Positions 1-48,157 of a DNA stretch of 48,157 nucleotides are shown here, one piece after another. Both the position numbers and the translations under genes were made by a program. Source of the stretch: SAR324 cluster bacterium (GTDB lineage: Bacteria; SAR324; NAC60-12); NCBI GenBank assembly GCA_028282505.1, contig JANQHV010000058.1, forward strand, positions 1 through 48,157, given 5' to 3'. The notes beneath the pieces are model-generated. The model was not told where the DNA came from. It worked only from the letters and a program-made list of their open reading frames with translations, and did not search any database. Each line of letters opens with the position of its first letter. The first letter of the stretch is position 1.

Positions 1-74
1 ATTTGATGTGGTTTAAACCAGTTTTTTAAAATGCTTCCAAGCATTTTAAAAAACTGGTTTAAACCACATCAAAT
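1..74. repeat. Perfect 36-bp-arm palindrome at window edge
   Basis: Bases 1-36 are the exact reverse complement of bases 39-74, separated by CC. Each arm also contains the small palindrome GGTTTAAACC. As RNA this would be a 36-bp hairpin with a 2-nt loop, far longer than a normal intrinsic terminator and without a U-tract. Because it starts at base 1, it may be the end of an assembled contig (inverted-repeat or fold-back artefact), half of a longer inverted repeat, or a genuine hairpin or mobile-element end. The symmetry is directly seen; the origin is not decidable here. Confidence 0.9.
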
Positions 75-76
75 AT

Positions 77-104
77 CAACTCGATCAACATTACTTGTCG
101 AGTT
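77..104. repeat. Short inverted repeat next to the large palindrome
   Basis: AACTCGA (78-84) and TCGAGTT (98-104) form a 7-bp stem with a 13-nt loop, just after the long palindrome and upstream of the possible lipoprotein at 199. No T-tract follows. It could be a protein-binding site or chance; weakly supported. Confidence 0.3.
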
Positions 105-198
105 TGTGTAGATAACTTGATGGCAAGAGATGGAGTCGAAAAAATTAATGAGACTTGTGCGGAAGTTCAACAGCAGTTAATGTCCTCAATGGGAAACA

Positions 199-432
199 GT
201 GCTTAACTCTATAAATGTATTTTTTTACTTGTCCAATTTCTGGAAGCTTTGCTGTTTTTTGATATTTGCTTTCTTTCTTGCGGGATGCGTGAAAGGAAAC
301 GCAGGAGTGTATACGTTTCCCTGGTGTGCTCAGGAACCGAATTATGAAAAAGTAGTACGATGTGAACGAGGCAAAGAACCCCAAGACTATCGTAGTTTCA
401 GTTCACCAAAACTTCCCTTTGATGATCTATAA
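199..432 (+). CDS. Possible small lipoprotein (77 aa, GTG start)
   Basis: No family recognised. The reading frame has a short N-terminus, a hydrophobic stretch and a lipobox ending FLAGC at about residue 29. It then has a short polar tail with two more cysteines and the sequence YTFPWCAQEP. This is the layout of a small exported lipoprotein. The GTG at 199 lacks a clear Shine-Dalgarno sequence. A TTG at 229 would give a more compact signal peptide (MSNFWK followed by the hydrophobic core), also without a good ribosome site. It converges with the DUF169 gene (ends at 449). The length is small enough that it could be chance coding, but the lipobox at the right place argues for a real gene. Confidence 0.4.
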   Translation: MLNSINVFFYLSNFWKLCCFLIFAFFLAGCVKGNAGVYTFPWCAQEPNYEKVVRCERGKEPQDYRSFSSPKLPFDDL

Positions 433-448
433 TACACAAAAAGTTGTG

Positions 449-1204
449 TTACCCACTAAGCCGAGCAAGTGATTCCTGATAGGTAGGAAGTTGTCCTGCT
501 TCTATATCTTGGCGTCGCAATAAATGAAACTGGCTTAACGTTTTGTTAGCCTTGCTGAGAGAGATAATTCGCTCTGCATATTGTTGTATTTTGTTGCCAG
601 GAAACGCCCATAGTGCAATATCATCTGTCAGAGCATCCAGATAGGCACGGGCTCCACAACAGCCCAAACTTAAGGCGGCTTGACCGGTGTTGATTGTTTG
701 GGGAATGATAGCACAGGCAGGACGCCCCATAGCAGGAGGAATGCCAGGGTCCAGTTGTTGAATTGCTTCCGTAATAATGAGTCCTTGCTGGGAATGAACG
801 AAGAGCAATACAGCGTCAGGTGGTAAAGGAGAGGCTGCCAGAGGGGCATAGATGACATGCTTACTCTCTTTTTCTAATACAGGAATTCTGGGAACATCGT
901 CTTCTCTGACATAGTCCATATCCGCCATCACTTTGAGAACAGCTTGTAATTCGTTTGGATAGTCGGGGGAAGGAGTTGCCATATGATGGGTATGAACACC
1001 AACTGCACACATTTCATGATCGAGTGTAGACGTAGCAAATGCTCCTTGAGCAGCCTCTTGCCAAAAAACGCAACCTCCTGGTACTTTTCCTTGAAAAGCA
1101 GACACTCCATTGGGAATAGAATCTGTAATACACACCGCAATTGGAGGCATCGTTAAATTCAAGGATGCTTTGAGGGATTCACTAATTTCAGAATAAGAAG
1201 TCAT
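449..1204 (-). CDS. DUF169 family protein
   Basis: 251 residues, recognised as DUF169 by the conserved cysteine/glycine motifs PGGCVFW (C45), HEMCAVGVHTHH (C66), GRPACAIIP (C164) and LGCCGARAYL (C182-C183). DUF169 proteins have no firmly assigned biochemical role; the cysteines suggest metal or redox binding, which is inference. The start is supported by AAAGGAATT directly before the ATG. It is the last gene of a probable three-gene minus-strand unit behind ndh (63-bp gap) and the XRE regulator, so it may act in the same redox context as NDH-2. No signal peptide or membrane segment is visible, so it is probably cytoplasmic. Confidence 0.85.
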   Translation of the reverse strand: MTSYSEISESLKASLNLTMPPIAVCITDSIPNGVSAFQGKVPGGCVFWQEAAQGAFATSTLDHEMCAVGVHTHHMATPSPDYPNELQAVLKVMADMDYVREDDVPRIPVLEKESKHVIYAPLAASPLPPDAVLLFVHSQQGLIITEAIQQLDPGIPPAMGRPACAIIPQTINTGQAALSLGCCGARAYLDALTDDIALWAFPGNKIQQYAERIISLSKANKTLSQFHLLRRQDIEAGQLPTYQESLARLSG

Positions 1205-1267
1205 AATTCCTTTTAATAGGGGAAGTTAAATAAAGAGTAGCTGGCTTGTTATAGAACCGCTATCAAA

Positions 1268-2590
1268 TCAATGCACCATTTGAGCTACTGGCTTTGGACT
1301 GCGAGTCTTTTTGTCAAGTTGAACAGGTTTCGGTGTTTTTTCATAAAAACGCCATTCTTTATTGATAATCAGACGCGCTCCTTTGTGAAAGCTAAGATGA
1401 GCAATAGCCCATTGAACAATCACAAACAAGCGATTTTTGAATCCAGTTAAATAATAAATATGGATCGTCAGCCACAGAATCCATGCAAAAAATCCATGAA
1501 ATTGGAATGTTCCCACTTCAGCAATGGCTCGGTTGCGTCCAATGGCAGCCATCTGTCCTTTATCTCTGTATTTAAAACTCAAACGAGCTTTGCCTTGGAT
1601 TTCCCTGAGAATATTCTTGGCCAAAAATTTTCCTTGTTGCATTGCAACTGGGGCAATGCCAGGAAGCATTTTTCCATCTTGATCAGAAAAATGAGCCTGA
1701 TCACCAGCAACAAAAACCTCAGAGTGTCCTTCAACACTCATATCATCTGACACTAAAATTCGTCCCTGCGGATCTAATGGAAATCCCAATTGTTTGCCAA
1801 TGCTGGCAGACTCCACACCTGCGGCCCAAAGAACAGTCGCTGCCTGAATACGCTCCTTACCAATTTGTACACCATTTTTATCAACATGTGTCACATAGCT
1901 GGACGTCCAGGCTTGTACTCCTAATTTTTCTAAATTTCGTGTCGCCTGGCTCGATAACTTTTCCGAAAAGGCTGGCAATATTCTTGGTCCTGCTTCGACT
2001 AATATGATGCGAGTTAGTTTAGGGTCAATATTGCGAAAATCACGGGCAAGGGTATATCGACTCATTTCTCCAATCGCTCCGGCTAATTCCACTCCTGTGG
2101 GTCCTGCTCCTACAATCACAAATGTCAATAACTGTTTTTGACGTTGAGGATCATTTTCTCTTTCTGCTTCTTCAAGTGCATTCAGAACTCTTCGTCGAAT
2201 TTCTGTAGCCTGTTCTATTGTTTTTAAGCCTGGGGCATGTTCTTCCCATTCATTATTTCCAAAATAGGTATGTTTGGCTCCACATGCTAAAATCAAATAG
2301 TCATAGGAAAATAAACCACAGTCAACAATCACTTGACGTTTTTCAAAGTCAACACCTTCAACAAGTCCTTTGAGCACACGAATGTTTTTATATCTCGAAA
2401 GAAGACTGCGGATAGGAATGGCAATTTCGGCTGGACTTAGTCCGGCCATGGCAACCTGATATAGCAAAGGCTGGAATAAATGATGATTTTTACGATCAAT
2501 GACCGTAACTTCTATTCCCTTCTTATTGCCTAAAAGTTTTGCTGCATTCAGTCCCGCAAATCCTGCTCCAACAATGATGACCTTTTTCAT
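1268..2590 (-). CDS. ndh: Type II NADH dehydrogenase (NDH-2)
   Basis: 440 residues, the usual size for NDH-2, the non-proton-pumping NADH:quinone oxidoreductase on the inner face of the membrane. An FAD-binding GAGFAG motif lies at residues 8-13. A second nucleotide-binding GAGPTGVELAG motif starts near 161 (NADH). LWAAGVE and the EVFVAGDQA region, typical of the family, are also present. The C-terminal part contains an aromatic/hydrophobic stretch (about 372-405, ILWLTIHIYYLTGF) that is the expected membrane-association segment. CAGGAAAAAA before the ATG is an acceptable ribosome site. It is 51 bp downstream of the XRE regulator on the same strand and is probably controlled by it. Confidence 0.93.
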   Translation of the reverse strand: MKKVIIVGAGFAGLNAAKLLGNKKGIEVTVIDRKNHHLFQPLLYQVAMAGLSPAEIAIPIRSLLSRYKNIRVLKGLVEGVDFEKRQVIVDCGLFSYDYLILACGAKHTYFGNNEWEEHAPGLKTIEQATEIRRRVLNALEEAERENDPQRQKQLLTFVIVGAGPTGVELAGAIGEMSRYTLARDFRNIDPKLTRIILVEAGPRILPAFSEKLSSQATRNLEKLGVQAWTSSYVTHVDKNGVQIGKERIQAATVLWAAGVESASIGKQLGFPLDPQGRILVSDDMSVEGHSEVFVAGDQAHFSDQDGKMLPGIAPVAMQQGKFLAKNILREIQGKARLSFKYRDKGQMAAIGRNRAIAEVGTFQFHGFFAWILWLTIHIYYLTGFKNRLFVIVQWAIAHLSFHKGARLIINKEWRFYEKTPKPVQLDKKTRSPKPVAQMVH

Positions 2591-2641
2591 TTTTTTCCTG
2601 ATTGAGTATAGTTGTGATTCATTTAGAAACTCTAGAATCCT

Positions 2642-3088
2642 TTATGCCTGTACCCTAACACCAATCAAATCTAACGCTTCTTGAGCAGATAGATTGAGAT
2701 CAAAATAACTTTCTGGCACTTTGAAAACCGAAGACAAACGATGAATTGCAATATTATGGTCGTTCCTATTTCGTTCTAAATCCAAATAATAGGAGGGAGT
2801 GAATCCATAGTCTAAAGATACTTGTTCTGCTGATTTACCTCGAAACAAGCGAATAAATTTTACTCGTCCTCCTAACGTTGTCATGTCTACCTTATCTAAC
2901 AAGCCAACTTCTGTAATGGAGAGGTTGAGTGTGTGAGCCAGACGAGACAAAAACACGTCTTTAGGCGATGTCTCTCCTTGTTCCCATTGTCGAATGCTGG
3001 TTTGTGAAACACCTAAACGCCTTGCTAGTTCTTTGCGATTGATGTTGCGATCTTTCGACCATTTGTAGATCTTGCCTTTGAACTCCAT
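2642..3088 (-). CDS. XRE-family regulator with two HTH domains
   Basis: 148 residues holding two helix-turn-helix XRE-type units. The first is at about residues 5-60, with RKELARRLGVSQTSIRQWEQG as the recognisable HTH core. The second, more diverged, is at about 72-130 (SAEQVSLDYGFTPSYYLDLER). No other sensory domain is seen. The ATG is preceded by GGAG. The gene heads the XRE-ndh-DUF169 unit. The 337 bp in front of it carry two near-identical 25-bp palindromes (3163-3187, 3293-3317), one next to a plausible -10 box. That is the pattern of autoregulation; binding by this protein is inferred. A redox or metabolic signal is plausible given the neighbour, but nothing in the sequence shows it. 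Confidence 0.85.
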   Translation of the reverse strand: MEFKGKIYKWSKDRNINRKELARRLGVSQTSIRQWEQGETSPKDVFLSRLAHTLNLSITEVGLLDKVDMTTLGGRVKFIRLFRGKSAEQVSLDYGFTPSYYLDLERNRNDHNIAIHRLSSVFKVPESYFDLNLSAQEALDLIGVRVQA

Positions 3089-3136
3089 ACTCCGTCAATC
3101 TCCTTTCATGCTCAGAAAATTGAAAGTTTAGCTGCT

Positions 3137-3142
3137 TGTATA
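3137..3142 (-). promoter_or_regulatory. Candidate -10 box for the XRE-ndh unit
   Basis: On the minus strand TATACA lies about 50 bp before the regulator's ATG. The matching -35 position falls at the edge of the palindrome 3163-3187, so a bound regulator would block polymerase. The -35 itself (TTTAAA) is poor, so this is tentative. Confidence 0.35.
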
Positions 3143-3162
3143 CTATTGTTTTTCTGAATTTT

Positions 3163-3187
3163 AAATAGCACCAAATTGGTACTATTT
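3163..3187. promoter_or_regulatory. Putative operator O1 of the XRE regulator
   Basis: Arms AAATAGCACCA and TGGTACTATTT around AAT, symmetric except for one base pair. The same arms recur in the palindrome at 3293-3317, 130 bp further upstream. It is located 75 bp before the XRE start and overlaps the inferred -35 region. Interpreted as a repressor binding site. Confidence 0.75.
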
Positions 3188-3292
3188 CAGATTAGAATTA
3201 TCCTTTGAATGACCAAAAATATCATTTACCAATTTGATAAAGAAAATTGTTTATTTTTCCTGATAAATGGAAAGTACAAATGGTTTAATATT

Positions 3293-3317
3293 AAATAGCA
3301 CTAATTTAGTGCTATTT
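3293..3317. promoter_or_regulatory. Putative operator O2 of the XRE regulator
   Basis: Perfect palindrome with arms AAATAGCACTA and TAGTGCTATTT around ATT, flanked by further AT-rich partial symmetry (TAATATTA on either side). It matches O1 in sequence and length. The two sites are 130 bp apart start to start, which would allow looping or cooperative occupancy; that is inference. Confidence 0.75.
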
Positions 3318-3384
3318 CAATATTAAAGTTAAAAGCAAGCCGATTCTTTGAAAAATACTGTCGTGAAAACAGGTCTCAGGAAAA

Positions 3385-3412
3385 GTACACATGACCAAGT
3401 TGTTGAGTGTAC
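3385..3412 (-). terminator. Weak terminator candidate after the signalling operon
   Basis: A 6-bp stem (GTACAC with GTGTAC) with a 16-nt loop, followed on the minus strand by TTTTCC. It sits 14 bp beyond the stop of the REC-PAS kinase. The stem is short and the T-run only four, so low confidence. Confidence 0.25.
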
Positions 3413-3425
3413 CAACGTTATCTCA

Positions 3426-5411
3426 TCATATAGAATCTTGGAAGATTGGCAAAGTAATAGTGGCAGTGGTCCCTTGTCCTACGCAGGATTCAAATGTCAG
3501 AGTTCCGCCATGTTCCTGAATAATGCTATCAGAAATTGATAAACCCAGTCCTGTTCCGCCCAACTCTCGTTTGGTGGTAAAAAAAGGGTCTTTGATATTT
3601 TTGAGAACATCCGCTGGCATTCCAATCCCTTCGTCTTTGACTTGTACTAAAACATGGTTCTGTTCCTCGTTCAAAGCAGTGGTCAAGGATATCTGTTTTT
3701 GAGAATCTGGCAATGCCTCACAAGCATTGATGATGAGGTTGATGATGACTTGTTCCAGGCGTTGGAAATTACCTCGAATTGCGGGCAATCTGGCTGCGCA
3801 TTCCAATACAAAATAGTGAGTGGCTTTTTTAATTTGATTTTGTGTGAGTGTGACCGATGAGCGAACCGCTTCGTTGATGGCAACTTTTTGATCCATCCCG
3901 GAGACATCCTGTCGGGCAAAATCTTTCAAGTTAGTAACAATGTCTTTGATTCGTTGAGACCCCTCACGAACTGCGGAAATCAGAATTGGGACACGCTCCC
4001 GGGCTGTACTGTATGGTATGGAACCAAGTGAAAAATCCTCGCCAGTGCTTTGATATTTGTCCAGGATTGGTACCAATTCCTGCCAAATATTTTCAAGAAT
4101 TGGTATATTGAGCATGATGAAACTATTGGGATTATTGATTTCGTGGGCGACTCCTGCGACTAACACTCCAAGAGAAGACAGTTTATCGGTTTGGATCAAT
4201 TGTTCGCGTTGGCGCTCTGCTTCTTGTTGTGCCTGTCTTTCTTTAGAAATATCAATACCAATCGAAACAACATGCAGGGAAGCTGTGACGTTGTCGTAAA
4301 AATATGACTTGTTCCAGGAAATTAACCGTTGCTCTCCTTGCTTGGTTTGCCAGTGATATTCGGTACTCAAAAAAAATTCTGTTTTCAGAAGTTGAGCAAA
4401 TTTTTCTTTCACCAACTCTTGTTCTTGGGGAGGTGGTAGTAATTCCCAAATACAATGGTCATGTACTTCTTCAAAAGAGTATCCACTCAATTTTTCACAG
4501 GCTTTGTTAAAACGGTCAATTTTTCCGTCCTTATCGCACACGACAATCAATGCCCTGGCTGTATCAAGAACCGCATTAATGAAGTTGCGCTCATTGCGTA
4601 ACATCTCTTCTGCTTTTTTACGTTCTGTGAGATCACGCACCGCTATTAACAAATGCGTTGCCCCTTGAAACAAAAAGCTTATCTTACGCACTTCGACATG
4701 ACGCCGAGAACCATCTTTACATATGATAACAGCTGATGAAAAAAATTGCTTTTTGGATTTAATTTGTTCCTTGCTCTCTCCAATGAGATGATTGTAGGCA
4801 GGATGAATTAATTTTTTCATCGGCATGTTGATCAATGATTCTCTGGAGTAACCATACATCTCACATGCTGCGGGATTGGCTTCTACAACCATTCCATCGA
4901 GGTTGACAATGAGAAATGTTTCAGCTGCGTTAAAGACCGATTGGTATAATTGTTCGCTTTCCCCAAGAGCCTTTGTGCGTTCCTCAACAATGCTTTGCAA
5001 GTGATTTTTTTCCTGACGCAATTGATCTTCTGCTTGTTTAATCCTCAATGCCACTTTGACTTGTGCCACTAACTCTGCTTCGTCAATGGGTTTTGCTAAA
5101 AAAGCATCCGCTCCGAGTTCCAGTCCTTTGATACGACTGTGTGAGTTGGTTTGAATCGCTGTTAGCATAATCACAGGGATACGTTTTGTGGTTTCGTTGG
5201 ATTTCAATTGCTGGCACACTTCAAACCCATCCATACCTGGCATGATGATGTCCAGTAAAATGGTATCTGGCATTTCAGCTTTTGCCTTTTCAATGCCTTC
5301 CAGTCCTGACTGAGCAGTAAGCACAGAAATATCAGGAATCAGGCTTTTGAGCAAAGCAGATAAAGTGATCAAATTATCAAGTTTGTCATCAATTGCTAAA
5401 ATCTTTATCAT
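3426..5411 (-). CDS. REC-PAS-PAS-histidine kinase
   Basis: 661 residues. An N-terminal receiver domain (about 1-120, phospho-acceptor D54 in LLDIIMPGMDG, conserved K107 in KP) is followed by a coiled linker and two PAS domains (about 150-265 and 275-392). Next come a dimerisation/phospho-acceptor helix with H423 in AGVAHEINNP and a C-terminal HATPase domain (N-box NLIINACEAL near 558; DEGIGMP; GGTGLGLSIS). The order receiver first, kinase last indicates a kinase whose activity is tuned by phosphotransfer from another kinase, plausibly CheA or the hybrid kinase encoded just upstream (10-bp gap). No membrane segment is seen, so it is cytoplasmic. It is the last gene of the ten-gene operon; AGAAGGATAATCC before the ATG supports the start. 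Confidence 0.92.
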   Translation of the reverse strand: MIKILAIDDKLDNLITLSALLKSLIPDISVLTAQSGLEGIEKAKAEMPDTILLDIIMPGMDGFEVCQQLKSNETTKRIPVIMLTAIQTNSHSRIKGLELGADAFLAKPIDEAELVAQVKVALRIKQAEDQLRQEKNHLQSIVEERTKALGESEQLYQSVFNAAETFLIVNLDGMVVEANPAACEMYGYSRESLINMPMKKLIHPAYNHLIGESKEQIKSKKQFFSSAVIICKDGSRRHVEVRKISFLFQGATHLLIAVRDLTERKKAEEMLRNERNFINAVLDTARALIVVCDKDGKIDRFNKACEKLSGYSFEEVHDHCIWELLPPPQEQELVKEKFAQLLKTEFFLSTEYHWQTKQGEQRLISWNKSYFYDNVTASLHVVSIGIDISKERQAQQEAERQREQLIQTDKLSSLGVLVAGVAHEINNPNSFIMLNIPILENIWQELVPILDKYQSTGEDFSLGSIPYSTARERVPILISAVREGSQRIKDIVTNLKDFARQDVSGMDQKVAINEAVRSSVTLTQNQIKKATHYFVLECAARLPAIRGNFQRLEQVIINLIINACEALPDSQKQISLTTALNEEQNHVLVQVKDEGIGMPADVLKNIKDPFFTTKRELGGTGLGLSISDSIIQEHGGTLTFESCVGQGTTATITLPIFQDSI

Positions 5412-5423
5412 GGATTATCCTTC

Positions 5424-8400
5424 TCACATCCATTTTTCAATTTTGTCTACGATTTCATCGACATCAATGGGTTTGGCAATATAATCATTGCAGCCCGCTT
5501 CTATGGTTTTCTCCCTGTCTCCTTTCATGGCACGGGCGGTTACGGCAATGACAGGGATCATTTGGGTTTGTTTGTGTTCTCTAATTTTTTGTACAACAGT
5601 GAAACCATCCATTTTGGGAAGTGCCATATCCAATAGAACCAGGTCTGGCAATTCAGATATTGTTTTTTCCAACCCCTCCAGACCATCGACTGCTTCTAGA
5701 ATTTCATATTTATCTTTTAGAATGGCTCTAATGAGCACCATGTTGTCTGGAGTGTCTTCGATCACTAAGATGATTGGTTTTTCTCTACTGGCTCTAGTAG
5801 CTATAGCGTCTTGGCTATTGGGGACAGGGTGAGAGGTTTCCTTTTCTGGAAGAGGGGATTCGGGAAAATTCTCAGCAATGGGAGCCAGCATATGCTGAAC
5901 CTTATGTAACAATCCATCCCGGTCCACATCTCCTTTTTGAATCAATTGCTGGATGTGATTGGAACTAAGTTTTGCCAGGTCTTCTTTTGTCAAATCTTTG
6001 GCTGTCAGAATGAGAACAGGAATTCCAGCAGTTGCCTCCATGCTGCGAATTTTTTCCAATACTGCAAACCCATCCACTTCCGGCATCATCAAATCGAGGA
6101 TAATGCCATCCGGAACAGTATGCTCTATGTAATCAATTGCTTCCTGACCACCACGAACGGCCTCTACTGAATATCCCACACCTTCCAATGTTCGTTTTAC
6201 CTGAGTGATGGCGATTTCATTGTCTTCAACGAGTAATAGGTGATGGCTTTCTTTTGTTTCAAGAGATCGAAGAGATTTGGATACTTTTTCAATTGTTGTT
6301 AATTGTTTTTCGATTTCTTGCAACAGAGATTTTGTATCGAGATTGCTTTTGCCCAGGATAGAAGAAGCATGGGTTTCCAGTTTGTTTTTTTCTTCTGTGG
6401 TCAAATCTTTGGCCGTGACTACAATCACTGGCAGATTTTTAGTGGACGGATCATTACGCAACCGGTCCAGTACCATGAACCCATCCATTTCCGGCATCAT
6501 CAAATCCAAGACAAGCACATCGGGAATTGATTGTTTCAGCAATTCCAGACATTTTCTACCGCTCTCTACAGAAATCACTTTCATTTTTTCTTCTTCAAGT
6601 ATTCTTGTCATTTCCAGTCGGTCAATTTTATTATCATCCACCACCATGATCGAATAAGGATGAGCCCCATCAATGGTTCGTATCTCTGAAATCAATATTT
6701 CTTTGTGGACAGGTTTGGTGAGGTAGCCGACAGCCCCTAAAGCAAATCCAGTTTCTTGATCATCAGCAACCGAAATAACAATAACAGGGATATTTGCTGT
6801 TTTTTTGTTCTTTTTTAAATTCTGTAAGGTTTCCCATCCATCCATTTCTGGCATGATCACGTCCAGGGTAATGGCAAATGGATGGTGAACTTCTGCCAGC
6901 TCCAATGCTTTTTGGCCAGATGTGGCGATAACCGTATGGTAGCCTTCTTCTGAAAGGTAATTAGAAATCATCGTCACTACCTGTGGATTGTCGTCCACAA
7001 TCAAAATCGTTTTTTTCTTGGATTGAGGTGTAGCCAAAGGAAAAGATAAGGGCTCATAAGTTGGTGCAATGCCTTGCCATTCAATAGGCAAAGTGATGAT
7101 AAATTTGCTTCCCTGTCCCAAGGTGCTTTGTACTGAGATGGTTCCACCGAGCATTTTTGCCGTTTTGTTGGCAATGGAGAGTCCTAACCCTGTTCCCTCA
7201 AAGCGACGGGAGGAGCTTCCATCCACTTGCCGGAACTCTTCAAAGATGTGAGGCACATCTTCTTTAGATATGCCAATACCCGTGTCCATCACCTGGATGA
7301 CAACGGCTTCTTTTTCTCGGAAAGCTTTAATATTGATACTGCCTTGCTCAGTGAATTTAACAGCATTGCCGATGATATTTTGCAGTATTTTATGTACCCT
7401 CAATTCATCACTTTCAATTTCAGGAAAATTATTCGCAATTTGTTGGGTGATGGTAATTCCTTTTTCTTTGGCAATCAGCTCCAGACTTTCTACAATCGTT
7501 TCGATGGTTGTTTCAGGTGAAAACCATCTGAGGGAAACATCCATGCGTCCTGCTTCTATTTTTGAAAGATCCAGGATGTCATTGATCAACGCAAGCAGTT
7601 GTTTGCCATTTCGCTCAATAATTTCCAGGTACTCTCCTTGTTCTGCAGAGAGATTATCTTGTGCCTGGAGGATCAAAACACGGGAAAGTGCCATGATGGA
7701 ATTGAGTGGAGTGCGGAGCTCGTGGCTCATATTGGACAAAAATTCACTCTTCAGTCGATTGGCTTCTTCCACTTGCTGACGTTGTGCTTCCAACTCAAGA
7801 TTTTGTTGCTGGAATTCTTCTGACTGGTTTTGCAGTTCAACGGCTTGGGCACGAAGTTCACCAGCTTGAGCTTCTAGTAAGACATTTTTATTTTGTAGCT
7901 CTTCAGCTAATTTCCTGGTGTTTTCGTTTGCCCAAAGGTTGGAAAAACTCGTATTGATTCCAATTGAAGCCTGGTTGACGATTTCCAGATGTTCCTTCGA
8001 ATAGCTATGGAAGCTGGCTAGAGTAATAATGGCCATGACCTCATCTCGGATGAGAATTGGTAGTGTGATCATTGCTGTCGGAGTTGCAGAACCAATAAAA
8101 GTTTTTAACTGAAAGACAGTGTCTTGAGGGATATTTTCGATGTGAGAAATTTGTTTGGATCTCAATGTTCTGCCTATTTCTCCTTCCATAGTGGCAGCAG
8201 CAAAGGGTTGCAGGAGATCACTATTTCCCCCAATTGAGGTAAAATGCTCAAATTGTTGTTGATCACCACTGAGCAAATAGAAAGCACCCAACTGAGAATC
8301 GGTAATTTCCATGATGTCTTTGAGCAGCTCCCTGCTAAAATCAGATACATCTTTTGCTGCGACCATCGTATCGTTGATCTCTGCCACTCCATGTTGAATT

Positions 8401-9554
8401 TTCATTTGGACTCGCATGGATTCTGCCATATTGTTGAAAGAATTTGCCAGGTAACCCAGTTCATCTCCTGTCTTTAAATCCACCTTTACTGTCAAGTCTC
8501 CTTGTGACATACGGTCTAAGGCCCGAACCAGAGTCTGAATGGGTTGTTTGATGGTCTGACTGATAAACGTACCAAATAAAAAGGCCAGCAAGAAGGCTGA
8601 CAGACTGGTAACCAGCATCCAGATACGTGTTTGTTCAAGGGCTTTTCCTAAATCGAGCAATCCTTTGTCCATGGTATCATGAATCAATTCTTCGGCATCG
8701 TCTGCTGTTTGGATGAAAGTAGAGAATTGCTCGTTAAATGTCTCCTCCAAATCTGACATCACTTTGTTGTAGTGCGTTGTGGTTTCATAACGCTCTTCCG
8801 CGACTTTGATGAATGCCACGATACGTTGACTCAAGTCTTCCACCTGATCTTTTCCGATGATAGGAGCCAGTGTTTCAAAAATGGCTTTAGCCGAGTTGAA
8901 ATCATCCAGAATGTCTTCCATCCTGTTGGACATATCACCAGAAAGCAGCTCCTCTAGAAAAAGATGGCCCTTTGTCAGCAAGAATTTGGTTTCTCCAATT
9001 TTGAACACAATCTCAGTCTCCTGGGCTTCATTCTTATATTGAGCACTGATTCTATCGAGGTTTTTCATGATGCTTCGATACAGCCCATCGAAATTTTGGT
9101 CAATGGCGCTGCCCGCACTGGAAGTTTGTTTGCTGGCCAAATAGCGTTTACGGCTTATCTGGAGAAACGACTCTATCTTTTGTTGGGTTTGTGTGATTTT
9201 TTCTCGAACATCCGGATCATTGCTGGCAATGAAACGGCCTTCATCATTTTCATCACCTCTCAGGATAGCGTTGCTATACCAGAGTGATTCCTGGAGTAAA
9301 TTCCATACTTTTTCCTCTTTGAAATCATCAGGATTTTTTATCAACTCATCTAGAGATACACGGGCCATCGCTGCTGTCAGCTTGATTTCCATAGCAGCGT
9401 CTCCTAATGGTGCCAACTCCATTCCAACAATTTCCCCTTTTTCCCCAATATAATTGGTGAGATAGGTGCCCATCATCCCTGTCATTCCTGCAATGACAGC
9501 AACCAACAGGAATGCCAGCATCAACCGGGTTCCAATTTTCATTTGTGTCTGCAT
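5424..9554 (-). CDS. MCP-sensor hybrid histidine kinase with four receivers
   Basis: 1376 residues using the ATG at 9554. An in-frame start at 9713 would overlap the cheR gene by over 130 bp, whereas the 9554 ATG has AGGGAAACAAC before it and begins 22 bp after cheR. Order: TM1 (about 8-30), extracytoplasmic helical bimodular sensor (about 35-305), TM2 (308-331), HAMP (332-384), GAF (405-540), a glutamine-rich coiled coil (540-600), HisKA with H611 in SNMSHELRTPLN, HATPase (about 720-840), then four receiver domains starting near 849, 962, 1104 and 1260. All four keep the phospho-Asp motif (DVIMPEMDG, DLMMPEMDG, DLMMPEVDG, DMALPKMDG). The N-terminal sensor is clearly paralogous to that of the MCP encoded four genes upstream. 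Probably membrane-bound and part of the same sensory pathway; the purpose of four serial receivers is unknown. Confidence 0.93.
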   Translation of the reverse strand: MQTQMKIGTRLMLAFLLVAVIAGMTGMMGTYLTNYIGEKGEIVGMELAPLGDAAMEIKLTAAMARVSLDELIKNPDDFKEEKVWNLLQESLWYSNAILRGDENDEGRFIASNDPDVREKITQTQQKIESFLQISRKRYLASKQTSSAGSAIDQNFDGLYRSIMKNLDRISAQYKNEAQETEIVFKIGETKFLLTKGHLFLEELLSGDMSNRMEDILDDFNSAKAIFETLAPIIGKDQVEDLSQRIVAFIKVAEERYETTTHYNKVMSDLEETFNEQFSTFIQTADDAEELIHDTMDKGLLDLGKALEQTRIWMLVTSLSAFLLAFLFGTFISQTIKQPIQTLVRALDRMSQGDLTVKVDLKTGDELGYLANSFNNMAESMRVQMKIQHGVAEINDTMVAAKDVSDFSRELLKDIMEITDSQLGAFYLLSGDQQQFEHFTSIGGNSDLLQPFAAATMEGEIGRTLRSKQISHIENIPQDTVFQLKTFIGSATPTAMITLPILIRDEVMAIITLASFHSYSKEHLEIVNQASIGINTSFSNLWANENTRKLAEELQNKNVLLEAQAGELRAQAVELQNQSEEFQQQNLELEAQRQQVEEANRLKSEFLSNMSHELRTPLNSIMALSRVLILQAQDNLSAEQGEYLEIIERNGKQLLALINDILDLSKIEAGRMDVSLRWFSPETTIETIVESLELIAKEKGITITQQIANNFPEIESDELRVHKILQNIIGNAVKFTEQGSINIKAFREKEAVVIQVMDTGIGISKEDVPHIFEEFRQVDGSSSRRFEGTGLGLSIANKTAKMLGGTISVQSTLGQGSKFIITLPIEWQGIAPTYEPLSFPLATPQSKKKTILIVDDNPQVVTMISNYLSEEGYHTVIATSGQKALELAEVHHPFAITLDVIMPEMDGWETLQNLKKNKKTANIPVIVISVADDQETGFALGAVGYLTKPVHKEILISEIRTIDGAHPYSIMVVDDNKIDRLEMTRILEEEKMKVISVESGRKCLELLKQSIPDVLVLDLMMPEMDGFMVLDRLRNDPSTKNLPVIVVTAKDLTTEEKNKLETHASSILGKSNLDTKSLLQEIEKQLTTIEKVSKSLRSLETKESHHLLLVEDNEIAITQVKRTLEGVGYSVEAVRGGQEAIDYIEHTVPDGIILDLMMPEVDGFAVLEKIRSMEATAGIPVLILTAKDLTKEDLAKLSSNHIQQLIQKGDVDRDGLLHKVQHMLAPIAENFPESPLPEKETSHPVPNSQDAIATRASREKPIILVIEDTPDNMVLIRAILKDKYEILEAVDGLEGLEKTISELPDLVLLDMALPKMDGFTVVQKIREHKQTQMIPVIAVTARAMKGDREKTIEAGCNDYIAKPIDVDEIVDKIEKWM

Positions 9555-9576
9555 GTTGTTTCCCTGAGTGGTTTTT

Positions 9577-10410
9577 TCATAGTTGCTGTTTCTGATAAAT
9601 ATGACAGCATTCATTAACCTTCTTAAAATATTTTTGATACTTGATTGGTGGTATTTCAAATTCTCCCAGCACCAAAAAACCGTTTTCTGCAAGTGAACGG
9701 TATAGTTTTTCAAACACGATATCTTGAGGTTCTTGTTCGAGATAAATCAAGACGTTGCGGCAAAGGACAATGTCAAAGTTGGCAAACACACTTTCTGGTG
9801 GAGCATAACTTTTTTTATCCAATAAATTAAAAAAAGAGAATGCCACCAGTTCTTTTATTTCGGGTTTTAGCTGGAAAGACATTTCATTCATCACAAAATG
9901 TTTTTTCAGCAGTCCATATTTGACATCTTCCACACTTTCTAAGGGATATTTTCCAGTTTGTGCTGCCTGGATGGCTTTTTGGTCAATGTCTGTTGCAAAG
10001 ATATCCAGATCTATTTTGTAATTTTGTTTTGCCATGAGTTCTTGCAAGAGGATTGCAATTGAGTATGCTTCTTCCCCATGAGAGCATCCTGCTGACCAAA
10101 TTCGTAAAGAAGAATTTTTCTGCTCCATTTTTTTCAAAAGGATTGCTGGCAAAATTTGATGATCAATGACTTCAAACGACCAGGTATTTCGAAAGAATCG
10201 ACTGACGTTGATGGTTAACGCATCCAGGAGTTCATGGGTTTCATCAGGATTTTTTTCCAGGAAATCCAGATATTCAGCATAACTTGCACTTTGTGTTTCT
10301 TCCAGTCTTTTACAGACTCGATTTTCCACAACAGAAAGACGATATCCAAAAAAGTTGAGATTTATTTTTTTTTCAAGAAATTGAAGAATCAATGGAAGTT
10401 GCTGTTTCAT
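9577..10410 (-). CDS. cheR: CheR-type protein-glutamate methyltransferase (copy 2)
   Basis: 277 residues. It has an N-terminal helical CheR domain (to about 80) and a C-terminal SAM-binding domain with IWSAGCSHGEEAYSIAI (motif I), the DIFATDID acidic loop, and FDIVLCRNVLIYLE. It transfers methyl groups from SAM to receptor glutamates for adaptation. Second of two adjacent cheR genes, only 8 bp after the other. It diverges strongly from its neighbour, so the pair is not a recent duplication; each may serve a different receptor (the MCP and the MCP-like kinase are the obvious candidates, by inference). No TPR extension is present. Confidence 0.92.
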   Translation of the reverse strand: MKQQLPLILQFLEKKINLNFFGYRLSVVENRVCKRLEETQSASYAEYLDFLEKNPDETHELLDALTINVSRFFRNTWSFEVIDHQILPAILLKKMEQKNSSLRIWSAGCSHGEEAYSIAILLQELMAKQNYKIDLDIFATDIDQKAIQAAQTGKYPLESVEDVKYGLLKKHFVMNEMSFQLKPEIKELVAFSFFNLLDKKSYAPPESVFANFDIVLCRNVLIYLEQEPQDIVFEKLYRSLAENGFLVLGEFEIPPIKYQKYFKKVNECCHIYQKQQL

Positions 10411-10418
10411 GTCTACTC

Positions 10419-11279
10419 TCAGATTTTCTTATAAACAATGGTAGCTCCATAACGTAAAGAGCTGAACTTGTCTGTCATGCCATAGATATTTTCTGAAGAA
10501 CCCAGCAGAAAAAAACCATCGTTGGCAAGCATTTGGTAGAATTGATCAAAGATCCGGGTTTTGGCATTATCATCAAAATAGATCAGCACATTGCGGCAGA
10601 AAATGACATCAAAACTACCTAAGGTATTGAAAGGATTGATTAAATTGATTTGCCGGAATTCCACCATGCTGCGAAGTGCATCCTGGATCACCCACTCATT
10701 CCCTTTTTTTTCAAAATATTTGTCTAGATATCCTGGTGGCAATCCACGTTTGATTTCCATTTCGTTATATTTTCCAGCCAGTGCTTTTGCCAAGGCTTCT
10801 GTAGATATATCAGTTGCCAGGATTCTGAAATCGTCTTGCGCAATGTCAAGATATGCATTAGCCCTTGCGTATTCATAAATGAGCATGGCCAGTGTGTAAG
10901 GTTCTTGACCCGTGGATGAGGCAGCTGACCAGACATTTACCTTTGCTCCTCTTCTTGCGGTATTTCGTTGTTTGCGTTCCCGAATCATTTTGCCCAGCAC
11001 GGGGAGAATGTGATCCCGAAATGCCTCAAATGGATGGATATCTCGAAAAAATGAGGTTTCGTTGGTAGTGATAGCATCAATCACCAATTCTTTGGTGTTG
11101 GGTGAAAAGCTTTTGGTAATTTTGTGATAATATTCAGCAAAACTTTTGCAGTTGGACGCTCGCACCAACGGTTCGAGACGTTGCTGAACCAGATACTGTT
11201 TATTATCCTGAATAGAAATGCCACAAATCTCATGAATGTAATTTCGCAACAGATTGAATTCTTCCTGGGATAGTTCCAT
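10419..11279 (-). CDS. cheR: CheR-type protein-glutamate methyltransferase (copy 1)
   Basis: 286 residues with the standard CheR layout. The N-terminal domain starts ELSQEEFNLLRNYIHEICG. The SAM domain has VWSAASSTGQEPYTLAM, ILATDIS and FDVIFCRNVLIYFD, and LLGSSE lies near the C-terminus. It methylates chemoreceptor glutamates and is the expected partner of CheB (50 bp upstream). Placed between cheB and the second cheR in the operon. This copy matches classical CheR proteins more closely than the next one and is the better candidate for serving the MCP. Confidence 0.93.
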   Translation of the reverse strand: MELSQEEFNLLRNYIHEICGISIQDNKQYLVQQRLEPLVRASNCKSFAEYYHKITKSFSPNTKELVIDAITTNETSFFRDIHPFEAFRDHILPVLGKMIRERKQRNTARRGAKVNVWSAASSTGQEPYTLAMLIYEYARANAYLDIAQDDFRILATDISTEALAKALAGKYNEMEIKRGLPPGYLDKYFEKKGNEWVIQDALRSMVEFRQINLINPFNTLGSFDVIFCRNVLIYFDDNAKTRIFDQFYQMLANDGFFLLGSSENIYGMTDKFSSLRYGATIVYKKI

Positions 11280-11328
11280 TGATGTGCTCAGTTGAGTATT
11301 TTAATGTTTGTTGTTTTCTACTTTCGAA

Positions 11329-12417
11329 CTATTGTGTTTCACCATAAACAATTCTAGCCACCGCCTCTGGTATTTTTAACAATGGCAGGACAATGTCCAC
11401 GTGTCCCGATTCTATAGCACTGCCTGGCATCCCCCAGACAACACTGGAAGATTCATCCTGGGCAATGATCTCGGCACCTGCTCGCTTCAGAGTTCCAATG
11501 CCTTTTACTCCATCATCTCCCATTCCTGTAAGAATTATGGCAACTACGTTTCCTCCAAATACAGGAGCTGCTGAACGAAAGAGCACATCAACCGAAGGGC
11601 GACAGCCTTTTTCCGGAGGCTGTTGATTGGTAATGATGACTATTTTGTTTTCCTGCCTCCTAATCAGCATATGCCCCCCTCCAGGAGCAATATAGACATG
11701 ATGTGTTTGAACGGGAGTGGTCTCAGTGACTTCAATGACCGTATGAGAACATATCCGATCCAGACTGTTTGCCAGAGATTCTGTAAAAGTAGAAGGCATG
11801 TGTTGGACAATAAAAATGGGCAGATCTACTTTTTGACAGAGAACTGGCAAGATGGTAACAAGTGCCTTGGGTCCTCCAGTAGAAGTTCCGATTAAGATGG
11901 CTTGTATGTGTGTCGAACGAGGAGCACGAGAAATATTTAGAAATGGAGACTTAGAAACCACAAAACGGGATTTAGTCGCAGAATCGGGATGTTGGGAAGT
12001 AAACAGTCGGATTTTGGCTTTGAGCTTCCGGCTTAGTAAACCTAGACTGTTTTCCAGTTTTTCTGTTTCAGGTTTTGTAATAAAATCAAAAGCTCCAGCT
12101 TCCAGTGCTTCGATGGTAATCTCAGCACCTTGACGAGTGAAGGCGCTAAGCATGATGACACCAATTGGCGGTAAATCGTCGTGAGATTGATTGATGGCTT
12201 CAATGGCTTTCAGGGTTTCCAGTCCATTCATGTCTGGCATTTCGACATCCAGGGTAACCAGATCTGGGCGGGTGGACTGAATAAACTCCAGTGCTTTGAT
12301 CCCGTTTCGGACGGAGCCAATGACTTCGATATCTTCTTCATCTGCCAGACTTTCTTCAACAATACTGCGGAAGATCCGTGAATCATCGACGATCAGTACT
12401 TTTGTTTTGGAACTCAT
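11329..12417 (-). CDS. cheB: CheB receptor methylesterase/deamidase
   Basis: 362 residues. Receiver domain (1-125) with D57 in VTLDVEMPDMNG, a linker, then the catalytic domain with the Ser-His-Asp set: S179 in LIGTSTGGPKAL, H206 in FIVQHMPS and D302 in LTGMGDDG. It removes methyl groups from receptors when phosphorylated by CheA, the counterpart of CheR. It lies 15 bp after the MCP gene, inside the operon. All key residues are present, so it should be active. Confidence 0.95.
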   Translation of the reverse strand: MSSKTKVLIVDDSRIFRSIVEESLADEEDIEVIGSVRNGIKALEFIQSTRPDLVTLDVEMPDMNGLETLKAIEAINQSHDDLPPIGVIMLSAFTRQGAEITIEALEAGAFDFITKPETEKLENSLGLLSRKLKAKIRLFTSQHPDSATKSRFVVSKSPFLNISRAPRSTHIQAILIGTSTGGPKALVTILPVLCQKVDLPIFIVQHMPSTFTESLANSLDRICSHTVIEVTETTPVQTHHVYIAPGGGHMLIRRQENKIVIITNQQPPEKGCRPSVDVLFRSAAPVFGGNVVAIILTGMGDDGVKGIGTLKRAGAEIIAQDESSSVVWGMPGSAIESGHVDIVLPLLKIPEAVARIVYGETQ

Positions 12418-12432
12418 CGTTGTATCGTCGTT

Positions 12433-14631
12433 CTATGTGATCGACCTCTCCTCGTTGAAATTATTGGCCACCATTTCGTTAGCAGGATTGACCACCAACG
12501 CACTGGTCATCATTTCGTTTTCTACTTTGAATTTGCTGGTCAGTTCTTGGATTTCACTGGCAATTTTTGTCAATTCATCAGCAGAGAGGTTGACCTGTTG
12601 TGCTCCTGAGTTTGTTTCATCAGCTACCTTGTTCACTCCCTGAATATTTTGGGACACTTCGTCAGCGCCCTTAGCCGCTTCTCCTGCATTGTTGGACATA
12701 TCGTTGGAACCTTTGGCAACTTCAGCAATCGAAGAGGCAATATTGTTCACACCTGCATTGGATTGAGCAACATTGGAAGAGATGTCATTGGCCACGCTGG
12801 TTTGTTGTTCCACAGCATTGGTGATCACACCAACAGACTCATTGATGTTTTTGATGATCTCTGAAACCCGATCAATCACTTTGACTGCATTTTCTGTATT
12901 GGTTTGCACACCTTCAATACGATTGGTAATATCCTCTGCCGCCTGGGCACTTTGATTGGCCAACTCTTTAATTTCGTTGGCAACCACAGCAAACCCCTTA
13001 CCCGCATCTCCAGCAGAAGCAGCTTCGATGGTCGCATTGAGTGCCAGGAGATTGGTCTGTTCGGCAATACGCTTGATCACTTCAGTCACTTGACCAATAT
13101 CTTTGGCAGCAGTCCCCAACGTATTCATCATTTCAGTCGCATCCAGAGATAGGGTCATTGCCTGTTCTGAAATTTTTGAGCCATCCTGAGCATTTTTGGC
13201 AATGTTGTTGATGGCAGTGCTCATTTCTTCAATGGCAGCAGCGACAGCATTCATATTGGTTGACATTTGTTCGGCTGCTGAAGAAACACTACTGGCATTA
13301 ACACTCATTTCTTCGGCGGCTGCTGCCATGGTATTGATATTGGTTGACATCTCTTCAGTGGCGCTGGCGGCATTATTGTACTGCATTGTCATTTGCTCAG
13401 AACCTGAAGCCAGTTCTGCAGAAATAGTATTCAGTTTTGAAGATGAATTGGCCAATACCCCGGTGTTGTTCTTGATTTGAATGATCATATTGGCTAGGTT
13501 ATTGACCGTATGATTGAACAAGCGTGACATATTGCCCAACTCGTCCTGGGTGTTAATATCAGTTTTGACAGTCAGGTCTCCAGTGGATAATTTATTCAGG
13601 GCATCTACCATTGCTTCAATGGGGCGTTTGATGGTGCCACTGATGAACACACCAAGGATCACCGCAATGGCAAAGGAAAAAAAGATGGTGCCAAACATGT
13701 ATAACTGTGCCTGACTAATTCCATTTTTCAAATCAGCTATTCCTTTTCTCATATCATCATGAATCAATTCTTCTGCTTCATCTGCAATTCTGACAAAAGA
13801 TTCAAACTGGGTATCAAACATTTCATCGGCTTCACCTCCTGCAGAGGAAGTCTGTTGACTGACTTTGTATCTCTCCTGGGTGGTCGCGATAAAACCTTTT
13901 AGATTTTCGATCAAATCACTGACATTATTTTGACCAATCACACTCCCGATTTGATGGATGTTTGCCTGAGCTTTGTCAAAGCTGGATAAAATATCGACGA
14001 TTTTTGCTTCATCGTCGCCAGCAAGCAACTCTTCCAAAAATAAGTGACCATCAGCCAAGAGAAATCTAGATTCACCTGCTAATTGAATAATAGATAGATG
14101 ATTGGGTTGGTTATGTTTTTCAATAATTGCCGCTAATCCTTCTTGCAAATTCTCATACTGTTTATCAAAAGCTTGATCGACATCACTTCCTATTGTTACG
14201 GAATTGGAACGTTGATCATACCGTTGATGAGCACCGGCAATAAACCCCTCTACACTGACTCGGACTTCTCGAATCTTTTCGCGCACTTGTGGATTTTTTG
14301 TAGCAACAAAAATGCCTTCATCGTTTTGTCCTCCTTTGAGGATGGCATCACAATACCAGAGGGTTTCATCTAAAAGTTTCCATACCTGGTTTATATCTTC
14401 AGAAGTATCACCAGCGAGAATTTCCTCAAACAGGAGGTGAGCCGTTGTGGCGGTGAGCTTGATTTCCATGGCAGCATCCCCCAAAGGAGCCAGTTTTGCC
14501 CCCACATTTTCGCCGCGTTCACCAACATAACTGGAAAAATGCATGCCAATCATCCCTGTGATTGCTGTAATGACGGCGACCAAAAGAAATGTGCTGATCA
14601 ATCTTGGTCCAATTTTCATTCCTGTTCCCAT
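12433..14631 (-). CDS. Methyl-accepting chemotaxis protein
   Basis: 732 residues. TM1 near 8-31, extracytoplasmic helical domain about 33-305, TM2 about 308-330 (YMFGTIFFSFAIAVILGVFI) and HAMP (331-385). A long cytoplasmic helical hairpin follows, with the trimer-contact tip EQTNLLALNATIEAASAGDAGKGFAVVANE around 520-560. The sensor consists of two similar halves, each ending in an RY...QTSSAG...D..FD-like segment, i.e. a bimodular helical fold. The same sensor is found in the hybrid kinase downstream. No NWETF-type tail for CheR/CheB docking is present (ends EERSIT). Located between cheW and cheB; probably the dedicated receptor for this CheA. The ligand cannot be told from sequence. Confidence 0.95.
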   Translation of the reverse strand: MGTGMKIGPRLISTFLLVAVITAITGMIGMHFSSYVGERGENVGAKLAPLGDAAMEIKLTATTAHLLFEEILAGDTSEDINQVWKLLDETLWYCDAILKGGQNDEGIFVATKNPQVREKIREVRVSVEGFIAGAHQRYDQRSNSVTIGSDVDQAFDKQYENLQEGLAAIIEKHNQPNHLSIIQLAGESRFLLADGHLFLEELLAGDDEAKIVDILSSFDKAQANIHQIGSVIGQNNVSDLIENLKGFIATTQERYKVSQQTSSAGGEADEMFDTQFESFVRIADEAEELIHDDMRKGIADLKNGISQAQLYMFGTIFFSFAIAVILGVFISGTIKRPIEAMVDALNKLSTGDLTVKTDINTQDELGNMSRLFNHTVNNLANMIIQIKNNTGVLANSSSKLNTISAELASGSEQMTMQYNNAASATEEMSTNINTMAAAAEEMSVNASSVSSAAEQMSTNMNAVAAAIEEMSTAINNIAKNAQDGSKISEQAMTLSLDATEMMNTLGTAAKDIGQVTEVIKRIAEQTNLLALNATIEAASAGDAGKGFAVVANEIKELANQSAQAAEDITNRIEGVQTNTENAVKVIDRVSEIIKNINESVGVITNAVEQQTSVANDISSNVAQSNAGVNNIASSIAEVAKGSNDMSNNAGEAAKGADEVSQNIQGVNKVADETNSGAQQVNLSADELTKIASEIQELTSKFKVENEMMTSALVVNPANEMVANNFNEERSIT

Positions 14632-14646
14632 ACGTTCCTCCTTCGC

Positions 14647-15111
14647 TTAAAGTACTTTCAAAAAATTTCTTGCTTGTAAAATGACAAGCAGGATTTCTTG
14701 CAATTGGCAAACTCCGATGATTAACTCTTGTTTACGTTTATCCTGTTCATTCAGATCTGCAGAAGTTGGTTCAGCGATCCGATAGTCTTCAATCAGATGT
14801 TCTTCGACTTCCTTGACATCATCGATCTGATCGACCAGGACGCCGAATGCTTGGCCTGCGGTAGGTTTGAACAGGATAATACGACTGGATCGGGTGATGG
14901 TTCCTTTTTCAAATCCAAGCAACAGGCGTAAATCCAGAACCAGGTGAATTTGTCCTCGAATGTTGACATACCCCCTTACCTCTTCAGGGGCATGAAAAAT
15001 AGGAGTTACGGCCACTTCTGGATTGATCTCTTTGACGTCTAGAATATTTACTCCAAACAAGCGTTCAGACAGCCAGAACGTGCAGAATTGATGCTTGTTA
15101 TTGGTTTCCAT
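14647..15111 (-). CDS. cheW: CheW coupling protein
   Basis: 154 residues, a single CheW domain: FCTFWLSERLFGVNILDVKEI at the start, then EEVRGYVNIRGQIHLVLDLR (the conserved NxRG turn) and FGVLVDQIDDVKEV. It links MCP signalling tips to CheA. Lies 18 bp after cheA and 15 bp before the MCP. The C-terminus (ELIIGVCQLQEILLVILQARNFLKVL) is slightly longer and more hydrophobic than usual; no reason is evident. Confidence 0.95.
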   Translation of the reverse strand: METNNKHQFCTFWLSERLFGVNILDVKEINPEVAVTPIFHAPEEVRGYVNIRGQIHLVLDLRLLLGFEKGTITRSSRIILFKPTAGQAFGVLVDQIDDVKEVEEHLIEDYRIAEPTSADLNEQDKRKQELIIGVCQLQEILLVILQARNFLKVL

Positions 15112-15129
15112 GGTTTTTCTCTCCTCAGA

Positions 15130-18100
15130 TTATGCTGCCATTTGAATTTGCATGAGTTCGGCAACTCTGACTAAGAGTTGTTCTCGTTCAATTTTGGTTT
15201 CGTGTCCATTGAATCCTGCTTCGTAGGTTCGCTCCTTATCGATTTCTGAATCAAGGGAAGTCAGGGCAAGAGACGGAATGGTTTGCAGGGCTTCTTCTGC
15301 ACGGACTGCTTTCATGAACGTCCAGCCGTTCATAATCGGCATTTCAATATCAGACACAATCAGATCAACGGTTGTGTCATGCAATACTTCCAAAGCACGT
15401 TTTCCATTTTCTGCAGTAAAAACTTCGTAGCCATCGGCCTCCAGATAGCCTTTCACCAATTGCTGGAAAAAAACCGTATCTTCTACCAAAAGGATTCGTT
15501 TTCTCTCTTGTGGAGAAGGTGCATTTTTTCTTCGTTCGATAAACCAATCGGGCTCTGCTTTTTCCACCAGACGATAGATATCAATGAACAACGTCATCTT
15601 GTCTTCGATTACCGCAGTTCCCATTAGGCCATCCTCCATGTAACTGTCGGTACTTAGGTTCACTTCTGTTTCCAGGACATCCACCACATTGGAAATGAGG
15701 ATGCCAACGGGATGTTTGATGTGTTTGGGAAGCAACAACAGGATGGTATCTTTTTCAGGACAGGGAGAAACGTTGAGGTGTTGTTCCATTTTGAGAATCC
15801 GAGTAGAAACACCATCAATGGTTACAAATTCTTTCTCACCAACCCGCTCTACCTGAGAAAGAGGAATTCGTTCGATGCGTCGGATCAGGGGCAGAGAAAT
15901 GGCAAATTGCTCTTGCGGTCCACTTTTAAATAAGAGGATCGATTGGGTTCTTTCTTTCAGAACAGCTTGCTCTTTTTCTTCCAATTCTGGTTCCGGTTCA
16001 GAGATTGTTTCTGCACAGGCGTGCTGTATCAGTCCTTCGATATCGAGAATCATGGCAACTTTGCCATCGCCCATCACAGTGGCGCCAGAATAGATTCTCA
16101 GTTTCTTCACGGCAGGATGCATGGGTTTAACAACGATTTCCTCCGTTCCTAACACGTTATCGACAATCAGGCCAAAACGTCTGGCCCCCACTTTGAGTAC
16201 CGAAAAAATAAGAGACTGTGCATTCTGTTCTTCCAGAATTTTCTTGGCCAATTGGCGATAATGACTGGTAATTTCAGCCAGTATATAATCGTTAAATGGT
16301 TCTGGTCGTTGAAGCACTTCATTCAGCCTGACCATAGGCAGTAAATGATCCCGCAGCCGATATACTTCCTGGTTGCCTGCACATTCGATACGATGAAAAA
16401 TATCCTCATCATAGAGGCGCACCAGTTCTACCAAATTGACCTGTGGAATGGCATAACGCAAGCCCAGGCTCTCAACGATAAGGCAGGGAATAATCGCCAA
16501 TGTGAGAGGGAGACTCAAACGAAGAGAAGTGCCTTCTCCAAAAGTGGATTCGAGATCAATGGTCCCACTAAGCTGCTCAATAGAAGTGCGGACAACGTCC
16601 ATTCCCACACCTCGTCCGGACACATCACTGATCTTTTCTGCGGTAGAAAAGCCAGGCAACATGATCAATGATAAGATTTCTTTGTCATTCATCTGAGCCA
16701 ACTCCGCTTCTGTTCTCATGCCATTTTGCAGGGCTTTCTTTTTGATGGCTTCCGGATCAATCCCTTTGCCGTCATCACGAATTTCAATATTGATGTGTCC
16801 TGCTTCATGAAATGCTCTGACCTGAATGGTTCCTTCTGGATTTTTTTCAGCCTCCATTCTTTGTTCTGGGCTCTCAATTCCGTGATCACAGCAGTTACGA
16901 ATCATATGCGTCAGTGGATCTGCCAATAATTCCAGGATTGTTTTGTCTAATTCTACTTCGGAACCAATGGTGGTGATTTCAATTTTTTTGTCGAGCTTCT
17001 TGGAAAGGTCTCGCACAATGCGCGGCAGTTTGCCAAATACATTGCCAATCGGTTGCATGCGAGTGCGCATCACACTTGCCTGAATTTCAGTAGTAACTAA
17101 ATCCAGGCGTTGGGAAATATCACGGGAAACCGGGTCCGATTTATCCACAGATAACAATTGTTGATTTCGCACCAACACCAGTTCTCCTGCCAATGTCATT
17201 AATTCATCAAGGATGTCCACTGAAATCCGAATCGTGTCGGTATGCTCATGACTTTTGGGCTCTATTCTGGTGGGTCTTTTAGGAGGAGGTGTCTTGTCGG
17301 CCTCTTTTGAAAGTTCTGCTTCTTCTTGTGTCGGTTGACTTGTTTTGGGTGGTTTTTGCTCGTTTTTGACTACATCGGATGCCGTTGCTTTTTGGAGATC
17401 TTCCTGATGGACTTCAATCACACCCTCTTCCGATAAGTTCACCGCTTTGCAAAGGAGTTCCTTTTCCATGATGGTCGAATACAGGGCATGATACAGTAGA
17501 GGCTTGTCCTCCAAAGTGTCGGAAAGATCATTGGCAGGAGAGTCTAATTTTCCATCAATAATCAAACCCATGCTCAAAAGATTGCGAATCAAAGTGCCTG
17601 GGGTTTCTCCATTGTTTTCAGCCAGTTTGGATAAGTCGAACTTTAGCACAAACAGATTGTTATGAGAGGCAGGCAGGTTGTTTAGTTCGAACTCGCTGAT
17701 TCGAAAACCAACCTTTTGGTTCTCATCATCCAGCATGGAAACATTGGTTTCCATTTCTTTCTTAATTTCAGAAGATGAAGTTTGGGCGATCAGATTGGAG
17801 AGACGATCATGGATTTCTTCAATGTCCATTTCATTGCTGTTTCCTGCGTCATCGAGCATGGTGGCCAATAGATCAACTCCGGAAAGAAGGGCATCGACAT
17901 ATTGGGCTTCCGGAGTGATTTCACCGTTTCGCATCATTTGGAGCATGGTTTCCATGGTATGTGCCAATTTATTGATTTTGACAAAACCAATAAATCCCGC
18001 AGCCCCTTTGATGGAGTGCATGGCACGAAACAGATGATCAATGACAGATGGCACCGGCACTCCTCCTTGTTTTTCCAATTCCAGGAGGTCTTTTTCGATG

Positions 18101-18162
18101 GTTTCTAGATGTTCTTTGGATTCAGCAACAAATTCGTCAACAATGGATGAATCAAAAGCCAT
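15130..18162 (-). CDS. cheA: CheA histidine kinase fused to a receiver domain
   Basis: 1010 residues. Hpt domain with H49 in LFRAMHSIKGAAGF. A 100-residue region (about 130-260) that may be P2-like or structural. A charged linker. Dimerisation (about 315-385). HATPase (about 430-570; ADPLTHMIRNCCDHGIE, DDGKGID, SGRGVGMDVV). A first CheW-like domain (about 575-740), a second CheW-like segment (about 755-875, CheW-like turns but no NIRG) and a C-terminal receiver (about 889-1010; DIEMPIMNG). In the receiver the usual K-P pair is replaced by TKIE. GGAGG sits 8 nt before the ATG. It phosphorylates CheB, its own receiver and probably the REC-PP2C protein at the head of the operon (inference); no separate CheY gene lies in the cluster. 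Confidence 0.94.
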   Translation of the reverse strand: MAFDSSIVDEFVAESKEHLETIEKDLLELEKQGGVPVPSVIDHLFRAMHSIKGAAGFIGFVKINKLAHTMETMLQMMRNGEITPEAQYVDALLSGVDLLATMLDDAGNSNEMDIEEIHDRLSNLIAQTSSSEIKKEMETNVSMLDDENQKVGFRISEFELNNLPASHNNLFVLKFDLSKLAENNGETPGTLIRNLLSMGLIIDGKLDSPANDLSDTLEDKPLLYHALYSTIMEKELLCKAVNLSEEGVIEVHQEDLQKATASDVVKNEQKPPKTSQPTQEEAELSKEADKTPPPKRPTRIEPKSHEHTDTIRISVDILDELMTLAGELVLVRNQQLLSVDKSDPVSRDISQRLDLVTTEIQASVMRTRMQPIGNVFGKLPRIVRDLSKKLDKKIEITTIGSEVELDKTILELLADPLTHMIRNCCDHGIESPEQRMEAEKNPEGTIQVRAFHEAGHINIEIRDDGKGIDPEAIKKKALQNGMRTEAELAQMNDKEILSLIMLPGFSTAEKISDVSGRGVGMDVVRTSIEQLSGTIDLESTFGEGTSLRLSLPLTLAIIPCLIVESLGLRYAIPQVNLVELVRLYDEDIFHRIECAGNQEVYRLRDHLLPMVRLNEVLQRPEPFNDYILAEITSHYRQLAKKILEEQNAQSLIFSVLKVGARRFGLIVDNVLGTEEIVVKPMHPAVKKLRIYSGATVMGDGKVAMILDIEGLIQHACAETISEPEPELEEKEQAVLKERTQSILLFKSGPQEQFAISLPLIRRIERIPLSQVERVGEKEFVTIDGVSTRILKMEQHLNVSPCPEKDTILLLLPKHIKHPVGILISNVVDVLETEVNLSTDSYMEDGLMGTAVIEDKMTLFIDIYRLVEKAEPDWFIERRKNAPSPQERKRILLVEDTVFFQQLVKGYLEADGYEVFTAENGKRALEVLHDTTVDLIVSDIEMPIMNGWTFMKAVRAEEALQTIPSLALTSLDSEIDKERTYEAGFNGHETKIEREQLLVRVAELMQIQMAA

Positions 18163-18185
18163 AGTGCCTCCGTTGATGTACTTTT

Positions 18186-18923
18186 TTATGCCGTTGGAGA
18201 AATTCTGTATGTTTTATCCAATCCCGTCATGTGAAATAAGTTAACCAAGTCCGAATTAACATTAATAATTTCTAAATCAGGAGTATTGCTATCGTTTGAG
18301 AGCATTTTGGACAAGATGATGAAAACACTCAAACTGACCGAATCCATATCTTCCACTTGTTTCAAATCAAAACGATATCGAGCACTTCCCTGTTGGACAA
18401 GATCATGCAATAAAATCCTGAATTTATTGGCAACAGTTGCGGTGATATCCCCAGAAGGTGTGATGATTTGCCAGTTATTTTCCTCGTGAGTGACAAACTC
18501 GGTTTCTCTGCTCATACGGAGATAAACCGTAGTTTGATTGCCTTTTTCATTGAATAGGATTTTTTCGGTAAAGGATTTGATCAACGCGTAACCTCGATGA
18601 CGCACCTGGCGTGGATCTTCAGGAATGGCCATGTCCAGATTTTTGTAATCAAATCCATCTCCTTCATCTTCGACGGTTACTTTAAACAGCACATCTTCCA
18701 CTTGCTCGACAGCACAGTGGACGGTACGATCTGGGTTGTTCTGATTGCCATGTTCAATGGCATTAATCAACAGTTCTCTGATCACAATTTTGAATTCTGA
18801 GATGATTTTTAATTCGAGTTGTTCCAGAAATACATCCACCTCACCAATAATCCGGTCGACATTTCGCATTTTGGAAGAAATTTCAAATTGGATAGCGGAT
18901 GCTTCTTCTTTCACACTGAACAT
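18186..18923 (-). CDS. Anti-sigma-type ATPase fused to a STAS domain
   Basis: 245 residues. The N-terminal half (about 10-140) is a GHKL ATPase of the RsbW/SpoIIAB type, with ELLINAIEHGNQ (N-box), VEDEGDGFDY and HRGYALIKSF in the place of the G-box. The C-terminal half (about 150-245) looks like an anti-anti-sigma STAS domain, with MDSVSLSVFI where DSxGLxV is usual (Gly replaced by Ser). In partner-switching systems these two are normally separate proteins that bind each other; here they are one chain. It lies between the REC-PP2C phosphatase (15 bp upstream) and cheA (23 bp downstream), suggesting that the phosphatase dephosphorylates this STAS domain. Whether the kinase phosphorylates its own STAS or targets something else is open. 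GGGGGG precedes the ATG. Confidence 0.85.
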   Translation of the reverse strand: MFSVKEEASAIQFEISSKMRNVDRIIGEVDVFLEQLELKIISEFKIVIRELLINAIEHGNQNNPDRTVHCAVEQVEDVLFKVTVEDEGDGFDYKNLDMAIPEDPRQVRHRGYALIKSFTEKILFNEKGNQTTVYLRMSRETEFVTHEENNWQIITPSGDITATVANKFRILLHDLVQQGSARYRFDLKQVEDMDSVSLSVFIILSKMLSNDSNTPDLEIINVNSDLVNLFHMTGLDKTYRISPTA

Positions 18924-18938
18924 AACTGTCCCCCCCTG

Positions 18939-20207
18939 TTACAAGATGTGTTCTACATTTTCCATGACGGGTTTTGGGTGTATTTCTGGTTGCTCTGGGA
19001 TTTCCAGACCAACCAGCAGCATGTCGTCATGAGGTTTATACTCGCAAAAGTCCAGGATGTTCTCCCAGACTTGATCCACGGCATTTTCTAAAGATAATTC
19101 CTGATACTGTTCAAATAAACTTTTTAAGCCATCAGTATTCAATTTTTCTTTTCGTTTTGTTTGAACATTAAAGCGCTTTGCTGAAGAAATTCCATCGGTG
19201 TGGAGCAGGAAACGGTCTCCAGGAGCAATCGGGAAGGTACGGATATCGAATTCAGCTTTCTCAAAGAGCCCCAAAACGCTGCTGCTGACAGTAAATGTCT
19301 GGGCATGATTGGCCTTCTTTTGTAGAAAAATGGGAAAAGGATGGGCCGCTGAAATTAAATCGCCCTGCATTTTTTGTAGGTTGAGACGCAAAAAAAGAGC
19401 CGTCACCATGCGTTCATTCTCTCCTTTGTCCAGCAGTTGTTGATTGAGCAATTGGAAAAATTCCAGACCATCCTTGCCAGTACGGCAATTCTCGTCAAAG
19501 AATGCTTTAATGAGGATTGTATGATAAGACGCACCCATGTCGTGTCCTGCGACATCTGCAATCAAGATGTCACATCCGGTAGGCGTGTTTTGAATATCGA
19601 TAAAGTCGCCTCCCAGTTCGGCAAAAGGGTTATTCCTCCATACGGTTTTGACTTTATAGCCATGTTTTTTCAATTGGACTAATTCGCGGTAGACATTGAC
19701 TGCGGAATTGACCTGTTCTTTCAATTTGGAAAAGTTGTTTTGATAGCTTTCAATTTCTCGGTTCAACTCAGCCTGCTTTTCCTCCATTTGTCGAATGTTG
19801 TTTTCCCATTGTGCGTTGAACTCTTCCTGACGTGCTAAAACATTGGCCACACGCTTCAGTACCTCGTCCGGGGTTAAAGGCTTGTCCAAGTACTCACAGC
19901 ATCCTTTGCGCAGCAGCTCCAGTACCAGTTCTTTGTCTCCATAACCGGTGATGACAATCACTGGCAATAAAATGTTGCGAGACTGGAGAGCGTCGATCAA
20001 CTCTAAACCGGTCATGTGAGGCATTTGAATGTCGGTTAACAGGAGATCAAATGGCTCTGCCTCTTTTTCTTTTTGTAAAATCAGTTCAAGGGCTTCCTGG
20101 CCATTATTGACCATTGTCGCCTCATATCCCGCATCGGCAAGAATAAAGGAAAGGGACATGCGGAGATTGGGCTCATCATCGGCGATAAGAATTTTTTTGT
20201 ATTTCAT
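18939..20207 (-). CDS. Receiver-PP2C (SpoIIE/RsbU-type) phosphatase
   Basis: 422 residues, first gene of the operon. Receiver domain (1-120; DD at 10-11, phospho-site D59 in LTDIQMPHMTG, K109 in DKP), then a coiled coil (about 125-180). The C-terminal SpoIIE/RsbU-type serine phosphatase domain (about 185-405) keeps the metal-binding acids: GGDFID (199-201), IADVAGHDMG (D218, H222) and PHDDMLLVG near the end. Phosphorylation of the receiver, most likely by CheA, is expected to switch the phosphatase, which would act on a phospho-STAS protein such as the fusion encoded next. The whole layout is that of RsbU-like regulators; the CheA link is inferred from operon position. Confidence 0.93.
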   Translation of the reverse strand: MKYKKILIADDEPNLRMSLSFILADAGYEATMVNNGQEALELILQKEKEAEPFDLLLTDIQMPHMTGLELIDALQSRNILLPVIVITGYGDKELVLELLRKGCCEYLDKPLTPDEVLKRVANVLARQEEFNAQWENNIRQMEEKQAELNREIESYQNNFSKLKEQVNSAVNVYRELVQLKKHGYKVKTVWRNNPFAELGGDFIDIQNTPTGCDILIADVAGHDMGASYHTILIKAFFDENCRTGKDGLEFFQLLNQQLLDKGENERMVTALFLRLNLQKMQGDLISAAHPFPIFLQKKANHAQTFTVSSSVLGLFEKAEFDIRTFPIAPGDRFLLHTDGISSAKRFNVQTKRKEKLNTDGLKSLFEQYQELSLENAVDQVWENILDFCEYKPHDDMLLVGLEIPEQPEIHPKPVMENVEHIL

Positions 20208-20461
20208 CTTTTGTACTCATTGAAAGTGTGGGTATCATTTATTTTTAGCCACAAAGTAACATGAAGAAACACTGAATAATAATCAATATTGCTAACTGCT
20301 ACTTTTAGGCCAAATGGATATTCTTTTGAATAACCCATTGAAAACAGGGGGGCACATGGTGTGGAAAAATAAATGGAGGCTACCCATTTAAGATAGGATG
20401 GTCTTGATTTAATTGATGAATTTATTTTTTCGTATCATCTTTGTCTGTCTAGAGTTGGTTT

Positions 20462-20477
20462 CTCTCCTTGGGGAGAG
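20462..20477. repeat. Small GC-rich hairpin, REP-like
   Basis: CTCTCC and GGAGAG pair around TTGG. The context (CTCTCCTTGGGGAGAGGTT) resembles a palindromic intergenic repeat common in many bacteria, but only one copy is in this window. Confidence 0.4.
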
Positions 20478-20530
20478 GTTAGATGAAGGGATGTCCTGAT
20501 TCAAGTTGATAACTCAAACTGAGCGCAAAG

Positions 20531-20552
20531 GGAGTGACAAAAAATTTGTCAG
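20531..20552. repeat. 22-bp direct repeat, copy A
   Basis: Identical to 20690-20711. Contains the palindrome TGACAAA-AAA-TTTGTCA. The two copies bracket the inverted-repeat element 20584-20679. Confidence 0.85.
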
Positions 20553-20583
20553 TTTTCAGAAAAGGAATTGAGATCTATGGAAT

Positions 20584-20679
20584 GCTACAGTGTTTCAGAA
20601 AAGTTTTTTCCTGGAATTCCTCCTTTTTTTCAAAGGGGGTTCGGGGGATTTTGAAAAAGCTTTTCTGAAACACTGTAGC
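20584..20679. mobile_element. 96-bp MITE-like inverted-repeat element
   Basis: Perfect 20-bp terminal inverted repeats: GCTACAGTGTTTCAGAAAAG at 20584-20603 and its complement at 20660-20679. The interior contains C-rich and G-rich tracts that also pair (CCTCC...TTTTTTTCAAAGGGGG, then GGGGGATTTTGAAAAA). Non-coding. The layout is that of a miniature inverted-repeat element or REP-type hairpin. No obvious target-site duplication is directly adjacent. Confidence 0.65.
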
Positions 20680-20689
20680 CAGCATGAAA

Positions 20690-20711
20690 GGAGTGACAAA
20701 AAATTTGTCAG
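20690..20711. repeat. 22-bp direct repeat, copy B
   Basis: Second exact copy of 20531-20552. Here it runs straight into the palindrome 20712-20730, and the whole block is bounded by AGGAGTG (20689-20695) and CACTCCT (20727-20733). That gives nested symmetry able to form a cruciform. Confidence 0.85.
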
Positions 20712-20730
20712 GTGGAAAATTATTTTCCAC
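20712..20730. repeat. 19-bp palindrome after copy B
   Basis: GTGGAAAA and TTTTCCAC around TTA, perfect. It lies about 75 bp past the chaC stop, so the paired hairpins could also help end that transcript, though there is no strong T-run. Confidence 0.7.
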
Positions 20731-20803
20731 TCCTGTCAATTCATTAGTTTTTTGTGTTGTTTGGTGAACGTAAAAAAACGAATTCTCTAACAGGTTCTAA
20801 GCG

Positions 20804-21439
20804 TTAACAATGAAGATGTCTGAGTTTTTTATCACGAATGTTTTCCACCAAATCAAACAACTGCTCCAACTCCGGATCTTGTATGTTCATCATGGCGAGT
20901 TGCTTCAAGGTTTTGTGTAAATAATCCCGGCAAGATCCTTTTTTTCCTTTCGCTCCCACTATGTATTGTGCTGTTTCTGCCAATGGAATATCAACATAGA
21001 GTGGATTGGATACATCTGCTACGAAAGTGAGAGCCATTATTTTTTTGTTTTTGTAACTAACAGGCAGCCATAGAGGAATATAAACGTTTATAGACATTTC
21101 TCGATCAATGATTTTTTGTAATTCAGCATCAATATTCTGCTCAATTTTGAAGAGTTTCCCAGTACAATTTTTTCCTGCTTTCAATCCCATGACCAGCCCA
21201 AGCCTCTCAGGAGTTCCTCTGCTGATTTGGGATAAGACACACATACTGCGGTGGTATCCCTCTAATGTTCCATGTTCTAGTTGTGAATATTGGACGCCTG
21301 GATCCCACATCAAGGACCCATAGCCAAAGATCCAGACTTCATTGGTCGGGTTGTCACGAATCAATTGTTTTCTGATTGCGATCCGTTCCTCTTCTGTTCT
21401 TCTTGGCGATGGTTCTTTTAAGGAAATTATATTCGCCAT
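20804..21439 (-). CDS. ChaC-like gamma-glutamylcyclotransferase
   Basis: 211 residues. The family signature VWIFGYGSLMWDPG lies at about 35-48. Catalytic-type glutamate is in DREM near residue 132, and the ending (YLHKTLKQLAMMNIQDPELEQLFDLV) is characteristic of the ChaC/GCG family. These enzymes cleave glutathione to 5-oxoproline and Cys-Gly in the cytoplasm. No operon partner is evident: the next minus-strand gene upstream ends over 200 bp away. A leader repeat (21477-21580), shared with the lipoprotein gene at 22702, lies directly in front of it and probably contains the promoter. Confidence 0.92.
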   Translation of the reverse strand: MANIISLKEPSPRRTEEERIAIRKQLIRDNPTNEVWIFGYGSLMWDPGVQYSQLEHGTLEGYHRSMCVLSQISRGTPERLGLVMGLKAGKNCTGKLFKIEQNIDAELQKIIDREMSINVYIPLWLPVSYKNKKIMALTFVADVSNPLYVDIPLAETAQYIVGAKGKKGSCRDYLHKTLKQLAMMNIQDPELEQLFDLVENIRDKKLRHLHC

Positions 21440-21476
21440 TTTGCCTGCCTTTGGACTGATCTTCTTTCATCCCATT

Positions 21477-21580
21477 TTATCATTTCTTAGAATCCCTTGC
21501 CTCTCTACGAACAACTTTATAAAAACATTCTAAAACCGACAGGCCTTATGTGGTTGAAGTTTTGAAAAATCAAAACAAAC
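21477..21580 (-). repeat. Leader repeat R1 upstream of chaC
   Basis: Roughly four-fifths identical by eye to 22797-22920 in the same orientation. Both begin (plus strand) TTATCATTTCTTA and share TTTATAAAA, CTAAAAC, GACAGG and TTATGTGGTT. On the minus strand a CTGTCG/CTGTCA box lies 15-16 nt before TATAAAG in both, so the repeat may be a duplicated promoter or leader. Confidence 0.7.
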
Positions 21581-21645
21581 CACACAGCCGAACCATATTG
21601 CCAATTCAGATTATAAGGCTCAGATTGATAGTCTTCCGACTTGCG

Positions 21646-22155
21646 TCACCCCCCAGCAAACTGTTCACCTAATAGATTTTCCATGATAGTCAAAATTTCA
21701 GAATCAGTCCCCAAGTATAGCACTAACAATTTGTCTTCATCAAAGAAATGCGGAGTATCAATCCAATCATGGATTGTGTTTCCAATTTTATATCCGTCAG
21801 AATATATCAGACTCTTTACTTTTTGTTTGTCTTCTGTTGAAGCATATTCAAAAATCTGTACATGACCACCATTCACATAGATTACCAATGAATCCACTCC
21901 AAATGTGCTTCGTTGACTGACTGTTTCCGCGACTTCAATAAGTGCTCCTGTGTTCCTCAAAGACTCAATAAATTCTTCGGTTGCAGACTCATTCTCTGGT
22001 GTTGTTGTCAGATTATCGCTATCCCCATTTGCACTGGAAGTTGAAGCAATCACTGTTGGAGAAGCAGTTGATGGATTTGAAGCACCATTCTCACCATTAC
22101 AACCCAATATTATACAAATCAGAATGAAGAACCATTTCGAACATTTATATTGCAT
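21646..22155 (-). CDS. Predicted lipoprotein (169 aa), family unknown
   Basis: Type II signal peptide with lipobox ILGC (Cys19). A low-complexity Ser/Thr/Asn/Glu linker (about 20-60) is followed by a compact domain (65-169) with VDSLVIYVNGGHVQIFEYAS, IGNTIHDWIDTPHFF and LLVLYLGTDSEILTIMENLLG. No family recognised. The fold looks like a small alpha/beta domain tethered to the membrane by the linker. It follows the next lipoprotein gene by 22 bp, so the two form a pair. Cellular side and partner are unknown. Confidence 0.8.
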   Translation of the reverse strand: MQYKCSKWFFILICIILGCNGENGASNPSTASPTVIASTSSANGDSDNLTTTPENESATEEFIESLRNTGALIEVAETVSQRSTFGVDSLVIYVNGGHVQIFEYASTEDKQKVKSLIYSDGYKIGNTIHDWIDTPHFFDEDKLLVLYLGTDSEILTIMENLLGEQFAGG

Positions 22156-22177
22156 AATAACTTTCAGATGCTGCCAA

Positions 22178-22702
22178 TTATTGAATTAGAATACCCGCTT
22201 TCTCAAGTACTTGATAAACTCTGTTATCGTTTCTAACATCATCACCATACGCACTGTCTGTACCAGAATGAATCCATAGCCTGGAGTCACGGGGAAGCCA
22301 TGAAGATATAGTAGGAAAAGGTGGTGCATACGAAGAATAAGGAGACCAGAACGAACCTATGTATATTCTTTCATTGCCTGCAACAACTATAAAAGGGAGT
22401 GCTTCCTTTTCTTCTATATTAAGAGCCTTGATTCTACTTGAAGCATTTTCTGATAAGAGGATTTCATGCTCACTCCAGCCATATGAAATAATGTCTTCTT
22501 CTGTAATCACAATAGAATTTGATATAGAGATATCCTCAATGGAATCTTGGCGTAAATCAAATGCAGAAACCGATTCATCTAAAAGCAAATAGATAGCAAA
22601 TAGAGGAGCATCCTGATCTGAAGACTTAGAATCAGAACATGCGACAGTATAGAAGCAAACAAATACCAAAATAAGAAAAAACAAATTTCTGATTAATTTC
22701 AT
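22178..22702 (-). CDS. Predicted lipoprotein (174 aa), family unknown
   Basis: Signal peptide with lipobox TVAC (Cys22), then SDSKSSD as a short linker and a roughly 145-residue exported domain. That domain contains FAIYLLLDES, YGWSEHEILLSE, LPFIVVAGNERIYIGSFWSPYSS and a Trp/Tyr-rich stretch. No family recognised. First gene of the two-lipoprotein unit (22-bp spacing). The leader repeat R2 begins about 95 bp upstream and may carry its promoter. Confidence 0.8.
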   Translation of the reverse strand: MKLIRNLFFLILVFVCFYTVACSDSKSSDQDAPLFAIYLLLDESVSAFDLRQDSIEDISISNSIVITEEDIISYGWSEHEILLSENASSRIKALNIEEKEALPFIVVAGNERIYIGSFWSPYSSYAPPFPTISSWLPRDSRLWIHSGTDSAYGDDVRNDNRVYQVLEKAGILIQ

Positions 22703-22796
22703 AATTATTTATATTTCTTGAGGATTTCTTGTCTCAATGAATGCGTATTTGAACACACACCACGACCAACATATGTTTCAAAGAATAAACATTCTC

Positions 22797-22920
22797 TTAT
22801 CATTTCTTACAATCAACAGTCTCTTCACCAACAGCTTTATAAAAGATGCCCTAAAACTGACAGGTTTTATGTGGTTAAATTTGTGAAAATACAGGCAAAG
22901 TTGTGAAAAATCAAAAAAAT
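22797..22920 (-). repeat. Leader repeat R2 upstream of the lipoprotein pair
   Basis: Diverged copy of 21477-21580, same orientation relative to the downstream minus-strand gene, slightly longer through an extra GTGAAAATACAGGCAAAGTT-like insertion. It shares the CTGTCA...TATAAAG arrangement on the minus strand. Confidence 0.7.
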
Positions 22921-22937
22921 GGCATAGATTGTGGTTC

Positions 22938-23042
22938 TTAAAAATGGTCACAAAGGTTATTTCCTGTTGTGGAAGAAGGCTTTTTGAAAAAAGGAAGTAG
23001 CAATAATTCCAAAGGCCAGAATGTGTGTAAGAGAATAATAAG
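22938..23042 (-). pseudogene. 3' remnant of a paralogue of the 175-aa membrane protein
   Basis: Read on the minus strand, bases 23039-22971 encode [20 protein letters not shown], the same residues as the end of the protein at 25459-25986. About 70 bp match with only six differences, five of them silent by my reading. Upstream in frame there is a stop and no start codon, and the rest of the gene is absent. The frame closes at TAA (22938-22940). It is a duplicated and truncated copy, or the only surviving part of a deleted paralogue. Confidence 0.75.
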
Positions 23043-23241
23043 GTGCAGATTTCGTTGCTCTTATTGTTTAAGCAACATTACAATCTATTCGAATAGAAAA
23101 TTATATCCTTTTTAATTCCTAATAAAATTCTCTCAATCTCAGTAAAATCAGAGGTTTGAAAAGATCGTTTGAATTCGAATTTTAACTGTGGTATGAGAGT
23201 CAAAAATGAATATTAGCAGTACCTCTCTGGCGTTTTAAATT

Positions 23242-24750
23242 ATGACTTTGTTAGATCGTTATAATCGTTTGTCTTTTTGGAATAAACTGGCTGTATGGGG
23301 AACACTTGCCACCTTCTTGGGAACTGCCATAACAATTTACACTTTATTCTCATCCTCTGAGAAGAAAATATCGTTTGATAAAAGTCCAACTATCAAAAGT
23401 ATTTTTGGAGATGTCAGTATCAATTATGGTGTTTCACAAGAGCAGCTTGATAAGCTCCTAAAAACTTCAGATGTTACACAAGAGACATTATCTTTACTTC
23501 TGGCAACATTAAAAGAAAAAAACATTCCCATTGAAGAGCATTATAAAATAATTGAAGGATGGGTCAAAAAATACAAAGAATTGGAAAGTCGTTTAGCTCA
23601 ACGTTCTGATACAGAAGCACTGATAAAACAAGCAAAAGAGGCATTAAAGAAGGGAAATTTAGATGAAGCAGAAAAACTCTTGTTAACATCTTTTGAGAAG
23701 AAAAAACAGTCCACTGCTTCAGATGCTTACGAAATAGGTACAATCAAAGAACTGAAAATCGAATATCAAGAGGCTTTCAAATATTACCAACAAGCTGTAA
23801 ATTTAGCCCCAGAAAATGCACTATATCTAAATACATTAGGAAATATTTTAAATACGTTAGGAGAATATAAACAAGCCATTAACTACTTTGAAAAAGCAGA
23901 AAAAATCAATCTTAAAAACTTTGGAGAAAATGATCCTACCGTCGCCCAAGCCTGGAATAACCTGGGGAATGTGTGGCGTGAGCTGGGGAAGTACAAGAAA
24001 GCCATTGAATACTTTGAAAAAGCGGAGAAAAGCTTTATTAAAAACTTTGGGGAGACTCATCCTACCGTCGCTCAAACCTGGGGTAACCTGGGGAGTGCTT
24101 GGCTTCAGTTAGGAGAGTATCAGAAAGCCATTGAATACTATGAAAAAGCCGAGAAAAGCTTTATTAAAAACTTCGGGGAGAACCATCTTACCGTCGCTCA
24201 AACCTGGAACAACCTGGGGATTGCCTGGAGTGAACTAGGAGAGTACCAGAAAGCCATTGAATACTTTGAAAAAGACTTGAAAAGCAGTCTTAAAAACTTT
24301 GGAGAAAATCATCCTACTGTCGCTACTACCTGGCACAATCTGGGGAGTGCGTGGCTTCAGTTAGGGGAGTATCAGAAAGCCATTGGATACTATGAAAAAG
24401 ACTTGAAAAGTAGTCTTAAAAACTTTGGGGAGGATCATCCTTCTGTCGCTCAAACTTGGGGTAACCTGGGGGTTGCGTGGAAGAAGCTAGGAGAGTATCA
24501 GAAAGCCATTGAATACTATGAAAAAGCCGAGAAAAGCAAAATTAAAAACCTTGGGCAGAACCATCCTGCTGTCGCTGAAACCTGGAACAATCTGGGGAGT
24601 GCGTGGCGTGCTCTAGGAGAGTACCAGAAAGCCATTGAATACTATGAAAAAGCTTTGATAAATTTTCAAAAATCTTTGGGAGGTCACCATCCTTACACAA
24701 AATTAGTGAAGAAGAACTTAGATTCATTGAAGAAAAGACAAACAAATTGA
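23242..24750 (+). CDS. Membrane-anchored TPR protein with near-identical repeats
   Basis: 502 residues. A membrane segment at about 17-36 (LAVWGTLATFLGTAITIYTLF) anchors it, with an alpha-helical spacer to about 190. Seven 42-residue kinesin-light-chain-like TPR units follow (193-486), each of the type W.NLG.AW..LGEYQKAIEYYEKA.KS..KNFGE.HP.V. The 126-bp units are also very similar as DNA, which points to recent expansion or gene conversion. A lone start-proximal TPR lies at about 155-190. Such proteins are protein-protein scaffolds; no partner is indicated. No Shine-Dalgarno sequence is visible before the ATG. Confidence 0.88.
   Translation: MTLLDRYNRLSFWNKLAVWGTLATFLGTAITIYTLFSSSEKKISFDKSPTIKSIFGDVSINYGVSQEQLDKLLKTSDVTQETLSLLLATLKEKNIPIEEHYKIIEGWVKKYKELESRLAQRSDTEALIKQAKEALKKGNLDEAEKLLLTSFEKKKQSTASDAYEIGTIKELKIEYQEAFKYYQQAVNLAPENALYLNTLGNILNTLGEYKQAINYFEKAEKINLKNFGENDPTVAQAWNNLGNVWRELGKYKKAIEYFEKAEKSFIKNFGETHPTVAQTWGNLGSAWLQLGEYQKAIEYYEKAEKSFIKNFGENHLTVAQTWNNLGIAWSELGEYQKAIEYFEKDLKSSLKNFGENHPTVATTWHNLGSAWLQLGEYQKAIGYYEKDLKSSLKNFGEDHPSVAQTWGNLGVAWKKLGEYQKAIEYYEKAEKSKIKNLGQNHPAVAETWNNLGSAWRALGEYQKAIEYYEKALINFQKSLGGHHPYTKLVKKNLDSLKKRQTN
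23818..24699 (+). repeat. 126-bp tandem repeats coding seven TPR units
   Basis: Seven consecutive 126-bp units inside the TPR gene, with the later six clearly more alike (GAGTACCAGAAAGCCATTGA and similar recur). Unit number is likely to vary between strains and to be prone to misassembly with short reads. Confidence 0.85.
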
Positions 24751-24844
24751 AAATCAGTTGCAAATCTGCTCACTTCACCCTACAACATATGTAAGTCAAA
24801 GTTTAAAGTCATCATAAAAATACAAAACACAGAAAGGAGCAGAT

Positions 24845-25474
24845 ATGTCAAAAGTAACCGTCATTGCGCACCCATTGGTTCAACACAAATTGAGCATCAT
24901 GCGGCAAAAAGAGACGAGCTGCAACCACTTCCGTGATTTACTCACTGAAATCAGCAGACTGCTGGCTTATGAAGTCACACGAAACATCCCATTGATTTAT
25001 TGTGACATTGAAACACCGCTGGCTCCCATGAAAGCCCCATTCATTGAAGGGAAAAAAATCGTGCTCGTTTCCATTCTGAGAGCAGGCAACGGATTGCTCG
25101 ATGGCATGCTTCAACTGATTCCGTCTGCACGAGTGGGGCATATTGGTTTGTATCGTGATCCCGATACACTGGAAGCGATCAAATACTACTTCAAAATGCC
25201 TCCGGAGATCGAAGATAAAGATGTGATTGTAGTAGATCCGATGTTGGCTACCGGGAATTCTGCGATAGCTGCCATTCACGAAATCAAGGAAATGCAACCC
25301 AAATCGATAAGATTTGTTTGCCTGCTGGCAGCACCAGAAGGAATTGAAAAAATGCAGCAAGTCCACTCAGATGTTGACATCTACACAGCCGCTATTGACG
25401 AGAAACTCAATGAACACGGTTATATTTTGCCAGGTTTGGGGGATGCGGGTGACCGGATTTATCGGACTAAATGA
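24845..25474 (+). CDS. upp: Uracil phosphoribosyltransferase
   Basis: 209 residues, full length for UPRT. It converts uracil and PRPP to UMP. Seen: [13 protein letters not shown] (about 77-89), the PRPP-binding [15 protein letters not shown] (about 129-143) and the uracil-binding end [28 protein letters not shown] is well placed before the ATG. It is 94 bp after the TPR gene, and its 3' end overlaps the convergent membrane-protein gene by 16 bp. Together with the opposing nucleoside transporter operon it suggests a local salvage cluster. Confidence 0.97.
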
Positions 25475-25986
25475 TCACGGGGAGCGCTTCCTTTTGCAGA
25501 AGAAGACTTTTTGAAAAAAGGAAGTAGCAGCAGCTCCAAAGGCCAGAATGTGTGCAAGAGAATAATGACTTCTGGAGGGAACTTGAGGGCAATCCCTTTA
25601 TTTCTGGAAAAATAGGCTGTCAAGCCTCCACCCAATATATAAGTGATAAATAACAATACCCCTTGCCAATGAATCATCGTGTTATCACTTGGCTGAGGCA
25701 CACTATTCTGTTTTATGGAGACATGCTCAGTTTGACTGTTTTCTTCCGTCTCAACAGTTTCCTCTTCAACTTCCTCATCCCAATTTATTCCAGATAATGT
25801 CCCTTTTGAGTCAACAGGAGTTGTTTCTTCTGTTTCCTCTTCATCCCAATCTACTTCTGAAAAGTTCACTTCTGTCGAAGCAGGATCATCTGTGGTTTCG
25901 AGAGTCTGGGCTATTACTTCAATGTGACTCATCACAAGAAACCACGTGATCGCAAGAAATACCAGGACAGAGCTTTTTTTTATCAT
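25459..25986 (-). CDS. Acidic-repeat membrane protein coupled to the transporter
   Basis: 175 residues, family not recognised. N-terminal signal peptide (about 1-27, ends VIAQ). A highly acidic exported segment with two WDEE units ([10 protein letters not shown] and [10 protein letters not shown]) reaches to about 90. A transmembrane helix (about 108-128, [18 protein letters not shown]) is followed by a second hydrophobic run (about 139-158, [19 protein letters not shown]). The ATG overlaps the stop of the permease gene in an ATGA, so it is translationally coupled to the nucleoside transporter. The Glu/Asp-rich tail could bind cations or a basic partner. A remnant of a second copy lies at 22938-23042. 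Confidence 0.8.
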
Positions 25987-26909
25987 TTTGATTGCGTATA
26001 AGGGATTCCATCTGCTGCAGGAACCTGAGACTTGCCAATCAATCCTGCCAGTACAATCATGGTCAAAAGATAAGGAAACATTTGTACAAATTGAACAGGA
26101 ATCTCAATCACTCCCTGAATACGAATCTGAAACGCATCAGCAATACCAAACATCAGACAACCGACCATCGTCAAGCCAGGATTATAACGTCCAAAAATCA
26201 AAGCAGCCAGGGCGATAAAGCCCCTTCCAGCAGAAATATTCCGGACATAGGCACTGCCATGAGCAATAGAAAGGAAAGCTCCTCCCAAACCAGCCAACAA
26301 CCCACTAATCCAAACCCCATAATAGCGCATCAAATACACATTGACTCCTGCCGTATCAGCGGCTTCTGGATTTTCACCAACAGAACGCAACCTCAGCCCA
26401 AAACTTGTTTTGTATAAAACAAACCAGGAAACTGGAACCAAAAGAAAGGCAAAATAAACCAGAAATGAATGTTTACCTACCAACACATCCAGTATTGGAA
26501 TCTGAGAAAGTACTGGCAATTCCAGAGTAGGAATTGTCAATTTCAGGTTTGGTGTAGAACTGGTGGTATCATAAAAAGCACTGGCCAACATGGCAGGAAC
26601 CCCAATAGCCAGCAGATTGATTGCCGTACCACTGACTATCTGGTCGGCACGATACCGTATACTCGCGATACCATGAACGTGGGCAATCAAGCCTCCTACA
26701 AATAACGAAGCCAATAAGCCGATCCAGGGATTTCCAGTCTCATAGGCAATGGCAGCACCCGTGAATGCGCCAAAAATCATGATCCCATCCAGAGCAATAT
26801 TGACGACACCGGCACGTTCTGAAAACATCCCACCCAGGGCAGCCAAAATCAGAGGAGTGGAAAGGCGTATTCCAGAAGTGATCAATTCCAAATCAAAGAT
26901 GTCCCACAT
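25983..26909 (-). CDS. Nucleoside-type ABC transporter permease (second)
   Basis: 308 residues, about eight hydrophobic segments, BPD_transp_2-type permease of the BMP/NupQ group. Typical motifs: ERAGVVNIALDGIMIFGAF near the N-terminus, GTAINLLAIG, LRSVGENPEAADTAGVNVYLMRYYGV and AGRGFIALAALIFGRYNP. It forms the membrane channel with the permease encoded upstream. Positioned after the deaminase gene (14-bp gap) and coupled to the acidic membrane protein. Confidence 0.95.
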   Translation of the reverse strand: MWDIFDLELITSGIRLSTPLILAALGGMFSERAGVVNIALDGIMIFGAFTGAAIAYETGNPWIGLLASLFVGGLIAHVHGIASIRYRADQIVSGTAINLLAIGVPAMLASAFYDTTSSTPNLKLTIPTLELPVLSQIPILDVLVGKHSFLVYFAFLLVPVSWFVLYKTSFGLRLRSVGENPEAADTAGVNVYLMRYYGVWISGLLAGLGGAFLSIAHGSAYVRNISAGRGFIALAALIFGRYNPGLTMVGCLMFGIADAFQIRIQGVIEIPVQFVQMFPYLLTMIVLAGLIGKSQVPAADGIPYTQSK

Positions 26910-26923
26910 CGTACACTTTCAAC

Positions 26924-28150
26924 TTATGTTTTTAATTGAGAACTTTCTTGCATGACCATATCATAATATTCTGCGCATCGACGCACATAATCCGATTTCT
27001 CCTTATAGGCTCCAGGAAAAAAACTCCTGCGAAAACCATGAATGATGCAATTCTTCAATGTTTTTGAAGAAATCGGGAAATGGTGCAAAGCCAGGCAAAT
27101 CTCATCGGTAACAGTCGTTTTGCTGACCGTACGATTGTCTGTGCAAAAAGTAGTACTGATGCGATTTTTGAGCATATCACTGAAGTGATGATTCTCAATT
27201 TTTCCAATGGAGGGATTGGTTTGTAAATTACTGGTCAAGCACACTTCGATAGTAATCCGTTTTTCGGCAATATACTGGCAAAGGTTAAAAACGTATTTTT
27301 CTTTATCTTTGATTTTAGGATCTTTGATTTTGGCAGGTTCAAACAAATAATAACCATGCCCAATGCGGTCAGCATGCAGTTCTGTGATTGCTTGAAAAAT
27401 GGATTCAGGACCATAGGCCTCACCTGCATGTACAGTCTTATGCATGAAAGCTTCGTGAACAAACTGGTAGGCCGGCCAGTGGTCTTTTGCAGGATATCCA
27501 GCTTCTGCCCCAGCCAGATCAAAACCCACAATTGGCATGCCTGTTTCCCCTCGAATCCGTACAACCGCCTTGGCCAACTCCATGGATGCCAGCTTTCGAA
27601 TATCAAGCATGTCAGAATGAGAAAGTAAGTGGATCAGTGTTTTATAATAATCGGAAAACGGGCCAAAATTCCTCATCGCACAAGCAATCATGCCATAATG
27701 AAAAGCAGGTGCTTCTCTATTAGCGATCTCATTCTGTTGATTGTATTCATATTGTGCTCTCGACAATCCCTGATTGATCTTCTCAAACACCGTTTTCATA
27801 TCCTGATGTCGATTGATCAACAATTGAGGGGCAAAGCGTACTTCCACGTAGCGAACGCCTTCCTCCTGATTATCTTTCGCAAATTCATAGGCAATCTGTT
27901 CCAGATATTCGGGTTTCTGCATGACTGCACAAGAATAAGCAAAGGTATTCAGATACTCTTCTAAACTGGCATACTGATCCTTGAACAGTGTTTCGTGCAA
28001 ACCTTCCACCGTGTAACTGGGCAGGTCCAGTTGCTCTTTTTTGGCAATCTCAATCAAGGTTTCTAATCGAATGGAGCCATCTAAATGAACGTGAAGGTCC
28101 GATTTTGGCAGTTTTTTAATAATACTTTTGGGTAATGTTTGTTCACTCAT
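26924..28150 (-). CDS. add: Adenosine deaminase
   Basis: 408 residues; converts (deoxy)adenosine to (deoxy)inosine. Zn ligands LHVHLDG (H20, H22), the HAGEAYGPES motif (about 242), RIGHGYYL (about 266) and FCTDNRTVS (about 337) are visible. The last replaces the common TDDP with TDN: the metal-binding Asp is kept, and the next Asp (purine N7 contact in mouse ADA) is Asn. As I recall, that variant also occurs in actinobacterial-type ADAs, so the enzyme should be active. The gene sits between the two permease genes; its start overlaps the end of the upstream permease (TAATG). Imported adenosine would be deaminated at once. Confidence 0.93.
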   Translation of the reverse strand: MSEQTLPKSIIKKLPKSDLHVHLDGSIRLETLIEIAKKEQLDLPSYTVEGLHETLFKDQYASLEEYLNTFAYSCAVMQKPEYLEQIAYEFAKDNQEEGVRYVEVRFAPQLLINRHQDMKTVFEKINQGLSRAQYEYNQQNEIANREAPAFHYGMIACAMRNFGPFSDYYKTLIHLLSHSDMLDIRKLASMELAKAVVRIRGETGMPIVGFDLAGAEAGYPAKDHWPAYQFVHEAFMHKTVHAGEAYGPESIFQAITELHADRIGHGYYLFEPAKIKDPKIKDKEKYVFNLCQYIAEKRITIEVCLTSNLQTNPSIGKIENHHFSDMLKNRISTTFCTDNRTVSKTTVTDEICLALHHFPISSKTLKNCIIHGFRRSFFPGAYKEKSDYVRRCAEYYDMVMQESSQLKT

Positions 28151-29199
28151 TATTTTAGCCGCAATAGTTTTTTAAATAATTGATCGCTTGCCACAAACAA
28201 AACGATAATTCCTTGCAACACCATGACAAAATCACTGGATAAGCTCTCAAATTGTAGATCCAGAAACAGACCTCCCCGGTTCAACGCCCCAAACAGTAAA
28301 GCAGCAAGAACCACTCCGACTGGATGGTTTCTGCCCAGCAAGGCAACCGCAATCCCAATAAAGCCCACCCCATTGGAGAAACTGTCATGGAACGTATATT
28401 TATACCCCATGATTTCATGAATCCCCACCAGGCCTGCAAATCCTCCAGAAAGAAACATCGCCAGAATAATGTTGCGCTTCACAGGAATTCCCGCATAATC
28501 GGCGACAGAGTTACTAATTCCTACTGCCCTGATTTCATAGCCCCACCTGGTTTTCCATAACAACAGGTAGACCACCACACAAGTCAGCAAAGCAATCACA
28601 AATCCAAAGTTCAGTGGAACATAGTCAGGAATGAGAGGAATCACATCATGAAGTCGAGGAATCCTTGCTTCCATTGGAATAAAATCGGTTTCTAAAACCT
28701 GCGTTCCTTCCCGGTGGAAGGGAGAAACCACCAGATAATTGGTGATACTCCAGGCAATGAAATTCATCATGATGGTGTTGATGACTTCATGTCCGCCAAA
28801 TTTGGCTTTGAGGAAACCTGGAATGCCACCCCAGATTCCACCGGCCACAAAGGCAGTTACAAAACAAACTGGAATGAGCATCCATGCTGGCCAGCCTTCC
28901 AGATACAGAGCTACCAGTGTCAGTGCCATCGAACCAACATAAAGCTGACCTTCCCCCCCAATATTGAAGAGTCCACAATGGAAACCAAACGCCACCGCCA
29001 ACCCTGTAAAAATTAGAGGGGTCGCATAAAAAAGAGTATAAGCAATGCCATTGATCGAAAAAAGAGAATTCTTCAGAAAAACCCAATAGGCCACTATGGG
29101 ATTTTCTCCCACAAACAGAATCAATAATGCCCCCATTGCCAAAGAGGCAAATACGGCTAAGACTGGTAATACAATGATTTCGTATTTTTTTGAGAACAC
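28150..29199 (-). CDS. Nucleoside-type ABC transporter permease (first)
   Basis: 349 residues, BPD_transp_2-type permease of the BMP/NupP group, multiple membrane helices. Motifs: GLFNIGGEGQLYVGSMA, GGHEVINTIMMNFIAW, WGYEIRAVGISNSVADYAGIPV and GVGFIGIAVALLGRNHPVG. Pairs with the second permease to form the heterodimeric channel. Seven bp after the ATPase gene. Confidence 0.95.
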   Translation of the reverse strand: MFSKKYEIIVLPVLAVFASLAMGALLILFVGENPIVAYWVFLKNSLFSINGIAYTLFYATPLIFTGLAVAFGFHCGLFNIGGEGQLYVGSMALTLVALYLEGWPAWMLIPVCFVTAFVAGGIWGGIPGFLKAKFGGHEVINTIMMNFIAWSITNYLVVSPFHREGTQVLETDFIPMEARIPRLHDVIPLIPDYVPLNFGFVIALLTCVVVYLLLWKTRWGYEIRAVGISNSVADYAGIPVKRNIILAMFLSGGFAGLVGIHEIMGYKYTFHDSFSNGVGFIGIAVALLGRNHPVGVVLAALLFGALNRGGLFLDLQFESLSSDFVMVLQGIIVLFVASDQLFKKLLRLK

Positions 29200-29206
29200 G
29201 CTTCGT

Positions 29207-30742
29207 TTATTTCATTACTTTTTTTAATTGACCCGTCATCATGCACCCGACTTCTTGCTCATCGTATTTTTCCAGATCAATTTCTCCGGTAATTTTTCCT
29301 TCATAAAAGACGACAGCACGGTCTGACAAAGAGCGAATTTCTTCCAATTCTGCAGAGACCAGCAAAATCCCTTTCCCCTGATCACGTAAATCCAGAATTT
29401 TTTGGTGGATGAATTCAATCGCCCCGATATCGACCCCTCGGGTCAGTTGGGCCACAATCAGCAAATCCGGATGCTGACTGAATTCACGAGCAACCACCAA
29501 TTTTTGTTGATTTCCTCCAGATAGGTTACTGGTGGGCAGCTCAGCCAATGGTGGCTGTACATTGTATTCTTCAATGAGTTGCTCGGCATTTGTCTCAATC
29601 TGGAAAAAATTCAAAAAACCATGCTGATGACAGAAAGGAGACCGATAATGAAAACCAAGAATCAAATTATCCGCATTAGAATAAGTGGGCACATAACCAT
29701 GTGCTTTTCGATCTGCAGGAATGTGTCCAATTTTGTGTTCTTTGATCGTTCTTGCAGAAGCATTGGTTACATTTTTGTTACCATACCAAACTTCCCCTGT
29801 ATCCACTTGCCGTAAACCTGTCAGGATTTCGACAAGTTCCGTTTGCCCATTACCCTCTACTCCGGCAACTCCTAAAATCTCTCCAGTACGTACCTCCAAC
29901 GAGACATTCTTCAACTTCTGCTGTGTTCCTATGGTCACTGAAACATTGTCCAGCTTCAACAAAACATCTCCTGGTTTTGCTGTTTTTTTCTTCACACGCA
30001 ACAACACTTCCCGACCGACCATCAAGGTGGCCAGCTTTTCAGGAGAGGCTTCCACTGTGGCCAAATGTCCAACACGCTTCCCAGAACGCATCACCGTGAC
30101 TTCATTGGAAATTTCCATCACCTCATTCAATTTATGAGTAATGATGATGATGGTCTTTCCCTGCCCAATCAATTTACGCAAAATAGTAAAAAAACTGTGC
30201 ACTTCCAATGGGGTTAAGACAGCAGTGGGTTCATCGAGAATCAAAATTTCAGCTCCCCGGTACAGGGCTTTCAAGATTTCGACTCTCTGCTGCAAACCCA
30301 CAGGCAAGGTTTCTACTTTGGCATGAGGATCAATCTGCAATCCATATTCTACGGAGAGTTGCTGAATTTTTTTCACGGCCTCCTGCATGCGCAAAATTCC
30401 ACCATGTTGAGTAGGCTCCATTCCCAGGATGATATTTTCTGCAACGGTTAGAGGGGGAATCAACATAAAATGTTGATGGACCATGCCAATTCCGAGGGCA
30501 ATCGCATCATGAGGATTGGTAATTCGCACAGGTTTATCAAACACTTCGATCTGCCCGGAATCCGCTTGATAAAAACCATAGAGAATTTCCATAATGGTGC
30601 TTTTGCCAGCACCATTTTCTCCCACAATGGCATGAATCTGCCCCTGCTTGATCTGTAAATCCACCGAATCGTTGGCCGTTACGGAGCCAAACGTTTTGGT
30701 GATGGACTTCATCTGAACTGCGTACACATCCCCACCAGTCAC
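29207..30742 (-). CDS. Nucleoside-type ABC transporter ATPase (two domains)
   Basis: 511 residues with two ABC modules, as in the NupO/sugar-ATPase class. Module 1 has Walker A GENGAGKST (about 42-50), an atypical signature (TLPVGLQQRVEILKALYRG) and Walker B LILDEPTAVLTP. Module 2 has a degenerate Walker A (GVEGNGQTE), signature NLSGGNQQKLVVAREFS and LLIVAQLTRGVDIGA. An atypical second site is normal in this family. It energises uptake with the two permeases. Its ATG overlaps the stop of the binding-protein gene by one base. Confidence 0.95.
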   Translation of the reverse strand: MTGGDVYAVQMKSITKTFGSVTANDSVDLQIKQGQIHAIVGENGAGKSTIMEILYGFYQADSGQIEVFDKPVRITNPHDAIALGIGMVHQHFMLIPPLTVAENIILGMEPTQHGGILRMQEAVKKIQQLSVEYGLQIDPHAKVETLPVGLQQRVEILKALYRGAEILILDEPTAVLTPLEVHSFFTILRKLIGQGKTIIIITHKLNEVMEISNEVTVMRSGKRVGHLATVEASPEKLATLMVGREVLLRVKKKTAKPGDVLLKLDNVSVTIGTQQKLKNVSLEVRTGEILGVAGVEGNGQTELVEILTGLRQVDTGEVWYGNKNVTNASARTIKEHKIGHIPADRKAHGYVPTYSNADNLILGFHYRSPFCHQHGFLNFFQIETNAEQLIEEYNVQPPLAELPTSNLSGGNQQKLVVAREFSQHPDLLIVAQLTRGVDIGAIEFIHQKILDLRDQGKGILLVSAELEEIRSLSDRAVVFYEGKITGEIDLEKYDEQEVGCMMTGQLKKVMK

Positions 30743-31779
30743 TATTTCCGTGTCGAATCAACCATGATCTCTCCAGCAATTATTTTTTGACGGAACTGAT
30801 CAGCCACTTTCTGCATTTTTTTAGTTATCAGGCGACGGTTGTGTTCATCGAGCGCATAACCAACCCCATTGTTAAGTAAATCAAATACGTTGATTCCTCC
30901 CTGAAAATTTCCACTATGTGCTTTTTTGATGGTTTCATAGACAGAGACATCTACACGTTTGAGCATGGAAGTCAGTATCTGACCCGGCACAATATAGTTT
31001 TGATTGGAATCAACACCAACGGCATAAACACATGTATCCACACGTTGTTTATTCTTGGTTTTTGGAACACAAGGACCTGTTCCATTCACCTCCTTGATCG
31101 CATCAAAAAGACCATTTCCAGAACCACCTGCTGCTGCATAAATGACAGAGGCCCCTTTGGCCATTTGAGAATTGGCAATCTCTTTTGCCTTAGCAGGATC
31201 GTTCCATGCCGTAGGAGTGTTTCCCACATAATTGGAAATGATTGTAATATTTGGGTAAATCAACCGGGCTCCTTGCTTATATCCTGCTTCAAACTTGTGG
31301 ATCAACGGAATATCCATGCCACCAATAAAACCAACCGCCCGTTTTCCATTCACCATCCGTGCACGCATGCCGGCAATCATCCCCACCAGAAAAGATCCCT
31401 CATGCTCCTTAAATACCAAAGAGGCCACATTGGGTAACTCGACTACACTATCGACGATGGCGAAATTCACATTGGGAAATTCTTTAGCCACCTTCTCCAC
31501 AGAAGGTGCATTGGCAAAACCCACACCAATGATCAAATCGTATTCCTGGGTCGCAAAAGCCCGGAATGCCTCCTGAACCGCACTGGTATCTCCAGGTTCT
31601 ACATCTTTGAGCATAATCCCCAGCTCTTCTCTTGCTTTCACCGCTCCTTCCCAGGCAGATTGATTGAAACTCTTGTCATTCTTGCCACCTGCATCAAATA
31701 CCAGACCTATTTTTGTCTCTGCCCACACTTGAGCAGCGATCAACAGCATCATACTGAACCATACCGTAATCTTTTTCAT
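30742..31779 (-). CDS. BMP-family nucleoside-binding protein
   Basis: 345 residues. Signal peptide (about 1-20, cleavage expected after VWA), so it is a free periplasmic protein rather than the Cys-anchored form of many BmpA proteins. The family start is KIGLVFDAGGKNDKSFNQSAWEG. Also seen: GVGFANAPSVEKVAKEFPNVNFAIVDS, EHEGSFLVGMIAG and VYAAAGGSGNGLFDAIKE. It captures nucleosides (purine nucleosides in characterised relatives) for the ABC transporter encoded behind it. First gene of the six-gene salvage operon. Confidence 0.95.
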   Translation of the reverse strand: MKKITVWFSMMLLIAAQVWAETKIGLVFDAGGKNDKSFNQSAWEGAVKAREELGIMLKDVEPGDTSAVQEAFRAFATQEYDLIIGVGFANAPSVEKVAKEFPNVNFAIVDSVVELPNVASLVFKEHEGSFLVGMIAGMRARMVNGKRAVGFIGGMDIPLIHKFEAGYKQGARLIYPNITIISNYVGNTPTAWNDPAKAKEIANSQMAKGASVIYAAAGGSGNGLFDAIKEVNGTGPCVPKTKNKQRVDTCVYAVGVDSNQNYIVPGQILTSMLKRVDVSVYETIKKAHSGNFQGGINVFDLLNNGVGYALDEHNRRLITKKMQKVADQFRQKIIAGEIMVDSTRK

Positions 31780-31840
31780 AACACATGTCCCATCAATTGA
31801 AGTTATTAAAGAGATCCTCAGAGAAAATTCCTTGTAGCAT

Positions 31841-31862
31841 AGTTGAAATCACAAACTCAACT
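31841..31862 (-). terminator. Hairpin after the threonine dehydratase gene
   Basis: AGTTGA/TCAACT stem with a 10-nt loop, 6 bp past the stop. No T-run, so a terminator or a leader structure of the transporter operon, weakly supported. Confidence 0.25.
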
Positions 31863-31868
31863 CTTTCC

Positions 31869-33074
31869 TCACTTTATGGCAAAGCCCTTTTTCTGCAATG
31901 ATGCCATAATTTCACGAATAGAAGCATGTCCTTTTGTTTCCAGGGTAAATTCCACTTCGGCTTCTTCCAACTGTGCCGAAGAAAATGCCCGATTGTGAGA
32001 GATTTGCAGAATATTGGCTTCATGGTGGGCCACAATACTGGACAATTCTTGCAAGACCCCTGGTCGATCTGGAACAACCACCTTGAAATTGGCCAGTCTT
32101 CCTTCTTGAAGCAAGCCCCTTTCCAGGATACGTGACAACAGGGTAATATCAATGTTTCCACCACTAATGATCAGTCCAACCCGTTTTCCGTGAACTCCTT
32201 TGATTTTGTCATGACACAAGGCTGCCAATCCTGCCGCTCCGGCTCCCTCCACTAATTTTTTTTCCCGTTCCAACAAAATCATGACGGCGTGTGCAATTTC
32301 TTCCTCACCCACCGTCACCACTTCATCCACATACTTTTTGACAATGGGGAAGGTATGCTTGCCTACTTTGGCAACAGCAATGCCTTCAGCAATGGTGTGC
32401 ATCGAAGGAATTAGAGTGACTTTTCCTGCAGCCAGACTTTTTTGCATCGAAGGCATCATCTCGGCCTGCACACCAACTATTCTGACTTTTGGATTGACCT
32501 CCTTGATCACTGTAGCAATTCCTGCAATCAAGCCTCCTCCTCCGACCGGAATGACCAACACTTCTAGATCCGCACGCTGTTCGTACAATTCCAGACCAAT
32601 CGTCCCTTGACCGGCAATAATAACTGGATCATCGAAAGGATGAACAAAGGTTAGACCGTGTTCTTTTTTTAACTCTTTGGCCTTTTGGAATGCCTCCTCA
32701 TAGTTGTCTCCATGCAAGATAACTTTTGCCTGAAATTCCCGGGTGCCTTCAATTTTCGATAAAGGGGTGTAGCGTGGCATCACAATGGTGGCATCAATCC
32801 CATTGCATTGAGAAGCATAAGCTACTCCTTGTGCATGATTTCCAGCAGAAGAAGTAATCACCCCTCGCTTTTTTTCTGTATCGCTCAATTGCAGAATTTT
32901 ATTGAAAGAGCCCCGCTGTTTATAAGCTCCTGTCATTTGAAAGTTTTCGAGCTTTAGATAAACTTCACAAGACGTTAGCATGCTCAACTTCTGAGAATAG
33001 GCACAGGGAGTACGCAATACAAAATCACTAATGCGCTGACGTGCCTGGATGATATCGGCAACCGAAACTACCAT
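31869..33074 (-). CDS. ilvA: Threonine ammonia-lyase with ACT domain
   Basis: 401 residues using the ATG at 33074. A TTG at 33101 would extend it by nine residues, but AAAGG lies just before the ATG. It deaminates L-threonine to 2-oxobutanoate, PLP-dependent. The PLP lysine is in ENFQMTGAYKQRGSF (about K52). SSAGNHAQG and the phosphate loop PVGGGGLIAG are present. A C-terminal ACT regulatory domain occupies about 325-401 (VVPDRPGVLQELSSIVAHHEANILQI). This is the short, single-ACT form. It overlaps the end of the SDR gene by 7 bp, so the two are co-transcribed. Confidence 0.95.
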   Translation of the reverse strand: MVVSVADIIQARQRISDFVLRTPCAYSQKLSMLTSCEVYLKLENFQMTGAYKQRGSFNKILQLSDTEKKRGVITSSAGNHAQGVAYASQCNGIDATIVMPRYTPLSKIEGTREFQAKVILHGDNYEEAFQKAKELKKEHGLTFVHPFDDPVIIAGQGTIGLELYEQRADLEVLVIPVGGGGLIAGIATVIKEVNPKVRIVGVQAEMMPSMQKSLAAGKVTLIPSMHTIAEGIAVAKVGKHTFPIVKKYVDEVVTVGEEEIAHAVMILLEREKKLVEGAGAAGLAALCHDKIKGVHGKRVGLIISGGNIDITLLSRILERGLLQEGRLANFKVVVPDRPGVLQELSSIVAHHEANILQISHNRAFSSAQLEEAEVEFTLETKGHASIREIMASLQKKGFAIK

Positions 33075-33736
33075 TCCAGCCTTTGCCCATTGGAATGCCA
33101 AAAACTTCCTGTATTCTCAATCGTTAATTCTTCAATACGCTGATAAAGCCGTTTGGCAGCCTCTTTCGGCAGAATATCTCCCTGATAACCCGTCATTCCT
33201 GTTTTCACAAAACCTGGATGCAGGATAGCCACGGGGATATTTCGGTGTTTTAGATCTTGGGCTAAGGACATTCCTGCCGCATTTAAAGCCGCTTTGGACA
33301 TGCGATATCCATATCGGCTGCCAGACGTATTGTCGGCAATGGACCCCATTCTGCTCGTAATCAATGCCAGTTTACTGCCCTCTCTTAAATTCGCCAGCAA
33401 AGCATGAGTCACCCGTAGTGGTCCCATCGCATTGACCGCAAACTGTTTTTCAATTCTGCCAAAATCCAGGTCATTTAAGGTTTCATTGCTCAGTAGACCT
33501 GCATTGTTGATCAGAATATCAATGGTCACTCCCTGCAACTCCTTTTGCAGTTTCTCCATGCTGCTGGCCTCTGTCACCTCAATGCCACTGACAATTTGTA
33601 CACCCAATTCTTCCAAATCGGTGGAACTCTGCCGACACACTCCAATGACCTGATAGTCAGCTTCCAGATACACCTTGCAAAGTTCCAGACCAATCCCACG
33701 ATTGCTGCCTGTCACCACGGTTATTTTTTTGTCCAT
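33068..33736 (-). CDS. Short-chain dehydrogenase/reductase
   Basis: 222 residues, classical SDR: NAD(P)-binding TGSNRGIG (about 9-16), NNAG (about 78), the catalytic Ser in LITSRMG and YGYRMSK as YxxxK. PGFVKTGMTG marks the end of the substrate loop. Similar to carbonyl-reductase/sniffer-like short SDRs; the substrate cannot be told. Upstream partner of the threonine dehydratase gene, overlapping by 7 bp. Confidence 0.93.
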   Translation of the reverse strand: MDKKITVVTGSNRGIGLELCKVYLEADYQVIGVCRQSSTDLEELGVQIVSGIEVTEASSMEKLQKELQGVTIDILINNAGLLSNETLNDLDFGRIEKQFAVNAMGPLRVTHALLANLREGSKLALITSRMGSIADNTSGSRYGYRMSKAALNAAGMSLAQDLKHRNIPVAILHPGFVKTGMTGYQGDILPKEAAKRLYQRIEELTIENTGSFWHSNGQRLEW

Positions 33737-33756
33737 TGTTTCTCCTGCTGATAGTT

Positions 33757-34179
33757 TTAGACTGCTAAAGTTTTCAAATTCCCCGATCTACTATATTCTA
33801 TAATTTGTTGATCTGCCGTAATCAATTGAGCACCTATATTGCGAGCTGTCGCAATAATAATTCGATCCGCCGGATCCCCATGCACTTCTCCGGGCAAATC
33901 AGAACTATTCAGTGCAATGGAAGGAGTGAGAGGGCAAACAGAAAGACCTGGAAGATTCAATGCAGATTCCACCCATTTGTAAACATCGACTGCAAAACGA
34001 ATCCTGTTTTTTTTTGCCAACATCCCGACTTCCCAAATCGAAATCATAGACAATCTCAATCGTGATTCTTTACTTGCACTCTCAATTTTTTGCAAAAGCG
34101 CTGCTTGATTTAATCTTTGATCTCCATTGATGAGCCAAACCCAAATATGAGTGTCCAAGAGGTAAATTTCATTCAACAT
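33757..34179 (-). CDS. PIN-domain toxin (VapC-type)
   Basis: 140 residues. The acidic PIN residues are visible: YLLDTHIWVW near the start, WEVGMLAKK (Glu), GDPADRIIIATA (Asp) and LITADQQI (Asp). PIN toxins are Mg-dependent RNases. Its start overlaps the antitoxin gene by 11 bp, the usual arrangement for such pairs. All expected acids are present, so it should be functional. Confidence 0.93.
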   Translation of the reverse strand: MLNEIYLLDTHIWVWLINGDQRLNQAALLQKIESASKESRLRLSMISIWEVGMLAKKNRIRFAVDVYKWVESALNLPGLSVCPLTPSIALNSSDLPGEVHGDPADRIIIATARNIGAQLITADQQIIEYSRSGNLKTLAV

Positions 34180-34393
34180 CCCATTTTTCCTCTATCGGAC
34201 TGATGATATCATCCTCAAAAATCACAGAATCTTTCATCCAACCATAGATATTCTTTTCTGGATTTCCTCCAATAGGTACCAGTTTGGCGATTTGACGACC
34301 TCGTTTTGTAATAATAATTTCTTCATGAGTTTCATGAACATGATCCATCAAGCGCAAACATTCAGCTTTGAATTTACCTGCCGCAATTTCCAT
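34169..34393 (-). CDS. Phd/YefM-type antitoxin
   Basis: 74 residues from the ATG at 34393, which has AGAAAGG in front. Other in-frame ATGs at 34408 and 34438 lack a ribosome site, and the latter would start inside the operator. The N-terminal DNA-binding part starts MEIAAGKFKAECLRLMDHV and includes IIITKRGRQIAKLVP, typical of the Phd fold. The acidic C-terminus (FEDDIISPIEEKWDVE) is the expected toxin-binding segment. Partner of the PIN toxin immediately downstream. Confidence 0.9.
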   Translation of the reverse strand: MEIAAGKFKAECLRLMDHVHETHEEIIITKRGRQIAKLVPIGGNPEKNIYGWMKDSVIFEDDIISPIEEKWDVE

Positions 34394-34415
34394 AATTGCC
34401 TTTCTCATGACTATA

Positions 34416-34421
34416 ATTATA
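34416..34421 (-). promoter_or_regulatory. -10 box of the toxin-antitoxin pair
   Basis: Perfect TATAAT on the minus strand 22 bp before the antitoxin ATG, overlapping the palindrome 34417-34432. No good -35 at the standard distance. Confidence 0.5.
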
Positions 34422-34432
34422 TGACCATATAA
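34417..34432. promoter_or_regulatory. Operator palindrome of the toxin-antitoxin pair
   Basis: TTATATG and CATATAA around AC, perfect. It covers the -10 box of the antitoxin promoter, as expected for antitoxin autorepression. Confidence 0.7.
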
Positions 34433-34438
34433 CAACAA

Positions 34439-34630
34439 TGGATTTTTCTATTCCAATTGTCAATGGATTTTTCTGACTAATTAGGGAGGAAGAAGAAAAT
34501 AAAGTACCTGAATTGCGTAGGACTTTGCGATGAAAACAAGACGCTTGACTGCTTTAATCTCATTTGGACATACTGGCCACTGCGCACAGACTAGCTTGCT
34601 CCTGAAGTAGCTTTTATTCAACTGATGCCA
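34439..34630. other. Junction between the cut gene and the toxin-antitoxin pair
   Basis: 192 bp that should, by domain logic, continue LamG coding but do not: in no minus-strand frame do I see the expected NDSSGNG-type continuation. No gene is supported here. Probably a breakpoint of a rearrangement or insertion. Confidence 0.5.
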
Positions 34631-37600
34631 TCATTCATTGGCATTGCCGTTGAAAGGATAATAAGCGACCAGGTCGGAACTGATGTCAAGACTGACCAGA
34701 GTGGTAGCAATCGTACTGTTGGTGTTGAGGGGATTGCCCTGCTCGTCAAAAATAGAATTGCTGACCGGAGTAATCGAAATAATTTCGACACCGGTTGGCA
34801 CACCCGTTACCGCAAGTTCGAACACAACGCTGGACTCTCCACCAACTAAAGCATCACTATTGGTGTTGGCCAGGCTGGCTATCGAAACTTCCAGGGCAGT
34901 GCCTCCATTTTGGTTAACCGCCAAGATAAAATCGTTGGTAGCGAGTCCACCTGAACCATCATTATTGGTATAAACCCCTTCATTGAAACTGAGTGTGAAC
35001 GTATCACTGCTATCCGAAGTCACTGTATTGGCCAGGACAAAGGGAGGTGAATCCTCAATCAAATCTTCTATTTCAAGTTCTGTCAGAGCACGGTTATAGA
35101 CGCGGATGTCGTCTAAAAGACCGTTAAAGTAGTTGTTGGGATTATTAAAATTTGCTCGCCCAATATAATTAATGGAATTGCTGCAACTGGAGGCGGAGCC
35201 TGAGCCGAGCAATTTTCCATCTATGTAGAGAGCAACCTGATTTTGATCTGCTGTGACTGCAAAATGATGCCAGGTTCCTTGATCATTGCCAACCTCAGAA
35301 GAAATTGCTAGAAGAGTACTCTCGCACCAAATAACTTTCCAATCATTGTTGTAGTTGCCTCGACCGACCTGGACTTTTCCGTCATTGTATCCAAACAAAG
35401 TCATGTCATTGGCCCACCCTCCGTGGCTTCCACTGATCTTATACCATGTGGCCATAGTGGTGCTATTCACTGTAATGGTACTGGCAATCAAGAAATGATC
35501 ATCCACTCCGTCAAAACTATAGGCATTGTTGCTATGTCCAAAGCGATCTGTGGTAAGAGTGGCCCCTCCAGTGGCTATTCCATCATATCCATTGCCACTG
35601 ACATCGTTGGCACTGCCACTGAATGGGTAGTAGGCCACCAGCCCAAGATCTTTGGTACCGGTTGCAAATAATTCCTCGATTTGCCACTCTTCCAGGGCGG
35701 TATTGTAAATACGGACATCATCAATGTCTCCTTGAAAGCTTTGTGCCGTAATGCCAAGGGTTCTTCCAATCACCAAGGGTAGACCTGTAGTTGTATTAAA
35801 ACTAACTGATGTGTTAGCAACTTCAACACCATTTGCATAAACTGTCATCGTTCCCCCAGCGGACAAAGTCAGCGCCAGATGGGTCCATACATGAGAGTTA
35901 ATTGTGTGGGAGAAGCTATACTGGCTAGTTCCATGCCATACTTCAATAGACGAATAATCTCCACTGATGTGCCAACTGTAACGTGTCTGCGAAGCATTCC
36001 GTACTCCAAAAATAGTGGGATCATCGCCACCATCAGTGGTCCAGGTAGGCCGTACCCATGCCATCAATGTACCTTCAGTCAAATCGAACTGGCCACCACT
36101 GTTGGAGACCTCAATGTAATCATCATTACCATCAAAAGTATAACCATTCTTGAAGGCTCCGGCCCAATTGGTAGTGGCTAAGGTGGGAGCCGTGCTGCTC
36201 GATGCGATGGTACCGTGATTGGAATTGCTGCTGACATTATTGATATGGCCATCAAAAGGATAGAAAGCCACCAGACTGCTGCTTTCAATATCGGTATAGA
36301 CCGTGACCACATCCCTGGCTTTCAAATTGCCATCCGTGGTTGCCAGTTCAAATTTGTAGGCTCCAATCTCCACTGGCTCAAACGTAAAGGAGGAAGAACT
36401 TGGAGTGAAATCGATAAAGTTGTCACCCGATGGATGTTCCAGCAACGTCCAGGAATATGCCAGATTCGTATTGCCATTGGCACTTTGACTATCGTTTGCC
36501 GTGATGGTGAAATTGCTGGTATTAATATCTACCACCTGATCCTCTCCAGCCACCGCAACCGGAGCCCTGAAAAGATTGAGAACTTCTACTGTGCTCAAAG
36601 CACGGTCGTAGATGCGCACATCATCAATGTCTCCGTCGAAAAAATCGCTAATATTTCCATTAGTCAAAGAGGCACCAATGAGGATTGGTGTGTTGTCCGA
36701 AGCCAAGTGAGAACCAGATGCCATGCTATTTTCCAGATTGCCATTGATATAAACCCGCATTGTGGCGCCATCGTAAGTGGCCACCAGATGGCTGTAACTG
36801 TCCTCTGGAATGGCACTTGTGGAATCAATGGTAAAAGATGATACTTCCCGATGGAAAGTAACCGTGCGATTTGTATTCAATCTGAGAAAATAGGAACCCT
36901 GAATATTGGCATTGTATTTCGACACGATCATCCCTTGACCTCCACCTGCATTCGGTTGAACCCAGGCTGCTAAAGTGAATGACTGGGTACCGGCAAAAGA
37001 ATAATCAGTCGTCCCTAAATCAATGTAATCATCCGTACCATCAAAACTATAGGCACCACTGGCCGTACCGAAATGATCCTCTGCCAAAGTTGCTCCAATT
37101 GGTAAACCATGCAGATCGGTGCTACTGACATCTTTGACATCTCCATGAAACGGATAATAAGCAATCAGACCACTTTCGATGCCCTGACCATAGGACCAGA
37201 CATCGTTGTAGGTAGAACTATCAGAACGATCTTTTCCTCCTAAAAACCAGAGTTTGCTCCTGAACACAGTGAGCATATGAGATTCACGGTCCGTCCATCC
37301 TGCTTGGCCAGTGACCTCCAGCCAATTGATTCCATCACTGCTGTTCCAGACATCCCGGAGGCTGGTGTTGCCTGATGTGCCACCGCCAGTCAACCACATT
37401 TTTCCGTCATAGACTGCGACGCGAGCCACTGTACGTCCTGACCAATCAGGATTAGTGGTGGCTTGCATCCAATTCATACCATCCTGGGAATACCAGACAT
37501 CATTGAGGAAGCTGCCATCATAGCCTCCCATCACCCAGAGTTTATTGTCAAACACCACCGTCTGATGACCATTTCTCACTCCCCAAGAAGCATTTGCAGT

Positions 37601-40600
37601 TGCCTGGGTCCAGTTTGCTCCATCTTCGGAATACCAAACATCATTCAAATTATTGGTACCATCATAGCCTCCCATAATCCACATTTTACCAGCGTATACT
37701 GCAGCACTGTGGAACTCTCTTCCATTCCAGGGAGTATTCGATGAAGCCAAAGTCCAGTTCACTCCATCACGGGAATACCAGACATCATTTTTGTAATTGC
37801 CATCGTTGCCACCCATGATCCACATTTTGTGATCAAAAACTACACTTTGGAAAAAGGACCTGTCAGACCAACCAGCACTAAGGGTTGCTTGAGTCCAATC
37901 CACTCCATCCCGCGAATACCAGACATCATTATTATAACCACCATCATCCCCTCCCATGAGCCAAAGTTTGTTCTGAAAAACCACGCTTTGATGTCCGAAA
38001 CGAGCAGACCAACTGGCCGGAGATTTCACAAGCTCCCACTCGTTGACCACTACATTGACGCTATTGGAAGTAGCAAAGGTGCCGTCACTGACTTCTAGTG
38101 CAAAGGAATAATCACCGCTGACCGCGAGAGTAATGGCTGTGGTCGCCTGATTTGCATTGGTCATGGTAATGGTGCTGCCAGAAGGCTGTCCCGCAATTTG
38201 CCATTGGTAACTGTCGATGTATCCGTCAAGACCAGAATCACTGCTGTCGGAACCATCTAAAGTCACCGTTTGTCCTGCACTGACAAACTGATCCTGGCCT
38301 GGATCAGCGACGGGAGCCACAGATAAAGCTAAAATTTCATTCGTTTTCAAGGCACGGTCATAGATGCGCAATTCATCGATTGTGCCGTCAAAATAGTTAG
38401 CGTCTTCGTTGGTTCCAATCAGCAAGACCGCACTTGTCGAAGTACCACCACTGGGGTTTACCTGACCAGTGACGGTTTCCTCAAGAGCCCCATCCAGGTA
38501 GAATTTTACGGTCGAAGAAGTGGTTGCTATTTCTCGAACCATTGCTACATGATGCCATCCTGTGTCCACATTCACACCTAAACCGGTAAACACATCAGAT
38601 CCACTGCCATTTTCCCAAAATGTTTTCAGTTTCCCATCATCCAGTTGCAGCCTGTATAGGGTGTTATTCACTTCCTGTTCGTCAAAACCGCCATATTCGA
38701 TCAAAGGGCGAATAGCTGAATTATTAGCGACATAAACCCACATACTGATCGTCAAAGTCGAGGCAATCGCAAGATTCGTATGACCAATGGTTTGTAAATA
38801 ATCATCACTTCCATCAAATTGATAGGCATTGTTGACTTCATTGGCTCCATCCGCCACCAGCATAGCTCCCTGCACTACCGCGTGATGTCCATTGCCACTG
38901 CTGTCATTGGCATTGTCGTTGAAAGCATAATAAACAACCAGGCTGGAGGCCAAATCAAAACTTACATCGTTCAACGTCACAGGGCCTGTTGTCAAAGTGT
39001 CACTGGCAGGATTTCCCCCTAAATCAAAAATGGAATTGTTGTCAGCAGGAGTGATTTCGATGGTTTCGACACCACTGGCAGAACCTGCAATGGTCAGATG
39101 AAAACGAATTTCTGATTCTCCACCAACCAGAGGGGCATCATCGGTATCAGATAGAAAATCTATGCTGGCACTGGTAGCATTTCCTCCATTCTGATTGAAG
39201 GATAAAGTGAAACTGTTGGTAGTCAAACCACCCGTTCCATTGCTGTTAACATATGAACGCTTACTGAGTTGCAAATCGAGATGGCTGTTATCCAGGGCCA
39301 AAGCAGTATCTAGAAAAACCAACTCATTGAATACACTTCCAGTTGCCGATGTGGCCACGGTGATATTGGCTGTAGAGGCAATGGCAGGATCGAAAGATAT
39401 GTCATCATTTCCAGTGAGCACCACCTGACCATTGATTGTCGCTCCACCGTAGAAGATTGCGCCGCTATCATCATCGGGGTCATTGATATACAACGTGACT
39501 CCTTCAGCCACGACCAATCCTCCGCCAAAAACCACGTAATTGCCTGGACCAAATGTTGTGGTGGAATTGATAGTTAATGATGCATGATCTGAAAGGATCA
39601 GCCTGTCTTCATCCGTAGCTGTATCCAAATCCAGATCTCCATCAAGACGAATGCCTTCGGCATACACTTGTCCAGAAATATCCAGATTGACATCAGTATT
39701 CACTTTCAAAGTATCCGCAATCGTCAAAATTTTGTCGGGTTCTACTTCGATGTTAGTTGTATTAGCTAAGGTTAAAACACCAATGGTAAAATCATCAAAT
39801 ACCTCGATTGTTCCTGTCGTTAATGAGTGACCACTGACAGCAACCTGGTAAATTGAGCCTCCTCCCGCTAATTGAAGGATACTGCTCTGATCAACCACGA
39901 TGCTGCTGCCATTCTCAATGGCCCCCCCTCCTGTTACAGAAAGAGTATAGCCACTGACTTCGATAGGACCACCGAAATAAGTCAACGTGCTCCCGACAGA
40001 AATGTCAATAGTGGAAGAACCGGCGTGAGTGATGTCCCCTCCAATGGTCAAACGGTCGTCGATTTCCAGCATACCTCCCTCTAAAACAATAGGAGCGTTG
40101 ATCGTGCCACCTGAACTAAAGTGCAAAACACCACCTGGTGGAACTAAAAAATCAGCAGAAGACAGATAAGTTCCTCCACCAGCAAAATAGAGGACATATC
40201 CTCCCACATCAATCTCATTTCCAGAATAAGCAAAGACATAAGGTTCTTCGATATCAATGGAAGAAGAATCTGTGTGGGTCAGATCGCCTGATAACGAAAA
40301 ATCACTGTCAAGATTGAGCAATCCTCCATCAAGGGTAATGGGAGTGTTCATCGTGCCACCACCGGTAAAACGTAATTCACCTCCGGAAGGAATAGAAAAG
40401 TTATTGGGCTTGTGAAACAGTCCGGCGATATCCAACTGCAAGGTATGGGAACCGAGCTGGACCGAAAGTCCATTATAAGTCAACACGTTACCAGCACTGA
40501 CGGATATCCTGGAATCGTGAGCGTGATGGACAATATCCCCATGAATAGTCACATTGGATTGTACACTGAAATGACCACCATGCAAATTAAGATTACCATG

Positions 40601-43600
40601 CAGAGTACCACCACTGCTATGAACGGTGAAAGAACTCCCCGGATGAATGGCCATATGGCTGTGAATCGCCCCACTACTGCCATTCCAGTGTACCGCGTGA
40701 CCACTGTCGATCACATGGGCATCACCAGCCCCACAAGCACTGTTGGCCACATCCAATGGACCGGATTGGGTGCTGTTGCAGGTAATCGTATCCGGTGGTA
40801 CGATTATTGGTGGAGTTGTACCAGGGGGGGCTGTTGGCTCTGGGTTTGGATTTCCAGGATTGGGGCTAAATGGACCTGGCTCTTCAGGAACAGGATTAAA
40901 CGGACTTTGCTCTTCAGGAATTAGTGTGGGATCGAATATGTCAGGAAGAGTTGTAGTGGATGTCGTCTCAAAAATTGTATCGGGAGGAATTGTATTTAGA
41001 AGAATCGTATTGGGTGTGGTATCGGGTGTTGTGTCTGGTATGGTATCGGGCGTTGTATCGGGTGTGGGACTTGGAATTATTGGATCATTAGGATCTTCAT
41101 CTCCATCATTATTGGGATCTTCATCATTGTCGAAAACATCTGGGCTCTCCAATGGATTCGTTTGTGGTTCAGCATTGAAAGCATCGAGCTTATCGCCATT
41201 GTCTACCGCATCCTTTGCTATATTTTTCTTATTCTCCAGGCCCTCGTTGGCTTTATTTTTGGAGACTTCGGCTTTTTGACTCAAATCATCTTGTTTATTT
41301 TGGGCGGAATCCAATTGGTCTTCACTGACAACGTCTTCTAAGTCAACGCCTTCTCCTTGACTGACATTGGTCTGAACTGTTTGGACCAGATCGGCTGCTC
41401 CACTGGCATCTTCTAAGAGAGTCACTCCAGTGGCCACATTCTCTGTGATTATTAATAGATCTTCAACTCCTCCTTCTCCCTGAGCAGCAGCATTGATTGC
41501 TGCCTGCAAGGCCAAGGCGCTGTTTTCAATGGATTTGGCATCTCCACCTTCAGCGACATCTTTTAAGGCTGCTGTAGTAACGGACACTGATTGTTGAACT
41601 TGATCAATTGATCCTCCTTTTTTCAATACATTCTGTGCTGTCTCGGCGGCTGCTTTGGTGATGGAGGAAGTGGCTGACTGAATCGAGTCACCGGCATCTT
41701 CAGAGGCCACAGTTTCGGCAACCTGAGCCGCAACCACCAGCAGGGCATCTGCATCCAGTCCCACTTCTTCAAAACTCTTGGTCATCTCGCCGAGAGAGAC
41801 TCCAGCGGCTTCAATCTCCTGGAAGGTTTGCTCCATGCTGATGCTGGTTTCTGCGGCTGTATTATTAGCAGTTTCCACTATCGCTTCAACATCCAGGGTT
41901 TCTTCCACCCAGTTCACACCAGTACTTTCCAGCTCCTGAGTCACCGCAGAAGCCGCACTTTTGACCAGCACCGAAAGATTCTCCCCCTTACGATTAGAAA
42001 CTCCACCGACCGAACTGACCAAAGCAGAGCCAACCACCTGGGTCACATTATTGACTACTGTATTGGCTTCGGGAGGTAAATCACCGCTCAAATCCAAATC
42101 AGTCACTGCCTCAAATGTTTGCTCCAACGTCGCTGCGGCGACACTGGCCTGAGCATCTTCACTGGAAAGATCAGAAGAGAGTCCAACGACTGAAACCACT
42201 CCTTCCAGGGCAATGCTGGCCATGTTGTTGGCTGTATTCAAGACTTCTGTGGGCAACGTCCCTGCCGTTAAATCAGCTCCAGTGCTTTCGATTTGAGTGA
42301 CTGTTGCTTGAGCTACCTGTTCGATAATACTTTCTGCTAAAGTACCATCCAGAGTCTGGCTTTGCTCATCGAGCAACATGGTTTTTAAAGAAGTATCCAA
42401 TGCTGATCCTACATTGTTGGCTGTATTCTGAGCAGCCTCTGGGATACCAGCCGTAAAATCATTCAAATAAGGAGTTAGAGATTCAGAAACCTGCTTGGCA
42501 ATATTTTGCACTAAGACTTGTTGCTTATCCCCAGTCAGGGATTCTCCTGTATCGCCTGTCGTCTCTGTTGTCAAGGAAGTCACCAAAGGACCCGCAAGTG
42601 CCTGGCCGAAGTTGGTCAATTGTGTACTCAAACTGGTAGTATCGTCCAAAGGAACCGTCAAATCCACGGCATTGTCTACCAGCACATCCGACAGTTCTTC
42701 ACTCATTGCTCCCAACAAGACCTCCAATTGACCTGATTCAGCAATATCCTGGTTTTGCTGCCCAATGGAAATCAAAGCCGGGCCTGCCGCAGCAACTGTA
42801 TTATCCAACAATGTTGTCAAACTGGTGGTGTCTGTCACCGTATTGACTTCCAGAGTATTGGCAATCACTCCAGCAGAGGCTGAAATCAAAGCTTCTCTGG
42901 AATTCTGGTCGGTCAAACCAGAATCAGCAGCATCTTGAGCAATTTCGTCAAAGACAGTCACATAAGGAGTGAATTTCTCTAAAGTCTCTGTGTCTTCACC
43001 TGCCACAGAAGTGATTACAGCTAGGGCTTCTTCCCCACTGCGTCCTTGAGCAATCAACTCTCCTGAGACAGTGGCAAGAAACGTCTGTGAGTTTAGCAGT
43101 TCTCCATCAAAGGAAGGATCATTGGGGTCAATTGCTCTAGATAAGATTTCTTCTACAGTCAAAACAGAGGAGAGATTGGCGACGGAATCAATCAACGTAT
43201 CTTGATAATTGCCTCCAGTGGGGTCATCTGTGGTTTTTGCAGTGTATGTCTCGCTGGCAAAAGAAGAAAAATCGACCCCTTCTCCAAAGGCCAGTTCACT
43301 GACCCCTTGCCCAATGGTTTCAAAATCTTCTGAAGTGATCTCACTGAGTGTGGCTGCTATCAGACGTTGACTTCCTTCTCTTTTATCTCGCAAGAGTCTC
43401 TGAATCGTATCAGGAGCATCAGCTCCCAAAGTAGAAAGAGTGACAATTTGTGTGATTGGGTTGACATTAGCCGTAGTTTCTTCTTCGTTGGCAGGGGCGC
43501 TGGTGACAATAGAACTGACAGAAGTGTTGGAGGTCGACGCTACAATCAGGACAGGAAATGTGAGGTCGTCGGTCACTTCAATGGAATAGTTGCCTTTTTC

Positions 43601-43837
43601 ATCAGTTGTGGTGGAAAGTTCGGTTTGGCCATCGGCACTGACAATAGTAACTGGAGTTTTGGGTAAAGCTAATCCATTGGAGACATTTCCTACTAAACGT
43701 CCTGGCACTAAACGTCCTGGCACTAAACGTCCTGGTACCAGCCGATTACCAGTCACCGGTTGCTCTTCACAGCCATAAAATACAACTGTCAACAACAACA
43801 AAATTAGACTGCCGATTATACCAATTTGATACTTCAT
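34631..43837 (-). CDS. Giant mosaic surface lipoprotein, C-terminus cut short
   Basis: 3068 residues. Lipobox VFYGC (Cys23), then LVPGR units (33-49) and a carboxypeptidase-regulatory-like/Ig-type domain (about 50-125). A long helical region follows (about 126-930) with ~70-residue repeats around NTANN. Next come a PDTTPDT and Pro-rich linker (915-1016) and a parallel beta-helix (1026-1519) whose first turns are His-rich. An Ig-like module (1522-1637) precedes LamG 1 (1637-1839), then a PKD-like domain (1843-1933) and six kelch blades (about 1938-2223). LamG 2 (2224-2417), a second PKD-like domain, LamG 3 (2524-2719), LamG 4 (2732-2929) and a second copy of the Ig-like module (2932-3056) complete it. 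The chain stops after YYPFNGNANE, the opening strand of a fifth LamG domain, so the gene appears truncated. Likely a surface adhesin or polysaccharide binder; function inferred from domains only. GAGG precedes the ATG. Confidence 0.9.
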   Translation of the reverse strand: MKYQIGIIGSLILLLLTVVFYGCEEQPVTGNRLVPGRLVPGRLVPGRLVGNVSNGLALPKTPVTIVSADGQTELSTTTDEKGNYSIEVTDDLTFPVLIVASTSNTSVSSIVTSAPANEEETTANVNPITQIVTLSTLGADAPDTIQRLLRDKREGSQRLIAATLSEITSEDFETIGQGVSELAFGEGVDFSSFASETYTAKTTDDPTGGNYQDTLIDSVANLSSVLTVEEILSRAIDPNDPSFDGELLNSQTFLATVSGELIAQGRSGEEALAVITSVAGEDTETLEKFTPYVTVFDEIAQDAADSGLTDQNSREALISASAGVIANTLEVNTVTDTTSLTTLLDNTVAAAGPALISIGQQNQDIAESGQLEVLLGAMSEELSDVLVDNAVDLTVPLDDTTSLSTQLTNFGQALAGPLVTSLTTETTGDTGESLTGDKQQVLVQNIAKQVSESLTPYLNDFTAGIPEAAQNTANNVGSALDTSLKTMLLDEQSQTLDGTLAESIIEQVAQATVTQIESTGADLTAGTLPTEVLNTANNMASIALEGVVSVVGLSSDLSSEDAQASVAAATLEQTFEAVTDLDLSGDLPPEANTVVNNVTQVVGSALVSSVGGVSNRKGENLSVLVKSAASAVTQELESTGVNWVEETLDVEAIVETANNTAAETSISMEQTFQEIEAAGVSLGEMTKSFEEVGLDADALLVVAAQVAETVASEDAGDSIQSATSSITKAAAETAQNVLKKGGSIDQVQQSVSVTTAALKDVAEGGDAKSIENSALALQAAINAAAQGEGGVEDLLIITENVATGVTLLEDASGAADLVQTVQTNVSQGEGVDLEDVVSEDQLDSAQNKQDDLSQKAEVSKNKANEGLENKKNIAKDAVDNGDKLDAFNAEPQTNPLESPDVFDNDEDPNNDGDEDPNDPIIPSPTPDTTPDTIPDTTPDTTPNTILLNTIPPDTIFETTSTTTLPDIFDPTLIPEEQSPFNPVPEEPGPFSPNPGNPNPEPTAPPGTTPPIIVPPDTITCNSTQSGPLDVANSACGAGDAHVIDSGHAVHWNGSSGAIHSHMAIHPGSSFTVHSSGGTLHGNLNLHGGHFSVQSNVTIHGDIVHHAHDSRISVSAGNVLTYNGLSVQLGSHTLQLDIAGLFHKPNNFSIPSGGELRFTGGGTMNTPITLDGGLLNLDSDFSLSGDLTHTDSSSIDIEEPYVFAYSGNEIDVGGYVLYFAGGGTYLSSADFLVPPGGVLHFSSGGTINAPIVLEGGMLEIDDRLTIGGDITHAGSSTIDISVGSTLTYFGGPIEVSGYTLSVTGGGAIENGSSIVVDQSSILQLAGGGSIYQVAVSGHSLTTGTIEVFDDFTIGVLTLANTTNIEVEPDKILTIADTLKVNTDVNLDISGQVYAEGIRLDGDLDLDTATDEDRLILSDHASLTINSTTTFGPGNYVVFGGGLVVAEGVTLYINDPDDDSGAIFYGGATINGQVVLTGNDDISFDPAIASTANITVATSATGSVFNELVFLDTALALDNSHLDLQLSKRSYVNSNGTGGLTTNSFTLSFNQNGGNATSASIDFLSDTDDAPLVGGESEIRFHLTIAGSASGVETIEITPADNNSIFDLGGNPASDTLTTGPVTLNDVSFDLASSLVVYYAFNDNANDSSGNGHHAVVQGAMLVADGANEVNNAYQFDGSDDYLQTIGHTNLAIASTLTISMWVYVANNSAIRPLIEYGGFDEQEVNNTLYRLQLDDGKLKTFWENGSGSDVFTGLGVNVDTGWHHVAMVREIATTSSTVKFYLDGALEETVTGQVNPSGGTSTSAVLLIGTNEDANYFDGTIDELRIYDRALKTNEILALSVAPVADPGQDQFVSAGQTVTLDGSDSSDSGLDGYIDSYQWQIAGQPSGSTITMTNANQATTAITLAVSGDYSFALEVSDGTFATSNSVNVVVNEWELVKSPASWSARFGHQSVVFQNKLWLMGGDDGGYNNDVWYSRDGVDWTQATLSAGWSDRSFFQSVVFDHKMWIMGGNDGNYKNDVWYSRDGVNWTLASSNTPWNGREFHSAAVYAGKMWIMGGYDGTNNLNDVWYSEDGANWTQATANASWGVRNGHQTVVFDNKLWVMGGYDGSFLNDVWYSQDGMNWMQATTNPDWSGRTVARVAVYDGKMWLTGGGTSGNTSLRDVWNSSDGINWLEVTGQAGWTDRESHMLTVFRSKLWFLGGKDRSDSSTYNDVWSYGQGIESGLIAYYPFHGDVKDVSSTDLHGLPIGATLAEDHFGTASGAYSFDGTDDYIDLGTTDYSFAGTQSFTLAAWVQPNAGGGQGMIVSKYNANIQGSYFLRLNTNRTVTFHREVSSFTIDSTSAIPEDSYSHLVATYDGATMRVYINGNLENSMASGSHLASDNTPILIGASLTNGNISDFFDGDIDDVRIYDRALSTVEVLNLFRAPVAVAGEDQVVDINTSNFTITANDSQSANGNTNLAYSWTLLEHPSGDNFIDFTPSSSSFTFEPVEIGAYKFELATTDGNLKARDVVTVYTDIESSSLVAFYPFDGHINNVSSNSNHGTIASSSTAPTLATTNWAGAFKNGYTFDGNDDYIEVSNSGGQFDLTEGTLMAWVRPTWTTDGGDDPTIFGVRNASQTRYSWHISGDYSSIEVWHGTSQYSFSHTINSHVWTHLALTLSAGGTMTVYANGVEVANTSVSFNTTTGLPLVIGRTLGITAQSFQGDIDDVRIYNTALEEWQIEELFATGTKDLGLVAYYPFSGSANDVSGNGYDGIATGGATLTTDRFGHSNNAYSFDGVDDHFLIASTITVNSTTMATWYKISGSHGGWANDMTLFGYNDGKVQVGRGNYNNDWKVIWCESTLLAISSEVGNDQGTWHHFAVTADQNQVALYIDGKLLGSGSASSCSNSINYIGRANFNNPNNYFNGLLDDIRVYNRALTELEIEDLIEDSPPFVLANTVTSDSSDTFTLSFNEGVYTNNDGSGGLATNDFILAVNQNGGTALEVSIASLANTNSDALVGGESSVVFELAVTGVPTGVEIISITPVSNSIFDEQGNPLNTNSTIATTLVSLDISSDLVAYYPFNGNANE
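37170..38030 (-). repeat. Six kelch-repeat coding units
   Basis: Approximate limits. Six units of about 47-50 residues of the form W..R..HQ.VVF..KLW.MGG.DG...NDVWYS.DG.NW..A. They are close enough in DNA to be prone to recombination. Six units make a complete six-bladed propeller. Confidence 0.8.
40510..40730 (-). other. Histidine-rich beta-helix segment
   Basis: Residues about 1036-1110 of the giant lipoprotein carry 14 histidines in roughly 74 positions, spaced along short turns (VIDSGHAVHW, IHSHMAIHPG, TLHGNLNLHGGH, VTIHGDIVHHAH). The following turns of the same helix have almost none. Confidence 0.8.
43692..43736 (-). repeat. 15-bp tandem repeat coding LVPGR
   Basis: Three consecutive 15-bp units (ACTAAACGTCCTGGC on the plus strand, last one ending T), giving LVPGR repeats just after the lipid-anchored cysteine. 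In-frame and so length-variable without loss of the gene. Confidence 0.9.
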
Positions 43838-43871
43838 CCATCCTCTCAGAATACTTTCCCTAGAACAGCAA

Positions 43872-43901
43872 AGTATAGCATCAATCGATAGTTTTAACCA
43901 A
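43872..43901 (-). promoter_or_regulatory. Promoter of the giant lipoprotein
   Basis: On the minus strand TTGGTT (43896-43901), 18 bp, then TATACT (43872-43877) preceded by TGC (extended -10). Transcription would start about 25 bp before the ATG at 43837. Good sigma-70 match by eye. Confidence 0.5.
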
Positions 43902-43913
43902 GCATAGAATGAT

Positions 43914-43932
43914 ATTCTTTCTGTAAAAGAAT
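43914..43932. repeat. Small hairpin upstream of the lipoprotein promoter
   Basis: ATTCTTT and AAAGAAT around CTGTA. It could end the upstream transcript or be a binding site; the 233-bp gap 43838-44070 holds nothing else recognised apart from the promoter. Confidence 0.25.
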
Positions 43933-44070
43933 CAGAGATGTCACCGTATGATCACGCCCAGCAAAAGACTATTTAATTAAGATGAAAAAATTAATGAAAT
44001 CAGTATATTAACAAATGGGCAAGCTCTGGATGCCAGACAAGCGGTAGGCGTTCTGTTTGCCGGAAAGTGC

Positions 44071-47000
44071 CTAAGCTCCAGGAGAGACATACTGGAACGC
44101 AACAATGGTAATGTCATCAATGAGAGGGTCTTCTTGTGCAAATTCAGTAACCTGATCCAACAATTTTGATAAAATCGTATTAAGATCCAAAGAGCGATGT
44201 TGTGCCAGGAGAGAGGTTAATCCTGATTCACCAAATTTTTGTTGACTGGAATTGGCCACTTCCATGAGCCCATCCGTGTATAGAAAAACCTTATCACCAT
44301 CCTGCAGGGTATATTCTTTTTCGTCCAGAAAAGCCCTTTCATCCGTAAATATCCCTAACAGCAGGCTTCGGTTTTTTAGCACAACAAGATCACTTCCATC
44401 CGCAGGCACAATAATCAAAGGAGGATGTCCAGCAGCACATATTTCCAAAAATCCATCTGATGCCACCCTGACATAGATTCCTGACATGAAGCGTCCGACT
44501 GGGAGATGTTCTTCCAATACTTGATTCAAGTGGCGCATTGTATTTTTGATTGAGGGCTCTTTCGCTTTTTCAAGAAGCGCTGTATTGACCATAATGGTGG
44601 TCAGTGCTGCAGCCACGCCATGTCCTGTGGCATCTCCGACAAAGAGGTTGAGTTTGCCCTTTTCACTGGGGGAGATGTGGTAAATGTCTCCTGACACATG
44701 AGTCAGCGGTATATACCGTAGGGCAATTTTGACAAAAGGATAATCTGCGAACGTGGAAAAAATTCTTTTTTGAACTTCTTCTGCCATCACTAGATCTTCC
44801 TTCATTTGTGCATTTTGTTTGGCCACTTGTTGGAGGACTTCATTGAGCTCTTTCGTTCGCTCGTTGACTTTTTCTTCCAAACCCAAATTCAGTTGTTCCA
44901 GACCTCCTTTGGCTTCTGTTAACTCTTTCAGCAGTTTGGCGTTTTGAATCGCCACAGCGGATTGTCCTGCCAGAATGCCCATCAGTTCCACATATTCTTC
45001 TGAAAAGAGATCAATTATTTTACGATTATGGACCAGTACAATGCCAAGGAGTATTTCTTTATAAATTAGAGGAAAACACAATACCGATTTCAGTCCATGC
45101 CCTTTAGTTAGTTCAGCATCGATTGAGGAAAGTTCTGTTTGGGCATTAGACATTTTGACAGGCAGACGAGTTTCTATTGATCGATTAGCAATTGTCCACA
45201 TACACCGATGGTCTGCTTCTGAGGGAGTATTTTCTGATTGACGCGCTGTTTTCAAGACTAGCTTTTTTTCATCGCTGCCTTCTGGCTTTTCATAAAGGGC
45301 CAACATTCCTTCTTCAGCTCCCAGTGTTGTGATCAATGCATCCAGAATGACTTCCATCAAAGGCTTCAGTTCCAATTCTTCTGTAATCGAGCGAGTGGTA
45401 GAAACAATCGTGTCCATTTGTCGCCGATAGAGCATCTGTGAGGCACTGGCAGGTAAGGTTTTACTGACAGAAAATAAATAGCCCATATTTTCTTTGCCTC
45501 CCTCCAGGAGATGAGCTTTGCTAATATCTAAACCTTGTTGATACCATCGCTTGAGAATCAGTGACCAATGTTCCAGTTTCAAACTTCGCAATTCCTGTTC
45601 TGCCTGATTAATTAAACCAGCACCTTCCAGCCATTGCCCATGCTGCAATTTGAAAAGACCATATTGCCAACGTGCCGTATTAACCAGAAGCTGAGCATGA
45701 ATCGACTCGGCAATGCGAATGCTTTCTTCAAACAATGCTTCTGCTTCTTCTTTTTTATCCAATTGATATCCTAAAATTTGAGCTTTTAACCGGAGAGCAT
45801 AAGCATCATAAAATAAACTTTGGCTGACTTCTATTGCCCGACAGGCTTCTTGATAGGCTTTTTTAATTTGGTAATTCAGGAGATAAAATTCGCTGCGGAA
45901 ACAGTAATAAAGCCCATCTATGATAGCAACAACAGGCGTTTTTTCACGAAGTTGGATGATTTGGTTGAGTTCATACTCTGCTTTGTCCATATCACCAGCA
46001 ATGGAATGAGATCGCATGAGCATGAGCAGGCACATAAATTCGTGGAACGCTGTTTTGTTTTTTTGTGCATACTGAATTCCTTTGTAAGAAGCGGCAATTG
46101 TTTGATCAACATTTTTTCCCCAGATAGCCAGTGTCCAGGCATATAAACTCTGACAAGAGGTGATACGACTGAGATCAGCTTTTTTTAAGGCCAGGTCAAT
46201 GGACTTTTCTCCCGCATGGATGGCTTCCTCAAAATTTCCCAGAGCCTGATAAAACAGCCCTGTGATGCCCAAGGCATAGGCCACTTCGTCCCAGGCTTTA
46301 TGCTTTTCTGCCAAACGGATACCTTTTTTGAGCATTTTGATTCCTGCAATGTACTCTCCTTTAAATCCCATAGCTCGTCCAATCGCATTGATGAGCTGCA
46401 TTTCCAATTTTTTGTCCCCAATTTTTTTGGCCATTTCCAAGCCCTTCCGAAAATACTTCAGGGATTCTTTCTGATTTCCATTGAGATAGTGAAAACGACC
46501 CATATCATTATGAAGGTGAACCATACTCTGAGGAGCATCTGATTTTTTCGCCAGGGATGCGGCTTTTTTGAGAATAGGCAGAATCTCTTTTCCTCCTGCG
46601 GCATAAATGCCGACGCTCAAAAGCTGGTGCGCTAATTCAATATACAGTTGTTGTTTTTTTGGCTTGGTGGGCAATTCTTCCAAATGCTGGAGTGCTTGAT
46701 GGAAATACCTGGTAGAGCTCCAGTTTGAACAAACTCTTTTGGCATTTTCAGCAGCCATCTGGTTGTACTCGACGGCTTTTTCATGGTCGTTACTCAGGTT
46801 GTAATGATAAGCTAATTCATCAACAGATCCCAACTTCTGGGTTTCCAACCACTGGGCGTAATACCCATGACCCAAAGTTGCTGAGCTTTCTTTGTTTTTC
46901 GAATTCAAAATAGCAACGATTCTTTCGGAAGCAAAGCTGTAGTAGCCTGTACGAGGATAGGGCTGTTTGCGAATTAAGCCCGCCTGTACTACCTCGTTGA

Positions 47001-48156
47001 TCAATGAAAAACACTGTTCTTGTGAGCTAACCACGCTCAAATTTTCTCCCAGAGCACTCAAGGCAGAATAGTGGAACTCCTGTCCAATGATTGCCGCACA
47101 ACTCATCAAAAGCCGGGCCTGCTCAGAAAGTTCTCCAATCTGCTCCATGACAATTTGAGTGTTGTCTTTAGGAAATTGAAACGCTTTGAGCTTTTCCTCG
47201 ATGACATGCCATTTTTGTTTAACGGCGGCAATCGCTCCTGATTTTTCTAACGCTTTTAACAAGTTCAGGATCATAGAGGGATTGCCAGAAGAGGATTCAT
47301 ACAATTTGGGAAGCAAGATCTCTTCCTGGTGCAAACCTCCTACAAAAACTCGCCCGATTAGTTGAGGTAAAAAAGCTTCAGGAAACGCTCCCAAACGAAC
47401 GTGGTAGAGCTTTTTATGCAAGGAAAAGGCGGTAGTTAAAAATTGGTTCAGTTCTTTACGTAAATCTCCTTCCCGGTAACTGGCTAATAACAGGATAGGA
47501 GCTTTCATTTCTGCTTCTAGGAATTCACTGAAAAATTGTAAACTTGGAGTATCGGCCCATTGGAGGTTATCCAGGATAATCACCAATCCATTTTGCAAAG
47601 TTGATAACTTTTTGAACAACAACTTCAGCCGATCAAACAGGATGGTTTGTTCTTGTTGTGGTGTATAGGAAGGTGCGTCTATTTCCGACTGCCAGATCTG
47701 AAACTCTGGAAATAAACGCACGAGAGGACCGTGTTGTTTTTTTAACACTTTGCGGAATATACCAGTTAGCTGTTTTTGGTTCTCTTCAGAAAGCTGATTC
47801 TTTTGCTGTAGTAAATCTCCTAGTATTTGAGTCAGGATATGATAAGGAATGATAGTTTCTTGAGAGGAGTTTTTGGCTGAGAGAACATAAGCTTGTTGAT
47901 TTTTTAATTCGAGGGCCGGTACTTCCAAGAGCATGCTTTTACCAATCCCGGATTCACCAGAAATCAGCACAAGGTGGGTTTTCTGGTTTTTTTGAGTACG
48001 TTCCCAAATCTCTCTGATTTGCTGCAATTCTTCTTCACGGCCGACACGGGACACTTCAAAACAGATATCTTTTTCAAAATCCTGCGAGAATAATTCAAAG
48101 ACAGGGTTTTGCTCTCCTTTTTCCAGTCGCTTCAGCAATTCCAGAAGATCAAACAT
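44071..48156 (-). CDS. AAA ATPase-TPR-GAF-PP2C signalling protein (partial)
   Basis: 1361 residues visible, reaching the window edge, so the start at 48156 is only the first Met in view. Order: linker (1-37), AAA_16-type ATPase from VGREEEL (38-), Walker A GESGIGKS (67-74), Walker B VIILDNLQWAD (about 193-203), helical/TPR region (about 440-900), GAF (about 905-1065), coiled coil, SpoIIE-type PP2C phosphatase (about 1132-1361; SGDIYH, VGDATGHG, PLIDDITIVAF). In relatives with this order the segment before VGREEEL follows an N-terminal Ser/Thr protein kinase domain, so the missing 5' part probably encodes one (inference). It would then combine kinase and phosphatase activities in one chain. 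Possible link to the partner-switch genes at 18186-20207. Confidence 0.88.
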   Translation of the reverse strand: MFDLLELLKRLEKGEQNPVFELFSQDFEKDICFEVSRVGREEELQQIREIWERTQKNQKTHLVLISGESGIGKSMLLEVPALELKNQQAYVLSAKNSSQETIIPYHILTQILGDLLQQKNQLSEENQKQLTGIFRKVLKKQHGPLVRLFPEFQIWQSEIDAPSYTPQQEQTILFDRLKLLFKKLSTLQNGLVIILDNLQWADTPSLQFFSEFLEAEMKAPILLLASYREGDLRKELNQFLTTAFSLHKKLYHVRLGAFPEAFLPQLIGRVFVGGLHQEEILLPKLYESSSGNPSMILNLLKALEKSGAIAAVKQKWHVIEEKLKAFQFPKDNTQIVMEQIGELSEQARLLMSCAAIIGQEFHYSALSALGENLSVVSSQEQCFSLINEVVQAGLIRKQPYPRTGYYSFASERIVAILNSKNKESSATLGHGYYAQWLETQKLGSVDELAYHYNLSNDHEKAVEYNQMAAENAKRVCSNWSSTRYFHQALQHLEELPTKPKKQQLYIELAHQLLSVGIYAAGGKEILPILKKAASLAKKSDAPQSMVHLHNDMGRFHYLNGNQKESLKYFRKGLEMAKKIGDKKLEMQLINAIGRAMGFKGEYIAGIKMLKKGIRLAEKHKAWDEVAYALGITGLFYQALGNFEEAIHAGEKSIDLALKKADLSRITSCQSLYAWTLAIWGKNVDQTIAASYKGIQYAQKNKTAFHEFMCLLMLMRSHSIAGDMDKAEYELNQIIQLREKTPVVAIIDGLYYCFRSEFYLLNYQIKKAYQEACRAIEVSQSLFYDAYALRLKAQILGYQLDKKEEAEALFEESIRIAESIHAQLLVNTARWQYGLFKLQHGQWLEGAGLINQAEQELRSLKLEHWSLILKRWYQQGLDISKAHLLEGGKENMGYLFSVSKTLPASASQMLYRRQMDTIVSTTRSITEELELKPLMEVILDALITTLGAEEGMLALYEKPEGSDEKKLVLKTARQSENTPSEADHRCMWTIANRSIETRLPVKMSNAQTELSSIDAELTKGHGLKSVLCFPLIYKEILLGIVLVHNRKIIDLFSEEYVELMGILAGQSAVAIQNAKLLKELTEAKGGLEQLNLGLEEKVNERTKELNEVLQQVAKQNAQMKEDLVMAEEVQKRIFSTFADYPFVKIALRYIPLTHVSGDIYHISPSEKGKLNLFVGDATGHGVAAALTTIMVNTALLEKAKEPSIKNTMRHLNQVLEEHLPVGRFMSGIYVRVASDGFLEICAAGHPPLIIVPADGSDLVVLKNRSLLLGIFTDERAFLDEKEYTLQDGDKVFLYTDGLMEVANSSQQKFGESGLTSLLAQHRSLDLNTILSKLLDQVTEFAQEDPLIDDITIVAFQYVSPGA

Positions 48157-48157
48157 C

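Follow-up and report, generated by a model that had tools for sequence, protein, structure and literature searches.

In P. aeruginosa, the HsbR-HsbA system is a PP2C/kinase/STAS partner switch whose output is FlgM/HsbD. SiaABCD of the same species (cited in PMC9239204) is a switch of the same three kinds of part with the diguanylate cyclase SiaD as its output. In the RsbK-RsbM-RsbY system of B. cereus, a hybrid kinase of the architecture CHASE3-HAMP-GAF-S-helix-HK-CA-REC (RsbK) is combined with a methyltransferase, a REC-PP2C protein and an RsbW/RsbV-type pair (PMC4574943), and SigB is encoded in the cluster. The F7 stage-1 chemosensory clusters of V. cholerae and M. alcaliphilum contain anti-sigma-factor antagonists and a serine phosphatase with unknown output (PMC7184735), che clusters of Campylobacterota are described as containing STAS genes (PMC9239204), and the CheS protein of S. 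meliloti and A. fabrum is a STAS protein from a che cluster, with CheA binding shown in S. meliloti (reviewed in PMC12654446). Nearly every CheA with two CheW domains belongs to class F5, which has the architecture Hpt-dim-HATPase-CheW-CheW-REC, and the F5 CheAs studied to date steer chemotaxis in alphaproteobacteria (PMC10542144 for the class).

The window, the whole stretch of 48,157 nucleotides of SAR324 cluster DNA that was analysed, contains ten genes in series on the minus strand (20207-3426; all features below are on this strand), with 8-49 bp between neighbours. These distances, which bear out the ten same-strand genes with gaps of 50 bp or less described in the first-pass annotation, were obtained after the start of the hybrid-kinase gene was reset to ATG 9554 from the listed TTG 9713, since the latter would overlap the second cheR by 137 bp. 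Spacers of 596 bp on the upstream side and 337 bp on the downstream side separate the operon from its neighbours, which are unrelated genes. The domain content given earlier agreed with Pfam for the ten genes, with the refinements described below. A promoter/terminator scan of the operon gave no clear excess over shuffled sequence.

The first gene (18939..20207) encodes a SpoIIE-type serine phosphatase with a receiver (REC-PP2C; Pfam Response_reg 3.9e-26, SpoIIE 2.5e-32). The receiver residues D10, D11, D59, T87 and K109 are all in place, as is the metal-binding Asp set of the phosphatase (D201, D218, D338, D394, D395). In the structural model (pLDDT 86.8) a long linker helix, residues 113-177, joins the receiver to the phosphatase, and the top PDB match was 3eq2, a two-component response regulator. 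The product of the second gene (18186..18923), previously annotated as ATPase-STAS, has these domains and is more exactly an RsbW/SpoIIAB-type kinase (HATPase_c_2) fused to an RsbV/SpoIIAA-type substrate domain. It matched SpoIIAB (1th8) with a phmmer E-value of 1.6e-8 and RsbV (6m36) with 8.9e-6, and its fold matched structures of SpoIIAB, RsbV and SpoIIAA in Foldseek. Together, the sequence and fold matches identify the fusion as a single polypeptide that unites an anti-sigma-type kinase with a substrate-type domain of its own. In the kinase half the N and G boxes are intact and the kinase residues are kept; in the STAS half S195 aligns with S58 of SpoIIAA and is a candidate phosphoserine. 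All parts of a partner switch of the Rsb/SpoIIA type are thus present, namely the kinase, a STAS domain with its Ser and a SpoIIE PP2C with its Asp residues. The domains of the fusion model were confident (pLDDT 85), but its pTM was 0.61, and how STAS docks against the kinase domain was therefore not read from it. The plasmid collection held a single weak, partial relative of the fusion.

These genes are followed by cheA (15130..18162), whose product comprises Hpt (H49), dimerisation and HATPase domains, two CheW stretches and a C-terminal REC (D938). It had been called a CheA-REC protein; the REC is correct, and the two CheW domains are added here. The pairing of two CheW domains with a REC is that of class F5, and the same CheA architecture is found in the F5 systems of R. 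centenum, A. brasilense and A. caulinodans (PMC10542144). Eight relatives likewise had 2-3 CheW stretches and a REC by Pfam, the split third CheW match in Desulfobacteraceae CheAs being accounted for by PMC10542144. Alphaproteobacterial CheA-REC loci, taken as F5-like, branched beside the lineage of the window CheA in a quick-method CheA tree of 103 rows. In a second quick tree, with a midpoint root and one F7 reference, the E. coli F7 CheA fell outside the CheA-REC clade with support of 97-100, and the window CheA was not grouped with F7 by that tree.

Downstream of cheA are genes for CheW (14647..15111; Pfam 5.8e-22), a methyl-accepting chemoreceptor with an N-terminal sensor region, HAMP and an MCP signalling domain (12433..14631; MCPsignal 8.7e-32), the REC-methylesterase CheB (11329..12417) and CheR (10419..11279). 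As reported earlier, no CheY, flagellar or pilus gene is found inside the operon; flagellar genes are located elsewhere in the genome. A FliA-like sigma factor is encoded on contig C233 (L161) together with flhA-, flhB-, flhF- and flhG-like genes, identified by eye from the proteins, and three FliM homologues above cut-off lie outside the window. Published KSB3 (Modulibacteria) genomes are without flagellar genes (PMC4312070), and an assignment of this genome to that group was rejected for this reason. The earlier proposal that the system controls a switch rather than motility is not supported, given these genes and the F5-class CheA architecture; the array may additionally influence motility by way of CheYs whose genes lie elsewhere. 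Unlike the alphaproteobacterial loci examined, which have CheY-like genes and no PP2C, kinase or STAS, the operon has a module that replaces or joins the CheY-like genes. Replacement of CheY by the partner switch was considered across loci and rejected, as the apparent scarcity of CheY in module loci (nominal Fisher p of 0.022) was lost once relatedness was allowed for (independent pairs).

The F7 stage-1 clusters resemble the operon in combining a che cluster with an antagonist and a serine phosphatase; they differ in the presence of CheY and CheD and in gene order (PMC7184735), and the F7 CheA of E. coli lies outside the present lineage. The B. cereus system has no array and has SigB in its cluster, whereas the operon has an array, no SigB, and RsbW- and RsbV-type domains that are fused. 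The F7 stage-1 clusters, the che-cluster STAS genes of Campylobacterota, CheS and RsbK-RsbM-RsbY are precedents for the operon. The F7 stage-1 precedent thus qualifies the first-pass view of an undescribed system; what stands of it is the arrangement of PP2C, kinase, STAS and cheA in an F5-type lineage, of which no description was found in the open-access literature.

Conservation of gene order had been set beforehand as a test that could refute the proposal. The C-terminal part of CheA was scanned against 84,980 species genomes, giving at least 80 loci outside the phylum, and 52 genomes were sampled within it; module loci were checked by Pfam, within the phylum on a subset. The order PP2C, kinase, STAS, cheA, with a CheA of this lineage, was found in five or more phyla, comprising that of the window and at least Thermodesulfobacteriota, Planctomycetota, Verrucomicrobiota and Acidobacteriota. 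In nine or more loci all three genes preceded cheA-REC in the same orientation (L072, L073, L087, L097, L100, L106, L126, L127 and L150); L106 had an extra ORF between kinase and STAS. The wider order, continuing from cheA-REC to cheW/MCP, cheB and cheR, was also conserved from Acidobacteria to Desulfobacteraceae, at 31% and 56% identity, respectively, to the C-terminal part of the window CheA. STAS lay directly upstream of cheA in at least 27 annotated loci (L055 and L096 being one contig) and, among the matches listed for that set, was never downstream. The partner-switch module linked to the chemosensory operon is a conserved unit, beyond chance, and in this respect the genetic wiring proposed earlier was upheld.

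Within the phylum, only one of the 52 genomes (G018) had the same order, from PP2C through kinase-STAS, CheA-REC and CheW to MCP, where its contig ends. Others retained parts of it: kinase-STAS before CheA-REC in G015, STAS before CheA-REC with a REC-PP2C-HATPase gene downstream in G051, a REC-PP2C-HATPase gene adjoining CheA at a contig end in G048, and STAS beside CheA-REC in G006, G043, G044, G045, G047 and G049. The module-bearing genomes are mostly metagenome bins, yet independent assemblies.

In the 103-row CheA tree, every locus with STAS or kinase beside cheA fell in one group of 74 rows, and such loci occurred on both of its deep branches; to be this patchy, the module must have been lost repeatedly or gained by transfer. 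In the PP2C tree 10 of the 14 module PP2Cs, including that of the window, formed one clade (95/83) separate from 25 paralogues. The four operon PP2Cs outside it were those of L127, L086, L057 and L062, the last two being REC-PP2C-HATPase proteins with the layout of HsbR. Distances of the PP2C, kinase and STAS correlated with those of CheA (Mantel r 0.52, 0.68 and 0.80, respectively). Such congruence of distances and trees is evidence of co-inheritance, not of phosphotransfer.

Active-site residues were largely retained. The receiver Asp was kept in 13 of 14 readable REC-PP2Cs (loci among the matches listed), the PP2C Asp residues were invariant across the compared module PP2Cs, the kinase E/N/D/G residues were retained across the compared modules with the exception of one gapped row, and the CheA phospho-acceptor His was kept in 90 of 92 rows. 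The STAS Ser was present in 12/12 full modules and in 10/15 other STAS genes, a difference with a one-sided p of 0.037 in a weak test that ignores kinship; five loci lacking the full module had Gly, Ala or Pro in its place. In the G018 ortholog the receiver has lost the acidic pair, Asp, Thr and Lys.

We give even chances to the reading that this is an F5-type chemosensory operon with a built-in serine-phosphorylation partner switch running from CheA through REC-PP2C to STAS. Receptors and CheW would govern CheA, by homology, and phosphorylated CheA would hand its phosphate to the receiver of REC-PP2C, the only response regulator of a dedicated output type that the operon encodes. The active PP2C would strip phosphate from S195 and the RsbW-type kinase half would restore it, and the phosphorylation state of STAS would set its binding partner, either CheA and the array in a CheS-like feedback loop or a target protein encoded elsewhere. 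CheB and CheR would provide receptor adaptation, and the hybrid kinase, which shares the receptor's sensor module, would together with the last kinase be a local addition, both probably supplying these same receivers. That in a widespread CheA-REC lineage the array drives a self-contained circuit of serine phosphorylation, in which phosphorylated CheA activates REC-PP2C, freeing STAS for CheA or an unlinked effector, and adaptation by CheB and CheR sets the state of the switch, is a more tentative proposition, possible rather than probable. The REC and PP2C residues fit the route from CheA through REC-PP2C to STAS that was first proposed; the G018 receiver, which has lost its phosphorylation residues in the same gene order, indicates that CheA-to-PP2C transfer is not universal, and the hybrid kinase is another plausible donor.

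Should this more tentative proposition hold, this would be, to our knowledge, the first chemosensory system shown to employ a Ser/Thr partner switch of its own for output or feedback. For many chemosensory systems no output is known, whereas this operon itself carries a candidate for an output or feedback arm. The intact active-site residues and recurrence in distant phyla allow signalling from His-Asp to Ser/Thr by a receptor array to be tested directly, and the arrangement ties together two observations without an agreed explanation, the presence of anti-sigma antagonists and a serine phosphatase in F7 stage-1 clusters and the CheA-binding STAS proteins of the CheS type.

The remaining genes bear on an explanation that we consider distinctly unlikely, in which the switch is driven by the hybrid kinase instead of CheA, as a stress module like that of B. 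cereus that shares operon and sensor with the array. The hybrid kinase (5424..9554) comprises sensor-HAMP, GAF, a Gln/Glu-rich coiled coil, HisKA-HATPase and four RECs, and is followed by a REC-PAS-PAS-histidine kinase gene that ends the operon (3426..5411). It had been described as an MCP-sensor hybrid kinase with four receivers; the MCP-like sensor-HAMP and the receivers are present, and there is no MCP signalling domain. Its sensor-HAMP region is 44% identical to that of the operon MCP over 393 aa (BLASTP), and the two proteins therefore probably sense similar signals. Directly upstream lies the second, divergent cheR (9577..10410), whose product is 30% identical to the first CheR (BLASTP). 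This RsbM-like position, together with the HAMP-GAF-coiled coil-HK-REC order, resembles the RsbK-RsbM pattern in layout (PMC4574943); CHASE3 was not called by Pfam. L100 and L150 also have hybrid kinases after cheR. With its RsbK-like layout the protein is a further plausible phosphodonor for REC-PP2C in this genome. However, L072, L073 and L106, all with PP2C, kinase and STAS upstream of cheA, showed no hybrid kinase over about 9 kb of the strand that carries cheA. Since a hybrid kinase was unseen in most of the other full modules, the neighbour that REC-PP2C keeps throughout is CheA. Furthermore, no SigB/F/G-type sigma factor was found above the family cut-off in the 52 phylum genomes, where the model gave sub-threshold matches only, alike in all. 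A co-occurring candidate of ~255 aa (G000:C233) adjoins the flhF/flhG/flhA/flhB-like genes and was rejected as probably FliA. Neither the ten genes nor the genes close to them in the window encode a sigma factor, no diguanylate cyclase such as SiaD was found by Pfam among the ten genes, and the operon has no FlgM/HsbD-type gene; the sigma-factor or second-messenger output suggested earlier found no support within this scope, and a different or unlinked target may exist.

It is also unlikely, in our estimate, that the switch acts on the array itself, with STAS as a CheS-like partner of CheA and the PP2C and kinase controlling binding to tune the flow of CheA phosphate. STAS is the part retained beside cheA where kinase and PP2C are unseen, in some loci without the Ser, which indicates that phosphorylation is not its sole role; its divergence tracks that of CheA best, and the operon encodes no other target for it. 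This retention, taken with the binding of CheA by CheS, makes CheA itself a plausible target of STAS by analogy. The correlation with CheA would, however, equally follow from adjacency and co-inheritance, and CheS, likened here by description only, is a stand-alone protein with two CheYs and no described kinase or PP2C partner, whereas the STAS of the window is fused to a kinase in an operon that encodes no CheY. A last rival is mere co-location of these genes, with no dedicated link, in a signalling-rich genome. The genome does have many REC-PP2C relatives and at least ten cheA genes; a STAS gene comes after one of the others, and two more have a STAS or RsbW-type gene nearby. The genus mate G001 has no close match to the PP2C, fusion or CheA. 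Nevertheless, the full triad was absent at nine other cheA genes in eight examined loci of the same genome, and with the order conserved across phyla and the PP2C clade separate, this explanation is very improbable. It is refuted for the triad by the cross-phylum conservation and may hold for the two terminal kinases.

A foreign composition of the operon was rejected, its GC being 0.425 and that of the window 0.427. Among the matches listed, the closest rows to the window CheA were from Anammoxibacter and Desulfobacteraceae, not from its own genus, which suggests transfer.

The sensor-HAMP part of the operon's hybrid kinase (5424-9554) was homologous to that of its methyl-accepting chemotaxis protein (12433-14631), with 44% identity over 393 aa, suggesting from sequence comparison that a single stimulus may feed both the array and the phosphorelay.

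In G018, a genome of the same phylum with the same gene order, the receiver of the REC-PP2C ortholog (L036:4404-5651) was degenerate, lacking the acidic pair, Asp, Thr and Lys, despite an intact PP2C domain. At five other loci, the phosphorylatable Ser of the STAS domain beside cheA-REC was replaced by Gly (L052), Ala (L058 and L067) or Pro (L090 and L118), and the full module, a PP2C-kinase-STAS triad upstream of cheA-REC, was in view at none of the five.

Other domain fusions were encoded near cheA-REC. The L072:2433-4652 protein, in which a kinase-STAS fusion follows REC and NMT1_2 (substrate-binding-like) domains, is possibly a ligand-sensing version of the partner switch. A REC-PP2C-HATPase protein was found downstream of cheA-REC/cheW/cheB/cheR at L062:4146-6779 and L057:7619-10285, a layout resembling that of the Pseudomonas aeruginosa partner-switch protein HsbR. 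A REC-HEAT repeat fusion (L067:13043-14725) lay immediately upstream of STAS-cheA, and REC genes of similar length, compared by length only, occupied the same position in L055 and L068.

No flagellar genes were seen in the window. The organism is probably flagellated, because other loci of its genome, L161 (G000:C233:1-8000), L176 and L177, between them encode flagellar export proteins, a sigma factor resembling FliA and three homologues of FliM. Alphaproteobacterial relatives (L125, L149, L187 and similar loci) carried a ChpT-like gene upstream of cheA-REC, and in L187, an Azospirillum plasmid, ctrA and fliI lay downstream.

Outside the operon, the window encoded a further PP2C output protein, AAA_16-TPR-GAF-SpoIIE, at its end (44071-48156), a Kelch/laminin-G/PKD repeat protein of 3068 aa (34631-43837), and a nucleoside-type ABC transporter (Bmp/PnrA, two permeases and ATPase) with an adenosine deaminase (25983-31779), likely forming a single operon.

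Follow-up and report, generated by a model that had tools for sequence, protein, structure and literature searches.

A kinase-STAS fusion protein encoded beside cheA in a SAR324 cluster bacterium: a candidate serine switch reset by a receiver-PP2C phosphatase

A 48,157-nucleotide contig of a SAR324 cluster bacterium (assembly GCA_028282505.1, JANQHV010000058.1; the whole of this stretch is hereafter called the window) encodes, between the genes for a receiver-PP2C (REC-PP2C) phosphatase and a CheA-type kinase, a single polypeptide that joins an RsbW/SpoIIAB-like kinase domain to a STAS domain. We propose, with a probability of roughly 60%, that this kinase-STAS (KIN-STAS) fusion functions as a CheA-governed, autophosphorylating switch that would be reset by the REC-PP2C protein. 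The sequence bears out the two domains, the integrity of the catalytic residues, the acceptor, and the phosphatase receiver, and a gene order that is conserved, and the system is a variant of the kind represented by Rv1364c and HsbR-HsbA, with the layout REC-PP2C followed by kinase-STAS and attached to a CheA operon. One gene run would thereby link chemoreceptor/CheA His-Asp signaling with partner switching on Ser.

Domain architecture of the fusion protein

The gene is on the minus strand, as are all window features given below, and occupies positions 18,186 to 18,923, running from an ATG at 18,923 as a single uninterrupted frame without an internal stop or frameshift and encoding 245 aa (stop codon included in the coordinates). 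Residues 1 to 137 (18,513 to 18,923) form the RsbW/SpoIIAB-like kinase domain, supported by Foldseek and VIA-align and matched by Pfam HATPase_c_2 (PF13581; residues 18 to 135; E = 2e-14; 54.1 bits against a gathering cutoff of 27.4), whereas residues 147 to 244 (18,192 to 18,485) constitute the STAS domain (PF01740; E = 1.1e-9; 38.4 bits against a cutoff of 22.6). By the Pfam limits, the linker spans about residues 138 to 146 (18,486 to 18,512), and no other Pfam domain is found in the chain. The domain search thus bears out the initial annotation, which had proposed an RsbW-like ATPase and an RsbV-like domain in one chain. Searches against the sequences of the PDB recovered SpoIIAB for the N-terminal half (PDB code 1th8; E = 1.6e-8) and RsbV for the C-terminal half (6m36; E = 8.9e-6), and a STAS-family profile recovered RsbV and SpoIIAA with E values of 4e-11 to 9e-8. 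The equivalog models of NCBIfam, namely, TIGR01925 for SpoIIAB (37.2 of 135 bits) and NF003144 and TIGR01924 for RsbW (25.4 of 145 and 23.2 of 155 bits), scored under their cutoffs, and we therefore file the protein as neither; the score with the anti-sigma factor antagonist superfamily model (TIGR00377; 42.9 of 53.45 bits) was likewise under the cutoff.

Structural comparisons with Foldseek and VIA-align matched the N-terminal half to SpoIIAB, RsbW, UsfX, and the kinase of Rv1364c, the structure of the last (3ke6) being among the best matches (Z = 13.5; rmsd, 2.4; 113 aligned). The full-chain AF2 model (mean pLDDT, 60; low in the STAS half) was built from an alignment of two rows only, i.e., the window protein and a HATPase-only relative (L031; here and below, genomes and loci are designated G and L, respectively). 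The VIA-align matches listed covered almost only residues 1 to 140, and the STAS half was therefore folded and searched alone. Its AF2 model is weak (mean pLDDT, 47), and all 18 of the best Foldseek matches in the PDB were anti-sigma-antagonist or STAS chains (best E = 1.1e-3); the STAS fold on which the initial annotation had made its reading depend is thus present in the C-terminal half.

Motifs of the kinase and the acceptor site

The kinase domain contains an N-box, ELLINAIEHGN (residues 50 to 60; 18,744 to 18,776), with E50 at the catalytic-base position, N54, and H58, and a DEGDGF (DxGxG) motif (residues 86 to 91; 18,651 to 18,668). The ATP lid, located by alignment to SpoIIAB and by a family alignment, reads R108-H-R-G111-Y-A-L114 (18,582 to 18,602). 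E50, N54, H58, D86, G88, G90, and G111 are invariant in all 13 fusions inspected, and the lid residue R108 is kept in 11 of them. HRGYAL had been described as replacing the usual G-box; alignment to SpoIIAB with HMMER shows this to be true of the first Gly of GMGF, which is His (H109), but not of the second Gly (G111) or of the lid Arg (R108), both of which are kept. Moreover, an RG[YFL] lid is common to the free-standing kinases of L003 (G046) and L004 (G051), and a close form, NIGF, is present in L031.

The predicted acceptor of the STAS domain is S195 in the motif D194-S195-V-S197-L198 (18,330 to 18,344); by comparison with Ser58 of SpoIIAA and Ser56 of RsbV, we take the acceptor to be the residue directly after the Asp. 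Ser does replace the Gly of DSxGL, as had been observed; however, relatives with the acceptor Ser retained vary at this position, two residues past the acceptor, having S, A, T, or G. Since the variants at both the Gly position and the lid are seen in relatives or in free-standing kinases, neither change shows a loss of function, and their use as a sign of an altered switch does not hold. Two acidic residues are described as docking SpoIIAA, RsbV, and SypA onto their kinases, and we used the contacts given in PMC10120452 for comparison. At the position of the second contact, the window protein has T161; Thr or Ser occupies it in 12 of the 13 inspected fusions, and the G033 fusion has Ala there. 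The docking is therefore not fully canonical.

Gene neighborhood

Immediately upstream, the first gene of the cassette (18,939 to 20,207) encodes the REC-PP2C phosphatase (Pfam SpoIIE, E = 2.5e-32; Response_reg, E = 3.9e-26), in whose receiver the D, D, D, T, and K residues are all intact. Downstream on the same strand lie genes recognized with Pfam as encoding a CheA-type kinase with Hpt, dimerization, and HATPase domains, two CheW stretches, and a C-terminal REC domain (15,130 to 18,162), a CheW protein (14,647 to 15,111), and a HAMP-MCP chemoreceptor (12,433 to 14,631). These are followed by genes for a CheB-like protein with REC and methylesterase domains (11,329 to 12,417) and a CheR-like methyltransferase (10,419 to 11,279), which were recognized from their translations and themselves served as the CheB and CheR probes (the CheB match is hence a self-match), and for a second CheR-like methyltransferase (9,577 to 10,410; phmmer E = 1e-31 to the first). 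The intergenic gaps are below 50 bases as far as the first CheR gene. The locus thus combines the components of a partner-switching module, i.e., the catalytic residues of the kinase, the acceptor Ser of the STAS domain, and an adjacent SpoIIE phosphatase gene.

Elsewhere in the window, we observed a HAMP-GAF-HisKA-HATPase protein that carries four receivers and follows just after the second CheR gene (5,424 to 9,713), a repeat-containing protein of 3,068 aa whose N terminus appears lipoprotein-like by eye (34,631 to 43,837), and an AAA_16-TPR-GAF-SpoIIE protein of 1,361 aa that runs to the window edge (44,071 to 48,156). The genome as a whole (G000; 7.57 Mb) has about 50 SpoIIE phosphatase and 53 HATPase_c_2 matches (E ≤ 0.001), a very large partner-switching repertoire.

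Distribution of the fusion in related genomes

Dozens of related genomes encode such a fusion, and the joining of kinase and STAS is not unique to the window; the premise of the initial annotation that the two are normally separate proteins overlooks these relatives as well as Rv1364c of Mycobacterium tuberculosis. A full-length fusion is present in 3 of the 52 genomes of the window's class (the window's own, G036, and G033) and in 3 of the 24 genomes of the phylum of G255 (G401 to G403); in that phylum, four further genomes encode a REC-STAS protein (G255, G400, G388, and G385) and one encodes a separate REC and STAS pair (G397). Around G074, both domains were covered at 40 places in 37 of 297 genomes, with one in-frame stop at two of the places. 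Our reading of this group took in the 30 places that have loci (L120 to L149), leaving aside L170 (G699) and about ten further places without a locus. In all 30 translations, a single frame contains the kinase and STAS, and the acceptor motif reads D-S; a PP2C gene lies within the 1.5-kb flank in 26, and one for an Hpt protein lies within the flank in 29. In G074, the gene directly after the fusion encodes an Hpt protein that itself carries a STAS_2 domain (L061:8201-9319). One member of the group, G407, has a single 644-aa open frame with REC, PP2C, kinase, and STAS (L145:262-2193), possibly a case of all four in one chain.

Wider stretches from G681, G647, G440, G471, G493, and G431 show CheA as the third gene. 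The order REC-PP2C, kinase-STAS, CheA, and CheW is found in G036, G401, G402, G403, G681, and G647 in addition to the window, with an MCP gene next where the contig continues. In the regions examined of G440, G471, G493, and G431, we found no PP2C gene adjoining the CheA-linked fusion; these genomes have five or six SpoIIE matches elsewhere. The REC-PP2C protein of G036 (L032:4404-5648) has a degenerate receiver, with V, G, G, G, and S at the D, D, D, T, and K positions. The open-licence literature that we searched yielded no report of a kinase-STAS fusion beside CheA.

This distribution also decides the question of an artifact, i.e., of adjacent genes joined by a sequencing or assembly error. 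Kinase and STAS are adjacent separate genes in some relatives (L053, L054, and L056), which would speak for such an error; yet the fused frame recurs with the same neighbors in independent genomes, so no stop codon has been lost, and we consider an artifact ruled out, with next to no chance of being real.

The acceptor Ser across CheA-linked STAS domains

Among the CheA-linked STAS domains, we found a pattern, new here, in which loss of the acceptor appears to track loss or decay of the kinase; we regard it as suggestive, not as proof. The acceptor Ser is present in all 11 CheA-linked fusions with an intact lid, namely, those of the window, G036, G401 to G403, G681, G647 (with a run of N inside its STAS domain), G440, G471, G493, and G431. 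In the G033 fusion, both the acceptor (S to G) and the lid Arg (R to T) are lost. The contig of this fusion has no Pfam SpoIIE match, the single one of the genome being on another contig; a weak PP2C match in L033 (E = 3e-5), to a frame of 104 aa on the opposite strand some 5.5 kb upstream, was accordingly taken as chance. Of the kinase-less relatives, the four REC-STAS proteins have V, P, V, and P at the acceptor position, and the separate pair of G397 has A. Three of the four REC-STAS genes, as well as the STAS gene of G397, lie directly before CheA, and the fourth, that of G385, adjoins an MCP gene, with no CheA in the 14.5 kb examined. The contigs of G255 and G388 end at most 0.8 kb upstream of REC-STAS, where the absence of PP2C is thus not proven.

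A strict rule by which Ser occurs only with a linked kinase fails. Six genomes of the class (G048, G051, G047, G045, G043, and G046) have a stand-alone STAS gene directly before CheA, with no kinase or PP2C gene next to it in the stretch examined, and five of the six keep D-S; a linked kinase alone therefore does not explain retention of the Ser. Directly upstream of such a stand-alone STAS and CheA pair, L112 (9657-11321) and L113 (10046-11764) encode HEAT-repeat proteins with a C-terminal receiver.

On a STAS tree of 33 rows, which took in 10 of the 30 fused loci L120 to L149, just three gains or losses suffice to account for the acceptor states, so that independent events are few, and the deep support of the tree is weak; within it, the REC-STAS proteins group with the CheA-linked fusions (94/94). 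In the CheA tree, the window CheA groups with those of G681 and G647 (85/67) and, by path, lies close to those encoded in the REC-STAS operons. As to a possible descent of the REC-STAS receivers from the cassette REC-PP2C receiver, a REC tree of 46 rows, built from receivers with at least 75 residues matched and without the two hybrid kinases of the window, sets the two on one side and among the closest rows by path, without support.

Proposed mechanism and alternative readings

On the reading that we prefer, the ATP-bound RsbW-like domain would phosphorylate S195 of the tethered STAS, either within one chain or between the chains of a dimer, and the upstream-encoded REC-PP2C protein would take the phosphate off again. 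The likely controller is CheA, whose gene belongs to this run; it may act by phosphorylating the receiver of the REC-PP2C protein; the receiver of the G036 phosphatase is without the Asp, Thr, and Lys positions, and this step is therefore not general. The phosphorylation state of the STAS domain would then decide what it binds, a presumed downstream partner for which, by analogy, the candidates are CheA itself, as with CheS, or a sigma-type protein, as with HsbR/HsbA. We infer phosphorylation in cis rather than in trans. The intramolecular switch envisaged by the initial annotation stands in that the fusion is real and that an intramolecular or intra-dimer pair is the best reading of it, but the two motif changes from which it was argued do not carry it.

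The same two changes, a His at the first Gly of the lid and a Ser at the Gly of DSxGL, are what speaks for regarding the HATPase domain as a dead or scaffold kinase, with the STAS domain phosphorylated by another kinase or never. We think this improbable, and we rejected a loss of kinase activity as the meaning of HRGYAL: the lid Arg and every other catalytic position are intact as well as conserved, the lid variant occurs throughout the family, in fused relatives and free-standing kinases alike, and the sole CheA-linked fusion without the lid Arg has also lost the acceptor Ser, which is what working kinases in the others would predict. A less remote alternative, if still an unlikely one, is classical partner switching, in which the HATPase domain would additionally hold back a sigma factor or another protein, with release once the STAS domain lacks its phosphate, the fusion doing no more than fix the stoichiometry. 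SpoIIAB/SpoIIAA and HsbR/HsbA are precedents, the latter being a known receiver-driven case, described as governing RpoS and FliA (PMC6482189); furthermore, SpoIIAB and RsbW are nearest to the N-terminal half in sequence and fold, and R24, which aligns with R20 of SpoIIAB, is Arg in 8 of the 13 fusions inspected. However, no sigma factor gene was recognized by eye among the translations of the window, a tethered STAS would be a permanent competitor of any partner, and adjacency to CheA persists without the kinase (G255, G400, G388, and G397), which points to a Che-related role of the STAS domain.

That role might be a direct one, the STAS domain acting on CheA as CheS of the alphaproteobacteria does, while the kinase joined to it, or the receiver in relatives, would only tune the binding; the whole would then be a feedback module of the array. 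We hold this to be slightly less probable still than classical switching. In its favor, a STAS domain just before CheA recurs with four head types (KIN-STAS, REC-STAS, the separate REC and STAS pair, and STAS alone), and CheS of Sinorhizobium meliloti is reported to bind CheA and to affect phosphoryl transfer to CheY1. Adjacency is nevertheless not binding, the REC-STAS gene of G385 lies next to an MCP gene with no CheA found nearby, and in the G074 group it is the Hpt(-STAS) protein and not CheA that comes after the fusion. A more speculative extension, which we put forward as doubtful, is that the constant element is a STAS domain acting on the CheA array, whereas its controller is interchangeable: either a fused kinase opposed by REC-PP2C, acting on Ser, or a fused receiver, acting on Asp. 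REC-STAS might then have arisen by loss of the PP2C and kinase domains between the REC and STAS domains of an ancestral gene pair, after which the useless acceptor Ser would have decayed. If true, nature would have exchanged one phospho-chemistry for another while the output domain stayed the same.

Whichever partner the preferred kinase-STAS switch has, the natural variants, with the fused kinase intact, decayed, replaced by a receiver, or missing so that STAS stands alone, probe the effect of tethering a kinase to its own substrate. The intact KIN-STAS proteins and their REC-STAS relatives are small, probably soluble proteins on which phosphorylation in cis and the binding of STAS to CheA could be tested directly.

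Comparison with known systems

The window protein shares with SpoIIAB/SpoIIAA and RsbW/RsbV of Bacillus the two folds, the catalytic Glu, Asn, and DxGxG, the lid Arg, and the position of the acceptor Ser; it differs in carrying both domains in one chain and in scoring far under the equivalog cutoffs. Rv1364c, described as a PAS-PP2C-kinase-STAS chain whose own STAS Ser600 is reportedly phosphorylated and dephosphorylated by its own domains, is similar in that the kinase is joined directly to a STAS domain that PP2C dephosphorylates. In contrast to Rv1364c, the window chain has only HATPase_c_2 and STAS and neither PAS nor PP2C, its phosphatase is the product of a separate REC-PP2C gene, and its input is CheA linked instead of PAS based.

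HsbR (REC-PP2C-kinase) and HsbA (STAS) of Pseudomonas aeruginosa, as described in PMC6482189, and CrsR/CrsA of Shewanella have, like the window, REC, PP2C, kinase, and STAS in total, and their receiver is reported to be under phosphorelay control. The split differs, being REC-PP2C-kinase and STAS in these systems and REC-PP2C and kinase-STAS in the window, where the controller gene is that of an Hpt-containing CheA beside the cassette. In SypE/SypA of Vibrio fischeri (PMC10120452), a kinase, a REC domain, and a PP2C domain are likewise described as acting on a STAS protein, but SypA is free, whereas the STAS domain of the window is tethered and has Thr (T161) at the second acidic contact. As in the window, a che cluster encodes the STAS domain of CheS of S. 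meliloti and Agrobacterium; a review gives CheS as a single STAS domain that reportedly binds CheA, whereas that of the window is fused to a kinase. Finally, a campylobacterial survey records STAS genes paired with stas_STYK genes as well as STAS genes located in che clusters.
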